This document shows positions 1-64,000 of a DNA stretch of 64,000 nt, piece by piece. The stretch covers positions 3,100,001 through 3,164,000 of the forward strand of contig NZ_CP064338.1 in the NCBI RefSeq assembly GCF_015476235.1, read 5' to 3'. Both the position numbers and the translations under genes were made by a program. Each line of letters begins with the position of its first letter. The first letter of the stretch is position 1. The DNA is from Caldimonas thermodepolymerans (GTDB taxonomy: Bacteria > Pseudomonadota > Gammaproteobacteria > Burkholderiales > Burkholderiaceae_C). The notes beneath the pieces were generated by a model. It was not told the DNA's origin. It did no database searches and saw only the letters and a program-made list of their open reading frames with translations.

Positions 1-1199
1 AGGAGAAGGCGCTCGGCCAGGAAGTGGTGGGCTCGCTGTCGCCCGGCCAGGCGCTGGTCGGCGTGGTGCACCGCGAGCTCGCCGCGACGATGGGCGAAGG
101 CGTGTCCGACCTCAACCTGGCGACCCAGCCGCCGGCGGTGATCCTGATGGCCGGCCTGCAGGGCGCGGGCAAGACCACGACCACCGCCAAGCTCGCCAAG
201 CACCTGATCGAGAAGCGCAAGAAGAAGGTGCTGACGGTCTCGGCCGACGTGTACCGGCCGGCCGCCATCGAGCAGCTGAAGACGGTCACGAAGCAGGCCG
301 GCGCCGAATGGTTCCCGTCCAGCCCGAACGACAAGCCGGTCGACATCGCGCTGGCCGCGCTCGACCACGCACGGCGCCACTACTTCGACGTGCTGCTGGT
401 CGACACCGCCGGCCGGCTGGCGATCGACGAGGCGATGATGGCCGAGATCCGCGATCTGCACGCCGCGCTCAAGCCGGTCGAGACCCTGTTCGTGGTCGAC
501 GCGATGCAGGGCCAGGACGCGGTCAACACGGCCAAGGCCTTCAAGGACGCCCTGCCGCTGACCGGCGTGGTGCTGACCAAGCTCGACGGCGATGCGCGCG
601 GCGGCGCGGCGCTGTCGGTGCGCGCCATCACCGGTGCGCCGATCAAGTTCGCCGGCGTCTCCGAGAAGATCGACGGCCTGGAGGTGTTCGACGCCGAACG
701 CCACGCCGGCCGCGTGCTCGGCATGGGCGACATCGTCGCGCTGGTCGAGGAAGTCCAGAAGGGCGTGGACCTGAAGGCGGCCGAGAAGCTCGCACAGAAG
801 GTCAAGTCCGGCGAGGGCTTCGACCTCAACGACTTCCTCGCGCAGATCTCGCAGATGAAGAAGATGGGCGGCCTGGCCGGCCTGCTCGACAAGCTGCCGA
901 CCCAGGTGGCCGCCAAGGCGGGGCAGGCCGACATGGACCGCGCCGAGCGCGACATCCGCCGCATGGAAGGCATCATCAACTCGATGACGCCGCTGGAGCG
1001 CCGCAAGCCCGAGCTGATCAAGGCCAGCCGCAAGCGCCGCATCGCCGCCGGCGCCGGCGTGCAGGTGCAGGAGGTCAACCGCCTGCTCAACCAGTTCGAG
1101 CAGATGCAGGCGATGATGAAGAAGATGAAGGGCGGCGGCCTGATGAAGATGATGAAGCGCATGGGCGGCCTGAAGGGCCTGCCTGGCCTCGGGCGGTAA
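1..1199 (+). CDS. ffh: Signal recognition particle protein Ffh (5' truncated by window)
   Basis: GTPase subunit of the signal recognition particle. It binds 4.5S RNA and signal sequences of nascent inner-membrane proteins and docks with FtsY. The reading frame is already open at base 3, so only the first part of the N domain is missing. Visible in order are the P-loop GLQGAGKTTTTAKLA, the DTAGR motif, the TKLDGDARGG motif, and a C-terminal methionine-rich M domain ending in MKKMKGGGLMKMMKRMGG. The M domain is the signal-peptide and RNA-binding part and appears complete to the stop at 1197-1199. FtsY, its receptor, lies 0.9 kb downstream on the opposite strand. Confidence 0.97.
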   Translation, partial: EKALGQEVVGSLSPGQALVGVVHRELAATMGEGVSDLNLATQPPAVILMAGLQGAGKTTTTAKLAKHLIEKRKKKVLTVSADVYRPAAIEQLKTVTKQAGAEWFPSSPNDKPVDIALAALDHARRHYFDVLLVDTAGRLAIDEAMMAEIRDLHAALKPVETLFVVDAMQGQDAVNTAKAFKDALPLTGVVLTKLDGDARGGAALSVRAITGAPIKFAGVSEKIDGLEVFDAERHAGRVLGMGDIVALVEEVQKGVDLKAAEKLAQKVKSGEGFDLNDFLAQISQMKKMGGLAGLLDKLPTQVAAKAGQADMDRAERDIRRMEGIINSMTPLERRKPELIKASRKRRIAAGAGVQVQEVNRLLNQFEQMQAMMKKMKGGGLMKMMKRMGGLKGLPGLGR

Positions 1200-1328
1200 C
1201 GGTTTGTTAGCCGCGCCCGGCGTCCTGTGCAGGAATGGGCACTTCGCCGTCCTCGCCTGCAGGTTCACGAGTTGACCCGACCGGGAGGGGCCGCTAAGGT
1301 CCCGCTCAAGTCGGAACACTCGTCTGCA

Positions 1329-2045
1329 ATGGAACCCGTATTCATCCTGCTCGCACTGGCCGTGCTCGTCGTGGCCCTGTGCTGGTGGTGGCTGCGCCGC
1401 AGCGCCGCGACCCCGAACGCGCACCCCGGCAAGCGCAGCCTCGAACACCTGGACACGCTGATGGCGTGGACCCCGGAGCCCACCCGCATCCTCACCTCGA
1501 CCGAACGGCAGGCCTACATGGTGCTGCGCCGGGCCCTGCCCGACCATGTCATCTTCGCCCAGGTGCCGCTGGCGCGTTTCCTCAAGGTGCCGACCCGGCA
1601 TTCGTACAGCGAGTGGGTGCGCCGCGTCGGCCAGCTGTGTGCCGACTTCGTCGTCTGCGACAACGCGTCCCAGGTGATCGCGGTCGTCGAGGTGCGCGCG
1701 CCCGAAGGCCAGGAGAAGGAACGCACGCTCAGGCGCCAGGCGCGCATGGACCGCGTGCTGCAGGCCGCGGGACTGCCCCTGCATGTCTGGCGCGAGAACC
1801 AGATCCCGTCGGCCACCGCGGCGCGGCTGGCGCTGCTGGAGCACATGGCCGAGGACGCGCAGGACACCGGGCTGGACGACACCCGTCCCGAGGCCGCCAA
1901 CGGAGCCTCGCGCGTCGATTCGAACTTCCCGATCATCAACGGCGTGCGCGAGCGGCGCGAGGAGCCGCCGCCGTCGACCTGGTTCGACGACCTCGATTCG
2001 GGCCCGATGCCGCTCGGCCCGGCCCCGACCAGCCGGCCGCATTGA
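1329..2045 (+). CDS. DUF2726-domain membrane-anchored protein
   Basis: A 238-residue protein of unknown function. An N-terminal hydrophobic helix (about residues 4-23, ending WWWLRR) probably anchors it in the inner membrane. The central part from about residue 52 has the look of DUF2726, a family with a predicted restriction-endonuclease-like fold: LTSTERQAYMVLRRALPD, then ADFVVCDN and VIAVVEV. The C-terminal 60 residues are acidic, proline-rich and probably disordered. The start ATG at 1329 was chosen because it gives the membrane anchor; an upstream extension in the same frame has no support. DUF2726 assignment is from motif memory and the activity is unknown. Confidence 0.7.
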   Translation: MEPVFILLALAVLVVALCWWWLRRSAATPNAHPGKRSLEHLDTLMAWTPEPTRILTSTERQAYMVLRRALPDHVIFAQVPLARFLKVPTRHSYSEWVRRVGQLCADFVVCDNASQVIAVVEVRAPEGQEKERTLRRQARMDRVLQAAGLPLHVWRENQIPSATAARLALLEHMAEDAQDTGLDDTRPEAANGASRVDSNFPIINGVRERREEPPPSTWFDDLDSGPMPLGPAPTSRPH

Positions 2046-2097
2046 CCCGCCCGCGCACGCGACGGCCTGCTGCCCCGCGCAGCGGCCTGCCGGGCCG

Positions 2098-3156
2098 TCA
2101 GTCCAGCAGCGCCTGCGCGAACTCGCGCGCGTTGAAGGTCTGCAGGTCCTCGAGCTTCTCGCCCACGCCGATGAAGTACACCGGCACCGGGCGCTCGCGC
2201 GCGATCGCCGCGAGCACGCCGCCCTTGGCGGTGCCGTCCAGCTTGGTGACGATCAGGCCGGTCAGCTGCAGCGCGTCGTCGAAGGCCTTGACCTGGGCCA
2301 GCGCGTTCTGGCCGGTGTTGCCGTCGACCACCAGCAGCACCTCGTGCGGTGCGGTCTCGTCGGCCTTGGCGATCACGCGGCGGATCTTCTTCAGCTCCTC
2401 CATCAGGTGCAGCTGCGTCGGCAGCCGCCCGGCGGTGTCGGCGATCACGACGTCGCAGCCGCGCGCACGGCCGGCCGTCACCGCGTCATAGGTCACCGCG
2501 GCCGGGTCGCCGCCTTCCTGGCTGACGATCTCGACCTGGTTGCGGTCGGCCCACACCGCGAGCTGCTCGCGCGCCGCGGCACGGAAGGTGTCGGCCGCAG
2601 CCAGCAGCACCTTCTGGTTCGATTCGGCCAGGTGGCGCGTGAGCTTGCCGATGCTGGTGGTCTTGCCCGCGCCGTTGACGCCCACGACCATCATCACGGT
2701 CGGCGTGTACCGGCCCACGACCAGCGGCTTCTCGAGCGGCTTGAGCAGGTCGGTCACTGCATCGACCAGCAGCGCCTTGACGGCCGCCGCGTCGGTGGCC
2801 TTGCTTTCCTTGACCCGGCGCTTGAGGTCGGCAAGCAGGTGCTCGGTCGCCTTCACGCCGGCGTCGGCCATCAGCAGCGCGGCCTCGAGCTCCTCGTACA
2901 GCGCGTCGTCGATGCGCGCGCCGACGAACACCTGGGTGATGCTCGAGCCGGTGCGGCGCAGGCCCTGCTTGAGCTTGTCCAGCCACGAGCGGCGCTCGGG
3001 CGCGGGCTCGGCCGGCGCCGCCGCTACCGCGGGAGCCGGCGCCGCGGGCTCGACCGGCGCCTGGGGCGCGGGGGCGGCCGGCGCTTCGACAGGGGCAGGT
3101 GCAGGGGCAGGCGCGGAGGCCGGCGGGGGGGATTTTTTCTTGAAGAAACTGAACAT
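2098..3156 (-). CDS. ftsY: Signal recognition particle receptor FtsY
   Basis: SRP receptor GTPase that docks ribosome-nascent chain-SRP complexes at the membrane. The start is MFSFFKKK (352 aa). It is followed by an Ala/Pro-rich acidic A domain of about 50 residues, the N domain, and the G domain with GVNGAGKTTSIGKLTRHL, DTAGRLPTQ and TKLDGTAKGG. The C-terminal motif is the usual FtsY GVGEKLEDLQTF. Start ATG at 3156 was taken because it begins with the basic amphipathic MFSFFKKK typical of the family; a longer in-frame extension upstream runs through the divergent rsmD region and is rejected. It is divergent from rsmD, a pairing common in Proteobacteria. Confidence 0.97.
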   Translation of the reverse strand: MFSFFKKKSPPPASAPAPAPAPVEAPAAPAPQAPVEPAAPAPAVAAAPAEPAPERRSWLDKLKQGLRRTGSSITQVFVGARIDDALYEELEAALLMADAGVKATEHLLADLKRRVKESKATDAAAVKALLVDAVTDLLKPLEKPLVVGRYTPTVMMVVGVNGAGKTTSIGKLTRHLAESNQKVLLAAADTFRAAAREQLAVWADRNQVEIVSQEGGDPAAVTYDAVTAGRARGCDVVIADTAGRLPTQLHLMEELKKIRRVIAKADETAPHEVLLVVDGNTGQNALAQVKAFDDALQLTGLIVTKLDGTAKGGVLAAIARERPVPVYFIGVGEKLEDLQTFNAREFAQALLD

Positions 3157-3243
3157 GGGTGCCTTGAGTCGTGCCGTCGATTCTAAGAAACCGGGCTGCC
3201 CCTGCCGCGCCTGCCTACAATCGACGCCCTGCACGTCCCGAGC

Positions 3244-4644
<1,401 letters not shown>

Positions 4645-4666
4645 GGGCCAGGACGCCCGTACCCGC

Positions 4667-5074
4667 TCAACGTCCCTGCAGCCCCGCCGTCGGGACTGCG
4701 GCCGCCTGCGCCTGGCGCTGCGACTTGAACCGCTTCTTGCGACGCGGCTTCCGAGGAGGCTGGTCGTCCTGCGCATCCGGCTGCGCGCGTGGCGGCACGC
4801 CGTGGATGCCGCCGGCGGCGACGGGCTCGGCCTCGATGCGGCGCCGCTCGCGTTCCAGCTGCTGCGCCGCGGCCTGGTGGCGCTGCTGCGCCTGCCATGC
4901 CTCGGCATGCTGCGCATCGGAACGCTCGTCCCGGACATCCAGCGCCTGTGCGCCGGGCCCGCAGGGCTGCTGCGCGTAGACGTTGCCGCAGCGGTAGACC
5001 GCCTGCGGCGGCGCGCCGGCAGCGCCGGCCGCAACGCACAGCGATGCGGCGACGAGCAGCGCGCGGGCCCTCAT
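4667..5074 (-). CDS. DUF4124-like secreted protein
   Basis: A 135-residue exported protein. The N-terminus [21 protein letters not shown] is a Sec signal peptide. It is followed by a short DUF4124-like segment [13 protein letters not shown], in which two cysteines can pair, then a Gln/Arg-rich coiled stretch and a highly basic tail [15 protein letters not shown]. Its ATG overlaps the pth stop codon (ATGA), so the two are translationally coupled. Function is unknown; the basic tail suggests nucleic-acid or cell-wall contact, but that is inference only. Confidence 0.75.
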
Positions 5075-5697
5075 GAGGCGGCGGGCTCCTGCGGACGCGG
5101 CGGCTTGGGCCGCGGGGGCTTGGCATGGATCAGGCGCTGCGCCGCCTCCATGTCGCCGTGCAGCATCGCATCCAGCGCCTGCATCGAGCGGTCGATGCAC
5201 TGCTCGAGCGCCTCGCGGTGCTCGGGCGCGGGCTTGCGCAGCACGTAGTCGGCCACCTCGGACTTCACGCCCGGATGCCCGATGCCCAGGCGCAGGCGCC
5301 AGAAGTCGGCACTGCCCAGCTGGGCCTGGATGTCCTTGAGGCCGTTGTGGCCCGCATGGCCGCCGCCCAGCTTGATCTTCATCTGCCCGGGCGGCAGGTC
5401 GAGTTCGTCGTGCGCGACCAGGATCTCCTGCGGCGCGATCTTGAAGAAGCGCGCCAGCGCCGCCACCGACAGGCCGGAGCGGTTCATGTAGGTCTGCGGC
5501 TGCAGCAGCCACACCGGCCCGGGCACGTCCGGGCACGGGCGGTTCACGCGCGCCAGCAGGCCGTGGTAGGTGCGCTCGGCGTGCAGCGTAGCGCCGAGCT
5601 TGCGGGCCACCGCGTCCACCCACCAGAAGCCGGCGTTGTGGCGGGTCGCTTCGTATTCCGGCCCGGGATTGCCCAGGCCCACAAACAGACGGATCAT
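5071..5697 (-). CDS. pth: Peptidyl-tRNA hydrolase
   Basis: Releases tRNA from peptidyl-tRNAs that drop off the ribosome; essential in most bacteria. The 208-residue protein starts [24 protein letters not shown], containing the active-site Asn and the catalytic His20-equivalent. The central [12 protein letters not shown] and [26 protein letters not shown] are the other family signatures. The last 25 residues are a Pro/Lys-rich extension ([13 protein letters not shown]) beyond the usual end at about 190 residues. Stop overlaps the next gene's start. Confidence 0.97.
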
Positions 5698-5801
5698 GGG
5701 TCGCGATTATCGGGGGACGACCGGGGCGGCGCCGCCTGACGCGCAGGCAACGCCGGCCACGAGCTTGCAAGCGATTGAAAACAGGTGCGGGCCGCGCCCT
5801 C

Positions 5802-6992
5802 TCACCCACCCGCACCGGAAATGGTGCGGGCCTGCCCGGCGCGGTAGCCCACGACCGCCAGCACCACGGTGCTCGCGGCCAGCCCCGCGAGCGGCGCGGT
5901 CCAGCCGCCGGACAGGTCGTGCGCCAGCCCGAACAACAGCGGGCCCGCCGCCGCGAGCAGGTAGCCGATCGACTGCGACATCAGCGACAGCGACGCGGCC
6001 TGCCGGTGGTCGGTGGTGCGCAGGCCGATGAACGCCAGCGCCAGCGGGAACGACAGCCCGGAACCCAGCCCCGCCAGCGACACCCACAGCAGCGCCCACG
6101 CGGGATGCAGCATCAGGCCCAGCACGCCCGTGAGGATCACGAGCGAGGCGAACACCGCGAGCGCACGCTGGTCGGGGCGCGCCGCGAGCAGGCGCGGCAT
6201 GGTCGCGCTGGCCACCAGCGAGACGAGCTGGAAGGCGGTGATCATCAGGCCGGCCACGGCCGGGTCGTAGCCGGCGTCCTGGATCACGCGCGGGAACCAT
6301 CCCACCGGGACGTAGAAGCAGATCGACTGCAGCCCCATGAAGGCGGTGACGCACCAGGCCAGCGGCGAACGCCACACCGAGGTGTTTGCCGCGACCGGGT
6401 CGGCCGGTGGCTCGGGCGCGCGCGGGCGCAGGAAGGCGCGCGCCCACAGGATCGCCGCGGCGGCAGCCGGCAGCGCCCAGGCCGCCAGCGCGCCGCGCCA
6501 GCCGCCCGGCAGCACGCGCTCCAGCGGCACCGCCAGCCCCGTGCCGGCGGCGGCACTCAGCGCCAGCACCATCGCGTAGAGCGTGGTCAACGTGCCCACG
6601 TGCGCGGCGTAGTCGCGCTTGATGAAGCTGGGCGCGAGCACGTTGCCGACCGCGATGCCCGCCGCAAGCACCAGCGTGCCGGCATACAGCGCCGCCGTCG
6701 GGCCGGCCGAGCGCAGCAGCACGCCGGCCAGCAGCATCAGCATCGCGCAGGCCGCGGTACGTTCCAGCCCCAGCCGGCGCGCGAAGCCCGCCAGCGGGGA
6801 GAACGCCGCGAAGGCCAGCAGCGGCAGGCTGGTCAGCATCCCGAGCGCCGTGCCGGACAGGCCGGTGGTTTCCTGGATGCTGCCCACCAGCGGCCCGACC
6901 GCGGTGATCGCCGGCCGCAGGTTGACGGCCAGCAGCAGGAAGGCGAGGAAGGCCGGCAGCTGCGCGCGCCGGAACAGCGGTGGTTTGCTCAT
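5802..6992 (-). CDS. MFS transporter, CynX/NimT type
   Basis: Twelve-helix major facilitator of 396 residues with no cytoplasmic tail. The N-terminal LLAVNLRPAITAVGPLVGSI is the signature of the cyanate / 2-nitroimidazole transporter branch (CynX, NimT/YeaN). Alternating hydrophobic segments continue through to ASTVVLAVVGYRAGQA near the C-terminus. Substrate cannot be told from sequence, and no cyanase gene is near. It is monocistronic, separated by 100 bp from pth and by a terminator from rplY. An in-frame upstream extension lacks family similarity, so ATG at 6992 is preferred. Confidence 0.88.
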   Translation of the reverse strand: MSKPPLFRRAQLPAFLAFLLLAVNLRPAITAVGPLVGSIQETTGLSGTALGMLTSLPLLAFAAFSPLAGFARRLGLERTAACAMLMLLAGVLLRSAGPTAALYAGTLVLAAGIAVGNVLAPSFIKRDYAAHVGTLTTLYAMVLALSAAAGTGLAVPLERVLPGGWRGALAAWALPAAAAAILWARAFLRPRAPEPPADPVAANTSVWRSPLAWCVTAFMGLQSICFYVPVGWFPRVIQDAGYDPAVAGLMITAFQLVSLVASATMPRLLAARPDQRALAVFASLVILTGVLGLMLHPAWALLWVSLAGLGSGLSFPLALAFIGLRTTDHRQAASLSLMSQSIGYLLAAAGPLLFGLAHDLSGGWTAPLAGLAASTVVLAVVGYRAGQARTISGAGG

Positions 6993-7068
6993 CGTCGTGC
7001 CCGTGGCCTGCGGCCGGGCATGGGGTCATGCGCGGCCGGGCCGACGCAAGGCTACACGAAGACGCATG

Positions 7069-7091
7069 AAAAAAGCCCCGCAGTGCGGGGC
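7069..7091 (-). terminator. Rho-independent terminator of rplY
   Basis: On the minus strand GCCCCGCA and TGCGGGGC form an eight-bp stem with a one-base loop, followed by six Ts. It lies 30 bp past the rplY stop. Confidence 0.9.
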
Positions 7092-7122
7092 TTTCGTCCG
7101 AAAGTTTCGAGGCAGGAGCCGA

Positions 7123-7755
7123 TCACTTCTTGCCCTTGCCCTTGCCCTTGGCGGGCTCGGCAGCGGGGGCGGCGGCGGTCGGATCGACGATCACTTCCTC
7201 GACCGGCGGCACCGCGGTGGCGATGGCCGGGTTCGGCTTGCCGTGGGTCATGACCTTCACGCCCTTGGGCAGCTTGATGTCGTTGACGTGCAGCGACTGG
7301 CCCTTGTTCAGGCCGCTCAGGTCCACCTCGATGAACTCGGGCAGCTGTTGCGCCAGGCACTGGATCTCCAGCTCGGTGGCGACGTGGGAGATCGTGCACT
7401 TGTCGGTCTTGACGGCCGGCGATTCTTCCTCGTTCACGAAGTGCAGCGGCACCTTCTTGACGATCTTGGTCGTCGGGTCGACGCGCTGGAAGTCCACGTG
7501 CAGCACCAGCGGCTTGTAGGCGTGCATCTGGTAGTCACGCAGCAGCACCTGCTCGACCTTGCCGTTCAGTTCCATCTCGAGGATGGACGAATGGAAGGCT
7601 TCCTTCTTCAGCGCGTGGAACAGCGCGTTGTGGTCGAGCTCGATCATCTTCGGCTCGCCCGCACCGTAGACGATGCCCGGGACCTTGCCGGCCTTGCGCA
7701 GGCGGCGGCTCGCTCCGGTCCCCTGCACTTGGCGCTCAAATGCGACGAATTTCAT
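7123..7755 (-). CDS. rplY: 50S ribosomal protein L25 (general stress protein Ctc)
   Basis: 5S rRNA-binding ribosomal protein of the long TL5/CTC type (210 aa). The N-terminal half [31 protein letters not shown] is the L25 beta-barrel that binds 5S rRNA; the C-terminal half (from about residue 95) is the TL5 extension. The tail ends with an Ala/Pro linker and a run of [13 protein letters not shown] ribosome-binding site lies six bases before the ATG. The order prs-rplY-pth on the same strand is a familiar proteobacterial arrangement, although here an MFS gene separates rplY from pth. Confidence 0.97.
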
Positions 7756-7861
7756 TCGTTTCTCCAGTCAATACGCGTCCGCGACCAGACGCAAGAACGG
7801 CCGTGTCACCACGGCCCTGTGGCCGGGCGGCCCACGTGCGGCCGCCCGTGGCGTTCCCGGC

Positions 7862-8824
7862 TCAGAAGTTGTTGTTCTGCTCCGAGAACAGGGAAGTCAC
7901 CGACTCGCCGTCGGAGATCCGCCGGATGGTTTCGGCGAACAGGAAAGCCACCGACAGCTGGCGGATCTTGCCGATCGACTTGGCGGCCTCGGCCAGCGGG
8001 ATGGTGTTGGTGATCACCACCTCGTCGAGGGCGGAATTCTGGATGCGCTCCAGCGCGGGGCCGGAGAACACCGGGTGGGTGCAGTAGGCGTAGACCGACT
8101 TGGCGTTGCGCTCCTTGAGCACCTCGGCCGCCTTCACCAGCGTGCCGGCGGTGTCGATCATGTCGTCCATGATCACGCAGTTGCGGCCCTCGATCTCGCC
8201 GATGACGTGCATCACTTCCGAGACGTTGGCCTTGGGACGGCGCTTGTCGATGATGGCCAGGTCGCAGCCCAGCTGCTTGGCCAGCGCACGGGCGCGCACC
8301 ACGCCGCCGACGTCGGGCGAGACCACCACCAGGTCCTTGTAGCTGCGCGACTTCAGGTCGGCCAGCAGGACCGGCGAGGCGTAGATGTTGTCGACCGGGA
8401 TGTCGAAGAAGCCCTGGATCTGGTCGGCGTGCAGGTCCATCGTCAGCACGCGGTTGACGCCGACGACCTCCAGCATGTTGGCCACCACCTTCGCACTGAT
8501 CGGCACGCGGGTCGAGCGCGGGCGGCGGTCCTGGCGGGCATAGCCGAAGTACGGGATCACGGCCGTGATGCGGCGCGCCGAGGCACGCTTGAGCGCATCG
8601 ACCATGATGCACAGCTCCATCACGTGCTCGTTGGTCGGCGCGCAGGTGGGCTGCACCACGAACACGTCGCGGCCGCGCACGTTCTGCTGGATCTCGACCG
8701 AGACCTCGCCATCCGAGAAGCGGCCCACCGCCGCACGTCCCAGCGTCAGGCCGAGATGGGTGGCGATTTCCTGGGCAAGCGAGGGATTGGCGTTGCCGGT
8801 GAACAGCAAGGTGTCGGACAGCAT
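7862..8824 (-). CDS. prs: Ribose-phosphate pyrophosphokinase (PRPP synthetase)
   Basis: Makes PRPP from ribose 5-phosphate and ATP for nucleotide, His, Trp and NAD synthesis. The protein is 320 aa, the normal length. Recognisable segments are [14 protein letters not shown] at the N-terminus, the ATP-loop [18 protein letters not shown], the Mg-binding [18 protein letters not shown], and the PRPP-binding loop [14 protein letters not shown]. It is transcribed from the tRNA-Gln / ispE side towards rplY, 106 bp upstream of it. Confidence 0.98.
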
Positions 8825-8972
8825 CTTCCTCTCCGTCGAGGCCTACAGGACTGCGTCGTGACCGTCTCGCGTGATGTCACCCTGCAAGCAGAGCACCAAC
8901 TTCGCCCGGTATGGCTCAAAAACTACGGAAGCTCTGGGCCGATGCTACGACCCAGAGCTTCCTGGATTGGTT

Positions 8973-9049
8973 TGGCAGGGGAGGAAGGACTCGAACCCTC
9001 GAATGTCGGAATCAAAATCCGATGCCTTAACCAACTTGGCGACTCCCCT
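8973..9049 (-). tRNA. tRNA-Gln (anticodon TTG)
   Basis: On the minus strand the acceptor AGGGGAG pairs with CTCCCCT, followed by discriminator G and encoded CCA. The anticodon arm CGGAT-TTTTGAT-TCCGA has the anticodon TTG, and the T loop TTCGAGT is canonical. It is located between ispE and prs, as in many Burkholderiales. Confidence 0.97.
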
Positions 9050-9106
9050 ACACAGGCCCTCGCCACCGCCTTGCGGCCGCTGCGCGAGCCCAGAAAACGT
9101 CGCTTT

Positions 9107-9994
9107 TCAGTCCGGCGTCCAGTCCCGCAGGGGATGGGACTCCAGGCTGCGGCACCTTCTTGCACGCCACCCGGCCGGCAACTCCAGGAGCTGCTCGCCA
9201 TCGGACGCCTCCAAGGCACCGATTCTCGCAAACACCGCGCTGCCCGAGCCCGTCATCCGGCCATGGCCGAACCGTGCTTCCAGCAGCTCCACCGCCTGAC
9301 CCACGCCGCTGCACAGCGCCTGTGCCGCATCCTGCATGTCGTTGCGACCGAACAATCCTGCCGCACCGCCCTGCCGGGCCTCGCATTTGGCGGTCTCTGC
9401 GAGAAAGACCGAGATCATAGCAGGTTTTGTGTCGCGAACCAAGAGGGGGCTCGAAAAAATTTCACGCGTGGGCAGGTGCGCCGGCGGCTTGACCACCATG
9501 TAGTCGGCCGCGGGCAGCGCCAGCGGCGTCAGCTGCTCGCCGATGCCTTCGACCCACGCAGGCCCCGTGCCGAGGAAGAACGGCACGTCCGCGCCCAGCG
9601 TCACGCCGATGCGCATCAGCTGCGCGCGGTTCAGGCCCAGTCCCCACAGGCGGTTCAGCGCGATCAGCACGGTGGCCGCATCCGAGCTGCCGCCGCCCAT
9701 CCCGGCCCCGGACGGTACTTCCTTCAGGATCGAGATGTCGGCCCCCAGGCGCGTGCCGCTGGCGGCCTGCAGCGCGCGCGCGGCGCGCAGGCACAGGTCG
9801 TCCTCGGGCAGCGGCTCGCCCAGGTCGTGCCGCACGATGCGGCCGTCGCCGCGCCGCTCGAAATGCAGCGTGTCGCACCAGTCGATCGGCACGAAGACGG
9901 ACTGCAGCAGGTGGTAGCCGTCGGCGCGGCGGCCGGTGATGTGCAGGAACAGGTTCAGCTTGGCCGGCGCCGGCACGTCGTACAGGGCTTTCAT
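9107..9994 (-). CDS. ispE: 4-diphosphocytidyl-2-C-methyl-D-erythritol kinase
   Basis: GHMP-family kinase of the MEP isoprenoid pathway that phosphorylates CDP-ME. The N-terminus PAPAKLNLFLHITGRRADGYH supplies the catalytic Lys. The glycine-rich ATP loop EVPSGAGMGGGSSDAA is at about residues 90-106, and the third GHMP motif MTGSGSAVFA is near residue 258. Length 295 aa is normal. The ATG at 9994 is used rather than the GTG one codon upstream. It is 19 bp downstream of lolB and probably co-transcribed with lolB and the TPR gene. Confidence 0.96.
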   Translation of the reverse strand: MKALYDVPAPAKLNLFLHITGRRADGYHLLQSVFVPIDWCDTLHFERRGDGRIVRHDLGEPLPEDDLCLRAARALQAASGTRLGADISILKEVPSGAGMGGGSSDAATVLIALNRLWGLGLNRAQLMRIGVTLGADVPFFLGTGPAWVEGIGEQLTPLALPAADYMVVKPPAHLPTREIFSSPLLVRDTKPAMISVFLAETAKCEARQGGAAGLFGRNDMQDAAQALCSGVGQAVELLEARFGHGRMTGSGSAVFARIGALEASDGEQLLELPAGWRARRCRSLESHPLRDWTPD

Positions 9995-10013
9995 CACGGC
10001 AACGAAGGAGGTG

Positions 10014-10559
10014 TCAGCTGCGGTCCAGGCGCGCGCGCACGGTCACCACCGGCGGCACCTGGCGCACCGCGGTGATCAGGCCGTCGGCGGCCTGCTCCAG
10101 CTGCACGCTCCAGCCCAGCTGCCGGAAGCCCGGGGCACCGCCGTCCAGCGGCTCGCTGGCTGCCCCGGGCCAGGGCTCGCCGCGCAGCCAGTGGAACAGG
10201 GCCACGACCGGCAGCGGCTCGCCGACCATCTCGCGCGTCAGCTCGTCCAGGTCCGCGTAGCGCTGCGTGCGGCCTTCGGCGCGCAGCCAGGCCTCGCCAG
10301 GCTGCCACCAGGCCACGGCCACCGTGGTGCCGAGGGTGTTGGACAGGCGCAGCTCGCCGCGGGCGGCCTCGCCCAGCAGCTCGAAGAAGGCGGTCGAGGC
10401 GCGTGGCGATTCGCCGGGGCGCGCGGCCTCGATGCGGATCGCCAACCGCCCGGATGCCGCCATCGCCAACCCTTCGACCGGCGAGCGCAGGCTGGCGCAG
10501 CCGGCCAGCAGCACGGCCAGCGCAAGCAGCAGCAGCCGGGGCAGGCGGACCGTGCGCAT
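10014..10559 (-). CDS. lolB: Outer-membrane lipoprotein receptor LolB
   Basis: Accepts lipoproteins from the periplasmic carrier LolA and inserts them in the outer membrane. The 181-residue precursor has a lipoprotein signal with lipobox LAGC (LLALAVLLAGCASL). The mature part contains ASGRLAIRI, TAFFELLGEAARGELRLSNTLGTT and the family-typical LFHWLRGEPWPG. Its ATG overlaps the TGA of the upstream TPR gene. The order TPR-lolB-ispE is characteristic of Betaproteobacteria. Confidence 0.93.
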   Translation of the reverse strand: MRTVRLPRLLLLALAVLLAGCASLRSPVEGLAMAASGRLAIRIEAARPGESPRASTAFFELLGEAARGELRLSNTLGTTVAVAWWQPGEAWLRAEGRTQRYADLDELTREMVGEPLPVVALFHWLRGEPWPGAASEPLDGGAPGFRQLGWSVQLEQAADGLITAVRQVPPVVTVRARLDRS

Positions 10560-12364
10560 CACAGCTGCACCTTCAGGCGCGCCAGCGTCTCGATGAGCAC
10601 CTCGTTGCTGCCGTCGCGTTCGCGCGCGTCGCGCCAGACCCGGCGCGCCTCGTCGTGGCGGCCCAGCGACCACAGCACCTCGCCGAGGTGCGCGCCGATC
10701 TCGGCGTCGGGACGGGCCTGGTAGGCGCGCTGCAGGTGCTTGAGCGCCTCCTCGGGACGCCCCATGCGGTACTCGACCCAGCCCATGCTGTCGATGATGA
10801 ACGGCTCGTTGGGCGCGAACTCGAGCGCCTTCTGCACCAGCTGGCGCGCCTCCTCGAGCCGGACGTTGCGGTCGGCCAGCGTGTAGCCGAGCGCGTTGTA
10901 GGCGTGGTAGTGGTCGGGCTTGAGCTCGATGACCCGGCGCAGCAGCCGCTCCATCTCTTCGACCCGGCGCAGCTTCTCGGCCATCATCGCCTGCTCGTAC
11001 AGCAGGTCCACGTCGTCGGGAAAGCGGGTCGCGCCGGCCGCCAGCACCTGGTAGGCCTCGCCCCAGTCCTTGAGCTCGCGCAGCAGCTGCGATTCGGCCA
11101 GCACCTTGGCGCGCGCATCCTGCGGCGAGCGCTCGGGCACCTTGCGCAGCAGCTCGCGCGCCTCGCCCGTGCGACCCTGCCTGGCCAGCAGCATCGCGCG
11201 CCGCAGCTGCACGCTCAGCGCGCGGTCGGCCTCGTCGATGCGCGACAGCCACTGGTCGGCCTGCTCGTACTGCCCCTGGGCCTCGGCGGCCTGCGCCAGC
11301 AGCAGGTAGGCCTGCGTGACCCCCTCGGCGGGCGAGGCGGTCACGACCTCGATGCTGCCGTCCTCGGTCGGCGTGCTGGTCGGCTGGGTGGATTCGCTGC
11401 GCCCTTCGGCCAGCTCCAGGTAGCGCCGCAGCGCCTGCTCGGCCTCGCGCGGCTGCTTCAGCTCCAGGCGCAGCGCGCCCAGGCTCAGCCACGCCGGCGC
11501 CAGCGCCGGGTCGACCTGCGTGGCGGTTTCGAGCTGCACGGCCGCCTCGGGGTAGCGCTGCTGGTTGACCAGCGTGCGCACGTAGGACAGCCGGATCGCC
11601 GCCGACGCGGGCTTGGCCTGCAGGAAGTCGCGCACGATGGACTCGGCCTGCACCCGCTGCGGCATCAGCTCCAGCGCGAGCAGCGCCACGCCTTCGGCGC
11701 TCGGGTCGAGCTTCGCGGCCTCCTGCGCGAGCGCCAGCGCCCGGTCAGGTTCCTCCGCCTGCAGGCGCATGCGCGCGTTGGCCAGCAGCGTGGCCAGGCG
11801 CGTCTCGGGCATGGTGGCGTAGGGCTGCAGCGCCTGCTCCAGCACCCCGGCCATGGTCTTGCGGTCGGCCGGCCGCACGAAGAAGCGCGGCAGCGTCGCG
11901 ATGGTCTCCGGCCGTTCGGCCGCCGGCGTGTTGGCCAGCAACGCGCGCAGCGGGTCCAGCGCCTCGGCGACGCGGTTGAGCCCGACCAGCAGCTGCGCCG
12001 CGAACCGGTGCGCCTCGACCGAGCCGGGCACCGCGGTGCGCCAGGCCTGGGCGGCGGCCAGCGCCTGGTCGCCGGCGCGCGCCTGCAAGGCGATCTCGAC
12101 GGCACGGCGGAACAGCCGCTCGTCGCCGGTCTTGCGTGCACCGTCCAGCAGGATCTCGTAGGCCGCAGCCGCATTGCCGGCACGCAGCTCCATCTCGCCG
12201 ACCAGCAGCTGGTAGAACAGCGGCGCATCCAGGCCGGACGACTCCACCGGCGCGCGCACGGGGGCGCCGGACGCCGCCGGCGCCTCGGCAGCCACCGCCC
12301 AGCTGCCGCCCGCGAGGCTGGCGGCCAACATCAGCAGGCGGAACGAGGACACGGCAGACGGCAT
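10559..12364 (-). CDS. Periplasmic tetratricopeptide-repeat protein
   Basis: A 601-residue protein made almost wholly of helical repeats. A signal peptide (MPSAVSSFRLLMLAASLAGGSWAVAA) directs export. TPR motifs are clearest in the C-terminal third (for example ELKPDHYHAYNALGYTLADR and NEPFIIDSMGWVEYRMGR, with spacing of about 34 residues). Such proteins upstream of lolB and ispE are conserved in Burkholderiales but have no firmly assigned role; a scaffold for outer-membrane assembly is a guess. ATG at 12364 is chosen for its GGGAG site eight bases upstream and because it begins the signal peptide; an ATG at 12394 lacks a site. Confidence 0.85.
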   Translation of the reverse strand: MPSAVSSFRLLMLAASLAGGSWAVAAEAPAASGAPVRAPVESSGLDAPLFYQLLVGEMELRAGNAAAAYEILLDGARKTGDERLFRRAVEIALQARAGDQALAAAQAWRTAVPGSVEAHRFAAQLLVGLNRVAEALDPLRALLANTPAAERPETIATLPRFFVRPADRKTMAGVLEQALQPYATMPETRLATLLANARMRLQAEEPDRALALAQEAAKLDPSAEGVALLALELMPQRVQAESIVRDFLQAKPASAAIRLSYVRTLVNQQRYPEAAVQLETATQVDPALAPAWLSLGALRLELKQPREAEQALRRYLELAEGRSESTQPTSTPTEDGSIEVVTASPAEGVTQAYLLLAQAAEAQGQYEQADQWLSRIDEADRALSVQLRRAMLLARQGRTGEARELLRKVPERSPQDARAKVLAESQLLRELKDWGEAYQVLAAGATRFPDDVDLLYEQAMMAEKLRRVEEMERLLRRVIELKPDHYHAYNALGYTLADRNVRLEEARQLVQKALEFAPNEPFIIDSMGWVEYRMGRPEEALKHLQRAYQARPDAEIGAHLGEVLWSLGRHDEARRVWRDARERDGSNEVLIETLARLKVQL

Positions 12365-12451
12365 GGAAGGCACTCCCTGTGATGGTGCGGGCATCCGCGC
12401 GGCGCGGGGACGACCGTGTCTGATTCTACGGAGCCCCCGATAATTCCCCTC

Positions 12452-13267
12452 ATGCCCGAGTTACCGGAAGTCGAAGTCACGCGGCTGAGCTTTGCCGACC
12501 GCATCCAGGGCGCCCGCATCGAGGCGGTGCGCCTGGGCAAGCCGTTGCGCTGGCCGCTCGGCTGCGCGCCCGAGCGCCTGGTGGGCCAGGCCGTCGGCAC
12601 GGTCAGCCGGCGCGGCAAGTACCTGTGGATGGCGCTCGACGAGGGCGGCTTGCTGCTGCACCTGGGGATGTCCGGGTCGCTGCGCTTCGCGCCGCTGGCC
12701 CCGCCACCCGGCCCGCACGACCATTTCGACCTGGCCACCGACCGCGGCCTGCTGCGCCTGCACGACCCGCGCCGCTTCGGCGCCGTGGTGTGGGCCCCGG
12801 CGCTGGACGCGCCGCCCGCGGTCAAGCTGCTCGGCACGCTGGGCATCGAGCCGTTCGACCCGGCCTTCGACGGCGCCTACCTACACCAGCGGCTGCGCGG
12901 GCGGCGCGTGTCGATCAAGCAGGCGCTGCTGGCCGGCGACATCGTCGTCGGCGTGGGCAACATCTACGCGTCCGAGGCGCTGTTCGGCGCGGGCATCGAT
13001 CCGCGCACCGCCGCCGGGCGGATCGGCCTGGCGCGCTGCGAGCGCCTGGCGGCATCGATCCGGACCACCCTGCGCCGCGCGCTGGAGGTCGGGGGCTCGA
13101 CCCTGCGCGACTTCCGCAACGCCGAGGGGCAAAGCGGCTACTTCCAGCTCGAGACCCAGGTCTACGACCGCGAGGGCCTGCCCTGCCGGCGCTGCGGGAC
13201 CCCGGTGCGCCGCATCCAGCAGGGCCAGCGGTCGACCTTCTTCTGTCCTCAGTGCCAGCGCCGCTGA
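12452..13267 (+). CDS. mutM: Formamidopyrimidine-DNA glycosylase (MutM/Fpg)
   Basis: Excises 8-oxoguanine and formamidopyrimidines and cleaves the abasic site. The start [10 protein letters not shown] provides the catalytic Pro1 (imino nucleophile) and Glu2 after removal of Met. The H2TH segment [23 protein letters not shown] is present, and the C-terminal zinc finger reads [10 protein letters not shown]...[10 protein letters not shown]. At 271 aa it is full length. It is divergent from the TPR-lolB-ispE unit and close to mutY, its partner in the GO repair system. Confidence 0.97.
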
Positions 13268-13431
13268 GCCGCGGCGGATGTGACTGCACGTAACACGGAT
13301 TCCGTTCGCGCCACCGGGTGCACCGCCTGTCCGCGCCCCGGGGGCGGCCCGCCCCTGCGCCCCGCAGCCTTGGGCTACCATGCGCCCTCGGCTACTATTT
13401 GCTGTTCCCCCTTAGCCTGCTGCCCCTTTCC

Positions 13432-15420
13432 ATGGTGCCGTCCTTTGCGAACAAGCTCGATGCGCTCGGCGCATGGCGTGCCGATCTGGAATCGCGGCTG
13501 GGCGAGCTGTCGCGCTTCCTGTTCGACCACGACCTGCTGGATCCGCCGACCTCCGCACTGCTGGATTCGCTGACCCAGCGCCTGGCGGGCGAGAAGCTGG
13601 TCGTCGCCTTCGTCGCCGAGTTCTCCCGCGGCAAGTCGGAGCTGATCAACGCGATCTTCTTCGCCGACACGGGCCGGCGCATCCTGCCGGCCACCCCCGG
13701 TCGCACGACCATGTGCCCGGTCGAGCTGAGCTACGACCCGGACGAGCCGCCGTCGCTGAAGCTGCTGGACATCGACACCCGACTGGGCAGCGCCTCGCTG
13801 GCCGAGCTGCGCGGGCACCCGAGCGCGTGGAAGCAGGTCGAGCTGAACATCAAGCGCCCCGACCTGCTGGCCGAGGAGCTGCTGCAGGTGATGCAGACGC
13901 GCAAGGTGCCCAAGGAAGCGGCGCGCGAACTGGGCTTCTGGGACGACGACCGGCCGGAGGACAACCCGCCGGTCGACGCGGCCGGGATGGTCGAGGTGCC
14001 GGCGTGGCGCCACGCCATCATCAACTACCCGCACCCGCTGCTCAAGCGCGGGCTGGTGGTGCTCGACACGCCCGGCCTGAACGCGATCGGCGCCGAGCCG
14101 GAGCTGACGGTGAGCCTGCTGCCCTCGGCGCACGCGACGGTCTTCATCCTCGCGGCCGACACCGGCGTGACCAAGTCGGACCTGACGATCTGGCGCGAGC
14201 ACCTGTGCGGCCAGCCGCTGGCGCGCTACGTCGCGCTGAACAAGATCGACTCGCTGAGCGACCCGCTCAGCCCCAGCGCCGAGGTGGAGATCCACATCGC
14301 CCGCCAGCGCGCGCTGACGGCGCAGACGCTGGGCATCCCCGAGAACCGCGTGTTCCCGATCTCGGCCAAGCAGGCGCTGGCCGGGCGGGTCAGCGGCGAC
14401 GCCGACGTCCTGCGCGCCAGCCGCATCCTCGCGCTGGAAGACGCGCTGGGCCACCAGCTGCTGCCGCAGCGCCGCGAGGTGCTCGAACGCGTGGTGCTCG
14501 ACGGCACCAGCCAGATCACCGCGCAGATCGGCCGGCGCCTGAACGACCGGCGCCGCCAGCTGGCCGAACAGCTGCTCGAGCTGCGCGGCCTGCGCGGCAA
14601 GAACAGCAACATGGTCGGCATGATGCTCAAGCGCGTCGAGGCCGAAAGCGCCGAGTTCGAGCAGTGCATCGCCCGCGTGCAGGCCATGCGCTCGGTGCAC
14701 ACGCGCATGCTCAAGGACGCGCTGACGACCATCAGCAACGACGTGGTGCGCGAGCAGACCGACATGCTGCAGGAGAAGCTGCGCAGCTCGGTGCTGAACT
14801 TCGGCGTCAAGCGTGCCTTCTCGGACATGTGCGCCGTGCTGCGCGAGCAGCTGCGCAAGGCACAGACCCAGGGCCACGAGATCCACGACATGCTGGGGGC
14901 TTCGTTCACCAAGCTGAACGCGGAGTTCGGCTTCGGCCTGTCGGTGCCGGCGGCGCCCGACCTGTCCCAGTTCATCGCCGACCTGGACATGATCGAGCGC
15001 AACTACATCCAGTACCTGGGGCTGTCGCACGCGCTGCGGCTGTCGCAGCACCGCTTCATGGAGCAGTTCCGGCGCATGCTGGTGTCCAAGCTGCGCGTCG
15101 TGTTCGAGGGCGCGAGCGGCGAGCTGGAACTGTGGAACAAGACCGCCTCGTCGCAGATCGACTCGCAGCTGCGCGAGCGCCGGCGCAACTTCAAGCGCCG
15201 CCGCGAATCGCTGGAGCGCATCCAGGCCGCCAGCAACGAGCTCGAGGCGCGCATCCAGGAAGTGAGCGCCCAGGAGGAACGCCTGCGCCACCTGCAGGCG
15301 CGCCTGGCGACGCTCATCGAAGGCATCGAGATCGCCGCGACCGGGCCGCTGCCGATGGGCGGCATCGAATCGGTCACCATCGAGCTGCCGCTCAACGCAC
15401 CGGCTTCCGCGCAGGGCTGA
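13432..15420 (+). CDS. Dynamin-like GTPase family protein
   Basis: A 662-residue large GTPase. G1 is AEFSRGKSELINAI (GxxxxGKS type), G3 is DTPGLN and G4 is NKIDS, all within the first 290 residues. The remainder is long alpha-helical / coiled-coil (for example RRRNFKRRRESLERIQAASNELEARIQEV), as in bacterial dynamins and LeoA-like proteins. No transmembrane helix is evident. Bacterial members have been linked to membrane remodelling; the role here is inferred from family only. Followed by mutY after 16 bp, so both may be one operon. Confidence 0.85.
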   Translation: MVPSFANKLDALGAWRADLESRLGELSRFLFDHDLLDPPTSALLDSLTQRLAGEKLVVAFVAEFSRGKSELINAIFFADTGRRILPATPGRTTMCPVELSYDPDEPPSLKLLDIDTRLGSASLAELRGHPSAWKQVELNIKRPDLLAEELLQVMQTRKVPKEAARELGFWDDDRPEDNPPVDAAGMVEVPAWRHAIINYPHPLLKRGLVVLDTPGLNAIGAEPELTVSLLPSAHATVFILAADTGVTKSDLTIWREHLCGQPLARYVALNKIDSLSDPLSPSAEVEIHIARQRALTAQTLGIPENRVFPISAKQALAGRVSGDADVLRASRILALEDALGHQLLPQRREVLERVVLDGTSQITAQIGRRLNDRRRQLAEQLLELRGLRGKNSNMVGMMLKRVEAESAEFEQCIARVQAMRSVHTRMLKDALTTISNDVVREQTDMLQEKLRSSVLNFGVKRAFSDMCAVLREQLRKAQTQGHEIHDMLGASFTKLNAEFGFGLSVPAAPDLSQFIADLDMIERNYIQYLGLSHALRLSQHRFMEQFRRMLVSKLRVVFEGASGELELWNKTASSQIDSQLRERRRNFKRRRESLERIQAASNELEARIQEVSAQEERLRHLQARLATLIEGIEIAATGPLPMGGIESVTIELPLNAPASAQG

Positions 15421-15436
15421 GGGTCGACCGCCGCCC

Positions 15437-16483
15437 ATGCCGACCCCGTCTCCGGTCGATGCCGCTCGCCTGCCCGCCGGGTTCGCCGCCCGCGTGATCG
15501 CCTGGCAGCGCGAGCACGGGCGCCACCAGCTGCCCTGGCAGCGCACGCGCGACCCGTACCGCGTGTGGCTGTCGGAAATCATGCTGCAGCAGACCCAGGT
15601 CACCACGGTGCTGGGCTACTACGAGCGCTTCCTCGCGCGCTTTCCCGACGTGGTCGCGCTGGCCGACGCGCCGCTGGACGAGGTGCTGTCCGCCTGGAGC
15701 GGCCTGGGCTACTACAGCCGCGCGCGCAACCTGCACCGCTGCGCGCAGGTGGTGCGCGACGAGCATGGCGGACGCTTTCCCGCCAGCGCCGCCGAACTGG
15801 AGCGCCTGCCCGGCATCGGCCGCTCGACCGCCGCCGCGATCGCCGCGTTCTGCTTCGGCGAGCGCGCCGCGATCCTCGACGGCAACGTCAAGCGCGTGCT
15901 CACGCGCGTGCTGGGCTACGGCCACGACCTCGCGCAGGCGAAGCACGAGCGCGAGCTGTGGGCGCTGGCCGAGGCGCTGCTGCCCGAACGCGACATGGGC
16001 CCCTACACGCAGGGGCTGATGGACCTGGGCGCGACCGTGTGCCTGGCGCGCTCGCCGCACTGCCTGCTGTGCCCGGTGCAGGCCCTGTGCGCGGCCAGCG
16101 CCGCGGGCCGGCCGCAGGACTACCCGGTCAAGACACGCAAGCTCAAGCGCAGCCGGCGCGAGAACTGGTGGCTGTGGGCCGAACACGAGGATGCCGTCTG
16201 GCTCATGCAGCGCCCGGACACGGGTGTGTGGGCCGGGCTGTACAGCCTGCCGGAGTACCCCAGCCTGGAGGCGCTGCGCGAGGCGGCCGCGCCGCTGGGC
16301 GCCGTGCCGGTGGCGCAGCCGCCCATCGAGCATGCACTGACCCACTTCGACTGGGTGCTGCACCCGGTGAAGCTGCAGCTGGAGGACGCGCCGCGCTGGG
16401 AAGGCGGTCGCTGGGTCCGCTACGAGGACCTGGGCGCCTACGGGCTGCCCGCGCCGCTGCGCAAGCTGCTCGCGCAGCGCTGA
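15437..16483 (+). CDS. mutY: Adenine DNA glycosylase MutY
   Basis: Removes A mispaired with 8-oxoG. The 348-residue protein has the helix-hairpin-helix / GPD region LPGIGRSTAAAIAAFCFGERAAILDGNVKRVL, with the catalytic Asp in ILDGNVKR. The Glu in SEIMLQQTQV is the active-site acid. The [4Fe-4S] cysteines are CLARSPHCLLCPVQALC. The C-terminal NUDIX-like domain (NWWLWAEHEDAVWLMQRP onward) recognises 8-oxoG. Complete. Confidence 0.97.
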   Translation: MPTPSPVDAARLPAGFAARVIAWQREHGRHQLPWQRTRDPYRVWLSEIMLQQTQVTTVLGYYERFLARFPDVVALADAPLDEVLSAWSGLGYYSRARNLHRCAQVVRDEHGGRFPASAAELERLPGIGRSTAAAIAAFCFGERAAILDGNVKRVLTRVLGYGHDLAQAKHERELWALAEALLPERDMGPYTQGLMDLGATVCLARSPHCLLCPVQALCAASAAGRPQDYPVKTRKLKRSRRENWWLWAEHEDAVWLMQRPDTGVWAGLYSLPEYPSLEALREAAAPLGAVPVAQPPIEHALTHFDWVLHPVKLQLEDAPRWEGGRWVRYEDLGAYGLPAPLRKLLAQR

Positions 16484-16499
16484 GTCGCGCCGCGCGGGC

Positions 16500-17129
16500 T
16501 CAGTCCTGCAGGATGCCCTTCTGGCGCAGGAACTGGTCGACGAGCTTGAGCCGCACCAGCGGGTCGGGCAGCTCCATCAGCTTCTGGCGCGCGGCCAGCG
16601 GGATGGGCAGGATCTCGCACCAGCGGTTGGCGATCCAGCCGGCGTCGTCGAAGCGGTAGGGCTCGAGGAACGGCACCTGGTTGCGCTCCTTGAGGACGCG
16701 GATCGCGTTGGCCAGCCCGGTCGCGGAGCCGAGCAGCTCCTCGGTGGGCAAGGTCTGCGCGTCGGGGTCGAGGTAGCGCACGTCCGCGACCCACAGGCCG
16801 TTGGGTTCCTGGCGGCTGTCGACCACCTCGAAGCGCCGGCCGCCGCGGCAGCGCACGTGGAGGATGCCCGGCTCGGTGCTGTCGGCCTCGAGCAGCTGCG
16901 CCTCGCAGCCGATCGCCTCGAACTCGACCGGCTCGCCCGGACGGCGCACCTCCTGGCCGCGGCGCAGCGCGACCACGCCGAACGGCCGGCCCTCGCGCAG
17001 GCAGCTGACCATCAGGTCGAGGTAGCGCGCCTCGAACACCTTCAGCCCCAGCAGGCCGTCGGGAAACAGCACCGACTGCAGCGGAAACAGCGGCAACGGG
17101 ATCGGGGAAGTGGTGGAAGCAGTGTTCAT
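16500..17129 (-). CDS. LON substrate-binding domain protein
   Basis: A 209-residue stand-alone LON N-terminal domain with no AAA or protease part. The signature [31 protein letters not shown] is at the start; the rest is the beta-rich fold plus a helical C-terminus. Such proteins accompany rapZ in many Betaproteobacteria; molecular function is not established. Its ATG overlaps the TGA of rapZ (ATGA), implying translational coupling in a nadK-recN-rapZ-LON unit. Confidence 0.88.
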
Positions 17130-18043
17130 GCAGCGGCGTCGCGCGCGTCCAGTTCCCGGTGGCGGACCAGGGTGGTGCCACGGCCCTGGAAGCGTCTGGC
17201 CAGCTGCTCGGCGCAGTACACCGAGCGGTGCTGCCCCCCGGTGCAACCGATGGCCACGGTGAGGTAGTTGCGTTGGTCCTGCTCGAAGGCCGGCAGCCAG
17301 CGGCGCAGGAAGGCTTCGATCTGGGCCACCATCTCCGGCACCTCGGGCTGCGCCTCGAGGTAGGCGATCACGTCGGCATCGCGGCCGGTCAGGGGCCTCA
17401 GTTCACGGATGTAGTACGGGTTGGGCAGCACGCGCACGTCGAACACGTAGTCCGCATCCAGCGGCACGCCGTGCTTGAAGGCGAACGACTCGAACACCAG
17501 CGTCAGCTGGGCCGCGGGCGCCTGCACCAGGTTGCGGATCCAGCTGCGCAGCTGCGCCGGGCGCAGCTGGCTGGTGTCGATCACCGACGACGCCTGGCGC
17601 AGCTCGGCGAGCAGCTCGCGCTCCAGCTCGATGGCCTCGATCAGCGCGCGGTGCGCGGCGGCCAGGTCCGAGTCATGGCGGCCGTCGGACAGCGGATGGC
17701 GCCGGCGCGTCTCGGAGAAGCGCCGCACCAGCGTGTCGGTGGAGGCGTCCAGGAACACCTCGCGCACCGTCAGGCCCATGCCGCGCAGCTTGGCCATGGT
17801 CGGCAGCAGCAGCGGCAGCGAGCGCGCGCTGCGCACGTCGGCGGCGATCGCCACGCGCGGCGTGAAGCGCGACTGTTCCAGCGACAGGAAGCTCTCGATC
17901 AGCTCCGGCGGCAGGTTGTCGACGCAGAAGTAGCCCGCGTCCTCGAGCGCATGCAGCGCCACCGACTTGCCCGAGCCGGAGATGCCGGTGATCAGCACCA
18001 CCTCGCGCGGCGTGGCGGCAGCGTCGTCGCGTGCCTGGCTCAT
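17126..18043 (-). CDS. rapZ: RNase adapter RapZ (YvcJ-type P-loop protein)
   Basis: Nucleotide-binding protein; in E. coli it presents sRNA GlmZ to RNase E and controls GlcN6P synthesis. The 305-residue protein has Walker [17 protein letters not shown] at residues 19-34, DNLPPELI, and the C-terminal [21 protein letters not shown] that is the family hallmark. Whether the GlmZ role applies outside enteric bacteria is uncertain. Stop overlaps the next gene and the start abuts the recN stop. Confidence 0.95.
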
Positions 18044-19734
18044 GGGCGTCTGCGTCCTCGTGACGGGGTGGGGGCTGCCGCGACCGGTGCGGCGGCGGTC
18101 TCCAGCATTTCCTGCGCGTGCGCGAAGCTGGTGCCCGACAGCTGCTGCCCGCCCAGCATGCGCGCGATCTCGGCGACGCGCTGCTCGCCCGCGACCGGCC
18201 GCACCTCGCTGGTCGTCACGCCCGCGCGCGTGGCCTTGCTGACCACGTAGTGGTGGTCCGCGCAGGCCGCGACCTGCGGCAGGTGGGTCACGGCGAGCAC
18301 CTGGCGGTCCACGCCCAGCTGCTTCATCAGCCGTCCGACCGTCTCGGCCACCGCGCCGCCCACGCCGGAATCGACCTCGTCGAAGATCAGCGTGCCGGCC
18401 TCGCCGAGGCGGCTGGTGGTCACCGCGATGGCCAGCGCGATGCGCGACAGCTCGCCGCCCGAGGCCACCTTGGCCAGCGGCCGCGGCGTGCTGCCTTCAT
18501 GGCCGGCGACGAGGAACTCCACCGCCTCCAGCCCGAACGACTGCGGCGCGTCAAGCTTCACCAGCGCGACCTCGAAGCGGCCGCCGGCCATGCCGAGCGA
18601 CTGCATCGCCTGCGTGACGGTGGCGGCCAGCTTCGGCGCGGCCTGCCGGCGTGCCTGCGAGACCTTCCTGGCGGCCTCGTCGTAGCGCTGGCGCGCCTCG
18701 GCCGCGGCGCGCTCCAGCGCCTCCAGGTCGGTGGCGGCGTCGAGGCGGCGCAGCTCGTCCTTCCAGCCTTCCAGCAGCGCGGGCAGCTCCTCCGGCGGGC
18801 GGCGGTAGCGACGCGCCAGGCTCATCCAGGTGGACAGGCGCTCGTCGAGTTCCTGCAGGCGCTCGGGATCCAGCTCGACGTGGCGCAGGTAGCCGTGCAG
18901 GCTGTGCGAGGCGTCCTGCAGCTGCGCCTGCGCGGACTGCAGCACCTCGATCACCGAGGCGAGCGACGCGTCGTACCCGGCCACGTCCTGCAGCTGCTCG
19001 ACCGCACGCCCGGTCAGCGCGTCGGCGCTCTGGTCGGCCTCGGAGACCGCGTCCAGCGCGGCCTGCACCGCGTCGATCAGCGACTGGGCGTGGGCCAGGC
19101 GCCGGTGCTCGGCGTTGAGCTCGTCCCACTCGTCGGCGCCCGGCGCGAGCTTGTCGACCTCGCCGATCTGCCAGGCCAGGCGCTCGCGCTCGCGCTCCAG
19201 GTCGGCCTGGCGGGTGCGGGCGTCGTCCAGCAGCTGCTGCGCCTCGCGCCAGGCCTGCCAGGCGGCCGCCAGCGGCTTCAGGTCGGTGCCGGCATAGGCG
19301 TCGAGCAGGCCGCGCACGGCGTCGGCGCGCGTCAGGCTCTGCCACGCGTGCTGGCCGTGGATGTCGACCAGCGCCTCGCCCGCGGCGCGCAGCTGGGCCA
19401 CGGTGGCGGGGCTGCCGTTGATCCACGCGCGGCTCTTGCCCTGCGCGTCGATCGTGCGGCGCAGCAGCAGTTCGTCGGCAATCTCGAAGCCGGCCTCGTC
19501 CAGCCAAGGGTGCAGGGCCGGCGGGGTGTCGAACACGGCGGTGATCTCGGTGCGCTGCGCGCCCTCGCGCACGACGCCGGCGTCGCCGCGGCTGCCCAGC
19601 GCAAGCTGCAGCGCGTCGATCAGGATGGACTTGCCGGCCCCCGTCTCGCCGGTCAGCACCGAGAAACCCGCCTCGAACTCGACGTCGAGCTCGCTGACGA
19701 TGACGAAATCCCGCAACGCGATGCGGCGCAGCAT
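18040..19734 (-). CDS. recN: DNA repair protein RecN
   Basis: SMC-like ATPase that acts in double-strand-break repair. The N-terminus [20 protein letters not shown] leads into Walker [22 protein letters not shown]. The middle is a long coiled coil. The ABC signature [14 protein letters not shown]-like (here [17 protein letters not shown]) is followed by Walker [17 protein letters not shown]. Length 564 aa is normal. Its ATG overlaps the nadK TGA. Confidence 0.97.
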
Positions 19735-20618
19735 CAGGCTCCCACCCCTTCGTTCCAGTGAAGTTTGCGGCGCAAAGTGGCGTAGTAGCTCCAGCCACGC
19801 GGGTGCAGGAAGCGCACCTGGTGGGCGGAGCGCTGCACGCGGATGCGGTCGCCGTGCAGCAGGCTCGCCAGGCTTTGCATGTCGAAGTTGGCACTCGCAT
19901 CCCGGCCCGCGACGATCTCCACCGTCACCTCGCTGGCATCCGGCAGCACGATGGGCCGGTGCGACAGGGTGTGCGGCGCGATCGGGGTCAGCACCCAGCC
20001 CTTGATCGCCGGGTGCAGGATGGGGCCGCCCGACGACAGCGCGTAGGCGGTGGAGCCGGTCGGCGAGGCGATGATCAGGCCGTCGGCGCGCAGGTTGGCC
20101 ATGAACTGGCGGTCCACGTCCACCCGCAGCTCGACCATGCTGGCGGTGGCGCCGCGGCTGACCACGACGTCGTTCATCGCGAAGCCGTCGTAGATCACCT
20201 CGCCGTCGCGCACCACCTGCCCTTCCAGCATGGTGCGGTGCTCTTCCTCGAAGTCGCCGTGCAGCATCGGCCCGAGCGAGGCGTGCACCTCGTGGACCGG
20301 GATGTCGGTGATGAAGCCGAGCCGGCCCTGGTTGATGCCGATCAGCGGCACGTTGTAGCGGGCCAGCTCGCGCGCGATGTGCAGCATGGTGCCGTCGCCG
20401 CCGACCACCACCGCGAGGTCGCAGGCCGCACCGATGCCGTCCACGTCCAGCGTCGGATAGCGCGTGGCCAGCCCGGTGTTGAGCGCGGTGTCGTGCTCCA
20501 GCGTCACCTCGGCGCCCTGCCGCAGGATGAACTGGGCAATGTCCTCCAGCACCGGCTCGATCCCCTGGGCCTGGTACTTGCCGATCAACGCAACATGACG
20601 GAAACGCGACGACTGCAT
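19734..20618 (-). CDS. nadK: NAD kinase
   Basis: Phosphorylates NAD to NADP. The family motifs are [16 protein letters not shown] (GGDG catalytic loop), [11 protein letters not shown], the NDVVVSRG block, and [23 protein letters not shown]. Length 294 aa is normal. It is divergent from hrcA across a 128-bp intergenic region. The nadK-recN pairing next to hrcA is typical of Burkholderiales. Confidence 0.97.
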
Positions 20619-20746
20619 GGGCGGGATTACACCACAGGGCTCCCCCCGGATTCCGGGCGATCCCGGGGGCGCCAGCGCCACCCGGAACGCAGGCCGGCAA
20701 GCCCCACCCTACCCGACGGACGAAGGGGCGGCCTACAATCTTTTGC

Positions 20747-21778
20747 ATGTTGGACCCCCGCTTGGACGAGCGCTCCAGGTTGCTCTTGAAAGCGCTGGTG
20801 GAGCGCTACATCGCCGATGGTCAGCCGGTCGGCTCGCGCACGCTGTCCAAGGCGTCCGGACTCGAACTGTCGCCCGCGACCATCCGCAACGTCATGGCCG
20901 ACCTCGAGGAGCTCGGCCTGATCGCCAGCCCGCACACCTCGGCCGGCCGCGTGCCCACGCCGCGCGGCTACCGGCTGTTCGTCGACACCATGCTGACGGT
21001 GCGGCCGCTGGACGTGGAGGCAGCCCCGCCGGCGGTGGCCAGCCAGCTGCAGCCCGACCAGCCCAAGCGCGTGATCGCCAACGCGGCGCAGATGCTGTCG
21101 AGCCTGTCGCGCTTCGTCGGCGTCGTGACCACGCCGCGCAAGCCGTCGGTGTTCCGGCACATCGAGTTCCTGCGCCTGTCCGACCGCCGCGTGCTGGTGA
21201 TCCTGGTCGCGCCCGACGGCGACGTGCAGAACCGGGTGATCTTCACCGAGCGGGACTACACCGACTCGCAGCTGGTCGAGGCGACCAACTTCCTCAACAC
21301 CCACTACGCCGGGCTGACGATCGAGGAGGTGCGCGCGCGCCTGAAGGACGAGATCGACGCGCTGCGCAGCGAGATCGCCACGCTGATGCAGGCCGCCGTG
21401 CAGGCCGGCACCGAGGTGATGGCCGAGGACAGCGAGCAGGTCGTGGTCTCCGGCGAGCGCAACCTGCTGCAGGTGCAGGATTTCTCCAGCGACCTGGACT
21501 CGCTGCGCAAGCTGTTCGACCTGTTCGAGCAGAAGACCCAGCTGATGCGGCTGCTGGACGTCTCCAGCCGCGCCGAGGGCGTGCGCATCTACATCGGCGG
21601 CGAGAGCCAGGTGGTGCCCTACGAGGAGCTGTCGGTCGTCTCCGCGCCGTATGAAGTGAACGGCCAGATCGTCGGCACCCTGGGCGTGATCGGCCCCACG
21701 CGCATGGCCTACGACCGCATGATCCAGATCGTGGACATCACGGCCCGGCTGGTGTCGAACGCGCTCAGCCAGAAGTAG
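20747..21778 (+). CDS. hrcA: Heat-inducible transcription repressor HrcA
   Basis: Represses groE/dnaK operons by binding CIRCE elements; activity depends on GroEL. The winged-helix N-terminus [48 protein letters not shown] is clear. The C-terminal IYIGGES and [31 protein letters not shown] are also family hallmarks. Length 343 aa. No CIRCE inverted repeat was noticed upstream, so self-regulation is not supported here. It ends 45 bp before the tRNA used as the phage attachment site. Confidence 0.97.
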
Positions 21779-21823
21779 ACGCCCACTACAATGCGCGCTT
21801 CCCGCGTGCAACGCGCAGGACAC

Positions 21824-21862
21824 GGGCCGGTAGCTCAGTCGGTTAGAGCAGCGGACTCATAA
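21824..21862 (+). pseudogene. 5' half of the host tRNA (anticodon CAU), split by the prophage
   Basis: Acceptor 5' strand GGGCCGG, TA, D arm GCTC...GAGC, A26, anticodon-stem 5' strand GCGGA and loop CTCATAA (anticodon CAT at 21858-21860). The next bases (GCTGATGCG) do not continue a tRNA. The matching 3' half is at 56562-56606; joined, the two give a normal 76-nt-class tRNA with a G1-U72 pair, A73 and encoded CCA. It is either elongator tRNA-Met or tRNA-Ile2 (lysidine type). Sequence alone does not decide which. Confidence 0.9.
21856..21862 (+). other. attL core CTCATAA
   Basis: The anticodon loop of the host tRNA forms the left crossover; the same 7 bp are at 56562-56568. Reconstructed attP would be CACTAGC-CTCATAA-GCTGATG, and attB GCGGA-CTCATAA-TCCGT. 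In attB the anticodon stem supplies the inverted core-type integrase sites flanking the 7-bp overlap. A 7-bp overlap matches lambda-type tyrosine integrases. Confidence 0.85.
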
Positions 21863-21950
21863 GCTGATGCGTTTTGTCCCGACAGTGTCACGTAAGTCGT
21901 TGTTACTATTTGCATTTATCGACAAACAGCGCGTAGCTTCAGTGTTGACC

Positions 21951-21985
21951 TTTCCACGAACTTTCCGCTGCATAAGTTCGGTATA
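21951..21985 (+). repeat. Integrase arm-type repeat, left copy
   Basis: A 35-bp block opening TTTCCACGAACTTTCCG and ending GGTATA closely matches, in the same orientation, 56370-56404 (TTTCCGCGAACTTTCCG ... CCGTATA). One copy lies about 90 bp inside each att core, as expected for integrase arm sites of attP. Confidence 0.7.
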
Positions 21986-22006
21986 GACTGTGGGGCTGCG
22001 CACATA

Positions 22007-22094
22007 GGGCCGGACGCCGTGTTGGTTGCAGGCAGCGGACTCATAATCCGTCGACGAAAGTCCACCGTGGGTTCGAATCCCACCCGGCCTACCA
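22007..22094 (+). tRNA. Phage-encoded tRNA, anticodon CAU, with long structured variable arm
   Basis: Complete 88-nt cloverleaf. Acceptor GGGCCGG pairs with CCGGCCT, then A73 and encoded CCA. The D stem is GCC/GGC with a 12-nt loop containing GG. The anticodon arm GCGGA-CTCATAA-TCCGT is identical to the host tRNA. The T arm is GTGGG-TTCGAAT-CCCAC. The variable region (22052-22066) is 15 nt and folds as GAC-GAAA-GTC, a class II feature otherwise seen in Leu, Ser and Tyr tRNAs. Position 8 is A, where U is nearly invariant. The acceptor and anticodon arms copy the host tRNA that the prophage destroys, whereas D, variable and T arms differ. Most likely a replacement for the split gene. Confidence 0.8.
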
Positions 22095-22310
22095 CGATGT
22101 GCGGGGCGCGCTCAACCCTGGGCAAAACTCTTGCCCCACCCCACCCCCTGGCTCGTCCCCCTCACCGCCATGAGACGGGGTAGGGCTCGCGACATGTCGC
22201 GGTGCTTACGCTGCTATTTCTCGGCGAGCAGACATCAGCCGGCCCCGGTTCACTTCGGCCCCACGTAGTGCTGGCCGGCCCAGGGCTGCGAGCCGTACGC
22301 AGCCCTGTCA
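22095..22310. other. Non-coding stretch with a strong hairpin
   Basis: No convincing gene. A perfect 10-bp stem (CAGGGCTGCG / CGCAGCCCTG, 22281-22307) lies directly next to the terminator of the neighbouring minus-strand gene. At 22118-22137 the sequence GGGCA-N7-TGCCC resembles hairpins in the replicon region at 39.2-39.3 kb. Confidence 0.5.
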
Positions 22311-22339
22311 ACAAAAAGAAAATGGCGGCATCCGCCGCC
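22311..22339 (-). terminator. Rho-independent terminator at the left end of the phage minus-strand unit
   Basis: Minus strand GGCGGC/GCCGCC stem with a four-base loop followed by an A/T-rich tract (ATTTTCTTTTTGT). It lies 24 bp past the stop of the last minus-strand phage gene. Confidence 0.85.
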
Positions 22340-22362
22340 CTGAACTCTTACTTAGTGCACGA

Positions 22363-22710
22363 CTAGTGCAAAGCTTGCTCCCACGCTGCGTTGTTCTCAG
22401 CAGCAGCTGCCGCCAAAGCATGCGCTTCCCTGCGGGCACGCGCTGCGAGCAACAGCTTGCGAGCATCCTTCATCACGGTGTGCGACCAGGGCGCGCCCGC
22501 TTCCTTCGTGCATCGAAGGCTCGCGTAGCGCGCAGCGTGCGTCACTGCGCCGATGTCACCGTCAGCTACTTCGAGCAGGTCAGCTAGACGAACGTTGTTC
22601 ACATAGATTGTTGTCAGCTTGCCGCCTCCCGGCTTGAAGACACACACGCGGATGCCTGGCATCCCGCGGTGAGTTTTGACAGCAGTGTGTGCTTGGTTGT
22701 GCTCAGTCAT
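22363..22710 (-). CDS. Hypothetical phage protein
   Basis: A 115-residue protein beginning MTEHNQAHTAVKTHRGMPGIRV. The C-terminal half is helical and Ala/Arg-rich (KLLLAARARREAHALAAAAAENN). No recognised domain. ATG at 22710 is preceded by GGGAG seven bases upstream; a longer in-frame extension crosses a strong hairpin and is rejected. It is the last gene of the phage before attL, a common position for lysogeny-expressed cargo, and it has its own terminator. Function unknown. Confidence 0.65.
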   Translation of the reverse strand: MTEHNQAHTAVKTHRGMPGIRVCVFKPGGGKLTTIYVNNVRLADLLEVADGDIGAVTHAARYASLRCTKEAGAPWSHTVMKDARKLLLAARARREAHALAAAAAENNAAWEQALH

Positions 22711-22880
22711 TGTGGCGCTCCCTGGGTGTTGCTGTGAGCAGGTGGGTTCTCGTCGTATAGCGAGCATGTATATGCAGCTTGACGGAGGTCCAGGTGGGGA
22801 GGCTAAGCAGCGGCGCGGCCGACGAGACCGCTGGCAGGTCGTTGATTTATCGAAGAACGCGGGCCGGTGACTGAAGGGTG

Positions 22881-22907
22881 GGCCTGTTGTCGGCTGGACA
22901 ACAGGCC
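22881..22907. terminator. Strong hairpin downstream of the endolysin
   Basis: Perfect 11-bp stem GGCCTGTTGTC / GACAACAGGCC with a five-base loop, 21 bp beyond the endolysin stop. No T-run follows on either strand, so it may be a mRNA 3' stabiliser rather than an intrinsic terminator. The rest of 22711-22928 shows no gene. Confidence 0.55.
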
Positions 22908-22928
22908 TGTATATGAGGTGAGGGTTGG

Positions 22929-23396
22929 TCAGCGGCTCTTGGGCAGCTGAAAGTGTGGGCGGTCTTTGAACGTTTTCCAGTCCCCGCCCCATTCGAGACC
23001 GAGGCTGCGGCCGATGGCGCCGACTTTGTCCCAAGGCTCAGAGTCAGCCCATGAGGCCTTTCCATCACGCATGAAAGCAATGTCGAAAGCGCGTGACGCA
23101 GGGATGCCGTTCAGCGTCGCGTTGTGCTCCGATGAGCCGCCGCGCGCGTTCGTTACCCTAGGCTTTGAGGGCTCCGCCATCACGTGGCCGAGTCCCGCAG
23201 CGTTCAGTTGGGCTTGGGTGCGACCCTGCGCGTAGAGCATGTTCTGGTACTCAGTCGAGCGGAACGTCTGAGTCAAGAAGACGTCATAGCCCGCTGCGGC
23301 GCAGCGCTCAAGAAGCAGGCGGCACAACGGCTGCAAGTCGGGGTGCAGGTGTTCAATCTTGCGAGAGTTCAGTAGAAGCATCGGGGGAGCCCTCAT
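22929..23396 (-). CDS. Endolysin, L-alanyl-D-glutamate endopeptidase (M15 family)
   Basis: Peptidoglycan peptidase for host lysis. The 155-residue protein begins LLLNSRKIEHLHPDLQPLC, as T5-type endolysins do. It has QTFRSTEYQNMLYAQGRT, then the zinc-binding signature SEHN...ASRAFDIAF (His and Asp ligands) around residues 88-108 and the last His ligand in RPHFQLP at the C-terminus. There is no signal peptide, so release needs the holin at 48811-49107. ATG at 23396 has GGGGAG seven bases upstream. It lies at the tail end of the unit, 25 kb from the holin and spanins. Confidence 0.88.
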   Translation of the reverse strand: MRAPPMLLLNSRKIEHLHPDLQPLCRLLLERCAAAGYDVFLTQTFRSTEYQNMLYAQGRTQAQLNAAGLGHVMAEPSKPRVTNARGGSSEHNATLNGIPASRAFDIAFMRDGKASWADSEPWDKVGAIGRSLGLEWGGDWKTFKDRPHFQLPKSR

Positions 23397-23426
23397 AGAG
23401 TTGCTCCCCTGTCTAGAGACCTGGTG

Positions 23427-26138
23427 CTACGAAGTCAGGCGCCAGAAGTACTGATACGTAGCGCTGCGGACGGTGCCGCTACCTGACGGTCGCGCTGAAC
23501 GAACGCTCACACGCACGAGGCGTGCCCCTGTCGGGATGGTGCTGGTATTGATGGTTGCTTGGGACGCACCCGCAGCGGCTGACACGAAGCTATTGCTCGT
23601 GAACACACCTGAGCCGCCGGTAGTTTCCCAGTCCACGACGTACTCCACATACGCACTGGGTTCTGGGTCGTTCATCGCGCTAAACGCTGACTCACGAAGG
23701 GCGCTTAGGCGATTCCGGTTGCGCCAGGCAAGCAAAGCTGACGTGCTTCGAGAAATCTCGAGCGTGTTGTCGAGCGGGCTGGTACAGCCGAACCTGCTTG
23801 AAATCGTGACGTACGCAGGCGGCAGCGGCAGCACGCATCGAGACGGGTTGTACGTCTGCGCAGCAAGCGTTGCTTCAGTGTCTCCCGCGGCTTCATCGAA
23901 TGCCCAGACAGTGCCACCTGGGCCTCTCGTGTCTGCGCGCACGGCGACAGAAGTAACACCGGGAAGCGTCGGCCCCGACGTTGACAGACGGGTCTGCATG
24001 CGCACCTGGCCGACCGCATAGCCAAGGAGAAGCGTCACCTTCGTGCCAGCCTCATGACGCTGCGGAACAGTGTCAAACAGACCGCGTTTCAACGTCGAAA
24101 TCGTCAGCAGATTGCCACTCAGACTGAAGCCCGAGGCAGCCAGCCACTCCCCATCGACGATGGCCAGGACTTCCCCGCGAAGCCCCAGCGCGAGAAGCGC
24201 ATCACGCGCACCGTTAGTCAGGTTCAGCTTCGCAGAAGTGCCCGTAAGGTACGATGAAAGCACCGCATCAAGCGTACCCGAGACTGCGGGCGCAGCATAC
24301 TCACTTGCATACGTAGCACGCTCGTACGCCCACACGCTAACACCCTGCGCGACTGAGAGGCGGTACTGACGCGCGGCTGGAGACGTCGCTTCAGCGTAGT
24401 ACAACGGACGCTCGTACTCATCAAGCGACAGCGCGTACGGCGCGGCAACAAGTACGGGTGAGGTCACCGGCTCGGTGACTGAGGGCGCAGGCTCAGCAGG
24501 CACCTCGGGCGTGTCTTCGTACTCGATAGAGCCGTCGCGGAACACGTCTTCGATAGCCTCAAACTCCACTTGCTGGCGATTGTTGTAGTCGTTCCAGCGC
24601 GCAGTCGTGATGCGCATACGCAGTGCCTGGCCAAGCCGCTCATGAGCGACGGTCACAACGTCCCCGGGCTTCAGAATCGTACCCGCTGGCACCGTCGCAG
24701 TGAATCGAACTTGCATCAAACTCGCAGCGAGACTACGCAGCGTGCGAGTTGCAAGCAGCGAAGCGACTCGAGAGTTCGAGACACCGATGAACTCCTCTTC
24801 GCGCGAGATGACTGTCCCGACCTGCTGCACAAGCGCCGTGTTCTTCGCCACCGCACGGCGGGTGTCGAACTGCATCGCGCGGTCCGAGTACGGAACTTGA
24901 ATCTCGTTAGGCGCTTCGTTCGTCGTAGTGCGCGTAGCGCTCGCGAAGTTGACGATGTTGCTGCTATCGAACGTGTACACAGACTCGTCGCTCTCGCGAA
25001 TGAGACGCAGCGACAGCACGCCGAGACGCTCGTGAATGTGCAGCGTAGCATTGATTTGCTTGCAGACGTCGCTGATGACGTCGCCGACACTGCGAGACTT
25101 TTCCCACGCGAAGGACACACCCATGCCTTCGCTCTTAAGCTTCTCAGCAGCACGCATGAAAGAGCCCCAATCAAGGGCGAAGGGCGACAGGCGTGGACCA
25201 ACGTACTGCGAGCGTGCGCATAGCAACTCTGCGATGACGAACGCGGGGTTCGCGTCGCCGCCGATGTCAGCGACGCTGTCTATGAAGCTGTTGATGTAGG
25301 ACTCGAGCGTGCCACTACCGTCGAAGGGGCCGGTCAGGGGGTACGCATACCCGCGGGATGCGCTGTTGAACAAGTTCCCGTGAAAGGTGTGCAGAATCGT
25401 CTTGACGTCGGGCAAGCGCTTCAGGATGACTTGCAGTGCTGGAATGTGCGGCGACGACCCGACGAATCCAGAGCGCTTGTGCGTGCGCTCGTAGAATTTG
25501 TTCAGCAAGCCGCCGCCTGGGCCGCCGTCTAGGTAGCCGGAAGATGGGCCGAGGAGCACAACGTGACAGATGTCCGGGTAGCTGGGGACTTCTGACACGC
25601 CAAGCTGCCCCGCAACGTACGGATTGGGCAACGGTGCCGGGTTTCCCGTCTGATAGTCGTTTCGCGACTGGTTGTAAAAGCGCAGCACCCCAGCGATGCC
25701 ATCCTCAATCTCCTGGCCCTCGGATGCGGCGTAGGAGTAGTTCAGCATCAAGTCAGTGGTCGTAGTCCGCGAGAGTGTCAGCGTACCCTTCCACGCGGTC
25801 CGGTCGCCCCAGAGCACCCCCTGGACAGAGTCACACGGGCAGTTCGCGAGTGTCAACCACATACCGATGTGATACTTGTAGCCTAGTGTGCGCTCAGCAC
25901 TGCTGAACCAGCCTGTGCTAACTTCTTCAGAGACTTCATTCGCGTAGTAGTCACCAACCCAAATGAGGTTTCCAGCCACTGGGACGGTCCCAAAAATCAT
26001 GGGCAGCGAACGGTCTTCTGTCGCCGTGGGCAGCGAGAACTCGTTCAGACCATAGCGCTTGGGCTTCGGTATGTCAGGCTTTGGCGCTAGCAGCTGCAGC
26101 GCGATGTTTGCGATAAGGAAGACGACGAACGACAGCAT
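23427..26138 (-). CDS. Tail-tip / host-specificity protein (phage-tail_3 type)
   Basis: A 903-residue baseplate-hub protein. The N-terminus MLSFVVFLIANIALQLLAPKPDIPKPKRYGLNEFSLPTATEDRSLPMIFGTVPVAGNLIWVGDY-like region is typical of the GTA / PF13550 tail proteins: a hydrophobic start, then the barrel that caps the tail. A middle part (about residues 330-560) resembles the gp44/gpJ hub fold with an Arg/Val-rich segment, and the C-terminal 200 residues are beta-rich and may contact the receptor. Position at the end of the tail operon fits a tip or central-fibre role. Exact fold assignments are inference. Confidence 0.8.
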   Translation of the reverse strand: MLSFVVFLIANIALQLLAPKPDIPKPKRYGLNEFSLPTATEDRSLPMIFGTVPVAGNLIWVGDYYANEVSEEVSTGWFSSAERTLGYKYHIGMWLTLANCPCDSVQGVLWGDRTAWKGTLTLSRTTTTDLMLNYSYAASEGQEIEDGIAGVLRFYNQSRNDYQTGNPAPLPNPYVAGQLGVSEVPSYPDICHVVLLGPSSGYLDGGPGGGLLNKFYERTHKRSGFVGSSPHIPALQVILKRLPDVKTILHTFHGNLFNSASRGYAYPLTGPFDGSGTLESYINSFIDSVADIGGDANPAFVIAELLCARSQYVGPRLSPFALDWGSFMRAAEKLKSEGMGVSFAWEKSRSVGDVISDVCKQINATLHIHERLGVLSLRLIRESDESVYTFDSSNIVNFASATRTTTNEAPNEIQVPYSDRAMQFDTRRAVAKNTALVQQVGTVISREEEFIGVSNSRVASLLATRTLRSLAASLMQVRFTATVPAGTILKPGDVVTVAHERLGQALRMRITTARWNDYNNRQQVEFEAIEDVFRDGSIEYEDTPEVPAEPAPSVTEPVTSPVLVAAPYALSLDEYERPLYYAEATSPAARQYRLSVAQGVSVWAYERATYASEYAAPAVSGTLDAVLSSYLTGTSAKLNLTNGARDALLALGLRGEVLAIVDGEWLAASGFSLSGNLLTISTLKRGLFDTVPQRHEAGTKVTLLLGYAVGQVRMQTRLSTSGPTLPGVTSVAVRADTRGPGGTVWAFDEAAGDTEATLAAQTYNPSRCVLPLPPAYVTISSRFGCTSPLDNTLEISRSTSALLAWRNRNRLSALRESAFSAMNDPEPSAYVEYVVDWETTGGSGVFTSNSFVSAAAGASQATINTSTIPTGARLVRVSVRSARPSGSGTVRSATYQYFWRLTS

Positions 26139-26146
26139 TGCTTATG

Positions 26147-27148
26147 TCAGCCCTTTAGGCCGCTCTCGAAGACGTTCTTGATAGGTATGTATGGGTAGCC
26201 CCCGAAATTCGCGAAGTTGTTGAACTTCGACTTGCACGTCGAGGCTGTCAGATTGCAGCCGGCAAAGACCGTCACCTTAGTGCCGGGCTCAACGGGTGTA
26301 AGTAGTGGCGCAGAGATGTGCAGAAGCTGACCGGTGTGCGACGTTATGTGACGTCGATACCCGCCCAATAGACCCGCATAGCGCGCAGGAGCAGTCCCGA
26401 TAAACGTGCCCGCGCGGGGCTGGTGAACCCACAATAGCTTGTAGTCCGGGTCGATAGCGATGAAGCCTTCGTTAAAAAATCCATTCCCTCGATTAGCGGC
26501 TTCGGGAACGCGCAGCGTCAAACCGCCATTCAATACTTCTGCTAAGAATCCGTCCTCTCTAAACGCAAAGTACGAGCCAGCTATCGCATGGCGATTGACG
26601 CCGCACCCCGGTGGCGGGCTGTAAAGCGTGTGCCCACATGACCTCGGATGCTTGCGTGTCAGCCCCGGGCGGCGCAGTACAGTCGACAGATGTGAGCATT
26701 TCAGCGTCGCCGTCGGGGCGCTGTACTCAGCGCTGTGGACACGCCCAGTCCACTGCACCACTGGTGCAGGGTCTGCATCGTCAAGCGCGAGAACGGTCAA
26801 CCACACCTGAGCCGCCGGGGCTTCATATGCGAACAACTGAGCGACGGGGTGGTCAATGGGCAGCGTGAGCGATAAGTCGCCGCTGCTCTGTTCTTCGTTC
26901 AGTTGTACGCCGCTATGCGAGATGCCCGGGACTGGGTCGAACTGATGGTCAGTGCCCTCAACGGTACCAGACTGCGGGGCAGACAAGAACGAAGACCAGT
27001 AGTCCCTGGGCGCGTCGAACCGAATCGGGCGCTCGAAGTTCGTCATCAAGTAGACGCGGCGCTGCTCTTCGTAGCTTGCCACGTCTGCTAAAACATTAGA
27101 GAGAAGCGCGTCGACGGGGAGAACGTCGACGATGTATAGGTACTTCAT
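26147..27148 (-). CDS. Tail assembly protein, DUF2163 / BR0599-like
   Basis: A 333-residue distal-tail protein. The cysteine pattern RSCGHTLYSPPPGCGVNRHAI (about residues 190-210) and the C-terminal GCNLTASTCKSKFNNFANFGGYPYIP match the BR0599 / DUF2163 module found in GTA-like and siphophage tail tips, where the cysteines coordinate a metal cluster in relatives. It is nine bp upstream of the tail-tip gene and its start overlaps the stop of the next upstream gene. Confidence 0.78.
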   Translation of the reverse strand: MKYLYIVDVLPVDALLSNVLADVASYEEQRRVYLMTNFERPIRFDAPRDYWSSFLSAPQSGTVEGTDHQFDPVPGISHSGVQLNEEQSSGDLSLTLPIDHPVAQLFAYEAPAAQVWLTVLALDDADPAPVVQWTGRVHSAEYSAPTATLKCSHLSTVLRRPGLTRKHPRSCGHTLYSPPPGCGVNRHAIAGSYFAFREDGFLAEVLNGGLTLRVPEAANRGNGFFNEGFIAIDPDYKLLWVHQPRAGTFIGTAPARYAGLLGGYRRHITSHTGQLLHISAPLLTPVEPGTKVTVFAGCNLTASTCKSKFNNFANFGGYPYIPIKNVFESGLKG

Positions 27149-27993
27149 TCTTCAATCTCCAGGAATTCAAGTTCGACGCGTGCTAACGATGGACGCAGAT
27201 AGTCGATAGACACGGAGTCGGTGTTCAAGCGCCAGACACGCTCGAAGCCGTCAGGTTCGAACGTGTATCTGAAGGGTTTGCATCGGCCCCGCAGAGTGAA
27301 GACCAGACGCCGGAAGTCCAAAATCGCTGGCCGCCCGATGAGCAACAAAGAGACAGAGATGACGCGTTTCGAGTAGCGCACCTCGCGCAGCGTCCTGTGC
27401 CCGAAGTCCGCACTGTCGAAGAAGTCATCAACGCGCTCGCTAGCTTCTGTAGACCAATCAGCGCGGACTGGCCACACGGGCTTACCGTCAAGAGCGACCT
27501 CGCCTCCCCAAGGCGCGATAGCTTCGTCGAGGTCCTCGACAGTGAACGACATCACAGCAGATGAGACACCGGCGCTGTGATGCGTGATGGTTCGCGAGGG
27601 GGCGATACGCCCCTCAGTGCAAGGATAGATTGCAGCAGAGAGCGGCCACTCGTAACGCGGTGCGCTCACCAATACGTACGTGCCATTCTTGCGGCGCGAA
27701 AGATATACAGAACCTGCCCCCACGCCGGCGTCCGCGGCGGTCGCCTCAGCGGGAAGCTGATGCATCGCCAGCGGGAATACCACGCGGTCTGCGTAGCGCA
27801 AGACGTCGCGCTGAGCCCTGGCCTGGTCATCAAGAAACGTGAACTGACTCGTGTACGTGCGGCGAGGAAACGCGCGCAAGGGGACGCGACGTTCGGTGCC
27901 ATTCAGGGCAATCGAAACGTCCGTCAAGAACTCAAGAGTCTCAGTTCGCGGACGGGACCCGTCGGGGAGGAGAGTCAGTAGCGGAGTGGTCAT
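27145..27993 (-). CDS. Putative tail structural protein
   Basis: A 282-residue beta-rich protein. The start is MTTPLLTLLPDGSRPRTETLEFLTDV and it contains YTSQFTFLDDQARAQ and SISLLLIGRPAILDFRRL-like strands (here VISVSLLLIG). The segment LRGRCKPFRYTF near the C-terminus resembles distal-tail components of GTA-like phages. Placed between the tape measure and the DUF2163 gene, where distal tail proteins are expected. A preceding TATCTACACA tract 3-12 bp before its AAGAG site resembles the recurrent phage promoter motif. Confidence 0.6.
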   Translation of the reverse strand: MTTPLLTLLPDGSRPRTETLEFLTDVSIALNGTERRVPLRAFPRRTYTSQFTFLDDQARAQRDVLRYADRVVFPLAMHQLPAEATAADAGVGAGSVYLSRRKNGTYVLVSAPRYEWPLSAAIYPCTEGRIAPSRTITHHSAGVSSAVMSFTVEDLDEAIAPWGGEVALDGKPVWPVRADWSTEASERVDDFFDSADFGHRTLREVRYSKRVISVSLLLIGRPAILDFRRLVFTLRGRCKPFRYTFEPDGFERVWRLNTDSVSIDYLRPSLARVELEFLEIEE

Positions 27994-28032
27994 CTCTTTG
28001 TGTAGATAGCGACCACGCCAGGCGGTGGGTGC

Positions 28033-28581
28033 TCAGGCGCGCAGCAGAACTTGCCTGGTGCGTGGGCGATGCTTCATGAGCCAGAGCAGAGCCCCGGCGA
28101 GTTGCTCATCAGTCATCGTCCCGGTGATGAGTGGAGCGTCCTCAGGCTTGATGTGCAGCCGCTCCGCCGTGGTACTTACCAATGCTGCGCGTTGCGCCGG
28201 TTGCAGCCCTACAACTTGGCCAGACACTACGCCCTCCAGCACGCGGCGGTCGCGCTCTTCGTCTTTCCCGAGCCGCCACCCCTCAACAGCTTGGCAGGTC
28301 TGCCGGGCCAGCTGACACATCTCGCGGTAGTGCGGCAACACTGCTTTCGCTGCGACAGCCATAGCCGACACGTCAGTCTCAGAGCGACCCACATAGCACG
28401 TCAGCTGAAACGGCTGTTCGGGGCTTGCCCGCTTGCGGGGTGCAATCTTGACGCTGTCAGTCGACAGCTTGAACGTGTTTGACAGCGCATCTCGCGCATA
28501 CGCTGCGTGCCGCTCGACGAGCGGGAGCGTAAGGGCGCTTGCATCGAACGCGTAGTACACAGACTGAACAGTCTTTTCCAT
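28033..28581 (-). CDS. Hypothetical tail-region protein
   Basis: A 182-residue soluble protein without recognised domain. The N-terminal part is MEKTVQSVYYAFDASALTLPLVERH, and the C-terminal half is helical (EDAPLITGTMTDEQLAGALLWLMKHR). Start choice: an AGGAG site sits five bases before the second of two adjacent ATG codons (28581), better than the first (28584). It lies between tape measure and distal tail genes, with its own promoter-like motif 32 bp upstream. Confidence 0.65.
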   Translation of the reverse strand: MEKTVQSVYYAFDASALTLPLVERHAAYARDALSNTFKLSTDSVKIAPRKRASPEQPFQLTCYVGRSETDVSAMAVAAKAVLPHYREMCQLARQTCQAVEGWRLGKDEERDRRVLEGVVSGQVVGLQPAQRAALVSTTAERLHIKPEDAPLITGTMTDEQLAGALLWLMKHRPRTRQVLLRA

Positions 28582-28612
28582 CATTGCTCCTGTTGTGTGC
28601 GTGTGGATGCTG

Positions 28613-28633
28613 TGTATAGATAGAACTTTTATA
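28613..28633 (-). promoter_or_regulatory. Recurrent phage motif TATAAAA-N5-ATCTATACA
   Basis: On the minus strand TATAAAA, five bases, then ATCTATACA; 32 bp upstream of the start at 28581. The same two boxes with identical 5-bp spacing recur at 50606-50626, and in weaker form at 40730-40750 and 42226-42246. Probably a phage promoter. No -35 hexamer at normal spacing is apparent. Confidence 0.6.
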
Positions 28634-28735
28634 CGGTCGCACAAAACAAGCCACGACCGCCAAGGCAGCCGGGGCCTAACCACACACACAGGAGGAACAA
28701 CAGACAGCAGCGCTGTCACTGTCTATAGCGACTGC

Positions 28736-31700
28736 TCACGTACCCCAGGCGCCACGAATTCGCTTACCGTTGTCGCCGACGATAGCGATGACTGCGCGCT
28801 GGAACGCGCTCTCTTTCGCGAGAGCGTCAGCGACTTGCCCAGCCGCAATGGTCACCGTCGGCGAGACTTCGATATTCGCATTCACGGCCGAAGCTTGCGT
28901 AGTCAAAGCCCCCGCGAGCCCTTGGCCGCCCCCTACCAAGCCGCCGGTGGCAAACGCAGGTAGCTTGCCGTAAGTATTCATGAAGTTGAGTCTGTCGAGC
29001 CCCAGCGCGCGCACTGCAGACGCGCGCAGCACGTACTCACCGTTCGACAGCCGCGCAAGAATGCTGTCGCTCGTCCCGGTGCCGGGACCGCGAACCGCAC
29101 CACCCTCGGCGAACCCGAACATCGACAATCCCGCAGAGAGCAGACCGCCCAGCCCCCCGCCGGACCCCCCAAAACCGCTCATCAAGTTGCCTACAAGCTG
29201 GCTCAGCGCGAGTTCAGACAGCTTGCTCAGGACGCTGCTGATGACACTCTTCAGCACATCGCCGAACGACTTGGCACCCGAAATGAGGTCTTGAAAGCCC
29301 TGCTTGATGGAGCCAAAGAACGACTCATTGATGCTCACTGCGACAGAGTCGAGCGTGCCGGCAAGTTCGCGATATCGCTGCTCGAGTTCGATAGCTTGTG
29401 CGATAAGGGCCGGGTCCCCGCTCGCAATGGCCAGTTCCTTAGCAGCGCGCACAGACTCCTCAAGCGCAGCAGCTGACGCGAGGCGCGCATCGCGGATAGC
29501 GCGCTCGCCGTCCAGCTGCGTTCGAAGTCCTGCCTCAACTTCGCGGTTAATGCTGTCTTCCTGGGCAGTAAGACTGCTCTGCACAAGCCCCGCCTGCTTA
29601 CTGACGTCATCAAAACGCAGTCTGTTTGCGCTCAGCGCAGCTTGCTCACGTACCAGCGCCTCAAGTTCAGCGTTGCCGGCAACACGACGGTCCTGCAGCA
29701 AGCGCTCAGTCTCTTTGCCCAGCCGCAGAAGCGCAGCTTCGAGCGTCTGGCCCTTCGCGTCAAGAATATTCGCGCGTATGTCAACTCTAAGGTCCGCGAC
29801 GTCGCGCTCAAACTTCCAGACATCTAGCTTCAGCTTGGCGTCAATGAGTACTGACTTCTGGCTCAGCGCGAAGAGTTCAGCTTCAGCCTTGGCGATGTCC
29901 GCTTGCAGCCGCTTCACACCCGTGTCGTCAGTCTCGTGCGCGAGTTCAGCGCGCAGCTGCGCGAGATGCTGTCGCTGAGCAGACATCTCATCATCGAGCG
30001 AAGACTTCTCCAGCTTCGCCTTATCATCAAGGTACGCGCGATAGGTAATCAAGTGCTGCTCGAGACGCGCGTCGAGCGCTTGCGACTCGATTTCGCGCAC
30101 AGCTTGAGCGCGCTTGACAGCAGCTTCAGTCTCTGCGCGCAGCAAGTCTTGCAGCGCTTTGCGAGCGCGGCGTGCATCGTCCGCGGGCTTGTCCTTTGTC
30201 TCTTTTGCCGGGGCCTTCAGTGGCGTCGAAGTGCCAACGCTGACGCCCGCCATGAAATCGCGGCCCGCCTGCTCGGGGTCGTACGCGTCAGCGTAGCTGG
30301 TGTCCGGAGCGCGACGCTTCTCGCGCGCTTTGAAGAACTCATCCAGGGCGCGCGGGGCGCTCTTCAGCGCCTCGAGGTCCTTGCGAAGCTTCTCTGGGTC
30401 GGGCAGCGCGTTGGCAGCATCAAGCACAACCTGATTGACGCTGTGCCCAATGCCCGGTATTTCGCGCATGAAGCGCGACAGCAAGCGCAGCGCTTCTTGG
30501 AGCGGCTCAACCAACCAGTCAGCCAGGGCTACGCCAACTTCACCGACGGCTATGCGCAAGCGCGTGAACGTGTCGTAGATGGCAGCGACGACGATAGAGA
30601 TAGCGTCCATCGCGGCTTCGATGAAGCCAGACTTGACGAGCAAGTCACCCGCACCGGCTACTAGCTTAGCGACGACGCCCGCCAAGTCGAGCACAAGCTT
30701 GACGACGTTACCAACCGCTGTAGCGATAGCCTCGACAGTCGACCGGTTCTCAGACAGCCAAGCGCTGAATTCTTTGACCAGGTCGAGCACACCTGAGATA
30801 GCTGACGAAAGGGCCTTGCCGAGCGCATCGAACGCTGTCGCAGCCATGCTCTCGATGCCCTTGAACTCGTGCGCAAGGTCGAGAGAGTCGCCATCAAAGA
30901 TGCCGTCCAAGGCACTCTGCAGGGACTTCTTGACCCCCTCAAAAGCGCCCTTCGTCATCTTACCCAGAACGGCATCGAAGCCTTCGCTCAAGTTCGAGAG
31001 CGTAGCTGTCCACGTAGCCGAGGTTTCGGGGCTCATCTCCCGGAAGGTCTCGAGCCGCTTGCCGAGTTCTTCAGCGAGCGTCCCAGCTTCGCGCCACGCT
31101 TTCAGGTTCTCAGATGTGACGCCTGATGCTTCAAGAGCCTTACCGACCGTAGAATCTGCGGTGATTTGTGCGGAGATGATGGAGCGAACTTCTTGATTGA
31201 GTTGTTCCATCGGCACGCCTAGAGCCGCGGCGGCTTGGGTGATGCGGAGCATGAGTTCCATGCTCTCATCGAGCGTCAAGCCCGCGCTTGAGCCTGCACC
31301 GATGGCTTGCGTGTAAGCAGCGCTCAACTGCTCGAAAGTCGCAGACGTCTGCAGACCGAGCAAACGCAGCTTCTGCATCTGCTTCTCTGCTAGCTGCCCC
31401 GCAATCGCCAGCTTCTCGGGCCCGGTCGCGAGAGTCCCAGCTGCGTCGCGAACTTCTGTCAGCGACGCAATGAGCGACTTGATGCCGAGAGTTGCAGTCT
31501 CGACGCCAGCGTTGACTTCAAAGCCCTTCTTGAGCGCAGCGCCGGCCGCTGCCGCGGCAGCGGAGACAGCAGCGAGCACCGCGACAAGCGCTCCAGCTGC
31601 GGTAGTAGCGCCGCGTATGCCCTGGGCCATTCCCCCGAAATCAGGGCCCGAGCCCGCGGCGGCCGGCTTGACAGCGGAGAGACTGTTGAAGCCGTCAAGC

Positions 31701-31768
31701 AGCTGCTTGATAGCTTGCTGCGCTTGCGCGGTGTCGACTGTGACTGTTAGAGAAGCTTTGTCTGCCAT
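28736..31768 (-). CDS. Tail tape measure protein
   Basis: A 1010-residue tail-length ruler and DNA-ejection protein. The N-terminus SLTVTVDTAQAQQAIKQLLDGFNSL is followed by a hydrophobic segment TTAAGALVAVLAAVSAAAAAAGAALKKGF. Long alpha-helical, coiled-coil stretches run through residues 100-800. The C-terminal region FFGSIKQGFQDLISGAKSFGDVLKSVISSVL and the Gly-rich end (GGSGGGLGGLLSAGLSMFGFAEGG) are typical of lambda gpH-like proteins. Its ATG overlaps the GT stop (TAATG). Confidence 0.95.
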   Translation of the reverse strand: MADKASLTVTVDTAQAQQAIKQLLDGFNSLSAVKPAAAGSGPDFGGMAQGIRGATTAAGALVAVLAAVSAAAAAAGAALKKGFEVNAGVETATLGIKSLIASLTEVRDAAGTLATGPEKLAIAGQLAEKQMQKLRLLGLQTSATFEQLSAAYTQAIGAGSSAGLTLDESMELMLRITQAAAALGVPMEQLNQEVRSIISAQITADSTVGKALEASGVTSENLKAWREAGTLAEELGKRLETFREMSPETSATWTATLSNLSEGFDAVLGKMTKGAFEGVKKSLQSALDGIFDGDSLDLAHEFKGIESMAATAFDALGKALSSAISGVLDLVKEFSAWLSENRSTVEAIATAVGNVVKLVLDLAGVVAKLVAGAGDLLVKSGFIEAAMDAISIVVAAIYDTFTRLRIAVGEVGVALADWLVEPLQEALRLLSRFMREIPGIGHSVNQVVLDAANALPDPEKLRKDLEALKSAPRALDEFFKAREKRRAPDTSYADAYDPEQAGRDFMAGVSVGTSTPLKAPAKETKDKPADDARRARKALQDLLRAETEAAVKRAQAVREIESQALDARLEQHLITYRAYLDDKAKLEKSSLDDEMSAQRQHLAQLRAELAHETDDTGVKRLQADIAKAEAELFALSQKSVLIDAKLKLDVWKFERDVADLRVDIRANILDAKGQTLEAALLRLGKETERLLQDRRVAGNAELEALVREQAALSANRLRFDDVSKQAGLVQSSLTAQEDSINREVEAGLRTQLDGERAIRDARLASAAALEESVRAAKELAIASGDPALIAQAIELEQRYRELAGTLDSVAVSINESFFGSIKQGFQDLISGAKSFGDVLKSVISSVLSKLSELALSQLVGNLMSGFGGSGGGLGGLLSAGLSMFGFAEGGAVRGPGTGTSDSILARLSNGEYVLRASAVRALGLDRLNFMNTYGKLPAFATGGLVGGGQGLAGALTTQASAVNANIEVSPTVTIAAGQVADALAKESAFQRAVIAIVGDNGKRIRGAWGT

Positions 31769-32435
31769 TAGAGGGGAATCGCGTCCGGGGTTTGTCTAGT
31801 CGTGTAGCTAGCCCACTTGTCAGACAGCGCTCCGCTAGCGTCTGCGAGTGCGCGCTTGTAGTGTTCCGCCGCGCGTCCAGCCTCGCCACCAAATGCGCTG
31901 GCTATAGCCGCCTGCATGTCGCTCAACGCGCTAAGGCGACGCTCCGCTTCGTCGCGGAGATGCTGCTCATAGAGACTGGCTAAGATGCGTGGAGGGAGCG
32001 CTTCGACGTCTTGAAGCGCCAGGACGCGCCTTGATACCAGGCGCGTCGCGACGTCGTCGATGCTTAGTTGCTCTCCGAGCCCGCCGCTGCTGCTCCCAGC
32101 TTGCTCAGCGCGGGCATCAGCTTTTTTGCGAACGACTCTTTGTTGACGGCGATGACAGCGGAGAGAAGTCCAACACCCTCGTCGACGCTAAGAGTGTCGA
32201 GCCAGCTTCGGGGCTTGCCAGCGGCGAGTGCTAGGATAGCCATCACGTCTTCGCCGCCCTGAGCGATTAGTTGCGGCAAGTTGATTTCGCCGGATGGGCC
32301 GATGCTCGCGTTCGAGAAGACGGCGGCCAGGTGCTTAGCGACGGTCGGTATTTGGCCGAAGCCAAACTCACGTACGGTGATAGATTCGCCACCCACTTCG
32401 ACAGTGGCGGTCAGGGGCAATAGCTTCGAAGTCAT
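31768..32435 (-). CDS. Tail assembly chaperone GT, produced by -1 ribosomal frameshift
   Basis: Extended form of the G chaperone. At the slippery heptamer A_AAA_AAG (32121-32127, the same as in E. coli dnaX) a -1 shift changes ...FAKK|LMPA to ...KK|ADARAEQAGSSSGG and opens a 120-residue extension. The extension contains ATRLVSRRVLALQDVEALPP and LYEQHLRDEAERRLSALSD, and ends TRQTPDAIPL. The shifted frame has no stop until 31768-31770, which overlaps the tape-measure ATG. This reproduces the lambda gpG/gpGT arrangement between tail tube and tape measure. The T part has no start codon or ribosome-binding site of its own. Confidence 0.85.
32064..32435 (-). CDS. Tail assembly chaperone G
   Basis: Zero-frame product of 123 residues beginning MTSKLLPLTATVEVGGESITVREFGFGQIP, ending KLGAAAAGSESN. 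In lambda the equivalent gpG coats the tape measure during tail assembly. ATG at 32435 is preferred; another in-frame ATG at 32453 lies in the foot of the upstream terminator. It lies directly downstream of the tail tube gene and its terminator, so expression needs read-through or a promoter not seen. Confidence 0.85.
   Translation of the reverse strand: MTSKLLPLTATVEVGGESITVREFGFGQIPTVAKHLAAVFSNASIGPSGEINLPQLIAQGGEDVMAILALAAGKPRSWLDTLSVDEGVGLLSAVIAVNKESFAKKLMPALSKLGAAAAGSESN
32121..32127 (-). other. Programmed -1 frameshift heptamer A_AAA_AAG
   Basis: Minus strand GCA-AAA-AAG in the G frame, giving the canonical X_XXY_YYZ slip site. The -1 frame is open for 120 codons downstream, and the zero frame for 19 codons. 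Confidence 0.85.
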
Positions 32436-32456
32436 CGTGTGTGGTCCGTACATATG

Positions 32457-32489
32457 AAAAAACGGGGCAGCCCTTCATGGGCTACCCCG
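32457..32489 (-). terminator. Terminator after the tail tube gene
   Basis: Minus strand CGGGGTAGCCC / GGGCTGCCCCG imperfect 11-bp stem with a five-base loop and six Ts. Such an attenuator after the tube gene lets the abundant tube protein be made in excess over downstream tail genes. Confidence 0.88.
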
Positions 32490-32520
32490 TATAGGGACCA
32501 GCTGTGGGCCGAATGCGGCC

Positions 32521-33222
32521 TTACTTGCTGTCGTACACGACGGCGAAGCGACCCAGGGGGCCTTCAGGCAGCGTCTCGTCCAGGAGCACCGGACCCTCAA
32601 GCACGGGCGCAGCGAACTCATTCGAGATGAGTTCAAACGCCGAAGCGGGGTTGGGCTTCCATCGGTGGATGACGATGGTCTTTCCCGTTCGCTCAGACAC
32701 ATAAGTCACTTCGTACTCATCGCCATCGGTCGTAAACACGCCCAGCGCCTGGGCCTCGCCGGCATCGTACGTGCCAGCAGCAGACGCCGCGATGTCCTTC
32801 AGCGCGACGACGACGCCCCCCGCTGCGAGCACCTTGAAGTCTTCCCCCTCAGTGAGGTCTTCGATTTCAACGTCGGAGACGTTGACGTGTGGCAGCTTGA
32901 ACATCTCGCCATCCTTCAGCGCGGGCAGCGTGAAGGTCTGAGCAGTGGCCTCAGCTTGCGCCTGCACAGTACCGTACAGATACATTGCGAGGTTGCGCGC
33001 CTCAAGGTTGTTACCCGTGATTGACAGGGTCGCGGACTTGCTCACTTCTTCTACAGCCAGGTCACCGGACTCATTGCCGCTCGAGCGAAGCGTCACAGTC
33101 TCGCGAGTCATGCTGAACGTCGCGGCAGCGGCATTTCCGAAGTAAAACGGCTTCGCAGTGGGGTCAGAGCGCTTGCGAATGAAGAAGTCGCCCTTCAAAG
33201 AGTAGTACTGTGGTTTGGACAT
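32521..33222 (-). CDS. Major tail tube protein
   Basis: A 233-residue structural protein starting MSKPQYYSLKGDFFIRKRSDP. The pattern of a beta-rich N-terminal tube domain (ATFSMTRETVTLRSSG, ESATLSITGNN-like) followed by a beta-sandwich (YEVTYVSERTGKTIVIHRWKPNPASAFELI) is typical of siphophage tube proteins. Its position between the tail terminator and the G/GT chaperones, and the strong terminator behind it, support the call. Confidence 0.82.
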   Translation of the reverse strand: MSKPQYYSLKGDFFIRKRSDPTAKPFYFGNAAAATFSMTRETVTLRSSGNESGDLAVEEVSKSATLSITGNNLEARNLAMYLYGTVQAQAEATAQTFTLPALKDGEMFKLPHVNVSDVEIEDLTEGEDFKVLAAGGVVVALKDIAASAAGTYDAGEAQALGVFTTDGDEYEVTYVSERTGKTIVIHRWKPNPASAFELISNEFAAPVLEGPVLLDETLPEGPLGRFAVVYDSK

Positions 33223-33277
33223 TGCTTACCTTGCAAGGTTGTTAACAGAGAGCACAGTTCCGGAGTGCTTGTCTTGT

Positions 33278-33706
33278 TTAGCGACCACCGCGGGTGTAAA
33301 GCGTCGTGTCAACAGAGAACAGCAGCGCGTACTCGCGCAAGGTCCCGCCGTCGTAACTCTCAGGGTCGGTACCCTGAAGTTCTAGGCTTCCGAACCCATC
33401 CCCTGGGCACCAGCCGTGCAGCGCCTGCACAATGGACATGAGCAACTGCCCTTCCTCAACGCTTCGCTCTTTCGCCCCATGACCACGAATGAACAAAGAC
33501 ACACTCCAGCGGCTCTCGAGCAGCACTGCGAAGTCGTTGCTGTCTTTCCTGCTGTCGCCCTGGAAAGCCACCACGGCGGTTGGCTCCACGGTGTTGAAGA
33601 GAGTCTTGTCATCAGCGTCGGTGACGCTTATGACAGCGAGGCTAGGGATAGTTCGCAGGCGCTCAAGCAGTAGTGGTTCGAGCGCGAAGTACGTATCAGT
33701 CTGCAT
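33278..33706 (-). CDS. Tail terminator / Gp37-like protein
   Basis: A 142-residue protein beginning MQTDTYFALEPLLLERLRTIP. In phages the terminator protein ends tail-tube polymerisation and joins the head. The N-terminal helix and the AVVAFQGDSRKD / SVSLFIRG strands fit that small alpha/beta fold. Gene order (gpG-like, this gene, tail tube) is the standard one. The assignment rests mainly on size and position. Confidence 0.65.
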   Translation of the reverse strand: MQTDTYFALEPLLLERLRTIPSLAVISVTDADDKTLFNTVEPTAVVAFQGDSRKDSNDFAVLLESRWSVSLFIRGHGAKERSVEEGQLLMSIVQALHGWCPGDGFGSLELQGTDPESYDGGTLREYALLFSVDTTLYTRGGR

Positions 33707-33709
33707 TTG

Positions 33710-34183
33710 TCAGTCCTTAGCTGCCTTGCGCAGCTGGTAGCGCAGCGCGTTGAGTACATAGTTTTCGTCCGACTTAGCCAGGCCGCGCCGGGTGCCGAGG
33801 CGCGAGAAGAGAAAGGCGCGCCGTGGGAGCCGTCCATGCTTACCGTCTGGCTGCTCGTGATACTTGCCGTAGTCAGTGCCGATAACCGCGCGCAAGTCTC
33901 TCCGGCCAGGTATGAAGCGCGTCTTGTCTCGCAGCTGACGGGTGTCGAGCATCAGCCTCCGCCGGGGGTGCTTGCGATTCGCGGCTGCCGTGCTTGGCGC
34001 CCAGGGTGCCCAGCGTCCGCCATCAGGGTCGCGCTTGAAAGCGAAGCGATACCAGACGCGCCGAGTCAACTCTTTCGCGGCGTTCTCGAGCGCTGGGCGC
34101 AAGTCAGTGAGAGCAGCGCGCAGCTTCTCCAGCCGCCGATTGACAGGCGCCAAATTAGCTTTGACTTTGAGACCGTTCGCCAT
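33710..34183 (-). CDS. Virion morphogenesis protein (Mu gpG-like)
   Basis: A 157-residue basic protein related to the phage virion morphogenesis / tail-completion family (PF05069-like). The segment RVWYRFAFKRDPDGGRWAPWAPSTAAANRK with RRLMLDTRQLRDKTRF and YGKYHEQPDG is the family hallmark (RFxxxxDPdGxxWxp...LxxTGxLr...YGxxHq). It connects head and tail. It is 12 bp from the DUF1320 gene and three bp from the terminator gene. Confidence 0.8.
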   Translation of the reverse strand: MANGLKVKANLAPVNRRLEKLRAALTDLRPALENAAKELTRRVWYRFAFKRDPDGGRWAPWAPSTAAANRKHPRRRLMLDTRQLRDKTRFIPGRRDLRAVIGTDYGKYHEQPDGKHGRLPRRAFLFSRLGTRRGLAKSDENYVLNALRYQLRKAAKD

Positions 34184-34195
34184 AGCAGCCTCCGC

Positions 34196-34621
34196 TTACC
34201 AGCTTTTCAGCTGGTCGCGCTGCATGCGCCGCTGGGCGCTCCCGCACTCAGCGACGTAGGCTAGGCCGCTCTCGTCCTCAGGCGTCGTCGGGTCATCAGC
34301 CGGCATCGGGAGCGCAAGCTTGCGAGCAGCGACTCCCGACAAGAACTTGATAGCGTCCTCCGCGCGGTCGCGCATCAGTTCAGACGCTGCATCGCGGAAG
34401 AGACGGTAGCGTGCCAAGTCTGCTGCGGCGGCCTGCACGACCTTGATAGCAGCTTCGCTTGGAGGCAGAGGGACCGCGGCGCCGACGTACGCGTCGATTT
34501 CCTGGTTGATGCCGTCCAGGAATGCTTCGAAGTCGACACCCGTTGTCGTGACGACTTTGGCGATGGAGGCTTCGCCGAAGGTCTCATACATGATTTCGGG
34601 GGTTAGGTACTGTGTCGGCAT
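34196..34621 (-). CDS. DUF1320 head-tail connector (Mu gp36-like)
   Basis: A 141-residue helical adaptor protein. The N-terminus MPTQYLTPEIMYETFGEASIAKVV and the following DGINQEIDAYVGAAVPLPPSEAA-like helix match DUF1320. The segment AAADLARYRLFRDAASELMRDRAEDAIKFL is also typical. In Mu-like phages this protein joins the portal to the tail. Located between the capsid and morphogenesis genes, as in Mu. Confidence 0.8.
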   Translation of the reverse strand: MPTQYLTPEIMYETFGEASIAKVVTTTGVDFEAFLDGINQEIDAYVGAAVPLPPSEAAIKVVQAAAADLARYRLFRDAASELMRDRAEDAIKFLSGVAARKLALPMPADDPTTPEDESGLAYVAECGSAQRRMQRDQLKSW

Positions 34622-34645
34622 TCAAAACCGTGCTCTTTGATGTGC

Positions 34646-34870
34646 TCAGATTCCGTGCGCGACGCCAAGCGCTTCCATCGCTCGCAGCGTCTCAAGGGCA
34701 GAGCAGTCTGTCGGTACGCCACACTCGCGGCACAGAGCGAGCAGGTTGCGCTTCATGCGTCTGCGCTCGCTGCGCTTGTGGCCAGATGCGATGAGCGTGC
34801 GCTCAACGTGCTCAGAGAACGTCTCAGTAGCGGCAGCAGCCTCAGCGGCGCTGGTAGGGCGAGTCTTCAT
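34646..34870 (-). CDS. Small hypothetical phage protein
   Basis: A 74-residue helical, basic protein (MKTRPTSAAEAAAATETFSEHVERTLIASGHKRSERRRMKRNLLALCRECGVPTDCSAL). Two Cys-rich spots (CRECGVPTDC) could bind a metal. No family recognised. It sits between the phage tRNA and the connector gene. Confidence 0.55.
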   Translation of the reverse strand: MKTRPTSAAEAAAATETFSEHVERTLIASGHKRSERRRMKRNLLALCRECGVPTDCSALETLRAMEALGVAHGI

Positions 34871-34897
34871 GTGCAGTCCCGGTGCGTTTGGTGGGGG

Positions 34898-34970
34898 GGG
34901 CGGGAGTGGGACTCGAACCCACGACCTCCAGGTAATGAGCCTGGCGCTCTACCAACTGCGCTATCCCGCT
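34898..34970 (-). tRNA. Second phage-encoded tRNA, anticodon CAU
   Basis: Minus strand: acceptor AGCGGGA with TCCCGCC (position 1-72 is A-C, a mismatch), TA at 8-9, D arm GCGC-AGTTGGTA-GAGC, perfect anticodon stem CCAGG/CCTGG, loop CTCATTA, T arm GTGGG-TTCGAGT-CCCAC. CCA is not encoded. T at position 37 is unusual. It lacks the three G-C pairs of initiators, so it is elongator-like. It sits in a gap between the capsid terminator and the 74-residue gene. Confidence 0.8.
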
Positions 34971-35008
34971 CTTTGTGTAGTCACTCACTGCGCACAGGCG
35001 TGAACATG

Positions 35009-35031
35009 AAAAAGCCCCGCCGCGGCGGGGC
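35009..35031 (-). terminator. Terminator after the capsid gene
   Basis: Minus strand self-complementary GCCCCGCCGCGGCGGGGC followed by five Ts, 33 bp past the capsid stop. Confidence 0.85.
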
Positions 35032-35063
35032 TGTGGATGGCCTCTTCTATGGCCTCTTAGCAG

Positions 35064-36047
35064 TTACTGCTGTTCGGGTGCTTCCTCTTCTTCTTCAGGG
35101 ACCTCGTTTTCAGGGCCCTCGATGAGCGGACCAAAGTATTGCGTCACAGTCAAGTTCAGTCGGCCCTTCCAGCGGTTCGACTTGCCCCCGGTAGTTCGGT
35201 CAGTCAGCAGCAGTTCTTCAGCTTCGTTGCGCAGTTCCGGGCCGCAGATGAGGTCGGTCGGAACGATACCCAAGGGCTGCCCCTTGTCGCCGACCATCTT
35301 TTCGAGCGCCGAGAATGCCTCTGCGAGATTCTGCGCGGTCAGCGGCTTGCGCGACATCACTGCAAACTGAGGCAGCGTGTAGCCGACCGCGTCGCGCTTG
35401 TCAGCACCGAACTCGAAGTTGTTTGTGCGGAACACAGTCTCGTCATCCAGCGCAGTCTTCGACACAAGATGCGCAGCGCGACGCTCCTGGTAGATGACGG
35501 GCTTGATGGGTCGACCGAGAGCGGCAACCACCCACTTCGGACCGTAGTCTTCTTCGCTGGCCGGGGTCAGTAGGTTCGAGAAAGTGGGGGTGCCGTCGGC
35601 CGGCGTGCCATCTTGCTTGAACTTCAGAGGATGGTCCTTCGCGAAGAAGGCCTTCCCGTCAAAGCACAGGTTCACGTCGCCGCTGTAGTAAGCGGACATG
35701 ACTTGCTGCCCCGGGTGATTCGCGGCAGACAGACCCATATCCTCGATGAGCGGGGTGAAGATGCCAACCTCGTCATCTTCGATGCTCTCGCGCGGCACAA
35801 CTTGAGTCATTTCCCAAGTTTGGTTCGGGATGACGTAGCCAAGGCGGGCAACGGTCTGCGCGACGCGGTCGCCGACCCACTTGCGGAAGATTGTCGACTG
35901 GCCGAGCCAGGCATAAGTGTTAGTAGACGAAGTCGACTGCACCTTGGTCGCGTACTTCTGTACGTCGAGCGATGGCGAGCGCAGCGAGTTCTTGAAGATG
36001 CCCTGGTAGGTTGTAAAAAGGGCACGGACTTTTTCTGGCAGATTCAT
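35064..36047 (-). CDS. Major capsid protein (Mu gpT-like)
   Basis: A 327-residue head subunit. The segments TSSTNTYAWLGQSTIFRKWVGDR, YVIPNQTWEMTQVVPRESIEDDEVGIFTPLIEDMG and the region around CFDGKAFFAKDHPL are characteristic of the Mu gpT family (PF10124-like). LICGPELRNEAEELL near residue 270 also fits. The C-terminus ends with an acidic tail (EVPEEEEEAPEQQ). Preceded by the protease/scaffold gene and followed by a strong terminator, consistent with high expression. Confidence 0.93.
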   Translation of the reverse strand: MNLPEKVRALFTTYQGIFKNSLRSPSLDVQKYATKVQSTSSTNTYAWLGQSTIFRKWVGDRVAQTVARLGYVIPNQTWEMTQVVPRESIEDDEVGIFTPLIEDMGLSAANHPGQQVMSAYYSGDVNLCFDGKAFFAKDHPLKFKQDGTPADGTPTFSNLLTPASEEDYGPKWVVAALGRPIKPVIYQERRAAHLVSKTALDDETVFRTNNFEFGADKRDAVGYTLPQFAVMSRKPLTAQNLAEAFSALEKMVGDKGQPLGIVPTDLICGPELRNEAEELLLTDRTTGGKSNRWKGRLNLTVTQYFGPLIEGPENEVPEEEEEAPEQQ

Positions 36048-36082
36048 TGGTTAATCCCAGAGTTAGGTGAATGAGAAGGGGG

Positions 36083-36610
36083 TTACTCGGAGGCACCTGC
36101 GACGTACACGTCTTCAGAAACCCCCACAACCTTCGTGAGGTACTCTTTCACTGCGTCAGTCAGCGCTACATCTTGCGAACCCGCAGCAGGCGCTTGAGCA
36201 GTCTTGTCTGCCGACAGAACCGCCGGTGCAGCTTCCATCGCAGCGGTGAACGCAGCAACATCAGCGCGGGCAAACTTCAGCATTGCTTCGCGCTGGGCGG
36301 GGGTAATCTTGCAAGCAGCGATAGCCGCGTCGACCGCAGCAACAGCAGCCTGGTCGGCGGCGGCAGCTTTGAAAGCCTGTAGTTCAACTTTGAGCGCAGC
36401 GACTTCAGCTTGAGCAGCGCTCAGCGCCTGGCTGGTCTCGCCAGACTTTGCGGCGAACGCAGTAACGTCGTCGACGCCAGCGGCTGCAAACGCAGCAGCA
36501 GCTTCGTCAGCTTTCGTCTTCGCCGCAGTCAGCGCAGTGATTGCGTCAAGCACAGCCGCTTCGTCAGCGTCCGCGGCGAGACCGAGTTGGTCGAGAATTT
36601 TTGCGAGCAT
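36083..36610 (-). CDS. Scaffold protein from internal start (Mu gpZ-like)
   Basis: In-frame internal ATG at 36610 (MLAKILDQLGLAADADEAAV) has a strong AAGGAAG site five bases upstream. It would yield a 175-residue helical scaffold identical to the C-terminal part of the protease. Mu makes gpZ the same way from within I. Confidence 0.65.
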   Translation of the reverse strand: MLAKILDQLGLAADADEAAVLDAITALTAAKTKADEAAAAFAAAGVDDVTAFAAKSGETSQALSAAQAEVAALKVELQAFKAAAADQAAVAAVDAAIAACKITPAQREAMLKFARADVAAFTAAMEAAPAVLSADKTAQAPAAGSQDVALTDAVKEYLTKVVGVSEDVYVAGASE

Positions 36611-37204
36611 TTCTGCTTCCTTATCAGCAGTCTGTTGCGTCGTATAGGGAGCGCCTGCTTGCAAGTCGCTGTCGTCATCGCTGTTGTCAGCTGTAAATGC
36701 CTGCGGCATCTCAGTCGCGGGGTTGTTCGTGAGGGCAAGACTCTTGATGCGCGTGAAGACAAAGTGCGTCTCGTCAAGCCAGCGGCCGAGAGCGACGCCA
36801 GACGTGTAGCCGTAATGCTTCTTCGAGAGCGCCTCGACGCCGAGGTCTGTCAGTTCGAACCACCCATACAGTGGGCCATCTTCGAGGCCTGCGTCGCGTT
36901 CGCGTGCAGCAGTAGTCAGCGCGACGCTCCAGCCGCGCGCACGAGAGTCGACCCCATACCCCTCGGTGAGGTGGTCGACATCAAGAACTATGCGACGCCC
37001 CCGACGCTCGTAGTCAGCGATGAGCGCATCAGCGTCGTATGAGAACTCGATGCCGGCGCGCGAGTCCACAGGCCGGAATGGACTCGCCGGCAAGATTGGC
37101 AGCGCGTGCAGCGTGACTGTGTTGCCGTCAGCATCGGTGACAGTTTTGGTCGGCGCAGGCTTCAGGCCGACGCTGAACGCTTGCTTGAGTAACTTTTGGG
37201 GCAT
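36083..37204 (-). CDS. Head maturation protease with fused scaffold (Mu gpI-like)
   Basis: A 373-residue two-part protein. The N-terminal about 190 residues are the Mu-like protease domain: LHALPILPASPFRPVDSRAG, then IVLDVDHLTEGYG (catalytic His region) and GWFELTDLGVEALSKKHYGYTSGVAL with KSLALTNNPATEM. The C-terminal 175 residues are an Ala/Lys/Asp-rich helical scaffold that can also be made alone from an internal start (see 36083-36610). It sits directly upstream of the capsid gene, as in Mu. Confidence 0.88.
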   Translation of the reverse strand: MPQKLLKQAFSVGLKPAPTKTVTDADGNTVTLHALPILPASPFRPVDSRAGIEFSYDADALIADYERRGRRIVLDVDHLTEGYGVDSRARGWSVALTTAARERDAGLEDGPLYGWFELTDLGVEALSKKHYGYTSGVALGRWLDETHFVFTRIKSLALTNNPATEMPQAFTADNSDDDSDLQAGAPYTTQQTADKEAEMLAKILDQLGLAADADEAAVLDAITALTAAKTKADEAAAAFAAAGVDDVTAFAAKSGETSQALSAAQAEVAALKVELQAFKAAAADQAAVAAVDAAIAACKITPAQREAMLKFARADVAAFTAAMEAAPAVLSADKTAQAPAAGSQDVALTDAVKEYLTKVVGVSEDVYVAGASE

Positions 37205-37309
37205 TGCTCGCAGTCGCTTGTGAAGTTGTTTCCATGCGTCTAGCTAGCAGCCAGAGGGCTGCAGGAAACCAACTCGCACAAGCCACCAGGGAGCGCTGCC
37301 GGCAAGAGT

Positions 37310-37328
37310 CAGCCCCCTTGCGGGGGCC
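37310..37328. terminator. GC-rich hairpin after the small 65-residue gene
   Basis: GCCCCC-TTGC-GGGGGC stem in the 141-bp gap 37205-37345. No T-run, so intrinsic termination is doubtful. No gene seen in this gap. Confidence 0.4.
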
Positions 37329-37345
37329 TGGAAGGGAGGTTGCTA

Positions 37346-37543
37346 TCAAGTGCCTTCGCCAAGAGGCGGTACCTGGAGCGCGGAGATGAGCGCCTCGGCC
37401 GCGGCCTGGGCGCTAGCTTCGTCCGGGTACGGCTGGAAGCCGGGGACTCCAGCCTGGAAGGGCTGGTGGTGGCACAGCACACCATCGGCAAGAATCTGAA
37501 AGCCGCCGGGGATGGCGCGATACGTGTATACGGGCACTTGCAT
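37346..37543 (-). CDS. Small hypothetical phage protein
   Basis: A 65-residue protein (MQVPVYTYRAIPGGFQILADGVLCHHQPFQ...). ATG has AGGA seven bases upstream, and the gene starts three bp after the kelch gene stop, so it belongs to the same transcript. Alternating beta then helix (SAQAAAEALISAL). No family recognised; a small accessory to the kelch protein is possible. Confidence 0.55.
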   Translation of the reverse strand: MQVPVYTYRAIPGGFQILADGVLCHHQPFQAGVPGFQPYPDEASAQAAAEALISALQVPPLGEGT

Positions 37544-37546
37544 TTG

Positions 37547-38530
37547 TCAGTCCTTTGCAGCGAAGCAGTTGCCGACCGGTTGGTAGTTTTCGACTAAGCG
37601 GGACCACATCCCAGAGCCCACACTGAGCAGCCACCCCCCACCAGGGAATGGTGCGGGGTTCACCCACGCGCTAGAGGCTGGAGTCGCGATGTTCACAAGC
37701 TGGTCCCATGCGCCTGTCGCTTCAGTGAAGCGTATTACAGGCTGCCAGGCGGAAGGGCTGGCGCCGCTAATGGCGTAGCACAGAGCACCCTCCGGTGACG
37801 GCAACAAGACCGGAACAGAGCCGGCGGTCACTGGTAGCGGCTGGGTCAAGACCGGCCCCCAAATTTGCGTGGCCACCGAAAAGATGGCGTATTTGTTGCC
37901 CCTCATCGCTAGCACGTCCCCGCTGGGCAGCACGACCAGGCCGAGCCCTAGGTTGGCCGAAAGGGCAGTGGGCACCGCCATGTCCGCGCTCCACGCATTT
38001 GCAGCAGTGTCGTAGATGAAGCTGTGAGTCGTCTCTACAACGAGCACTCGCCCATCGGTGAGAAGCACACCAAAGCCACCACGGCTCTGCACTGGCATGT
38101 CAGCGACGGATGTCCAGGCATTAAGTTCGGGGTCATAGATTGCCGCCGACCGGCTTGCGGATGTCGAACCGAAAGACGCCATAAACAGTCGCCCGTCAGG
38201 CAGCGCAACGAAAGCCCCGGGTCGTACACCCGCGTACGGAGCAGCGTATGCCGCCGGCTCGGTTCGAGGACTCCAGGAGCCGGTCAACGAGTCGTAGACC
38301 TGGTGCCGCATACCCGCGGCAGCGGGTCCGATGATGTGCAAGCGCTGGCCAGTAGCAGCGGCGGACCAGTGACCCGTGAAACTCGGGACGAGCGCGAAAG
38401 TACCTGCCGAGCCCATGCTGTCCGGCTCGCCCGCAACCTTGCTCCAGCCCGCAGGTGCTGTGGGCCCAACAAAACGGCGAATCTCTCCACGGAGAGCGCC
38501 CCCGCCTCCTGACCTCGAGAAGACGCTCAT
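37547..38530 (-). CDS. Kelch-repeat beta-propeller protein
   Basis: A 327-residue protein. After an N-terminal Gly-rich stretch (MSVFSRSGGGGALRGEIRRF) five or so kelch-like blades follow, each with a GR-(L/V)-hydrophobic-V turn and a downstream Trp: LPDGRLFMASFGSTSASRSAAIYDPELNAWTSVADMP, LTDGRVLVVETTHSF, LPSGDVLAMRGNKYAIF and so on. No signal peptide. Propellers of this type occur in receptor-binding proteins and galactose-oxidase-like folds. It is placed between head and replication genes rather than with the tail-fibre genes. A decoration or adhesion protein is an inference. Confidence 0.75.
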   Translation of the reverse strand: MSVFSRSGGGGALRGEIRRFVGPTAPAGWSKVAGEPDSMGSAGTFALVPSFTGHWSAAATGQRLHIIGPAAAGMRHQVYDSLTGSWSPRTEPAAYAAPYAGVRPGAFVALPDGRLFMASFGSTSASRSAAIYDPELNAWTSVADMPVQSRGGFGVLLTDGRVLVVETTHSFIYDTAANAWSADMAVPTALSANLGLGLVVLPSGDVLAMRGNKYAIFSVATQIWGPVLTQPLPVTAGSVPVLLPSPEGALCYAISGASPSAWQPVIRFTEATGAWDQLVNIATPASSAWVNPAPFPGGGWLLSVGSGMWSRLVENYQPVGNCFAAKD

Positions 38531-38850
38531 TGCAGCATCTCCACGATGACATTGCCGCCTTCTGCCGTGACACGAACAGCGGTGATGTTCGACGGCACGA
38601 TGTCGAGCACGGCGCTTCCCGAGATGACCCCCTCCTCACCGAAGCCGGCGGCCGGCACCCAGCGGGCAGTACCGTCTTCCAGGCGGGACGGGGGCGAGAT
38701 AGTCAGTTCAACAAAAGCGCTGACGCCTTCGCCCACAGCGTGAACGGCAAGAGTGGCGGGGCCAGAGACGAGCGGACGCATTACGCGAGGTGTGCCCGGC
38801 TCGACTTCGAACTCGCAGCTGTAAGTGCGGCCGTTGTACGTGTTGTTCAT
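38527..38850 (-). CDS. Hypothetical beta-sandwich protein upstream of kelch gene
   Basis: A 107-residue protein with no signal peptide, starting MNNTYNGRTYSCEFEVEPGTPRVM. Alternating strands (ATLAVHAVGEGVSAFVELTISPP, ITAVRVTAEGGNVIVEML) suggest an immunoglobulin-like fold of the kind used as capsid or tail decoration. Its stop overlaps the start of the kelch gene (ATGA), so the products are probably made together. Confidence 0.6.
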   Translation of the reverse strand: MNNTYNGRTYSCEFEVEPGTPRVMRPLVSGPATLAVHAVGEGVSAFVELTISPPSRLEDGTARWVPAAGFGEEGVISGSAVLDIVPSNITAVRVTAEGGNVIVEMLQ

Positions 38851-38909
38851 TCAGTAAGTTCCGATACGCGGGTTGTTGTGCTATGCACCGTGTAGCGGAT
38901 GGGCTTGTA

Positions 38910-38925
38910 CTGTACGAACATACAG
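38910..38925. promoter_or_regulatory. Candidate LexA (SOS) box
   Basis: CTGT-ACGAACAT-ACAG matches the CTGT-N8-ACAG consensus, within TACTGTACGAACATACAGTG. It overlaps a plausible plus-strand promoter (TTGTAC, 18 bp, CATACT ending at 38933) just before the 38941 gene, and lies 60 bp upstream of the divergent minus-strand gene at 38850. It could put either side under SOS control. Confidence 0.6.
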
Positions 38926-38940
38926 TGTCATACTTAGCAC

Positions 38941-39159
38941 ATGCAGTCGATTTATGAAATCCTCGAAGGCCTACGGAACATGCTCTGTGCCGCAGGCAAT
39001 GCAGTAGATGCGCAAGAGCGCGGCGTTTGCTCAGAGCCCACCTGGCACAACGACTTCGAGCGTGCTGCGGACTTCCAGGCTGCCGCAGAGGTCTCAGCGG
39101 CATTCGACACAGAGGACTGGTCTAGAAGCGCAAGCTTCGGGTCTGACTTCCACCACTGA
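38941..39159 (+). CDS. Small plus-strand protein behind LexA-like box
   Basis: A 72-residue protein (MQSIYEILEGLRNMLCAAGNAVDAQERGVC...), one of few plus-strand genes in the phage. No Shine-Dalgarno sequence is present; the predicted transcript start is close to the ATG, so a leaderless mRNA is possible. Codon choice is compatible with a real gene. No family recognised. SOS control is suggested by position. Confidence 0.45.
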   Translation: MQSIYEILEGLRNMLCAAGNAVDAQERGVCSEPTWHNDFERAADFQAAAEVSAAFDTEDWSRSASFGSDFHH

Positions 39160-39172
39160 CAGAGCATGAGCG

Positions 39173-39386
39173 GAACTCTTGCCCTGGGCAGCACTCCATG
39201 ACGGCTCCACCGTCTACTGGACGGTATGACCGAAGCACAGGCTTAGACTCAGCGCCCAAGCCGCCCGCATCGCGGGCGACAGCTATTCGTACTAGCCACG
39301 CTGCGCAGGCGCAGCTGATGAACTCTTGCCCAGGGCAGGAGTCTCCGGACGGCTCCGCCGTCCACTGGCAAGTCGTCCGCGCGAAG
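39173..39386 (+). repeat. Two structured imperfect repeats in the non-coding replicon region
   Basis: Copies at 39173-39229 and 39320-39386 both read GAACTCTTGCCC, a GGGCA partner, then a GACGG-CTCC-CCGTC hairpin followed by CACTGG/TACTGG and a CGAAG end. The second is followed by GCCCGGCG/CGCCGGGC. The whole 39160-39712 stretch has no credible gene. It could hold replication-control RNA or an origin-proximal element. A similar hairpin is at 22118-22137. Confidence 0.45.
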
Positions 39387-39712
39387 CGCGCGGCGCCCGG
39401 CGTGAAGCGCCGGGCATGGGGCTCTAAGACGTCGGTTACGCTACAAGCACACCGAAGGTTGCTCAGACTCCTGCCCTGAGCAAGACTTCAAGCTGTTCCT
39501 GAAAGAGCAAACGCCTTGCCCACGGTAGTACTCAAAGCCTAACCCTCGATGCAGAAAAGACCCGACCGGTGGCCGCGTCGAGCGGCCTGGGAGGGCTCGG
39601 TGTCTTGCCCTCGGTTAGACTTCCGTCGGTGAGCGAGCGCAAAGCGCGAGCGGAGTATTAAGGTATTACGCACCTCGGAGAGCCAATGCGGGCGCGGGTT
39701 TCCGGCCGGTCA

Positions 39713-39817
39713 GGTGGAAACTTTCGCCGCCGATGGTGGAAACTTTCGCCGCCACAGAGCCCCTCCGCTGCCTCAAATCTGCGGCATTACGCCGAAAAGG
39801 TGGAAACTTTCGCCGCC
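39713..39817 (+). other. Iteron array, candidate plasmid-type origin
   Basis: Three perfect copies of the 19-bp GGTGGAAACTTTCGCCGCC at 39713-39731, 39735-39753 and 39799-39817. The first two are 22 bp apart (two helical turns), the third is 64 bp on (about six turns). They lie just downstream of a TrfA-like initiator gene, and a DnaA-box-like TTGTCCACA is 58 bp away. AT-rich bases (GAGTATTAAGGTATTAC) lie about 45 bp to the left. Confidence 0.85.
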
Positions 39818-39850
39818 GGCCCTCAGCCGGCCAAAGGTCCTTAATGACGC

Positions 39851-39874
39851 AAAAGGCCCGCCGTAAGGCGGGCC
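39851..39874 (-). terminator. Terminator of the replication initiator gene
   Basis: Minus strand GGCCCGCC-TTAC-GGCGGGCC stem followed by TTTT; 27 bp past the stop at 39902. Confidence 0.85.
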
Positions 39875-39883
39875 TTGTCCACA
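39875..39883 (+). other. DnaA-box-like sequence
   Basis: TTGTCCACA, one mismatch from TTATCCACA, between the iterons and the initiator gene. A single site, so chance is possible. Confidence 0.45.
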
Positions 39884-39901
39884 GCACAGCTTGTGCTGCT
39901 G

Positions 39902-40699
39902 TCAGGACTTGCGGACCTTCAGTTTGCCTTTGCTCACTTCGAAGCTAGCGACGATGCCGTCAGCTTCGAAGCCCTCGAGCACTTTCTTGACGTGCTTGTT
40001 GAAGTCTTTCTGCTCGTACGTGCTGCCCGCAGCTTCGCGCATTGTCGACAAGTCGAACTCGAGCGTGCAGCTGTCAGCTTTGATGAAGCCGTAGAGCCAA
40101 GACTCCAGGCCGTCTTTCATAGCTAGCCGTTCGCTAGCTTTCAGATACGTCAGGTTGCGCTCGAACACGGGCAGCAGCAAGTCTGAGAGCCAGACTGTCC
40201 AGGCATCGTTGCTGCGCAGCACAGCGTCGCTGACGAACGACATTGCGAGCATGCCGCCCTTGAAGTGCACGCGTGCTCGAGCGTCTTGCAAGCGAAGAAT
40301 GCATGCTTTCAGCTTCGCGACGCTGTCGCTGCTGTCAGCCCAGCCGAGAACGTCGCGGCAGAACGTGCGGGGAGTGAACTCGATGGCGTTCGAGACGACG
40401 TCGCCCGAGCGAAGCTTGAGCAGCGTAAGCAGCACGCGCAAGTCGTCTTGTCGCAGTTCCTCGCCGCGGTACTCGATGCGCGTGTTGTTGTACGACTTGA
40501 GTTCAGTGAACACGTCGTAGCGCGTCCTGGCGCCTGACGCTGGACGGAAGAGGTTGGACTTCAAGAGTACGGGCTCGAAGGCGAGCGTGTCGCGGTAGAA
40601 CTTCGGCAGAGACTTAGCTGCGTAGAACGCACGCTCGTCGAGAGATTCACGCGCTTCGAAGCTGTGCCATAGAGGTGCATTTGCGGGAGAGAGAGACAT
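39902..40699 (-). CDS. TrfA-like plasmid replication initiator
   Basis: A 265-residue winged-helix initiator. It matches IncP TrfA in order: a TELKSYNNTRIEYRGEELRQDDLRVLLTLLKL block (compare ITYTGVELRADD of TrfA), ITFTPRTFCRDVLGW-like (here IEFTPRTFCRDVLGW), a middle segment KLKACILRLQDARARVHF, ERLAMKDGLESWLYGFI, and a final helix-turn-helix FNKHVKKVLEGFEADGIV. TrfA proteins bind iterons and load the host helicase. ATG at 40699 has AAGGA eight bases upstream. A copy of the recurrent phage motif lies 31 bp before the start. Assigned from remembered family sequences. Confidence 0.85.
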   Translation of the reverse strand: MSLSPANAPLWHSFEARESLDERAFYAAKSLPKFYRDTLAFEPVLLKSNLFRPASGARTRYDVFTELKSYNNTRIEYRGEELRQDDLRVLLTLLKLRSGDVVSNAIEFTPRTFCRDVLGWADSSDSVAKLKACILRLQDARARVHFKGGMLAMSFVSDAVLRSNDAWTVWLSDLLLPVFERNLTYLKASERLAMKDGLESWLYGFIKADSCTLEFDLSTMREAAGSTYEQKDFNKHVKKVLEGFEADGIVASFEVSKGKLKVRKS

Positions 40700-40729
40700 T
40701 GAGAGCATCCTTGATGGAGTGTGATGCTC

Positions 40730-40750
40730 TGTATAGATAGTGTCTTATAT
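40730..40750 (-). promoter_or_regulatory. Recurrent phage motif upstream of the initiator gene
   Basis: ATCTATACA (exact) preceded at the same 5-bp spacing by an AT-rich box ATATAAG, a weaker version of TATAAAA. It is 31 bp from the start at 40699. Confidence 0.5.
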
Positions 40751-40808
40751 CGGCCCTTGTGGCGCTCCGGCCGCCTTGACTCGGTCCAGCCCTGCCTCGC
40801 TTGGCCAT

Positions 40809-40835
40809 GAAAAGAGCCCCCGACAAGCGGGGGCT
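40809..40835 (-). terminator. Terminator after the small membrane protein gene
   Basis: Minus strand AGCCCCCG/CGGGGGCT eight-bp stem with a five-base loop and TCTTTT. It lies 13 bp past the stop at 40848. Confidence 0.85.
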
Positions 40836-40847
40836 GAATAAGGAGAA

Positions 40848-41162
40848 TCAGTGGTTCAGGGTATCTCTGCGAGCGCGTTGCTTACGAGCAGCTTCATTCT
40901 TAGCGACGATGCTGAGCGCCCTCTTGAGAATTGCAGCTGCGAGCAGCGCAGCAGCTGCACACCCCACTGAAGCTACAGCACCCTCGGCCGTTCCTGTCAC
41001 ATACTTGCCGCCGAATCCGGCAATCGCAAGGACAAACAGAGACGCATGCACATTGATAAAGCCTTCGCGGTGCATCTGAATGCCGGCCTTGGCTAACTCG
41101 CTTACTGAGTAGATAACGAAAGCCAGTACTGCAATCTGCACAAAGACGTTGAAGCTGCCCAT
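40848..41162 (-). CDS. Small membrane protein
   Basis: A 104-residue protein with three hydrophobic stretches (FNVFVQIAVLAFVIYSVSELA, HASLFVLAIAGFGGKYV, GCAAAALLAAAILKRAL) and a basic C-terminus (KNEAARKQRARRDTLNH). ATG at 41162 has GAGGTG six bases upstream; an upstream extension is rejected. Next to the replicon. It resembles holin-like or immunity membrane proteins in size, but no family was recognised. Confidence 0.7.
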   Translation of the reverse strand: MGSFNVFVQIAVLAFVIYSVSELAKAGIQMHREGFINVHASLFVLAIAGFGGKYVTGTAEGAVASVGCAAAALLAAAILKRALSIVAKNEAARKQRARRDTLNH

Positions 41163-41271
41163 AAGAATCACCTCTAGAAGTTGCCCTGTCCCACCCCCGC
41201 CCACGGCGAGGTGGGAGCCGTGGGCGGGGAACCGGCCGTCGCCGGAGGTCAGCAGAATTGCCTCCCTACTT

Positions 41272-41280
41272 TGTATAGAT
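41272..41280 (-). promoter_or_regulatory. ATCTATACA box upstream of membrane protein
   Basis: Exact ATCTATACA on the minus strand without the TATAAAA partner, 110 bp upstream of the start at 41162. The gap 41163-41404 otherwise shows no gene. Confidence 0.4.
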
Positions 41281-41404
41281 AGCTGGAATCCAACGACCCC
41301 CCTCGTTTCGCGCCATTTCCAAAAATATTTTGTATCGGTGCGTAACGAAGCTAGGGCGCACCGATTGTCCGGCAGAGGAGATGCACTGATGCCAAGCCCT
41401 GGGC

Positions 41405-41515
41405 TTAGTCGTCTTGGTCGCCGTTGCCAAACTCGCTGGGGAAGAGAAGCGACAGCATAAATACTGCTGCGCTCAGGGTTACGATAAATTCGATGAAGCG
41501 AGTGCTGATGCCCAT
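41405..41515 (-). CDS. 36-residue single-span membrane protein
   Basis: MGISTRFIEFIVTLSAAVFM, then LSLLFPSEFGNGDQDD. One transmembrane helix (about residues 8-26) and an acidic tail. ATG has AAGGA four to five bases upstream and an ATCTATACA box 13 bp upstream. Too short for usual gene callers. Unknown role; could be a holin partner or a superinfection-exclusion peptide. Confidence 0.55.
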   Translation of the reverse strand: MGISTRFIEFIVTLSAAVFMLSLLFPSEFGNGDQDD

Positions 41516-41527
41516 ATCGTCCTTGAG

Positions 41528-41536
41528 TGTATAGAT
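41528..41536 (-). promoter_or_regulatory. ATCTATACA box upstream of the 36-residue gene
   Basis: Exact minus-strand ATCTATACA 13 bp before the ATG at 41515. Partner box is absent (GATTCGGTA precedes it). Confidence 0.4.
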
Positions 41537-41585
41537 TACCGAATCATCTAGCTACTGCTCTTAAACCTCGCGCCTGTTGCGCCGC

Positions 41586-42110
41586 TTATTCTGTGCGTAA
41601 GGCATCTTCTGCTGTTCGCAAGTGTCGCGTGAGCGCATCAACCGCGCCCTGTGTTGCTAGGCCCAGAGTCGAATCTGTGCGTACTAGCTTGTCGCGGCAC
41701 CAGGTCGGCCAGCTGAACGCATCGTCATCGAGAGCGACCCAGTGCAGGGGCTCACGTCGCAGCACGTCAGCCCACACTTGCAGACCACGAGGCATCGCCG
41801 AAAAGTCGTCCGCGCTCGTGTACTTCGAGTGAAATGTGCTCCCGATGACGCGGTGCTGCAGTCGCTGCGGCAGCTTCTTCTTCGCGTAGGTGAAGCTGCG
41901 AGACTGAGCCCACGTTGTCGACAGCACGATGTCGACAAACGGGAACGCTTCGAGCGCGTCTGCAAGCAGGTGCGCATGCTCGAAAAGCGTGTGACCTGCT
42001 GCGCGGTGCTCCGCTCCCAGTCGTGGACCGTGTGACGTAGCGAGCACCGGGTGCGGGTGCAGCACACCATCAAAGTCGAGATACAAAGCGAACCGGGGGC
42101 GCAGAACCAT
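41586..42110 (-). CDS. HAD-superfamily phosphatase-like protein
   Basis: A 174-residue protein opening MVLRPRFALYLDFDGVLHPHP. The HAD motif I is DFDGV (both Asp present), motif II STTWAQS, and a later LHWVALDDDAF supplies the acidic motif IV. It resembles HAD domains of nucleic-acid-end-processing phage proteins. A GTG start at 42176 with GGGAGG two bases upstream would add 22 residues, but the hairpin 42126-42154 lies inside that extension. ATG at 42110 is the cautious choice. Substrate unknown. Confidence 0.72.
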   Translation of the reverse strand: MVLRPRFALYLDFDGVLHPHPVLATSHGPRLGAEHRAAGHTLFEHAHLLADALEAFPFVDIVLSTTWAQSRSFTYAKKKLPQRLQHRVIGSTFHSKYTSADDFSAMPRGLQVWADVLRREPLHWVALDDDAFSWPTWCRDKLVRTDSTLGLATQGAVDALTRHLRTAEDALRTE

Positions 42111-42125
42111 CTTCCGATTGTCGGC

Positions 42126-42154
42126 AAAAAAGGCCCCCGGGTTAGCCGGGGGCC
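42126..42154 (-). terminator. Terminator or attenuator between the gpF-like and HAD genes
   Basis: Minus strand nine-bp stem GGCCCCCGG/CCGGGGGCC with a five-base loop and six Ts. It lies 88 bp downstream of the head gene stop and 16 bp before the HAD ATG. A promoter-like motif at 42226-42246 precedes it, so it may act as an attenuator. Confidence 0.8.
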
Positions 42155-42225
42155 AAGGCTCTCTCTCATCGCGCACTGCCTCCCGGACAGTGCGTACGGA
42201 CGCTCATCACTTCATCCGTATGCAA

Positions 42226-42246
42226 CCTATAGCTAGTCGTTTTATA
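42226..42246 (-). promoter_or_regulatory. Recurrent phage motif, weaker copy
   Basis: TATAAAA, five bases, then AGCTATAGG (two-box spacing conserved, second box altered). It overlaps the stop of the gpF-like gene and faces the HAD gene. Confidence 0.45.
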
Positions 42247-42982
42247 CGGCCTGCCGCTCGAGTCGCTGAAGCGCTCGCTCCAGATGCTTAGCGAACCGCC
42301 CTGGGTCACTTGACGGCGCCCCAATCCAGCCGGGGTCGATACTTTCAGGCGTCGTCATGCGCTTGCCGGTAACCGTGTCGACGTAGCGCACCAGGCGCTC
42401 TCGCGGCGGCGATGTTCGCACCCGCGAGCCCTCAGCTTCGACAAGCGCCTCCGCCTGCCTTTTGGTCAGTCCATCCACACGGCAGCGACAGTTGTGCCCA
42501 TTGGGCGGATAGTGCGTCGCCCAAAACTCGTGGCTCTTCGGCAGCAGCACGCCGTCAAGCAGTCGATGCCCTGGTCGAACCGCTGCATCGCCCATCGTGC
42601 GATACAGCAGATACGGTCGCGTGCGGTCGCGCTTCTGCTGCTCATGCCGGCCGGCGTTGTAAGCAGTAGCGAAGCTGTTGCGCAAGATGATGTATGCCTT
42701 CGCATCAGTCAGCGCTTCACCTGCAATCTGCCGCAGCTTCTCCTTGTCGCCAAGGTTCGCTTCCAGGCGCCCCTCTCGCACTGCTGCTGCGATGCGATTC
42801 AGCACCTTCGCAGCTTTGTTCGCAAGCACTAGACGGGCGATGTACGAGGTCTCGTCGTAGTTCTGACGCGCGAGAATCCCGAGCCTGTCTCGCACTTTTC
42901 TGTCGCGCACGTCAACACGCGCTGCTCTCAGGAACTCGAGCGCCTTGGCGACAGCTGTCTTCTGCGCGCGCGTGAGCGACAT
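42242..42982 (-). CDS. Minor head protein (Mu gpF-like)
   Basis: A 246-residue head-morphogenesis protein. The hallmark RPGHRLLDGVLLPKSHEFWATHYPPNGHNCRCRVDGLTKRQA (about residues 130-180) is the SPP1 gp7 / Mu F signature with its Cys-x-Cys pair. A helical N-terminal half precedes it. It follows the portal gene by two bp, as in Mu-like phages. Confidence 0.92.
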   Translation of the reverse strand: MSLTRAQKTAVAKALEFLRAARVDVRDRKVRDRLGILARQNYDETSYIARLVLANKAAKVLNRIAAAVREGRLEANLGDKEKLRQIAGEALTDAKAYIILRNSFATAYNAGRHEQQKRDRTRPYLLYRTMGDAAVRPGHRLLDGVLLPKSHEFWATHYPPNGHNCRCRVDGLTKRQAEALVEAEGSRVRTSPPRERLVRYVDTVTGKRMTTPESIDPGWIGAPSSDPGRFAKHLERALQRLERQAV

Positions 42983-42983
42983 C

Positions 42984-44642
42984 TCAGTCGCCTCCGACCT
43001 TGACGCCGAACTCGCCAGCAGCTTGGCTTGTCAGCAGCGCCCCCGTGAGAGCATCTTGAAACTTCCTGACGTCAGCGTCCTTGACCGCAGCGAGCAGCGC
43101 TGCTTTCAGTTCTTCGACGCTCGACGCGCTTTCGATTGCTGACAGCAGGGCGCTGTTCGCATCTTCGTCTGCGCGCACGTAGCCGTCGTCAGCGGTGTAC
43201 GCAGCGATGAGCACGTCGATTTCGTCTTGCTCTTCAGCTGACGCGAAGGTTTGAGTATTGCCTGTGGCAGCACTCTTGCCGTGGGCTGAGAAGCCCGCTC
43301 CTTGGCTAGTCTCGTCAGCTGGCACGGCCGGTGACGCGGGGGACGCTAGGCGAGCCTCACCCTCGGCGGGAGCGCGAAGACGTAGTTTCTCGCGGATTTC
43401 TTCTTGTGAGACTTCGAGCCCCAGTGGAACAAGTTCTTTGAGCGCGTTCGTGAGCGCGACCACATCTTCGGGTTCTTCGAATGCGAATCGCACCACAGGC
43501 ACTGGGACATCTGCGCCGTAGTTGAACGCGACGTACGGCGCGACAATGTGCTGACGAATTGCTTTCGCGACGACAGCAGCTGTCGATTTCAGCTTGCGCA
43601 CGAACTTGTCGTTGTGCACGTTGCCAAGCGCTTGCGAGCCGCCCGAACCTGTGTTGCCCGTGCCAGTAGCCAAAACGGAACCAGTGATGCGCTTCGTGAC
43701 CTGCTCGTCCAGATAGCGCGCCAAGTCCTCGAACGCTGCTGCGCTCGCGCCCTTCGTCGCGCTCTCGACAAACTGAATCTTCGTACCTTCGGGCAGCATC
43801 GCCCAGGCGTCTGCGCCCAGGTTCTCAAGCGCGCGACGCAGCGTGCGCTGAACTGCGCGCAAGTCTGCAGCGTTCGGAATCGTCTTTGGGTCGTAGTACC
43901 CGACACGCAGGGGCTGGCCGCACATCTCAAGGAAGCCTGCCCAGTCCTTAAGCGTCATCGATTTCAGTGCTTTGTAGAACGCCCCGACGTAGCCGTGAGA
44001 GCGCAAGAACGGCAGACCGTACGACGGGCGGGCGACATACACGAACTTCCCGTGCGCCAGCGGCTGAGGCATGTCACCTTCCCGGGCCGGCAGAAGCAGC
44101 GGCGTGCGTCCGTCTCGCTTGTCGAATGTCAGCCAGACCGGTGGCAGTGGGATGATGTTCTCGATGGACCACTTCGAGCCCGATGTGCTCCAGATTAGTT
44201 CCGCGGCGGCGTACCCGAAGTCTTCGAAGCCGCAGAAGTGTCCGATAGCCGCTTGCACGGGCTCGCTGTCAAGCAGCGCTTGCACTTCAGCAGCGATGCG
44301 CTTGTCGCGTGCGAGCGGGCCGCCGGCCTCAGCAACGAGCAGCGCAGCATCGATGCTCTCTGTGACCGTCTCCCGCGCAGCGATGTAGTTGATGTCTCGC
44401 TCGAGAACGTCTTCGACAAGCTGAACGAACGCAGACGTGTTCCCGCGTTTCGCGAGCGCGAGACGGGCCAGGACGCCCAGTGGCGTCAACTCCCCCGAAA
44501 TCGAAGCGTCAATAGCACGCCGCACCTCGCCCGTGGGCATGGCCGGGTCGTACACCGGCGCCGGGGTGGCAACTTGCGTTTGAAGTTCAGCGGGCTTGGC
44601 AGGCGCCTTAAGCAGCGCTCCGACATTTTTCTGTTCGAGCAT
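42984..44642 (-). CDS. Portal protein (DUF935, Mu gp29-like)
   Basis: A 552-residue portal through which DNA enters and leaves the head. The order of segments fits DUF935: IDASISGELTPLGVLARLALAKRGN, YIAARETVTESIDAALL, SKWSIENIIPLPPVWLTFDKRDG, ATGTGNTGSGGSQALGNVHNDKFVR and an acidic, Ala-rich C-terminal tail. Start overlaps the terminase stop. Length is normal for the family. Confidence 0.9.
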   Translation of the reverse strand: MLEQKNVGALLKAPAKPAELQTQVATPAPVYDPAMPTGEVRRAIDASISGELTPLGVLARLALAKRGNTSAFVQLVEDVLERDINYIAARETVTESIDAALLVAEAGGPLARDKRIAAEVQALLDSEPVQAAIGHFCGFEDFGYAAAELIWSTSGSKWSIENIIPLPPVWLTFDKRDGRTPLLLPAREGDMPQPLAHGKFVYVARPSYGLPFLRSHGYVGAFYKALKSMTLKDWAGFLEMCGQPLRVGYYDPKTIPNAADLRAVQRTLRRALENLGADAWAMLPEGTKIQFVESATKGASAAAFEDLARYLDEQVTKRITGSVLATGTGNTGSGGSQALGNVHNDKFVRKLKSTAAVVAKAIRQHIVAPYVAFNYGADVPVPVVRFAFEEPEDVVALTNALKELVPLGLEVSQEEIREKLRLRAPAEGEARLASPASPAVPADETSQGAGFSAHGKSAATGNTQTFASAEEQDEIDVLIAAYTADDGYVRADEDANSALLSAIESASSVEELKAALLAAVKDADVRKFQDALTGALLTSQAAGEFGVKVGGD

Positions 44643-46192
44643 CAGTCGTCATCGTCGTAGATTGAGTACAGCGAGCCTTTCGTGCGTGACGCTCGCTTGC
44701 CACCCTCGTAGTCGAGCATGCTGGCCGTGAGGCGGCTTTCAAACGTGTAGGTAAGCTGCGCGTACAGCGCTGCCTGTATTGCACTGTCGGCAAGGTCACG
44801 GACCTTGCCCGCAGGGAAGACGACCAGCTGCGCGACCAGCTGCTCACTGAGCGTGTCGCTCTTGATGACAGCAAAGTAGCCTTTGAAGAAAAAGGGCGAC
44901 GCTTCCTCGGCCCGAGCGTTCTTTCCGACTACTGGCACGTACGGCACCAGCCGCCACCGGAACCCTGGGTCGCCATCAAGCAGCTGAAGCATTGCCTTGC
45001 CCCAGTCCTTTTGCTCGATGACAACAGCCACAGGGTTGTACTTTTGTCCCAAGTCTTTGAGCCGCTGAATGACGAATGGTGCGGGCTCGCGACCCGTCCA
45101 TCCGTCCACCAGGACGATGCCACTTGCGTGCACAGCGAAGACGCTGATAGCAGTTGTGTCGTTCGTCTTGTCTTGCCCTTGTGCCGTGTCGACAGAGACG
45201 AAGTAGTGTGAAATCGGTGGCAGGTGCTCGCGCTCGAAGACTTTGATGTACTCAGACTTGATGACACCGCCTTCGGCAGGGATGGGCAGCTGCTGATGCT
45301 GCGCGCTGTAGCCTCCGGGCAGCAGGTCTCGCAGTGCCTGCTCTTTCTCTTTCTGCCCGAAGCGCGCTGGGAACAGGAACTCCCCTCGCTCCGTGCGCCA
45401 GTCACTGAAGCCGATGGAGGTCCTGCAGTGCCGTGAGGGGTCGTACTCTGTCGGCAAGCAGAGCACTTCGAAGCCGCGCTCGCGCACCCAGCCGCCTGCG
45501 TCATCTTCGTGCAGCCGCTGTCCGATGCAGATGCGCGCATATTCGCTCGGACGCACGCCGCGTGTCGACGTTGCTCGCAAGTGCTCGTGCACCTCAGCGA
45601 GCGCTGCGTCACTGCGTGCTTTCTTTGCGTTCAGCAAGTCGTCGTAGACCCACAGGTGCACGCGATGACCAGTCGCTGCACCGCCGACCGAAGTTGCCAG
45701 GCGGAAGCCTTTCGCTGAAGTCTGTATCCAGTTTTCGCGCTCTTTCGTGAGCGTGAAGACGTGACCGTAGAGTGCCTGGTAGCGCGCACTCTTGATTAAG
45801 TCTCGCGTGCGTGTGCTGTCACGAACAGTCAGTTCGTACTCGTACGTCGAGTACCCGAATCTATAACCGGGGCGTCCGTGGGGGCCCCAAACCCAGGCTG
45901 GCAGGGCGACCGCCATCACGAGTGACTTAGCGTAACCAGGCCCGATTTCGACGCCAAGGGACTTGATGCGCCCCTCGATGACTGCTTGCGCGTGGTCACA
46001 GAGCACCTTGATGTGCAAGCTGTCAACATACGGCTCTTCGGGCTCAATCTCGCCCCAAAAATCTTTGAAGAACTCGTAGAAGCTGCGCCGGTGACGCTCG
46101 CGCTGGATTTGTGCGAGCGTAGGCAGTCCCGAGGCTTTGAGCGAAGGACGTGTAGCGTTCTTTAGAGTGCTTGAGGCTGCGGCGCGCGTCAT
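44642..46192 (-). CDS. Terminase large subunit
   Basis: A 516-residue DNA-packaging motor. A degenerate Walker A (GVEIGPGYAKSLVMAVALPAW) is followed by the ATPase acidic motif HLWVYDDLLNAKKA and the conserved RICIGQRLHEDDAGGWV coupling motif. The C-terminal RNase-H-like nuclease shows YFVSVDTAQGQDKTNDTTAISVF, IEQKDWGKAM and LADSAIQAALYA, with Asp residues for metal binding. The ATG at 46192 begins MTRAAASSTLKNATRP. A longer extension would overlap the divergent gene at 46237 and is rejected. Confidence 0.95.
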   Translation of the reverse strand: MTRAAASSTLKNATRPSLKASGLPTLAQIQRERHRRSFYEFFKDFWGEIEPEEPYVDSLHIKVLCDHAQAVIEGRIKSLGVEIGPGYAKSLVMAVALPAWVWGPHGRPGYRFGYSTYEYELTVRDSTRTRDLIKSARYQALYGHVFTLTKERENWIQTSAKGFRLATSVGGAATGHRVHLWVYDDLLNAKKARSDAALAEVHEHLRATSTRGVRPSEYARICIGQRLHEDDAGGWVRERGFEVLCLPTEYDPSRHCRTSIGFSDWRTERGEFLFPARFGQKEKEQALRDLLPGGYSAQHQQLPIPAEGGVIKSEYIKVFEREHLPPISHYFVSVDTAQGQDKTNDTTAISVFAVHASGIVLVDGWTGREPAPFVIQRLKDLGQKYNPVAVVIEQKDWGKAMLQLLDGDPGFRWRLVPYVPVVGKNARAEEASPFFFKGYFAVIKSDTLSEQLVAQLVVFPAGKVRDLADSAIQAALYAQLTYTFESRLTASMLDYEGGKRASRTKGSLYSIYDDDD

Positions 46193-46200
46193 CTTTCTGT

Positions 46201-46227
46201 GTAGCGAAGTACGACGACACGCGCTAC
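46201..46227. promoter_or_regulatory. Inverted repeat between divergent terminase and plus-strand gene
   Basis: GTAGCG and CGCTAC, 15 bp apart, in the 44-bp gap between divergent starts at 46192 and 46237. An operator is a possible reading. Confidence 0.4.
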
Positions 46228-46236
46228 GCTGTGGAC

Positions 46237-46605
46237 ATGAGCGAAGAACTGATGAAGACATTCCCGCGGCGCTCTGTTGTGAGCGCGCTGACCGGAGCCC
46301 ATCCGAAGATTGCTGTCACACGAAGTTCAGACGGCAACTACTCTGTGCCGACAGTCAGCGATGAAGAACACGCAGCGCGCTTCGACAGCGCACATGACTT
46401 GGCGCGGCAGTTCAAGGACTACTGCTTGCGCAAGCAGCGAGATAGTCCAAGCTGGACGCAAGCGCAGTGCTATGAGCACGCGTGTTGCGGCCTAGATGCG
46501 AAGGCCTTCGCGTGGGACCTGTTGCCCGATGAGCGGGCCTGGATTAAGCAGCGCTTGAGGACGCTGCTCGAAGCCGAAGGGTGGGCTGGACTGCCCAGCA
46601 TCTGA
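46237..46605 (+). CDS. Hypothetical plus-strand phage protein
   Basis: A 122-residue soluble protein (MSEELMKTFPRRSVVSALTGAHPKIAVTRSSDGNYSVPTVSDEE...). The C-terminal half is helical with three Cys (AQCYEHACCGLDAKAFAW) and ends TLLEAEGWAGLPSI. Divergent from the terminase gene. Plus-strand genes are rare in this phage and cluster here with the next one; early or lysogeny expression is possible. No family recognised. Confidence 0.65.
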   Translation: MSEELMKTFPRRSVVSALTGAHPKIAVTRSSDGNYSVPTVSDEEHAARFDSAHDLARQFKDYCLRKQRDSPSWTQAQCYEHACCGLDAKAFAWDLLPDERAWIKQRLRTLLEAEGWAGLPSI

Positions 46606-46683
46606 ACGCCTGCAGCGCTGGAACCCGCGCAACCTGGCCAGGCGGACGGGTGTGAGAGCCTCGCCGGAGGGCACCCGCCCCAG

Positions 46684-46697
46684 TTTCGACGTCGAAA
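46684..46697. repeat. Palindrome TTTCGACGTCGAAA, copy 1
   Basis: Perfect 14-bp palindrome in the 46606-46792 gap between two plus-strand genes. See the dispersed-operator finding. The rest of the gap shows no gene. Confidence 0.65.
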
Positions 46698-46791
46698 CCG
46701 ACGCCGCGAGGCGGGCTGTTAACGCACCCCGCCACTTTGGCTGATACACGCAGCGTTGCTTTCGGCAGCAACCGTACTGCTCCCAGCTTAG

Positions 46792-46813
46792 AATGCACCT
46801 TTTTAGGTGCATT
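46792..46813 (+). promoter_or_regulatory. Hairpin covering the ribosome-binding site of the 46814 gene
   Basis: Perfect nine-bp stem AATGCACCT/AGGTGCATT with a TTTT loop. The AGGTG in the right arm is the only Shine-Dalgarno candidate for the GTG at 46814. An ATG at 46793 is inside the left arm. Confidence 0.6.
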
Positions 46814-47149
46814 GTGAGCATTACGAGTCAAGCAGAGCGTGATGCGCTGTCAGCTGCAGGCTTCTTATGCAACTCTGCTTCGCCGGAAGCAGAGTACTGG
46901 GCTCAGCCTGCGCTGAGCGGCGTCGAGGTCAGCCTCCTCGGGGACGCGGACGGCTGGACTGTCGGACTCTTCGAGGAGTCCGGAGAGGGCATGTGGCTCG
47001 CGGATGGGGTGTTCCCCACAGTAGCTGAAGCGCTCAAAGAAGCAGACATCTGCTTCCATGCGCTCGCCTACAGCGGCCTCGACGCTGCTCTTGCCGCGTG
47101 TGGCAACCCGCCACGGCAGACAGAAGTCCCAGCCCGCTGGCGTCGCTGA
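46814..47149 (+). CDS. Hypothetical plus-strand phage protein
   Basis: A 111-residue protein reading (M)SITSQAERDALSAAGFLCNSASPEAEYWAQPALSGVEVSLL... A beta-alpha small fold with a GDADGWTVGLFEESGEGMW stretch. GTG at 46814 is chosen because AGGTG lies four bases before it; an in-frame ATG at 46793 has no site. The stop is seven bp before another TTTCGACGTCGAAA copy. No family recognised. Confidence 0.6.
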   Translation: MSITSQAERDALSAAGFLCNSASPEAEYWAQPALSGVEVSLLGDADGWTVGLFEESGEGMWLADGVFPTVAEALKEADICFHALAYSGLDAALAACGNPPRQTEVPARWRR

Positions 47150-47156
47150 GCCCCAA

Positions 47157-47170
47157 TTTCGACGTCGAAA
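47157..47170. repeat. Palindrome TTTCGACGTCGAAA, copy 2
   Basis: Perfect palindrome between the convergent 46814 and small-terminase genes. Confidence 0.65.
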
Positions 47171-47189
47171 CCGCCCGCGCCTGGCAAGA

Positions 47190-47203
47190 TTTCGACATCG
47201 AAA
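47190..47203. repeat. Palindrome TTTCGACATCGAAA, copy 3
   Basis: One transition from the perfect form; 33 bp from copy 2, centre to centre, in the same convergent gap. Confidence 0.6.
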
Positions 47204-47209
47204 TTGACG

Positions 47210-47707
47210 TCAGGGCGTGCTGCCGCCAGTCCCGCTGCCCGGGGCGGCGGCTGACAGGAGCGACTCAAGCGCTGCAAGCTGCGCGTCTGACAGCTTCGCC
47301 AAGTCGACAGCTGCGTTCAAGTTTGCGGTCTCGAGTGGTCCACCGTCCTTGCCCGTCAACTCAGTCTTAGTCGGCGCGTACAGACCCATGAGTTTTGCGC
47401 GTTCCCCGAGCGTTTTCAGTACGATGCCAGCCGCTTTGTCGTCGCCCGCGCGAGCGATGGGCAGCCAGTTCGCGAGCATGTCGTCAAGCTGCAGCAGCGT
47501 TACTTGGCGCAGTTCGTCGACGCTCTCTTTGACAGCGTTGTTGTAGTCACGCAGCGCGCCATCTACTAGCTGCCAAGCGGCAGACTTCGTGATGCCAAGT
47601 GCAGCAGCAATCTCTTCAAAGTTCTTGCCCTGTTTGCGGAGTTCAAGCGCTTGCAGACGACGGTCTGTCGTCACTGCTTTCTTCTTGTCGTTCTTTGTTC
47701 TGCGCAT
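47210..47707 (-). CDS. Terminase small subunit
   Basis: A 165-residue DNA-recognition subunit. An N-terminal helix-turn-helix (LQALELRKQGKNFEEIAAALGITKSAAWQLVDGAL, about residues 19-53) is followed by an oligomerisation helix and the tail motif AGIVLKTLGERAKLMGLYAPTKTELTGKDGGP common in small terminases. It is separated from the large subunit by the two plus-strand genes, an unusual split. Confidence 0.85.
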   Translation of the reverse strand: MRRTKNDKKKAVTTDRRLQALELRKQGKNFEEIAAALGITKSAAWQLVDGALRDYNNAVKESVDELRQVTLLQLDDMLANWLPIARAGDDKAAGIVLKTLGERAKLMGLYAPTKTELTGKDGGPLETANLNAAVDLAKLSDAQLAALESLLSAAAPGSGTGGSTP

Positions 47708-47902
47708 TCATAGCATTCCGTAGTGCTTGAGCACTGCTCGCACATATGCGTGCTCGAGTTTGAGACTGTCAGCAATCGCGCGCTGCCCCTTCCCCTTCGC
47801 TCTGAGTCCAACAATACGGTGCGCGAGAGGGTGGTCGAGCGGATTGGCTGGCAAGCCGTCTAGTGACAGCAGCTGAAGCTTGTCGGCAGCGCGCTTGCTC
47901 AT
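47708..47902 (-). CDS. Small DNA-binding-like protein
   Basis: A 64-residue basic protein with a helix-turn-helix-like segment IVGLRAKGKGQRAIADSLKLEHAYVRAVLKHYGML. ATG at 47902 overlaps the stop of the upstream gene (TAATG). Directly adjacent to the small terminase gene start. It could assist packaging initiation or act as a regulator; not established. Confidence 0.6.
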   Translation of the reverse strand: MSKRAADKLQLLSLDGLPANPLDHPLAHRIVGLRAKGKGQRAIADSLKLEHAYVRAVLKHYGML

Positions 47903-48186
47903 TACAGCCACCCGAGTTTGTGCGCAAGCGCGGGCCCGACCGCTGAGAGCAGCGCTAGTACCCCCGCGAACTTCAGCCAGTTCGCCTCCAAGCGGCGGAG
48001 ACGCGCTTCATGGTCTGCGAGTTTGCTGTCGCGCGCAGTGTTCTGCGCTTCGATTGCGCTCAGCTTGTCGACAGCTGCAGCGACACGCTCGAGCGTGCGT
48101 CGAGTGTTTGCGTTCTCAGAGCGCATCTCTGCGCGCAGTTCAGCGACTTGAGCGCTGATGTCATGTGAGTTCGTGGCGGTGCTCAT
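47902..48186 (-). CDS. Coiled-coil protein with C-terminal membrane helix
   Basis: A 94-residue protein. Residues 8-70 form a coiled coil (ISAQVAELRAEMRSENANTRRTLERVAAAVDKL...). The C-terminus WLKFAGVLALLSAVGPALAHKLGWL is a transmembrane segment. ATG overlaps the Rz1 stop (TAATG). Proteins of this shape often sit in phage lysis cassettes. The role is unknown. Confidence 0.7.
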   Translation of the reverse strand: MSTATNSHDISAQVAELRAEMRSENANTRRTLERVAAAVDKLSAIEAQNTARDSKLADHEARLRRLEANWLKFAGVLALLSAVGPALAHKLGWL

Positions 48187-48449
48187 TATTTGCAAGAGTC
48201 GAGTAGTAGTTCGATTGCCTCGCTGTAGCCTTTCAGCACTTCGACTGTCGAAGCGTATGCACGCACGACAGATGAGGGTGGAGCACCGGGCGTCAGCGTT
48301 GATATCGGGAGTTCTGGGCGGGGTGGCCGCTCAGTCGAGGCCGCTGGGCACGGCACGGGTGTGGGTACAAATATGGGCTCTGGCGCGGGGGCGCCCGTAG
48401 CGCATCCGGCAAGAACACACGCAGCAGCAACAGCAGGAATAGTTCTCAT
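48186..48449 (-). CDS. Outer-membrane spanin subunit (Rz1-like lipoprotein)
   Basis: An 87-residue lipoprotein precursor: MRTIPAVAAACVLAGCATGAPAPEPIFVPTPVPCPA. The lipobox is LAGC, and the mature part is Pro-rich as in Rz1. With the adjacent Rz-like gene it forms the spanin that fuses inner and outer membranes at lysis. ATG overlaps the Rz stop (TGATG). Confidence 0.85.
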   Translation of the reverse strand: MRTIPAVAAACVLAGCATGAPAPEPIFVPTPVPCPAASTERPPRPELPISTLTPGAPPSSVVRAYASTVEVLKGYSEAIELLLDSCK

Positions 48450-48811
48450 CACCACGCCCCCAATACTGGACCGCGGTCAGCGGCCCAGCCGACGGCGCCG
48501 GCGCAGTCTTCCGGTACCCGGGACTTCTGCAGCGCGTCAGCGCGAGCCTGGGCGGTAGACAGAGCGCGCTGTGCAGCAGCGAGCGCTTTGCTTGACTCCG
48601 CTTCGCGACGCTCAGCTTCAGCCTTCAGCCTTGCCAATGAAGCAGCTTGCGCTGCGATGCGCGTCTCGAGAGACAAGACATGGCCTCTCACTGTGGCAAG
48701 TTCAGTTCGCGCGCGCTCAAGACGCAGCGTCTGCAACCCGCTCACGACTGCGAGCACTCCGACGACGGCAGCAACGAGCACGTTCTTGTAAGCAGCGAGG
48801 GCAGCGAGCAT
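48449..48811 (-). CDS. Inner-membrane spanin subunit (Rz-like)
   Basis: A 120-residue protein with one N-terminal transmembrane helix (NVLVAAVVGVLAVVSGL) and a long periplasmic coiled coil (LERARTELATVRGHVLSLETRIAAQAASLARLKAEAERREAESSKAL). This is the i-spanin topology. Translationally coupled to Rz1. It sits next to the holin, in the normal lysis order. Confidence 0.85.
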   Translation of the reverse strand: MLAALAAYKNVLVAAVVGVLAVVSGLQTLRLERARTELATVRGHVLSLETRIAAQAASLARLKAEAERREAESSKALAAAQRALSTAQARADALQKSRVPEDCAGAVGWAADRGPVLGAW

Positions 48812-49107
48812 TACTTGTCTCCAGTTTCGACGTCGAAATCACACCGAGCGCGGTCGGTTTCGATGTCGAAATTTGAAGCAGTCACGCTGCGCACACGCAG
48901 CGCAGCGACGATTGCCGACACGACGACGCTCGCTGCAACCATGCGCCAGCCGGTGAGGTAGTCGGACAGCTGGGGCAGCTGGTCGCGCAGTGCTTCGGCG
49001 GCAGCTAAGAGGATGGGCACGAGCGCGGAGAACCACACTGTCAAGGACCGTGTGGCGACTCGGCATTTGTGGCGCAGGGAGCGAGGGGTGCGGGCAGCTT
49101 TTCTCAT
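48811..49107 (-). CDS. Putative holin
   Basis: A 98-residue protein with a basic N-terminus (MRKAARTPRSLRHKCRVATRSLTVWF) and two hydrophobic segments (ALVPILLAAAEAL and WRMVAASVVVSAIVAALRV). It forms lesions that release the endolysin. The C-terminus NFDIETDRARCDFDVETGDK is encoded by two copies of the TTTCGACGTCGAAA palindrome. The stop overlaps the Rz start. Confidence 0.75.
   Translation of the reverse strand: MRKAARTPRSLRHKCRVATRSLTVWFSALVPILLAAAEALRDQLPQLSDYLTGWRMVAASVVVSAIVAALRVRSVTASNFDIETDRARCDFDVETGDK
48825..48838. repeat. Palindrome TTTCGACGTCGAAA, copy 4
   Basis: Perfect palindrome inside the last codons of the holin gene, 14 bp before the Rz start. Confidence 0.6.
48858..48871. 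repeat. Palindrome TTTCGATGTCGAAA, copy 5
   Basis: One-base variant inside the holin gene, 33 bp from copy 4, the same spacing as copies 2 and 3. Confidence 0.55.
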
Positions 49108-49140
49108 TAAGCCGTGTAGCCAACCCCCTGGAGGCTGCCG

Positions 49141-49749
49141 TCAGTCTTCTTCGTAGACCGGGAACGGCGGCGCTGGCGGCATAGAGGCGCTGTAGTACGG
49201 GCTGAAGCCCTGGCGCAGGGTCCACTTGTCGACAGCTGCGTGTCCCACGGCGTAGACGTCAATCACGCGCTCCGAGGTGATTCGGGCCAGCAGGTATGCC
49301 GACACGGGGCGGGTGTGGTGAGCGCGGGCGTTGATGCACACGCTCGTGCGAGACTGTGAGACGCTTTTGACGTCGAAACTGAGGCCCTCGAACTCGAGGT
49401 CGGCGGCGGGCTCAGGGCGGTATGTCACTAGCGGCGCGGTGAGCGCTTCGCTGCTGTCAAGAACTGCATACAGCGCAATCTCAGCAAGAGCGCCTTCAGT
49501 GTCAATGCGCTCGTCATCCGCTCCGCGTCGATACGCGCTTGAGTTGCAGCCGCGGGCTTTTGCGAGTGCTGTGCGCGCGAGTCCGACTGCGTGTGCTGCG
49601 CTCCAATCTTCCGGGCTGATTTTGAGTGAAAACAGGTACGTTATGTCGTCAGTGTCGACGCTATTTTTTAGTATTGACAGAGCGAGTTCTGCGCTTATTT
49701 CGCTGTTGCGCTCAAAGTAGAATCGCTCTGCAGTAGAGCATGCGTTCAT
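49141..49749 (-). CDS. Hypothetical protein with PD-(D/E)XK-like motif
   Basis: A 202-residue protein. The pattern EGALAEIALYAVLDSSE followed by DLEFEGLSFDVKSVSQSR (Asp, then D-V-K) resembles the Glu...PD...D/E-x-K catalytic core of small nucleases. The rest is mixed alpha/beta and ends SMPPAPPFPVYEED. The preceding gap (49750-49888) has a promoter-like box. A nuclease is an inference. Confidence 0.55.
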   Translation of the reverse strand: MNACSTAERFYFERNSEISAELALSILKNSVDTDDITYLFSLKISPEDWSAAHAVGLARTALAKARGCNSSAYRRGADDERIDTEGALAEIALYAVLDSSEALTAPLVTYRPEPAADLEFEGLSFDVKSVSQSRTSVCINARAHHTRPVSAYLLARITSERVIDVYAVGHAAVDKWTLRQGFSPYYSASMPPAPPFPVYEED

Positions 49750-49871
49750 TCATAGAGTCTCCGCAGGTATTTGTCGCGCTCCTGCTAGCGCCTGGTGACC
49801 TATGAATGATTGAGATTTACCTACTGCCGGCATCGAACGGCTGCCGGCGGGCCCGAGATAGAGAGATGCTG

Positions 49872-49880
49872 TGTATAGAT
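49872..49880 (-). promoter_or_regulatory. ATCTATACA box
   Basis: Exact minus-strand copy between two phage genes, 123 bp upstream of the 49749 start. It lacks the TATAAAA partner. Nothing else found in this 139-bp gap. Confidence 0.4.
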
Positions 49881-49888
49881 ACGCTAGT

Positions 49889-50572
49889 TCAGCGCGTCAG
49901 CGAGTAGAAGTCCGAATCAGCGAAATCCATGTCTAGCTGCTCGCTGAAGACTTGACGATATGTTTTCATTGCTTCGACCGCTTCAATCTGCATCAGCGCT
50001 TGCGCTTCGAGCGTAGTGGGCTCTGTTGACTCGTTGCAAAACGCGAGTTTGAACAATGTTCTCAGTATGTTTTTGCTGTACTCATCGAAGTTGCTCATGT
50101 CAAGCAACTCCATGTACGCAGAGTGAGTCTCAGCGCAAGCGCACATATACGAGGCGAAACGCTCGTCATCGAGTTCACGCTCAAGCGTTCTGCGCGGCAG
50201 ATTCTCGAGCGCTTTTGCTCGCTGCTTGTAGACAAGCTGAAGCTGAAATCGCGCTTCGTCTTCATCGAGCAGCTTGCCGCCGTCGCGCAGCGCACGAGAA
50301 CGCAAGTAGTCAATGTCGTCTTGCGAGACTTCTCTAGTAGCAAGTTCAGCTGCTTCACGCGCCGCGCGTGCTTTGATGTAAGCAAGCGCAGCTTCTCTGT
50401 CAAACTTGTGCGGGCGAATGCCCGCGATGTAGATGCGGCGAATTCGCTTTGCAGCGTCAACGAGAAACTTCCGCGCGTCAGTCAGCGCCTGCGCCTTCGG
50501 CGCGTGGCGGTTACCTGCCAGGTGTTGAGGGGCAATGCGAGGAGCGCGAGATGTAGCGAGAGTGCTGTTCAC
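49889..50572 (-). CDS. Hypothetical phage protein
   Basis: A 227-residue helical protein (ARKFLVDAAKRIRRIYIAGIRPHKF..., SQDDIDYLRSRALRDGGKLLDED...). GTG at 50572 with GGAG seven bases upstream. It is the first gene downstream of a full recurrent promoter motif. Predominantly charged helices; no recognised family. Possibly early-expressed. Confidence 0.6.
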   Translation of the reverse strand: MNSTLATSRAPRIAPQHLAGNRHAPKAQALTDARKFLVDAAKRIRRIYIAGIRPHKFDREAALAYIKARAAREAAELATREVSQDDIDYLRSRALRDGGKLLDEDEARFQLQLVYKQRAKALENLPRRTLERELDDERFASYMCACAETHSAYMELLDMSNFDEYSKNILRTLFKLAFCNESTEPTTLEAQALMQIEAVEAMKTYRQVFSEQLDMDFADSDFYSLTR

Positions 50573-50605
50573 TATTTGTCTCCAATGAGAGAGTTGTTCA
50601 TGTCC

Positions 50606-50626
50606 TGTATAGATTTGAGTTTTATA
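50606..50626 (-). promoter_or_regulatory. Recurrent phage motif, full copy
   Basis: TATAAAA, five bases, ATCTATACA on the minus strand, 34 bp upstream of the GTG at 50572; the same distance as the copy at 28613 has to its gene. Confidence 0.6.
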
Positions 50627-50801
50627 CGCTTTGGCGCTTTTGTAGATTTATTTTGAATGTAGATATGAGTCTAAATAAGTGACGGTCATATGAGGGCTGT
50701 TCTGAGACGGGACTTGTCGCATCACGGCTGCAGCAGTGGCCACGGCGCGGGCAGCGCGTGCTGAAGCTAGGCAGCGGCGGGCTTCGCGTTGCGTACAAAA
50801 G

Positions 50802-50829
50802 AAAAAGCCCCGCGATGGCGGGGCTTTTT
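50802..50829. terminator. Bidirectional terminator
   Basis: AAAAA-GCCCCGC-GATG-GCGGGGC-TTTTT symmetrical stem with T-runs on both strands. It separates the R-M genes from the rest of the phage. The 50573-50922 gap otherwise holds the promoter motif and palindrome copy 6. Confidence 0.88.
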
Positions 50830-50899
50830 GGGGACAGAGCGCGCTGCGTGCTAGCGTCAAGCTAGAGATGGGTTTAGCTGACCGCAACAGACCGCTCGA

Positions 50900-50913
50900 T
50901 TTCGACGTCGAAA
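50900..50913. repeat. Palindrome TTTCGACGTCGAAA, copy 6
   Basis: Perfect palindrome nine bp past the stop of the restriction endonuclease gene. Confidence 0.65.
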
Positions 50914-50922
50914 CCAGCTAGG

Positions 50923-51993
50923 CTAGGCGGAGACAATTGGGAACGGACGGTCGAACAGCATTAGGATGTGCTTCGGTTCGGACCGGAACCATGCGAAAGT
51001 TCCCCATGCGAGAGTCGGCAAGGCCTTTCTGAACGCGCTATCTGCTCGGTCCTCGAAGGCTGTTCCGAAATAGCACTGCTTCGTCGGGAAGCCGGAAGCC
51101 TTCACGTACTCAAGCAGTTGGGTCTTGCGTACTTCGTTCATAGGGCCATCGCTGGCTACCACTTCGATAAAGATGAGTGCGGTGTCCTCTCCGCTATCAC
51201 CTACATTCGCAAGGATGATGTCAGGAAGCGCCGTAGCAGCGTCGATTCTGAGGCCGAGTGCCTGGGCTACCCTAACGTCTTGGTGACGTACTTTATTGCC
51301 GCTCTCTGAGAGCCACAGTAGCACAGGCCTGGGAAGGAAGTTCTGCGCAAACTCCTCGACAACGGCTTTTGAAATTAACGAAGACAAGCCCGGCGAAAGC
51401 CTCGCCACTGTGCCATCCGGACAACGGACGTGTACTTCATCGCTCCTCTTGGCAAGTCCTTGCGCCAGCATAGCCATCCTGGCCCTGGCTGCCGGAGTCA
51501 AGTGGCGCCGTTGCCACTGTTGAATGGCCGCATCCAGAGCCGACCCATTCAGCGAAGGGTTGAATAGCGCAGCGAAATCTGATTTCAGATAGTAGATGGG
51601 AGAACTACTTGTGACCGCGACGTTCGGCACTTTGTCGACAGCGCCGATGTCCAGCAAGCCATACCTGATGGTCTCGTCTCTTATTGGCTCGCGTGTAGTA
51701 TCCGCGTACCACCGCCTACCCTCAGGACGCCAGCCTGGCTTGGTCGCATGCTTGAACCAGTATTCGCGGTCCTCATCACCAGTCTTGGCTGCCTGTTCCT
51801 CAGTGTAGAAGTAGATGTGCGAGGGCCGAAGGAGGCGGCCCACCCCTTCAATCATGCCCCCATACAAGAAGACGTAGACCGTACGAGCAGCCATCTCACG
51901 AGTCAAGTACTGACGCATGTCTAGGCCAGGAGGAAAGATTTGTTCCAGCCTAGCCTGTATGTCTCCAATCGGTAAGAGGGGAGGCAGACTCAT
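50923..51993 (-). CDS. Type II restriction endonuclease, BsuBI/PstI family
   Basis: A 356-residue nuclease. The C-terminal catalytic half has LPDIILANVG followed by ALIFIEVVASDGPMNEVRKTQLLEYVK, the family core in which Asp and Glu bind Mg. N-terminal segment LPIGDIQARLEQIFPPGLDMRQYLTREMAARTVYVFLYGG is also typical. Family members cut CTGCAG; the same specificity here is an inference. ATG overlaps the methylase stop (ATGA), so the nuclease is made after its methylase. Confidence 0.88.
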   Translation of the reverse strand: MSLPPLLPIGDIQARLEQIFPPGLDMRQYLTREMAARTVYVFLYGGMIEGVGRLLRPSHIYFYTEEQAAKTGDEDREYWFKHATKPGWRPEGRRWYADTTREPIRDETIRYGLLDIGAVDKVPNVAVTSSSPIYYLKSDFAALFNPSLNGSALDAAIQQWQRRHLTPAARARMAMLAQGLAKRSDEVHVRCPDGTVARLSPGLSSLISKAVVEEFAQNFLPRPVLLWLSESGNKVRHQDVRVAQALGLRIDAATALPDIILANVGDSGEDTALIFIEVVASDGPMNEVRKTQLLEYVKASGFPTKQCYFGTAFEDRADSAFRKALPTLAWGTFAWFRSEPKHILMLFDRPFPIVSA

Positions 51994-53501
51994 GCAGCTA
52001 CCTGGGCACGTTTGCCTACACCGAGCACAGCATTGACGACAGCGTCAATCTCCGCGAGCGTTGGGCTCATGCTTATTCGCTCGCCAATCTCCTCGATGAC
52101 AGCTAGCGGCGGCAGCGGCAGCTTGCGCAGTTCAGTAGCGTTGACTTGGGTGCTACCTGCTAGACCGCGGAAGTGGTCATCTACAACCTTTGACGCCAAG
52201 AACGCTGACAAGCCACGGGCCTCGAACACGGTCATACGGCCGCCAGGGCGGTAGATGTAGTTCAAGTGGTTCTCAAGACCGATGACATCGCCGGGAAGAC
52301 GGTCCGGGCTGCATCCGTACGCTGCGCACGTGACGCGACGCTCGTCTTCTTTCGGTGAGAAGCGGCGCATAACGACCATAGGCTCGTTGCGAACGAGCAT
52401 CCAGGCGCTCTCCGCGTTAGCAAGGATGTGCTCTCGCTTCTTCTGCACTGGCCACCGAATCGATTGCTGCCTCACGTGCTGAAGCCACAACAGCGGCACA
52501 GTGCCGCGCTCAGCCGTCTCACGAATGAACTTCTTAGCGCGGAAGGCTACGACCGGGCCTGTGCTCACTTCTAGACCGTACGTCTTCAACGTCGCAGTCC
52601 AGCCGGCGAACAGGTCTTCTTGCCGGTGTGGTAACGAGAGCATCGCGTGCTCATCATTGCTGACGACTCGTGTTGCCGGCACAGCTTGAACTTCGGCAGA
52701 GTCGAGGTCAGCGACGCCCTGGGAGCGAGTAAAGAGGATGCTCGTACCGGCCTCGACTTGAGAGCGACCGCGCGCCCATGCGATGACAGTCTCTTGCAGC
52801 ACGGAGTCTTCTTCGAAGCCTTCGGTGCGGCTTTCGAACGCATGTAGACCGTCGAACGTGAGATGACGCAGCAGAGACTGTCGAGTGGCTTTGAAGTACG
52901 TCCCAGACATCCAGGACCTGGGTGTGATGAAGCACCAGCGCCCATCTGGTGGTGTGAGACGAGCGCACGCCGCCATAAACAGTGCATAGATGTTCGGCTG
53001 CCCGTAGACGGCATACGAGTGCAGCGTTGCCCGCTCGTCAGCAGCCTTGTTCAGCTTGAAGAAGGGAGGGTTTGCGATGGTTAGCAGCCCATTGATGGGA
53101 GTCCCGGAGAGCGCCGTGTGAGACAGCAGGAAGTCCCCGTGCTCAATCTTGCAGTCGAAGCCCACACGGGCGCTAGCGCACGCTTCCCGAAGCCCATGGC
53201 GAAGTTGCTCTAGAGCAGGAAGCAGCCGCGCGTCGTACTCGAACAGCAGCAACTCGACGCGCTCAGGCTTCGTAGGCCTGGCTAGGAGTTCTTCAACGGT
53301 AGCTGCCGCCAAGATGCCCGCGCCGGCAGCGGGCTCCAAGATGCGGGCTACCCGGCCTTCATAGTCTTGAACGAGGCGTCTCGCCATGAACCTAGCGATA
53401 GCCGGCGGCGTCATGAACTGGCCTAGTTCTTTCTGTTCATCGCGTGCAAGCCCGTCCGTGAACGCACGGCCAGCCCTGTGCGCTTGCTCAACGAGCGACA
53501 T
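51990..53501 (-). CDS. DNA N6-adenine methyltransferase of the R-M pair
   Basis: A 503-residue gamma-type methylase. KELGQFMTPPAIARFMARRL precedes the SAM motif I ILEPAAGAGILAAATVEEL (about residues 53-71). The catalytic NPPF is in LTIANPPFFKLNK. The C-terminal half is the target recognition region. It protects the host DNA and prophage from the adjacent nuclease. Its upstream end faces the AlbA_2 gene. Confidence 0.9.
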   Translation of the reverse strand: MSLVEQAHRAGRAFTDGLARDEQKELGQFMTPPAIARFMARRLVQDYEGRVARILEPAAGAGILAAATVEELLARPTKPERVELLLFEYDARLLPALEQLRHGLREACASARVGFDCKIEHGDFLLSHTALSGTPINGLLTIANPPFFKLNKAADERATLHSYAVYGQPNIYALFMAACARLTPPDGRWCFITPRSWMSGTYFKATRQSLLRHLTFDGLHAFESRTEGFEEDSVLQETVIAWARGRSQVEAGTSILFTRSQGVADLDSAEVQAVPATRVVSNDEHAMLSLPHRQEDLFAGWTATLKTYGLEVSTGPVVAFRAKKFIRETAERGTVPLLWLQHVRQQSIRWPVQKKREHILANAESAWMLVRNEPMVVMRRFSPKEDERRVTCAAYGCSPDRLPGDVIGLENHLNYIYRPGGRMTVFEARGLSAFLASKVVDDHFRGLAGSTQVNATELRKLPLPPLAVIEEIGERISMSPTLAEIDAVVNAVLGVGKRAQVAA

Positions 53502-53587
53502 GCAGCTACCCCCTCATAGGTCAGGTGTATATGTTACCTCGGGCGCTACACCCCAACGCTATGCCAGGTGGACGGGCATACCCTCTC

Positions 53588-54760
53588 TTACACGGGCAGC
53601 CCCTTAGCTGCGAGGTAGGCTTTGAAACCCTCGAAGTCCAGCCTGCGGACAGTCCCGGCCACCTCAATCTCATGCACGAAGGTGACGGGTACCGATAGTT
53701 CCGCTGCAAGGATGCGGCACTTCAGTCGAACCTGCCCAGGCCCGCTGATGACAAGGGCCATAGTGTTGGAAGAACGGAGCACTTCTCCGGGGAGAAGTAC
53801 CCCAAAGCGCACATGGCAGGAAGGGGCGTTGCCTTCCTCTTCTTTAATGGTGGCGACTCCCGGCTTATCGGCTAAGAGCAGGTCAGGAATGGTTCTGATG
53901 TCGGCAGACAATCCTAGGCGCCGTATTTCCGTGGGGGGTTCCGGCAGGTCATCACCGGTAAGCATGTCGCACGCAAGCCCGTCGACACCCTCCACCGTCA
54001 CTTCCAGCTTAGTGTTCGTAAGTTGTTGCCCGGAGTGGTTGCGAAGAGCAAAGCGCATCTCAATGAGAGCACCGTAGCACCGGGCAAACTCTGCTAGCTG
54101 CCGCCAGAAGTCTTCATTGTCCAGTGTTGTGCCTTGCCGGAGCGGGTTGATGATGGCGTTAGCACGCGAACTGCGGTAGTCCGGCATCTGCTCTGTGAAC
54201 TCGAAGAAATCGAGGCTGAACGACCCTGGAAAGGGCTCCCCGTCCCGCGTAATGAGGTCTAGGGCGACGTCAACTGGCCCGCGCCCAGCATCAGCCGCCG
54301 CCATAGCGGCAATCTCAATAGGCTCTGCCTCGTCGGTGCTACTGCCGCGCCGCACGTAGACGATGTTGCGTCGCAGCTTTCCGAAGTCGTTACTGATGCT
54401 GAACGGTCGCTTCTGCTTTGGGATTGAAATCACACCTACGGTCTTGCCATCGTAGACGTGCTCTTCGTACCGAAACTCAAGCTTAGGCTTGACCTTGGAG
54501 TTGACGAACTGCTGGATTTTGGCGTCATCAATGTGCTCGGTGATGCCTACGACCTCGGCGGGATGCGGCCGCCTGTCACGAAATCCAAGCACGATGTAAC
54601 CGGCCCCCTCTCTCCAAGAGTTCGCCATCGCCAGGATGTCTTTGAGCATCTCTGACTTTGTAGCGTCGTTGCCGTTCTCGAAGCGGTACTGTGCTTCCTT
54701 GAAGTCGACGTCAGGCCCTTCGCTCTTGTAGCGCAGCGCGTCGAGCAAGCTATCGTCCAT
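53588..54760 (-). CDS. AlbA_2 / Schlafen AAA-4-like protein
   Basis: A 390-residue protein. The N-terminal 160 residues match the AlbA_2 (divergent AAA-4) domain: DVDFKEAQYRFENGN, EMLKDILAMANSW...GYIVLGFRD, then RRNIVYVRRGSSTDEAEPIEIAAM. The C-terminal 230 residues are beta-rich and not assigned. Such domains occur in transcriptional regulators and in antiphage proteins. Position beside an R-M pair favours defence; this is inference. Confidence 0.75.
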   Translation of the reverse strand: MDDSLLDALRYKSEGPDVDFKEAQYRFENGNDATKSEMLKDILAMANSWREGAGYIVLGFRDRRPHPAEVVGITEHIDDAKIQQFVNSKVKPKLEFRYEEHVYDGKTVGVISIPKQKRPFSISNDFGKLRRNIVYVRRGSSTDEAEPIEIAAMAAADAGRGPVDVALDLITRDGEPFPGSFSLDFFEFTEQMPDYRSSRANAIINPLRQGTTLDNEDFWRQLAEFARCYGALIEMRFALRNHSGQQLTNTKLEVTVEGVDGLACDMLTGDDLPEPPTEIRRLGLSADIRTIPDLLLADKPGVATIKEEEGNAPSCHVRFGVLLPGEVLRSSNTMALVISGPGQVRLKCRILAAELSVPVTFVHEIEVAGTVRRLDFEGFKAYLAAKGLPV

Positions 54761-54810
54761 GCGCGCGTTCCCTCCTTTGCATGCAAGTATGCATGCGCCA
54801 AGGCTGACGC

Positions 54811-56319
54811 TTAAGTGCTATCAGTGACGTCTTGCCCCCGTTCTGGAGCCTTCTCTTCTAACCGTAGCGCACTGTCAACGGCAGGCGGCAAGTCAGCGAA
54901 CTCGCGCAGATGCGCTGTCAGTTCAGTTTGAGACACCTCGCCCGCAAGTTCTAGCACAGCGCGCGAGATTTTCTCAGTGAGCGCCCGCATCTGCTCTTGC
55001 TGACCTTTGATGTACTCCACTGTAATCTGTGGGATGCCGAGCGCCGACGCGATACCCTTGCTTGAGTGCAGGAGCAGAAGCGACAGAGCAAGCACACCGC
55101 CTGGGTCGACCGTCGCACCCAGAGACGCAAACGTGCGGCGCAAGTCGTGCTTGTAGACCCAGTACCCGAGGATTGGTACCAGGCGCTTCCAACTGGCTCG
55201 CGGGTCAGTTAGTCTCGGCAGGTCTTTCGTCTTGCGACGCTCAGTCTCGAGCGAGTACCACACCCACTCGCCAGCTGGGCCAGAGGGCGCGAACTGCTTG
55301 CGACGCCGCAAGATACTTAAGACATACGAAGACAGCGGCATCTCAATAGGCTTCAGTCTGTCGACCTGGCTCAGCTTCTTCCTGCGACGCTTCGTTCCGC
55401 GTTGCAGTGGCTGTATGAGGTACAGACCACGCTCGAAGTCGATTTGCTCCCAACGCATGTCCATCACAAGCCTGTCGCGCAGGCCGGTAAGCAGGTACAC
55501 GCGCCACAAGTCTCTCCACCAGGGAGACATCAGCTGGTCGGTGGCGTGCCAAGCCTTGGGTATGTCTTTGAGCAGCAGATAGGTTTCGCGGGTGTTCGGC
55601 TCTTCAATCTTTTGTGCTGCAGCCCGCGTCGGGTCCCAGTCCCTCGACTCGCCCTCTATCCCGCGGTACTCATGCGCAATCTTGTACAAGCGCGACGCTG
55701 TGTTCAGGATGCCGAGCGAGTAGTTCGCCGACGGGGCCTTCCGGAAAACTCGTTCTTCGGTGCTATCGTCTTTGGTGACTACGCCGACGTCGAGACGGCC
55801 TTCCCGGACGCTGGTGAGGTAGTCAATCCAGAACCCCTCCTTGAGTTCATCGAGATAGCGCTTCGACAGGTGCGACAAGAAGCGCTCATAAGTCTTGCGC
55901 ATCTTGTCGCCATACGCCGGACTGTCTTGTGAGTTAGCGCTTTCTAACGACTGCAGCAGTCGCTCGTATGCCTGCCCGACCGTCATGCGCACGGTGCCGC
56001 CGCTACGGAGTAGCTTCGCTTCGCGAACAAGACGCATCGCTTCGAGTTCAGCGTCTTTGTACGAGAGCACGCGGTCACCTGTACCAATATCTTCAACCAG
56101 TCCCAACACTGGTTTCTCGTCTTTGAAAGTGCCGTCTGGCTGCAAACGCGGAACGCGGCTGATGTACGAGCGTCGAACGACGCCGTCAGCGCGCGGTTTG
56201 CCGATGCGCACACCAAAACCTGGCAGCGTCTCGTGCCAAATCTCTATCGCAGGCTTGTTCGTCGGCGCAGGTACGCCGAAGATGTCAACTTTCGAGCGGA
56301 ACGTGTACTTCTCTGACAT
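54811..56319 (-). CDS. int: Tyrosine-recombinase integrase
   Basis: Catalyses integration at the tRNA anticodon loop. The 502-residue protein has an N-terminal arm-binding-type part, a core-binding domain with helix MRKTYERFLSHLSKRYL, and a catalytic domain with LLTGLRDRLVMDMRWEQID (first Arg), HDLRRTFASLG (HxxR), a following His in LLLLHSSKG, and Tyr in ITVEYIKGQ. ATG at 56319 is used; a TTG at 56358 would add 13 residues. Its start is 240 bp from the right att core, typical of int genes. Confidence 0.9.
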   Translation of the reverse strand: MSEKYTFRSKVDIFGVPAPTNKPAIEIWHETLPGFGVRIGKPRADGVVRRSYISRVPRLQPDGTFKDEKPVLGLVEDIGTGDRVLSYKDAELEAMRLVREAKLLRSGGTVRMTVGQAYERLLQSLESANSQDSPAYGDKMRKTYERFLSHLSKRYLDELKEGFWIDYLTSVREGRLDVGVVTKDDSTEERVFRKAPSANYSLGILNTASRLYKIAHEYRGIEGESRDWDPTRAAAQKIEEPNTRETYLLLKDIPKAWHATDQLMSPWWRDLWRVYLLTGLRDRLVMDMRWEQIDFERGLYLIQPLQRGTKRRRKKLSQVDRLKPIEMPLSSYVLSILRRRKQFAPSGPAGEWVWYSLETERRKTKDLPRLTDPRASWKRLVPILGYWVYKHDLRRTFASLGATVDPGGVLALSLLLLHSSKGIASALGIPQITVEYIKGQQEQMRALTEKISRAVLELAGEVSQTELTAHLREFADLPPAVDSALRLEEKAPERGQDVTDST

Positions 56320-56369
56320 GGCAGGGCTGCACGTGCTTTCCAGAGCAAGTTTCCGCAAGTGTACGATGC

Positions 56370-56404
56370 TTTCCGCGAACTTTCCGAGATATAAGCGCCG
56401 TATA
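56370..56404 (+). repeat. Integrase arm-type repeat, right copy
   Basis: Same-orientation match to 21951-21985. An additional inverted GGACTTTCC/GGAAAGTTCC pair lies at 56408-56428. All are between the integrase start and attR. Confidence 0.7.
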
Positions 56405-56561
56405 AGTGGACTTTCCGTGGAAAGTTCCAGAACCCGCAGAGGTGTTGCCGACCGAGAGCGCGGGACAGAAGACTAGAAACCGGTGACATGACAACAACTT
56501 ACCCCGCGTAGCGCCACAGAATATGAACATTGCACTGAGGGGCGTCCTATGAAACACTAGC

Positions 56562-56568
56562 CTCATAA
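56562..56568 (+). other. attR core CTCATAA
   Basis: Right copy of the 7-bp core. Phage sequence GAAACACTAGC is on the left, and host anticodon-stem TCCGT on the right. Confidence 0.85.
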
Positions 56569-56606
56569 TCCGTCGGTCGCGGGTTCGAGCCCCGCCCGGC
56601 CTACCA
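56562..56606 (+). pseudogene. 3' half of the split host tRNA (anticodon CAU)
   Basis: Reads CTCATAA-TCCGT-CGGTC, the T arm GCGGG-TTCGAGC-CCCGC, acceptor CCGGCCT, A73 and CCA. It restores a cloverleaf only with the 5' half at 21824-21862. It is separated from the 5' half by 34.7 kb, so no transcript can join them while the prophage is in place. Confidence 0.9.
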
Positions 56607-57012
56607 CTTCAGCAATGCTCCATCGACACGGCTTGCTGTCTGCCGCATCGAACGGTGACGCAGCGCCGCGGCAACCAGCGAGAAAAGCCACTTCAGGGTG
56701 CCAAGCAGCCCCTCAGGGGTTTTCCGGATTCGACGTCCGGCCTTGCCTTGCCGGCGACATCAGGCGGACCGACGGACCAGCCCGGATGATGCGCCACGAC
56801 GTCGCCGCCTGAGGGCAATCCACCCCAGGCGATACCCCGCCCAGGAATATCCCGGCGTCGACATCCGGTGGACGCATGTCGCCCCGCAAGAGCTTGCGCC
56901 CGCTTCTGGACCACGCCGAAATCATCGATGGACGCCAAAATACCCGGCGGCACCAATCCGGATGCACGCTCGATCTGGCGTCGCAGACTGCATGCTGCGC
57001 AGGAGGAGGAAC
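56607..57012. other. Host DNA between attR and the IS, no clear gene
   Basis: No ORF with recognisable product. A short CCCCT-AGGGG hairpin followed by TTTT at 56706-56722 could terminate the tRNA transcript. The remainder may be degraded coding sequence interrupted by the IS; nothing firm. Confidence 0.4.
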
Positions 57013-57026
57013 CGTAAGCTTCCCCG

Positions 57027-57887
57027 TCAAGCAGGCATTTCAAAAGTAGAACTTCCGGCGACGCGTTGGCGGTACTCGGCCGGGGTCAGATTGCCGAGCG
57101 AATCGTGGGGACGCTCCTCGTTGTACTCGAGCATCCACCAGTACGCGGCCTCGCGCACGTCGTCGAGGCGGGTGAACAGGTGCTGGTCCAGGACCTCCTC
57201 GCGGAAGGTCCGATTGAAGCGTTCGATGCAGGCGTTCTGGTTGGGCTTGCCGGGCTGGATGTACCGGATGGCCATGCCGTTGAGCTTGGCCCACTGCACG
57301 AAGGCCTCGCCCAGGAACTCCGGGCCGTTGTCAGTACGCAGGACCTGCGGCAGGCCGTGGTCGCGCTTGAGCTGCTCGAAGATGCGGACCAGGCGCGTGG
57401 ACGAGATCGAGGTGTCGACCTCGATGTGCAGCGCCTCGCGGTTGAAGTCGTCGACCACGTTGAAGGTCCGGAAGCGGCGGCCACACGCCAGCGCGTCGGC
57501 CATGAAATCCGCTGACCAGACGGCATCGGGCAGCAGGGGAACGTAGAGCGGTACGCGTTCGCGCTTGGGCAGCCGCTGCTTGGCCTTGCGGCGCAGATTG
57601 AGCTTCATCGCCTTGTACACTCGGTAGATTCGATTGTGGTTCCAGTCCGGACGCGCACGGCGCAGGACCTTGCAACACTTCCAGAAGCCGCGGCTCGGGC
57701 GATTCTCGACCACCTCGGCCAGGGCCGCGATGATCTCGGCATCCCGTACCGTCCAGTGCACCGGCGGCTGGTACCACGCTGCCCGCGACAACCCAACGCA
57801 ATCACAGGACCGGCTCAGGGGCCGCGTGTGCACCTCGACCAGGTACCGCACGGCCTCGCGCTTCTGCTCCGGCCCTACAGTTTTTTT
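57027..57887 (-). CDS. IS3-family transposase OrfB (DDE integrase domain)
   Basis: Made as an OrfAB fusion by -1 frameshift at A_AAA_AAA (57881-57887). The DDE catalytic core shows PDAVWSADFMADALACG (first Asp), VLRTDNGPEFLG (second Asp), and the final Glu in NACIERFNRTFREEVLD. HTH_21-like segment ENRPSRGFWKCCKVLRR is N-terminal to it. The frame has no start codon of its own near the fusion point, as usual in IS3. Confidence 0.9.
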   Translation of the reverse strand, partial: KKTVGPEQKREAVRYLVEVHTRPLSRSCDCVGLSRAAWYQPPVHWTVRDAEIIAALAEVVENRPSRGFWKCCKVLRRARPDWNHNRIYRVYKAMKLNLRRKAKQRLPKRERVPLYVPLLPDAVWSADFMADALACGRRFRTFNVVDDFNREALHIEVDTSISSTRLVRIFEQLKRDHGLPQVLRTDNGPEFLGEAFVQWAKLNGMAIRYIQPGKPNQNACIERFNRTFREEVLDQHLFTRLDDVREAAYWWMLEYNEERPHDSLGNLTPAEYRQRVAGSSTFEMPA

Positions 57888-58141
57888 GCGATCAGATCCT
57901 TCATCGCGGCGTTGTCGAGCGCCAGCTCGGCGTACATCCGCTTGAGCCTGGCGTTCTCCGCTTCCAGGTCCTTGACACGCCGCAGCTCGGAGGCCTCCAG
58001 GCCGCCGTACTTCGACTTCCACTTGTAGTAGGTCGGAACGCTGATGCCGGCCTGCCGGCAGATGTCCTTGACCGGCACGCCGGCGTCGGCCTGCTTGAGG
58101 ATCGAGACGATCTGGGTCTCGGTGAAACGGGACTTCTTCAT
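57875..58141 (-). CDS. IS3-family transposase OrfA
   Basis: An 88-residue DNA-binding protein (MKKSRFTETQIVSILKQADAGVPVKDICRQAGISVPTYYKWKSKYGG) with helix-turn-helix and a leucine-zipper-like ELRRVKDLEAENARLKRMYAELALDNAAMKDL. It ends IAKKL at the slippery run. Overlaps OrfB by 13 bp. Confidence 0.92.
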   Translation of the reverse strand: MKKSRFTETQIVSILKQADAGVPVKDICRQAGISVPTYYKWKSKYGGLEASELRRVKDLEAENARLKRMYAELALDNAAMKDLIAKKL

Positions 58142-58536
58142 GGAACCTCCTGGCTGGGGAAAACATGCCAGAAAGTTCTACTTATGGGGTGTCTGCGGAT
58201 CGGGGAAGCTTACGTGGCGGCCGCCGCGTGTCCCGAGCCGGGCCGCCCCGAGGCGCCAGGCCGCTGCCCGCCCTTCTCCTGTCGCCCGGGCCCCTGACAG
58301 GGCGCCCGGCGCGCCTCCTTTGCGTCACGTGCCAAGGGGCGCCGCGCCCGGCCGGAGCGGAACTTCTCCCCGGCGCCGCCGTCATGGCCTCTGCAGGCCG
58401 TGGACTGACCTGACGCAAGCCCCGCCCCGGCTGCCCGGGCGACACTGCCCCGGCCTTCGCACGGCCCGCATCCCTCAGGATCGGACCGGCCCTGGCCTGT
58501 CCCGCCGGGCGGGGTGTTTGGTTGAGTCTATCGCGG

Positions 58537-58557
58537 TAATATAGAAACTCTATATTA
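58537..58557. promoter_or_regulatory. Perfect palindrome upstream of ahpC
   Basis: Nine-bp arms TAATATAGA and TCTATATTA around AAC. ATAG/CTAT tetranucleotides are those favoured by OxyR, but the usual ATAG-N7-CTAT spacing is not kept (N5 here), so another regulator is possible. Located 7 bp upstream of the -35 candidate. The rest of 58213-58536 shows no gene. Confidence 0.55.
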
Positions 58558-58563
58558 CAATGC

Positions 58564-58591
58564 TTGCCATATTAGCCATAGGCTATAGAAT
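58564..58591 (+). promoter_or_regulatory. Candidate ahpC promoter
   Basis: TTGCCA and TAGAAT separated by 16 bp, about 50 bp upstream of the ahpC start, just downstream of the palindrome. Confidence 0.5.
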
Positions 58592-58639
58592 CAAGTCTCA
58601 CCATCACTTCCTTCTTTCCTCAACCAACGGAGACGCCAC

Positions 58640-59203
58640 ATGTCCCTCATCAACACCAAAGTCCAGCCGTTCAAGGTCCAGGCCTTCCATCAAGGCAAGT
58701 TCGTCGAGATCACCGAGAAGAACCTGCAAGGCAAGTGGTCCGTCGTGATCTTCATGCCGGCGGCCTTCACCTTCAACTGCCCGACCGAAGTCGAGGACGC
58801 GGCTGACAACTACGCCGAGTTCCAGAAGGTCGGCGCCGAGGTCTACATCGTGACCACCGACACCCACTTCTCGCACAAGGTGTGGCACGAGACCAGCCCG
58901 GCCGTGGGCAAGGCCCAGTTCCCGCTGATCGGCGACCCGACCCACCAGCTGACCCGCGCCTTCGGCGTGCACATTGAGGAAGAAGGCCTGGCGCTGCGCG
59001 GCACCTTCGTGATCAACCCCGAAGGCGTCATCAAGACGATGGAAGTCCACGACAACGCCATCGCGCGTGACGTCAAGGAAACCCTGCGCAAGCTGAAGGC
59101 CGCCAAGTACGTCGCCGAGCACCCGAACGAAGTCTGCCCGGCCAAGTGGAACGAAGGCGCCAAGACCATCGCTCCGTCGCTGGACCTGGTCGGCAAGATC
59201 TAA
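58640..59203 (+). CDS. ahpC: Alkyl hydroperoxide reductase subunit C (peroxiredoxin)
   Basis: Two-Cys peroxiredoxin that reduces H2O2 and organic peroxides. The 187-residue protein is of the normal length. The peroxidatic Cys is in FMPAAFTFNCPTEVEDAAD and the resolving Cys in NEVCPAKWNEG near the C-terminus. The ATG begins MSLINTKVQPFKVQAF as in E. coli AhpC. It is followed by its reductase AhpF 105 bp downstream. Confidence 0.97.
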   Translation: MSLINTKVQPFKVQAFHQGKFVEITEKNLQGKWSVVIFMPAAFTFNCPTEVEDAADNYAEFQKVGAEVYIVTTDTHFSHKVWHETSPAVGKAQFPLIGDPTHQLTRAFGVHIEEEGLALRGTFVINPEGVIKTMEVHDNAIARDVKETLRKLKAAKYVAEHPNEVCPAKWNEGAKTIAPSLDLVGKI

Positions 59204-59308
59204 GCCGGCCGCGCCAGGGAGGTGGCCACGCGGCCACCTCCTGCCGGAACCGCCCGGGCATGGCCTTGCGCCATGCCCGCTCCCCCACCGAACCAGAAAG
59301 CCATCCGA

Positions 59309-60871
59309 ATGCTTGACGCCAACGTCAAATCCCAACTGAAGAGCTACCTGGAACGCCTGCAGCACCCCATCGAGCTGGTGGCCACGTTCGACGCGAGCCC
59401 GGCCAGCGCCGAGATGCGCGCGCTGCTCGACGACATCCGGGAGTGCTCGGACAAGGTCAGCCTGCGGGAAGACGCTGAGCAGGCGCTCAAGCCTTCGTTC
59501 GGCATCGCCCCGGCTGCGGGTGAAACGCCGCGCGTGCGCTTCGCCGGCCTGCCGATGGGCCACGAATTCACCTCCCTGGTGCTGGCGCTGCTGCAGGTCG
59601 GCGGCCACCCGCCCAAGGTCAGCGAAGACGTCATCGAACAGATCCGCGCGCTGGACGAGCCGCTGCACTTCGAGACCTTCATCTCGCTGACCTGCCACAA
59701 CTGCCCGGACGTGGTGCAGGCGCTGAACCTGATGGCGGTGCTCAACCCGAAGATCACCAGCACCATGATCGACGGCGCGCTGTTCCAGGAAGAAGTGCAG
59801 CGCCGCGAGATCATGGCCGTGCCGACGGTGTTCCTCAACGGCAAGCCCTTCGCCGCCGGCCGCATGGTCATCGAGGAGATCCTCGCCAAGCTGGACACCG
59901 GCAATGCCGAGAAGGAAGCCGCCAAGCTGAGCGCGCGTGATCCGTTCGACGTGCTGGTCGTCGGCGCCGGCCCCGCGGGCGCCGCCGCGGCCGTGTACGC
60001 CGCGCGCAAGGGCATCCGCACCGGCATCGTCGCCGACCGCTTCGGCGGACAGGTCAACGACACGCTGGGCATCGAGAACTTCATCTCCGTGCTCAAGACG
60101 GAGGGTCCGCGGTTCGCCGCCGACCTCGAGGCGCACGTGCGCCACTACGACGTCGACGTGATGAACCTGCAGCGCGCCGCGCGCGTCGTCCCGGCCGAAA
60201 AGCCGGGCGGGCTGATCGAGGTGCACCTCGAGAACGGCGGCGTGCTCAAGTCGCGCAGCCTGGTCATCGCCACCGGCGCGCGCTGGCGCAACGTCAACGT
60301 GCCGGGCGAACAGGAATACCGCAACAAGGGCGTGGCCTACTGCCCGCACTGCGACGGCCCGCTGTTCAAGGGCAAGCGCGTCGCGGTGATCGGCGGCGGC
60401 AACTCGGGCATCGAGGCGGCCATCGACCTGGCGGGCATCGTCTCGCACGTGACCGTGCTGGAGTTTGCCGACAAGCTGCGCGCCGATGCCGTGCTGGTCG
60501 ACAAGCTGCACAGCCTGCCCAACGTGACGGTGCTGACCAACGCGCAGACCACCGAGATCACGGGCGACGGCTCGCGGGTCAACGGCCTGACGTACCGCGA
60601 CCGCGTCAGCGGCGAGGAGACGCACCTCGAGCTCGAGGGCATCTTCGTGCAGATCGGCCTGGTGCCCAACAGCGAATTCGTCAAGGGCACGCTGGAGCTG
60701 AACCGCTTCGGCGAGATCCTGGTCGACGCGAAGTGCCAGACCAACGTGCCGGGCATCTTCGCCGCCGGCGACGTGACCGACGTGCCGTACAAGCAGATCA
60801 TCATCTCCGCCGGCGAAGGCGCCAAGGCGGCCCTCAGTGCCTTCGACTACCTGATCCGTACCCCTGTGTGA
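59309..60871 (+). CDS. ahpF: Alkyl hydroperoxide reductase subunit F (NADH:disulfide reductase)
   Basis: Flavoprotein that regenerates AhpC. At 520 residues it has the N-terminal tandem thioredoxin-fold domain with redox CHNC ([13 protein letters not shown], about residue 130). FAD is bound by [19 protein letters not shown]. The reductase disulfide is [12 protein letters not shown] and NADH binding is [22 protein letters not shown] 59309 is taken as start since [17 protein letters not shown] is the standard AhpF N-terminus. Confidence 0.97.
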
Positions 60872-60923
60872 TGAGGGCAGCACGGCGCTGAAGGAAGTGG
60901 GCGCCGCTCTCGTCCTGTTGCCG

Positions 60924-60958
60924 GCCGCCTTGGCGATGCGCTGAGGCGGCTTTTTTTT
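60924..60958 (+). terminator. Terminator of ahpCF
   Basis: GCCGCCT/AGGCGGC seven-bp stem with a 13-base loop and eight Ts, 53 bp past the ahpF stop. Confidence 0.88.
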
Positions 60959-61052
60959 GCCCGCCCTCGCCCGGCGCGGGAAAATCCCGCCCGTCGGGCC
61001 AGGTCCTGATCGCCCCGCTGCCAGGACACCCGGCCCCTCCACGAGGAGCCCC

Positions 61053-61574
61053 ATGAGCACGTTGCTGCGCGCCCTCCAGTCCGACATCACCACGCTGGCC
61101 GTCGACGCGATCGTCAACGCCGCCAACCCGACGCTGCTGGGCGGCGGCGGGGTCGACGGGGCGATCCATCGCGCCGCGGGGCCGCAGCTGCTCGAGGAAT
61201 GCCGGCAGCTGGGCGGCTGCGAGGTGGGCGACGCGAAGCTGACGCAGGGATACCGCCTGCCGGCCAGGGCGGTGATCCACACGGTGGGGCCGATCTGGCG
61301 CGGCGGGCAGGACGGCGAGCCGCAGCGGCTGGCCTCGTGCTACCGGCGCTGCCTGGAGATCGCCGACGGCGCGGGCTTTCGCTCGCTGGCCTTCCCGTCG
61401 ATCAGCACCGGGGTCTACGGCTACCCCGTCGAGCCGGCGGCGCGCATCGCGGTGGCGACGGTTTCGGCCTACCTGCAGGCGCGGCAGGGCGCGACGTCGC
61501 TCGAGGAGGTGATCTTCTGCTGCTACTCGGCCGCTCACCTCGCCTGCTACGAGCGCCTGCTGCAGCGCGCCTGA
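61053..61574 (+). CDS. Macro-domain protein (O-acetyl-ADP-ribose deacetylase-like)
   Basis: A 173-residue macro domain that binds ADP-ribose. Motifs are [27 protein letters not shown], the [16 protein letters not shown] block and [17 protein letters not shown], which form the ADP-ribose pocket of YmdB-type enzymes. GAGGAG lies six bases before the ATG. Substrate (OAADPr or ADP-ribosylated targets) is inferred from the family. Confidence 0.93.
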
Positions 61575-61601
61575 CCGCCACCGGCGGCGGCAGCGCCGTC
61601 T

Positions 61602-62585
61602 TCATGCGGGGTACAGGCCCAGCACCCGCGCCTTCAGCCGCACCAGGCCGAGCAGCGCGTCGATGTGGGGGGTGGCCAGCCCGAGCTTGCGGGCGATCTC
61701 GTGCACGACGGTGAGCAGCGCGTCCAGCTCGATCGGGCGGCCGGCCTCGACGTCCTGCAGCATCGAGGTCTTGAACGCGCCGAGCTTGCGCGTGACCGCG
61801 TTGCGGTCCTCGCCGCTTTGCGCAATCGGGCAGCCGATGCGCGCGCCGATCGCCTGCGCCTCGGCCATCACGTCCAGGCAGAAGCGGTTCACCAGCGGGT
61901 CGTCGAGGATGCGGTCGCAGGTGGCGCCGGTCAGGGCCGAGACGGGGTTCATCGTCATGTTGCCCCACAGCTTGTACCAGATGTCCTTCTGGATGCCCTC
62001 CGAGGCCTGCGCCTCGAACCCGGCCTCGCACAGCAGGCGCACCAGCGCGTCGACCCGGGCACTCGCGCCGCCGCGCGCCTCGCCGAGGATCAGGCCGGCG
62101 CCGAAGCCGTGACGCACCAGCCCGGGCTCGGGCGTCGAGCAGGTGGCGTGCACCACCGCGCCGACCACCTGCTGCGCGGGAATCGCGGCCGCGATGCGGC
62201 CGTCCGGGTCCAGGCTGTCCAGGCGCATCCCCGCCTGGGCGCCGCCGATGCCCTCGAAGAACCACCAGGGCACGCCGTTCATCGCGGTCAGCACCACGGT
62301 ACCCGGCCCGAGCAGCGGCCCGATGCCGGCCGCGACGCTGGGCATCGCCGGCGCCTTGACCGCGACGACCACCAGGTCCTGCACGCCGAGCGCAGCCGGA
62401 TCCTCGCTGACCTGCGCGACCGGTGCCTGCTCCAGCCCCTGCGCGGTCTGCAGCCGCCAGCCGTGCGTGCGCAGCGCCTGTGCCGTCGCGCCGCGCGCCA
62501 CCGCGCTGACGGGCAGTCCCTGGCGGGCCAGCCGGGTGCCGAGGAAACCGCCGATGGCGCCGGCGCCGTAGATGCAGATCTTCAT
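61602..62585 (-). CDS. panE: 2-dehydropantoate 2-reductase family protein
   Basis: NADPH-dependent ketopantoate reductase of pantothenate synthesis. The N-terminus MKICIYGAGAIGGFLGTRLA is the Rossmann motif. The central KDIWYKLWGNMTMNPVSALTGAT carries the catalytic Lys and Asn. The C-terminal TSMLQDVEAGRPIELDALLTVVHEIA fits the family. At 327 aa the length is normal. ATG at 62585 was chosen; longer in-frame sequence upstream overlaps the divergent SulP gene. Paralogues of ApbA/PanE exist, so pathway role is probable but not certain. Confidence 0.88.
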   Translation of the reverse strand: MKICIYGAGAIGGFLGTRLARQGLPVSAVARGATAQALRTHGWRLQTAQGLEQAPVAQVSEDPAALGVQDLVVVAVKAPAMPSVAAGIGPLLGPGTVVLTAMNGVPWWFFEGIGGAQAGMRLDSLDPDGRIAAAIPAQQVVGAVVHATCSTPEPGLVRHGFGAGLILGEARGGASARVDALVRLLCEAGFEAQASEGIQKDIWYKLWGNMTMNPVSALTGATCDRILDDPLVNRFCLDVMAEAQAIGARIGCPIAQSGEDRNAVTRKLGAFKTSMLQDVEAGRPIELDALLTVVHEIARKLGLATPHIDALLGLVRLKARVLGLYPA

Positions 62586-62672
62586 CGCGACATCACTGGA
62601 TCGAAACACGCAGGGGCCGGTCCGACATGCGCCGGCCGGGGCGCGGAGCACTCTATCATCAGGCGAATCTTC

Positions 62673-64000
62673 GTGACCCTGGCTGTGCCCGCTTCGACAC
62701 CCGCCCCCCTCTCCCGCCGGCTGCGCGACTCCTGGGTCGCCACCGTTTCCCCGCTCACCCTGCGCCAGGACCTGGTCGCCGGCCTGCTCGGCGCGCTGCT
62801 GGTGCTGCCGCAAGGCATCGCGTTCGCGACCCTGGCCGGGCTGCCGCCGCAGTACGGGCTGTACACGGCCATCGTGCCGTGCATCGTCGCGGCGCTGTTC
62901 GGATCGAGCCGCCACGTGGTGTCCGGCCCCACCAACGCGAACTCGCTGGCGCTGTTCGCGATGCTCTCGCCGCTGGCCGCGCCGTTCACCCCGTCGTACA
63001 TCGAGCTGGCGCTGGTGGTGACGGTGCTGGTGGGCGTGATGCAGGCCCTCATCGGCGGGTTGCGGCTGGGCACGCTGGCGAACTTCATCTCGCCGGCCGC
63101 CCTGCTGGGCTTCACCTCGGGTGCGGCGGTGCTGATCGCGGTCCACGCGCTGAAGGACCTGCTCGGCTTCGGCGCCGAGGCGGGCAGCAGCGCGCCCGCG
63201 GTGCTGCAGCATGTCGTGACGCACCTCGGGCAGGCACAGCCGGCCGCGCTGCTGGTGGGCGGCGTGACGCTCGCCGCGGCGCTGGCGGTGCGCCACCTCC
63301 GGCGCGGCTGGCCCTACCTGCTGGTCGGCCTGGCCGCAGGCACGCTGTGCGCCGCGCTGCTGGCCGGCCGCGACGGCGCCGCGGCGGTGCGCACGCTGGG
63401 CGCGCTGCCTTCGGCTCTGCCCGCCTTCCACGTGCCCGAGGTCGACTGGCAGGCCGTGCCGGAGCTGGTGGGCCTGGCGTTCGCGCTGACCATCGTCGCG
63501 CTGGGCCAGTCGATCTCGATCGCCAAGGCGGTGGCCGCGCGCAGCGGGCAGCGCATCGACGCGAACCGCGAGTTCATCGGCCAGGGGCTGTCCAACATCG
63601 TCGGCGGCTTCTTCTCGTGCTACGTCTCGTGCGGCTCGCTGAACCGCTCGGTGCCCAACCTGGAAGCCGGCGCGCGCACGCCGCTGGCGGCGGTGTTCTC
63701 GGCGCTGTGGCTGCTCGGGCTGGTGGCGCTGAGCGCCGGGGCGCTGGCGCGCATCCCGTTCGCGGCCATCGCCGGGCTGCTGTTGCTGGTGGCCTGGACG
63801 CTGTTCGACCTGCCGCGCTGGCGGCGCCTGGCGCGGCTCAACCGCACCGAGTTCGGCATCGCGGCGGCGACGCTGGCGGCCACGGTGGCGATCCGGCTCG
63901 AGATCGCGATCCTGCTCGGCACCATCCTGTCGCTGGTCAGCTACCTGTACCGCACCTCGCGGCCGGCGATGCGCACGATGGGCTTCGACACCATGGCGCC
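62673..64000 (+). CDS. SulP-family anion transporter (3' truncated by window)
   Basis: Inner-membrane sulfate/bicarbonate-type permease. Open frame from GTG at 62673 to the window end (442 codons). Early segment DLVAGLLGALLVLPQGIAFATLAGLPPQYGLYTAIVP and the SSRHVVSGPTNANSLALFAM block are SulP hallmarks. QGLSNIVGGFFSCYVSCGSLNRSVPNLEAGARTPLAAV is the family signature. Another GTG at 62685 is possible as start. The STAS domain would lie beyond the window. Divergent from panE with 87 bp between starts. Confidence 0.9.
   Translation, partial: MTLAVPASTPAPLSRRLRDSWVATVSPLTLRQDLVAGLLGALLVLPQGIAFATLAGLPPQYGLYTAIVPCIVAALFGSSRHVVSGPTNANSLALFAMLSPLAAPFTPSYIELALVVTVLVGVMQALIGGLRLGTLANFISPAALLGFTSGAAVLIAVHALKDLLGFGAEAGSSAPAVLQHVVTHLGQAQPAALLVGGVTLAAALAVRHLRRGWPYLLVGLAAGTLCAALLAGRDGAAAVRTLGALPSALPAFHVPEVDWQAVPELVGLAFALTIVALGQSISIAKAVAARSGQRIDANREFIGQGLSNIVGGFFSCYVSCGSLNRSVPNLEAGARTPLAAVFSALWLLGLVALSAGALARIPFAAIAGLLLLVAWTLFDLPRWRRLARLNRTEFGIAAATLAATVAIRLEIAILLGTILSLVSYLYRTSRPAMRTMGFDTMA

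Follow-up and report, generated by a model that had tools for sequence, protein, structure and literature searches.

Lysogeny in which the integrating phage disrupts a host tRNA gene and depends on a tRNA of its own has been described as tRNA-dependent lysogeny (Guerrero-Bustamante and Hatfull 2024; PMC10865867). Stable lysogens need the phage tRNA in such systems, and phages deprived of it form clear plaques. The targets include tRNA-Ile2 genes, and the Gordonia phages OneUp and Mollymur, for example, use tRNA-Ile2-CAT (PMC10865867). Related reports exist from rhizobia (PMC11476347, PMC12429752). The Lactobacillus Lj965 and Mesorhizobium Lo5R7ANS-like prophages are also reported not to rebuild the tRNA and to bring a cognate one (cited in PMC10865867 and PMC12429752), and the citing sentences mention no class II substitute. 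The prophage of Caldimonas thermodepolymerans described here resembles the Gordonia systems (PMC10865867) in its tyrosine integrase, an attB located in a tRNA gene, a short common core, the lack of a rebuilt tRNA at the junction and a phage tRNA of the same apparent isotype. In sequence it differs from them in its host, a Burkholderiales relative rather than an actinobacterium, and in the class II form of its substitute, which has an A8-U14 combination. The first-pass annotation of this DNA had proposed a compensation device. A phage-borne replacement of the disrupted host tRNA(CAU) and a genuine class II arm are supported, but the strategy itself had already been published (PMC10865867). What appears to be new is how the substitute is shaped and that it occurs in viruses, on plasmids and in bacterial chromosomes. 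No description of a class II tRNA-Ile2 was found in the literature searched, including passages of PMC7609411 and PMC8450103, which is no proof of absence; nor was any example of a long arm or U14 in an isoleucine tRNA found there.

The window, which is the whole stretch of 64,000 nucleotides analysed (3100001-3164000 of the single-contig genome of 3,858,501 bases), contains a prophage with terminase, portal, head, tape measure and tail genes, and an integrase at its attR end (PHROGs and Pfam; Table 1). The Pfam Phage_integrase score of the latter falls just below the cut-off of 27.1. The host tRNA(CAU) gene following hrcA is cut by the prophage at the anticodon loop, with the attP/attB common core comprising only 7 bp, CTCATAA, which is the entire loop. 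When the flanks are joined an intact 77-nt tRNA results, and the attL or attR junction alone yields no tRNA. The tRNA(CAU) gene is intact at the hrcA site in all eight of the same-genus genomes compared, and U72 is likewise present in the host genes of all eight. Judging from the sequences of the junctions, integration breaks the host tRNA(CAU) gene, which is rebuilt at neither of them. A BsuBI/PstI-type restriction endonuclease and methylase and a Schlafen/AlbA_2 protein are encoded between the integrase and the phage genes (50923-54760, minus strand), and a transposase-like rve integrase gene (57027-58166, minus strand) occurs soon after attR.

Table 1. Coordinates of the features of the window that relate to the split tRNA gene and the prophage
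Feature	Position	Strand	Evidence
hrcA of the host, the next gene upstream of the split tRNA	20747..21778	+	Pfam HrcA, 233 bits
Host tRNA-Ile2 (most likely isotype), 5' half; last bases are the core CTCATAA (attL)	21824..21862	+	Sequence; intact tRNA when joined with the 3' half
Host tRNA-Ile2 (most likely isotype), 3' half; first bases are the core CTCATAA (attR)	56562..56606	+	Sequence
Prophage, ~34.7 kb between both core copies	21863..56561		PHROGs matches; core copies
Class II tRNA(CAU), phage-borne, proposed replacement tRNA-Ile2	22007..22094	+	ARAGORN; Rfam 46.0 bits; family covariation
Tyrosine integrase, 515 aa from the listed TTG, true start uncertain	54811..56358	-	PHROGs, E 1.1e-19; Pfam Phage_integrase, 25.8 bits
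Candidate arm-type integrase sites near attL, two CTTTCC/ACTTTCC motifs	21950..21967	+	Motif listing; function inferred
Candidate arm-type integrase sites near attR, repeated CTTTCC motifs	56369..56427		Repeats and motif listing; function inferred

Just inside attL, with 144 bases separating it from the end of the core (21862), ARAGORN recognises an 88-nt tRNA gene with the anticodon CAU and an encoded CCA, the Rfam tRNA score of which (46.0 bits; E 1.2e-6) exceeds the gathering value of 29. It shares its acceptor stem (GGGCCGG/CCGGCCT, G1-U72 included) and its anticodon arm with the split host gene when the latter is read across attL 21824-21862 and attR 56562-56606, and 22 nt around the anticodon are identical; the D-loop is quite different. 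The variable region of 15 nt (C-GAC-GAAA-GTC-CACC) forms a 3-bp arm, which is present in the minimum-energy fold, with the fold energy being weak evidence alone since its z value is -1.73 and 14/200 shuffles fold equally well. Position 8 is A and position 14 is U, such that A8-U14 replaces the usual U8-A14. U8 and A14 occur together in 44/45 other distinct tRNAs of the Caldimonas genome, the lone exception being tRNA-Sec, the numbering of which is shifted by an 8-bp acceptor. The D-arm further contains a G13.A22 mismatch. No sigma-70 promoter for the gene was found in a consensus scan. The gene, its arms shared with the disrupted host tRNA, the folding of its variable region and the odd A8 had all been noticed in the first-pass annotation and are borne out here, while the U14 partner had gone unmentioned.

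Relatives were collected with two patterns. The first, which fixes the acceptor stem and A8, gave at least 191 matches (at least 119 in genome contigs and 72 in viral contigs). Eleven of the 191 lacked a T-loop motif and were left out before counting, and the motif is present in at least 180 matches (at least 108 genome loci and 72 viral loci). The matches listed are of two kinds, 38 distinct class I sequences with a length of 77-79 nt and 34 distinct class II sequences with a length of 86-90 nt, with U14 found in 34/34 of the distinct class II forms and A14 kept by 35/38 of the distinct class I forms. The second, a D-arm pattern, requires U14 and places no constraint on position 8 or the acceptor. 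It gave 82 stretches, and the eighty examined contained 35 tRNAs (ARAGORN), all with the anticodon CAU, with varied acceptor stems and, as read from the list, all with A8; beyond these 35, it also found the intron-bearing tRNA of L314. Across 40 distinct 88-nt relatives, 99.4 % of the pair cells are standard and 18 of the 25 pairs change on both sides, as does each of the three pairs of the variable arm, which is paired in 40/40. The 15-48 pair covaries (G-C in 25 and A-U in 15 relatives) and A8-U14 is invariant (40/40). None of 500 shuffles reached any of the five measures used, in a control that leaves the relatedness of the sequences uncorrected. One T-stem pair is missing in 6/40 relatives, which counts against the model.

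A chance fold or pseudogene is ruled out by the Rfam score and the family covariation, and positions 22007-22094 represent a real tRNA gene. The class II CAU tRNA family is common to phages, plasmids and chromosomes; in INPHARED there was no record in which one place covered 80 % of the query. Many other phages and bacteria combine this acceptor stem and anticodon arm with the same class II body, so that none of these parts need come from this host. The suggestion that identity elements of the host tRNA had been grafted onto a different body is consequently not supported in that form, and capture of the gene from this host is likewise unsupported. The pattern ending CCGGCCTACCA was found in the window genome only, among 399 genomes of the order, and the relatives mostly end CCGGCCCACCA; U72 looks to be the feature of the class II tRNA that is matched to local hosts.

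A search of the Caldimonas genome with RF00005 gave 51 matches. The CAU tRNAs comprise the elongator Met (acceptor GGCGCTT, with C3:G70 and G4:C69), the initiator Met and two phage genes, one of which is the class II tRNA. The anticodons include Ile-GAU, UAU is absent among the tRNAs found, and a tilS gene is present. On tRNA-Ile2, E. coli TilS contacts C4:G69 and C5:G68, and Burkholderia TilS (BcTilS) contacts G3:C70 together with the D-loop (PMC12514573). All three pairs occur in both the host tRNA and the class II tRNA; the strongly deviating D-loop of the class II tRNA counts against its recognition by a TilS of the Burkholderia type. Given these contacts, and given that no Ile2-type tRNA besides the split gene and the class II tRNA turned up in the genome, the split gene is most likely tRNA-Ile2, the reader of AUA. 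The same contacts and elimination narrow the class II tRNA to the same apparent isotype, which would make it the most likely replacement for the broken gene. It resembles ordinary bacterial tRNA-Ile2 in its CAU anticodon, CTCATAA loop, A73, G3:C70, C4:G69 and C5:G68, but differs from the ordinary form, with its class I variable region and U8-A14, in its 15-nt arm, A8-U14 and G13.A22 mismatch. A short variable region and U8-A14 are customary in tRNA-Ile2 but do not determine which codon it reads. The second phage tRNA(CAU), encoded beside the major head gene of the same prophage (34895-34971, minus strand), could be proposed as the true substitute, with the class II gene being something else, as it is accepted by ARAGORN and scores 57.3 bits with Rfam. 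However, it has C3:G70 and G4:C69 in place of the TilS contacts, its loop is CTCATTA (U37), it has an A1-C72 mismatch and CCA is not encoded, making this alternative very improbable.

It is therefore highly probable that the prophage practises tRNA-dependent lysogeny, with the class II tRNA as the replacement for the broken AUA-reading tRNA-Ile2. In the mechanism proposed, the integrase would recombine the 7-bp core, the anticodon loop of the host tRNA-Ile2(CAU) gene, breaking the gene, and the class II tRNA inside attL would supply AUA reading. TilS would form lysidine at C34 via G3:C70, C4:G69 and C5:G68, and IleRS would then charge the lysidine-bearing tRNA. Leucine determinants include A73 and A14, and U8:A14 is crucial for one bacterial LeuRS (PMC9976931). 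With A73, a tRNA of class II would be open to charging by LeuRS. The most speculative step of the mechanism is that the A8-U14 inversion would keep the long-armed A73 tRNA away from LeuRS, and in this way may block leucylation.

The class II body might conversely direct leucine or serine charging, with AUA or AUG recoded in the lysogen or during infection. The long variable arm, A73 as in tRNA-Leu and a Ser-like D-arm (host Ser-TGA GCCGAGTGGTTGAAGGC vs phage GCCGTGTTGGTTGCAGGC) are compatible with such recoding. The tRNA nevertheless combines U14 with A73, unlike tRNA-Leu (A14, a LeuRS determinant, and A73) and tRNA-Ser (G73, for SerRS; PMC9976931), and retains the TilS contacts. In addition, a search of several genomes found no Ile2-type tRNA other than its relatives, and recoding there would hit every AUA. 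Recoding is thus considered highly unlikely. Atypical aminoacylation, which had been suggested in the first-pass annotation, is possible, and U14 with A73 fits avoided mischarging better than new charging.

Five other elements split tRNA-Ile2 at the same anticodon loop, each with a CAU substitute of differing type, two of them intron-bearing. In Piscinibacter caeni a ~10-kb element carries a 79-nt A8 tRNA 111 bp inside attL, and a 33-kb element of Rivibacter subsaxonicus has an A8 tRNA in mid-element; a tyrosine integrase lies beside the junction in both. The 31-kb element of genome G674, the integrase of which is 37-39 % identical to that of the window, brings an ordinary tRNA-Ile2 that is interrupted by a group I intron of 205 nt (52.5 bits with Rfam), and no other intact CTCATAA tRNA-Ile2 turned up in this genome. 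The IMG/VR contig L314 contains hrcA, the split 5' half and a class II tRNA in which a related intron, also of 205 nt, is inserted (43.9 bits, under the 50-bit cut-off and absent from the gathering-level listing). L488 has the split 5' half and, 159 bp on, an ordinary CAU tRNA with another anticodon stem; for L314 and L488 the available stretch covers the attL side only. Among the 120 matches listed in the split-gene survey, 114 were intact tRNAs and six were not, these being L314, L488 and four others with no substitute within the available stretch. L472, one of these four, probably represents an intact gene truncated where the stretch ends. Integrase relatives at E 1e-30 or better were found in one other of 399 family genomes, and the integrases of genomes G592 and G108 have no significant match to that of the window. 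Many tRNA matches, some of them weak, occur in less than 2 kb of G674 (C106, 39497-41209), perhaps a mobile tRNA array.

The group I intron of Azoarcus sits in a tRNA-Ile gene. Introns of this type are also found in tRNA-Ile2 of Acidovorax and Burkholderia, in genes missed by tRNAscan-SE (PMC8450103). As distinct from these, the intron-bearing copy in G674 and L314 is the substitute on the element that split the host copy. The 205-nt introns follow U36 in the substitute tRNAs (L305, 4917-5198; L314, 862-1154) and interrupt the CTCATAA att core, an arrangement that might shield the substitute against the integrase of its own element. The class II tRNA of the window, unlike the tRNA-Ile2 genes of PMC8450103, has no intron. 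In the five parallel cases the anticodon stem of the substitute differs from that of the host or is intron-cut. With 22 nt around the anticodon identical to the host gene, the window tRNA could itself serve as attB, a role similar to one speculated upon by the authors of PMC10865867 for their plasmids.

Among the matches listed, 85 of the 108 genome loci (62 of 88 nt and 23 of 77 nt) place the A8 tRNA ~109-329 bp after rpoD on the same strand, a position observed in 2/72 viral loci. Class II relatives follow rpoD in Paraburkholderia, Ralstonia and Caballeronia, and an ordinary U8 tRNA-Ile2 occurs within ~60 bp after rpoD in four genomes, three of them Cupriavidus and the fourth from a different family of the order. 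Clustering of the flanks gave one upstream cluster of 93 loci and many small downstream clusters. No remnant of the 5' half of the native tRNA was seen in the rpoD spacers (0/87; criterion of at most 1/100 shuffles as good), and displacement at rpoD, as judged from position, is thus putative, as is takeover by integration. The hrcA site of Aquariibacter (L134) and that of a MAG (L149) are each occupied by a class I A8 tRNA, and no split tRNA copy was seen in either. An ordinary tRNA-Ile2 was not found in nine of 12 other genomes with an A8 tRNA, using a pattern that needs AGC at the D-stem start and could miss odd tRNAs, in genomes of which ~11 are drafts of unstated completeness; one of the nine (G592) has a further CAU tRNA of unclear type. 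Both tRNAs are present in the remaining three, all Cupriavidus. Ten plasmid records contain a match (nine Cupriavidus and one Paraburkholderia, the latter match covering 66 %). On large Cupriavidus plasmids, for example at NC_005241.1 194008-194095, no feature is listed at the class II CAU tRNA, the plasmid gene table being without RNA genes.

When ORFs were chosen by length only, AUA accounts for 2/6302 codons in the host part of the window left of the prophage, 0/1742 right of it and 31/9019 in the prophage, the last being ~10x the left-hand host value. AUA being very rare in the host part, the need for an AUA-reading tRNA may be small, and its higher frequency in the prophage suggests that the class II tRNA may serve lytic growth too. 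The gene could thus be an ordinary lytic-phase tRNA for AUA-rich phage genes, with its position at attL incidental and the lysogen managing with little AUA reading. Many viral contigs do contain family members, with lengths that in some cases exceed 100 kb, and B. cenocepacia grows despite strongly reduced lysidine formation (PMC10128029). Yet in that organism tilS is held to be essential even at 0.6 AUA per 1000 codons (PMC10128029), the five other tRNA-Ile2-breaking elements also bring CAU substitutes, of different types, and a family member is the only Ile2-type tRNA found in 9/12 genomes. A purely lytic function is therefore improbable, and the lytic and lysogenic roles are in any event compatible rather than mutually exclusive.

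Replacement of the broken tRNA-Ile2 by the class II tRNA remains the preferred explanation, and it extends tRNA-dependent lysogeny into the Burkholderiales. Several elements, with at least three integrases that are hardly alike, converge on one essential tRNA with different substitutes. A wider reading, plausible but somewhat short of probable, is that isoleucine tRNAs include a new structural class (class II, with inverted A8-U14), which has spread on phages and other mobile elements, replaces the broken host tRNA-Ile2 and has permanently displaced the native gene at rpoD in Paraburkholderia, Ralstonia and relatives, with the inversion acting as an antideterminant for leucyl-tRNA synthetase. 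Should the family indeed read AUA, the long-armed tRNAs would extend beyond those for Leu, Ser, Tyr and Sec, and a gene family travelling on mobile elements would have taken charge of an essential part of translation. How TilS, IleRS and LeuRS discriminate such a tRNA thereby becomes a testable question.
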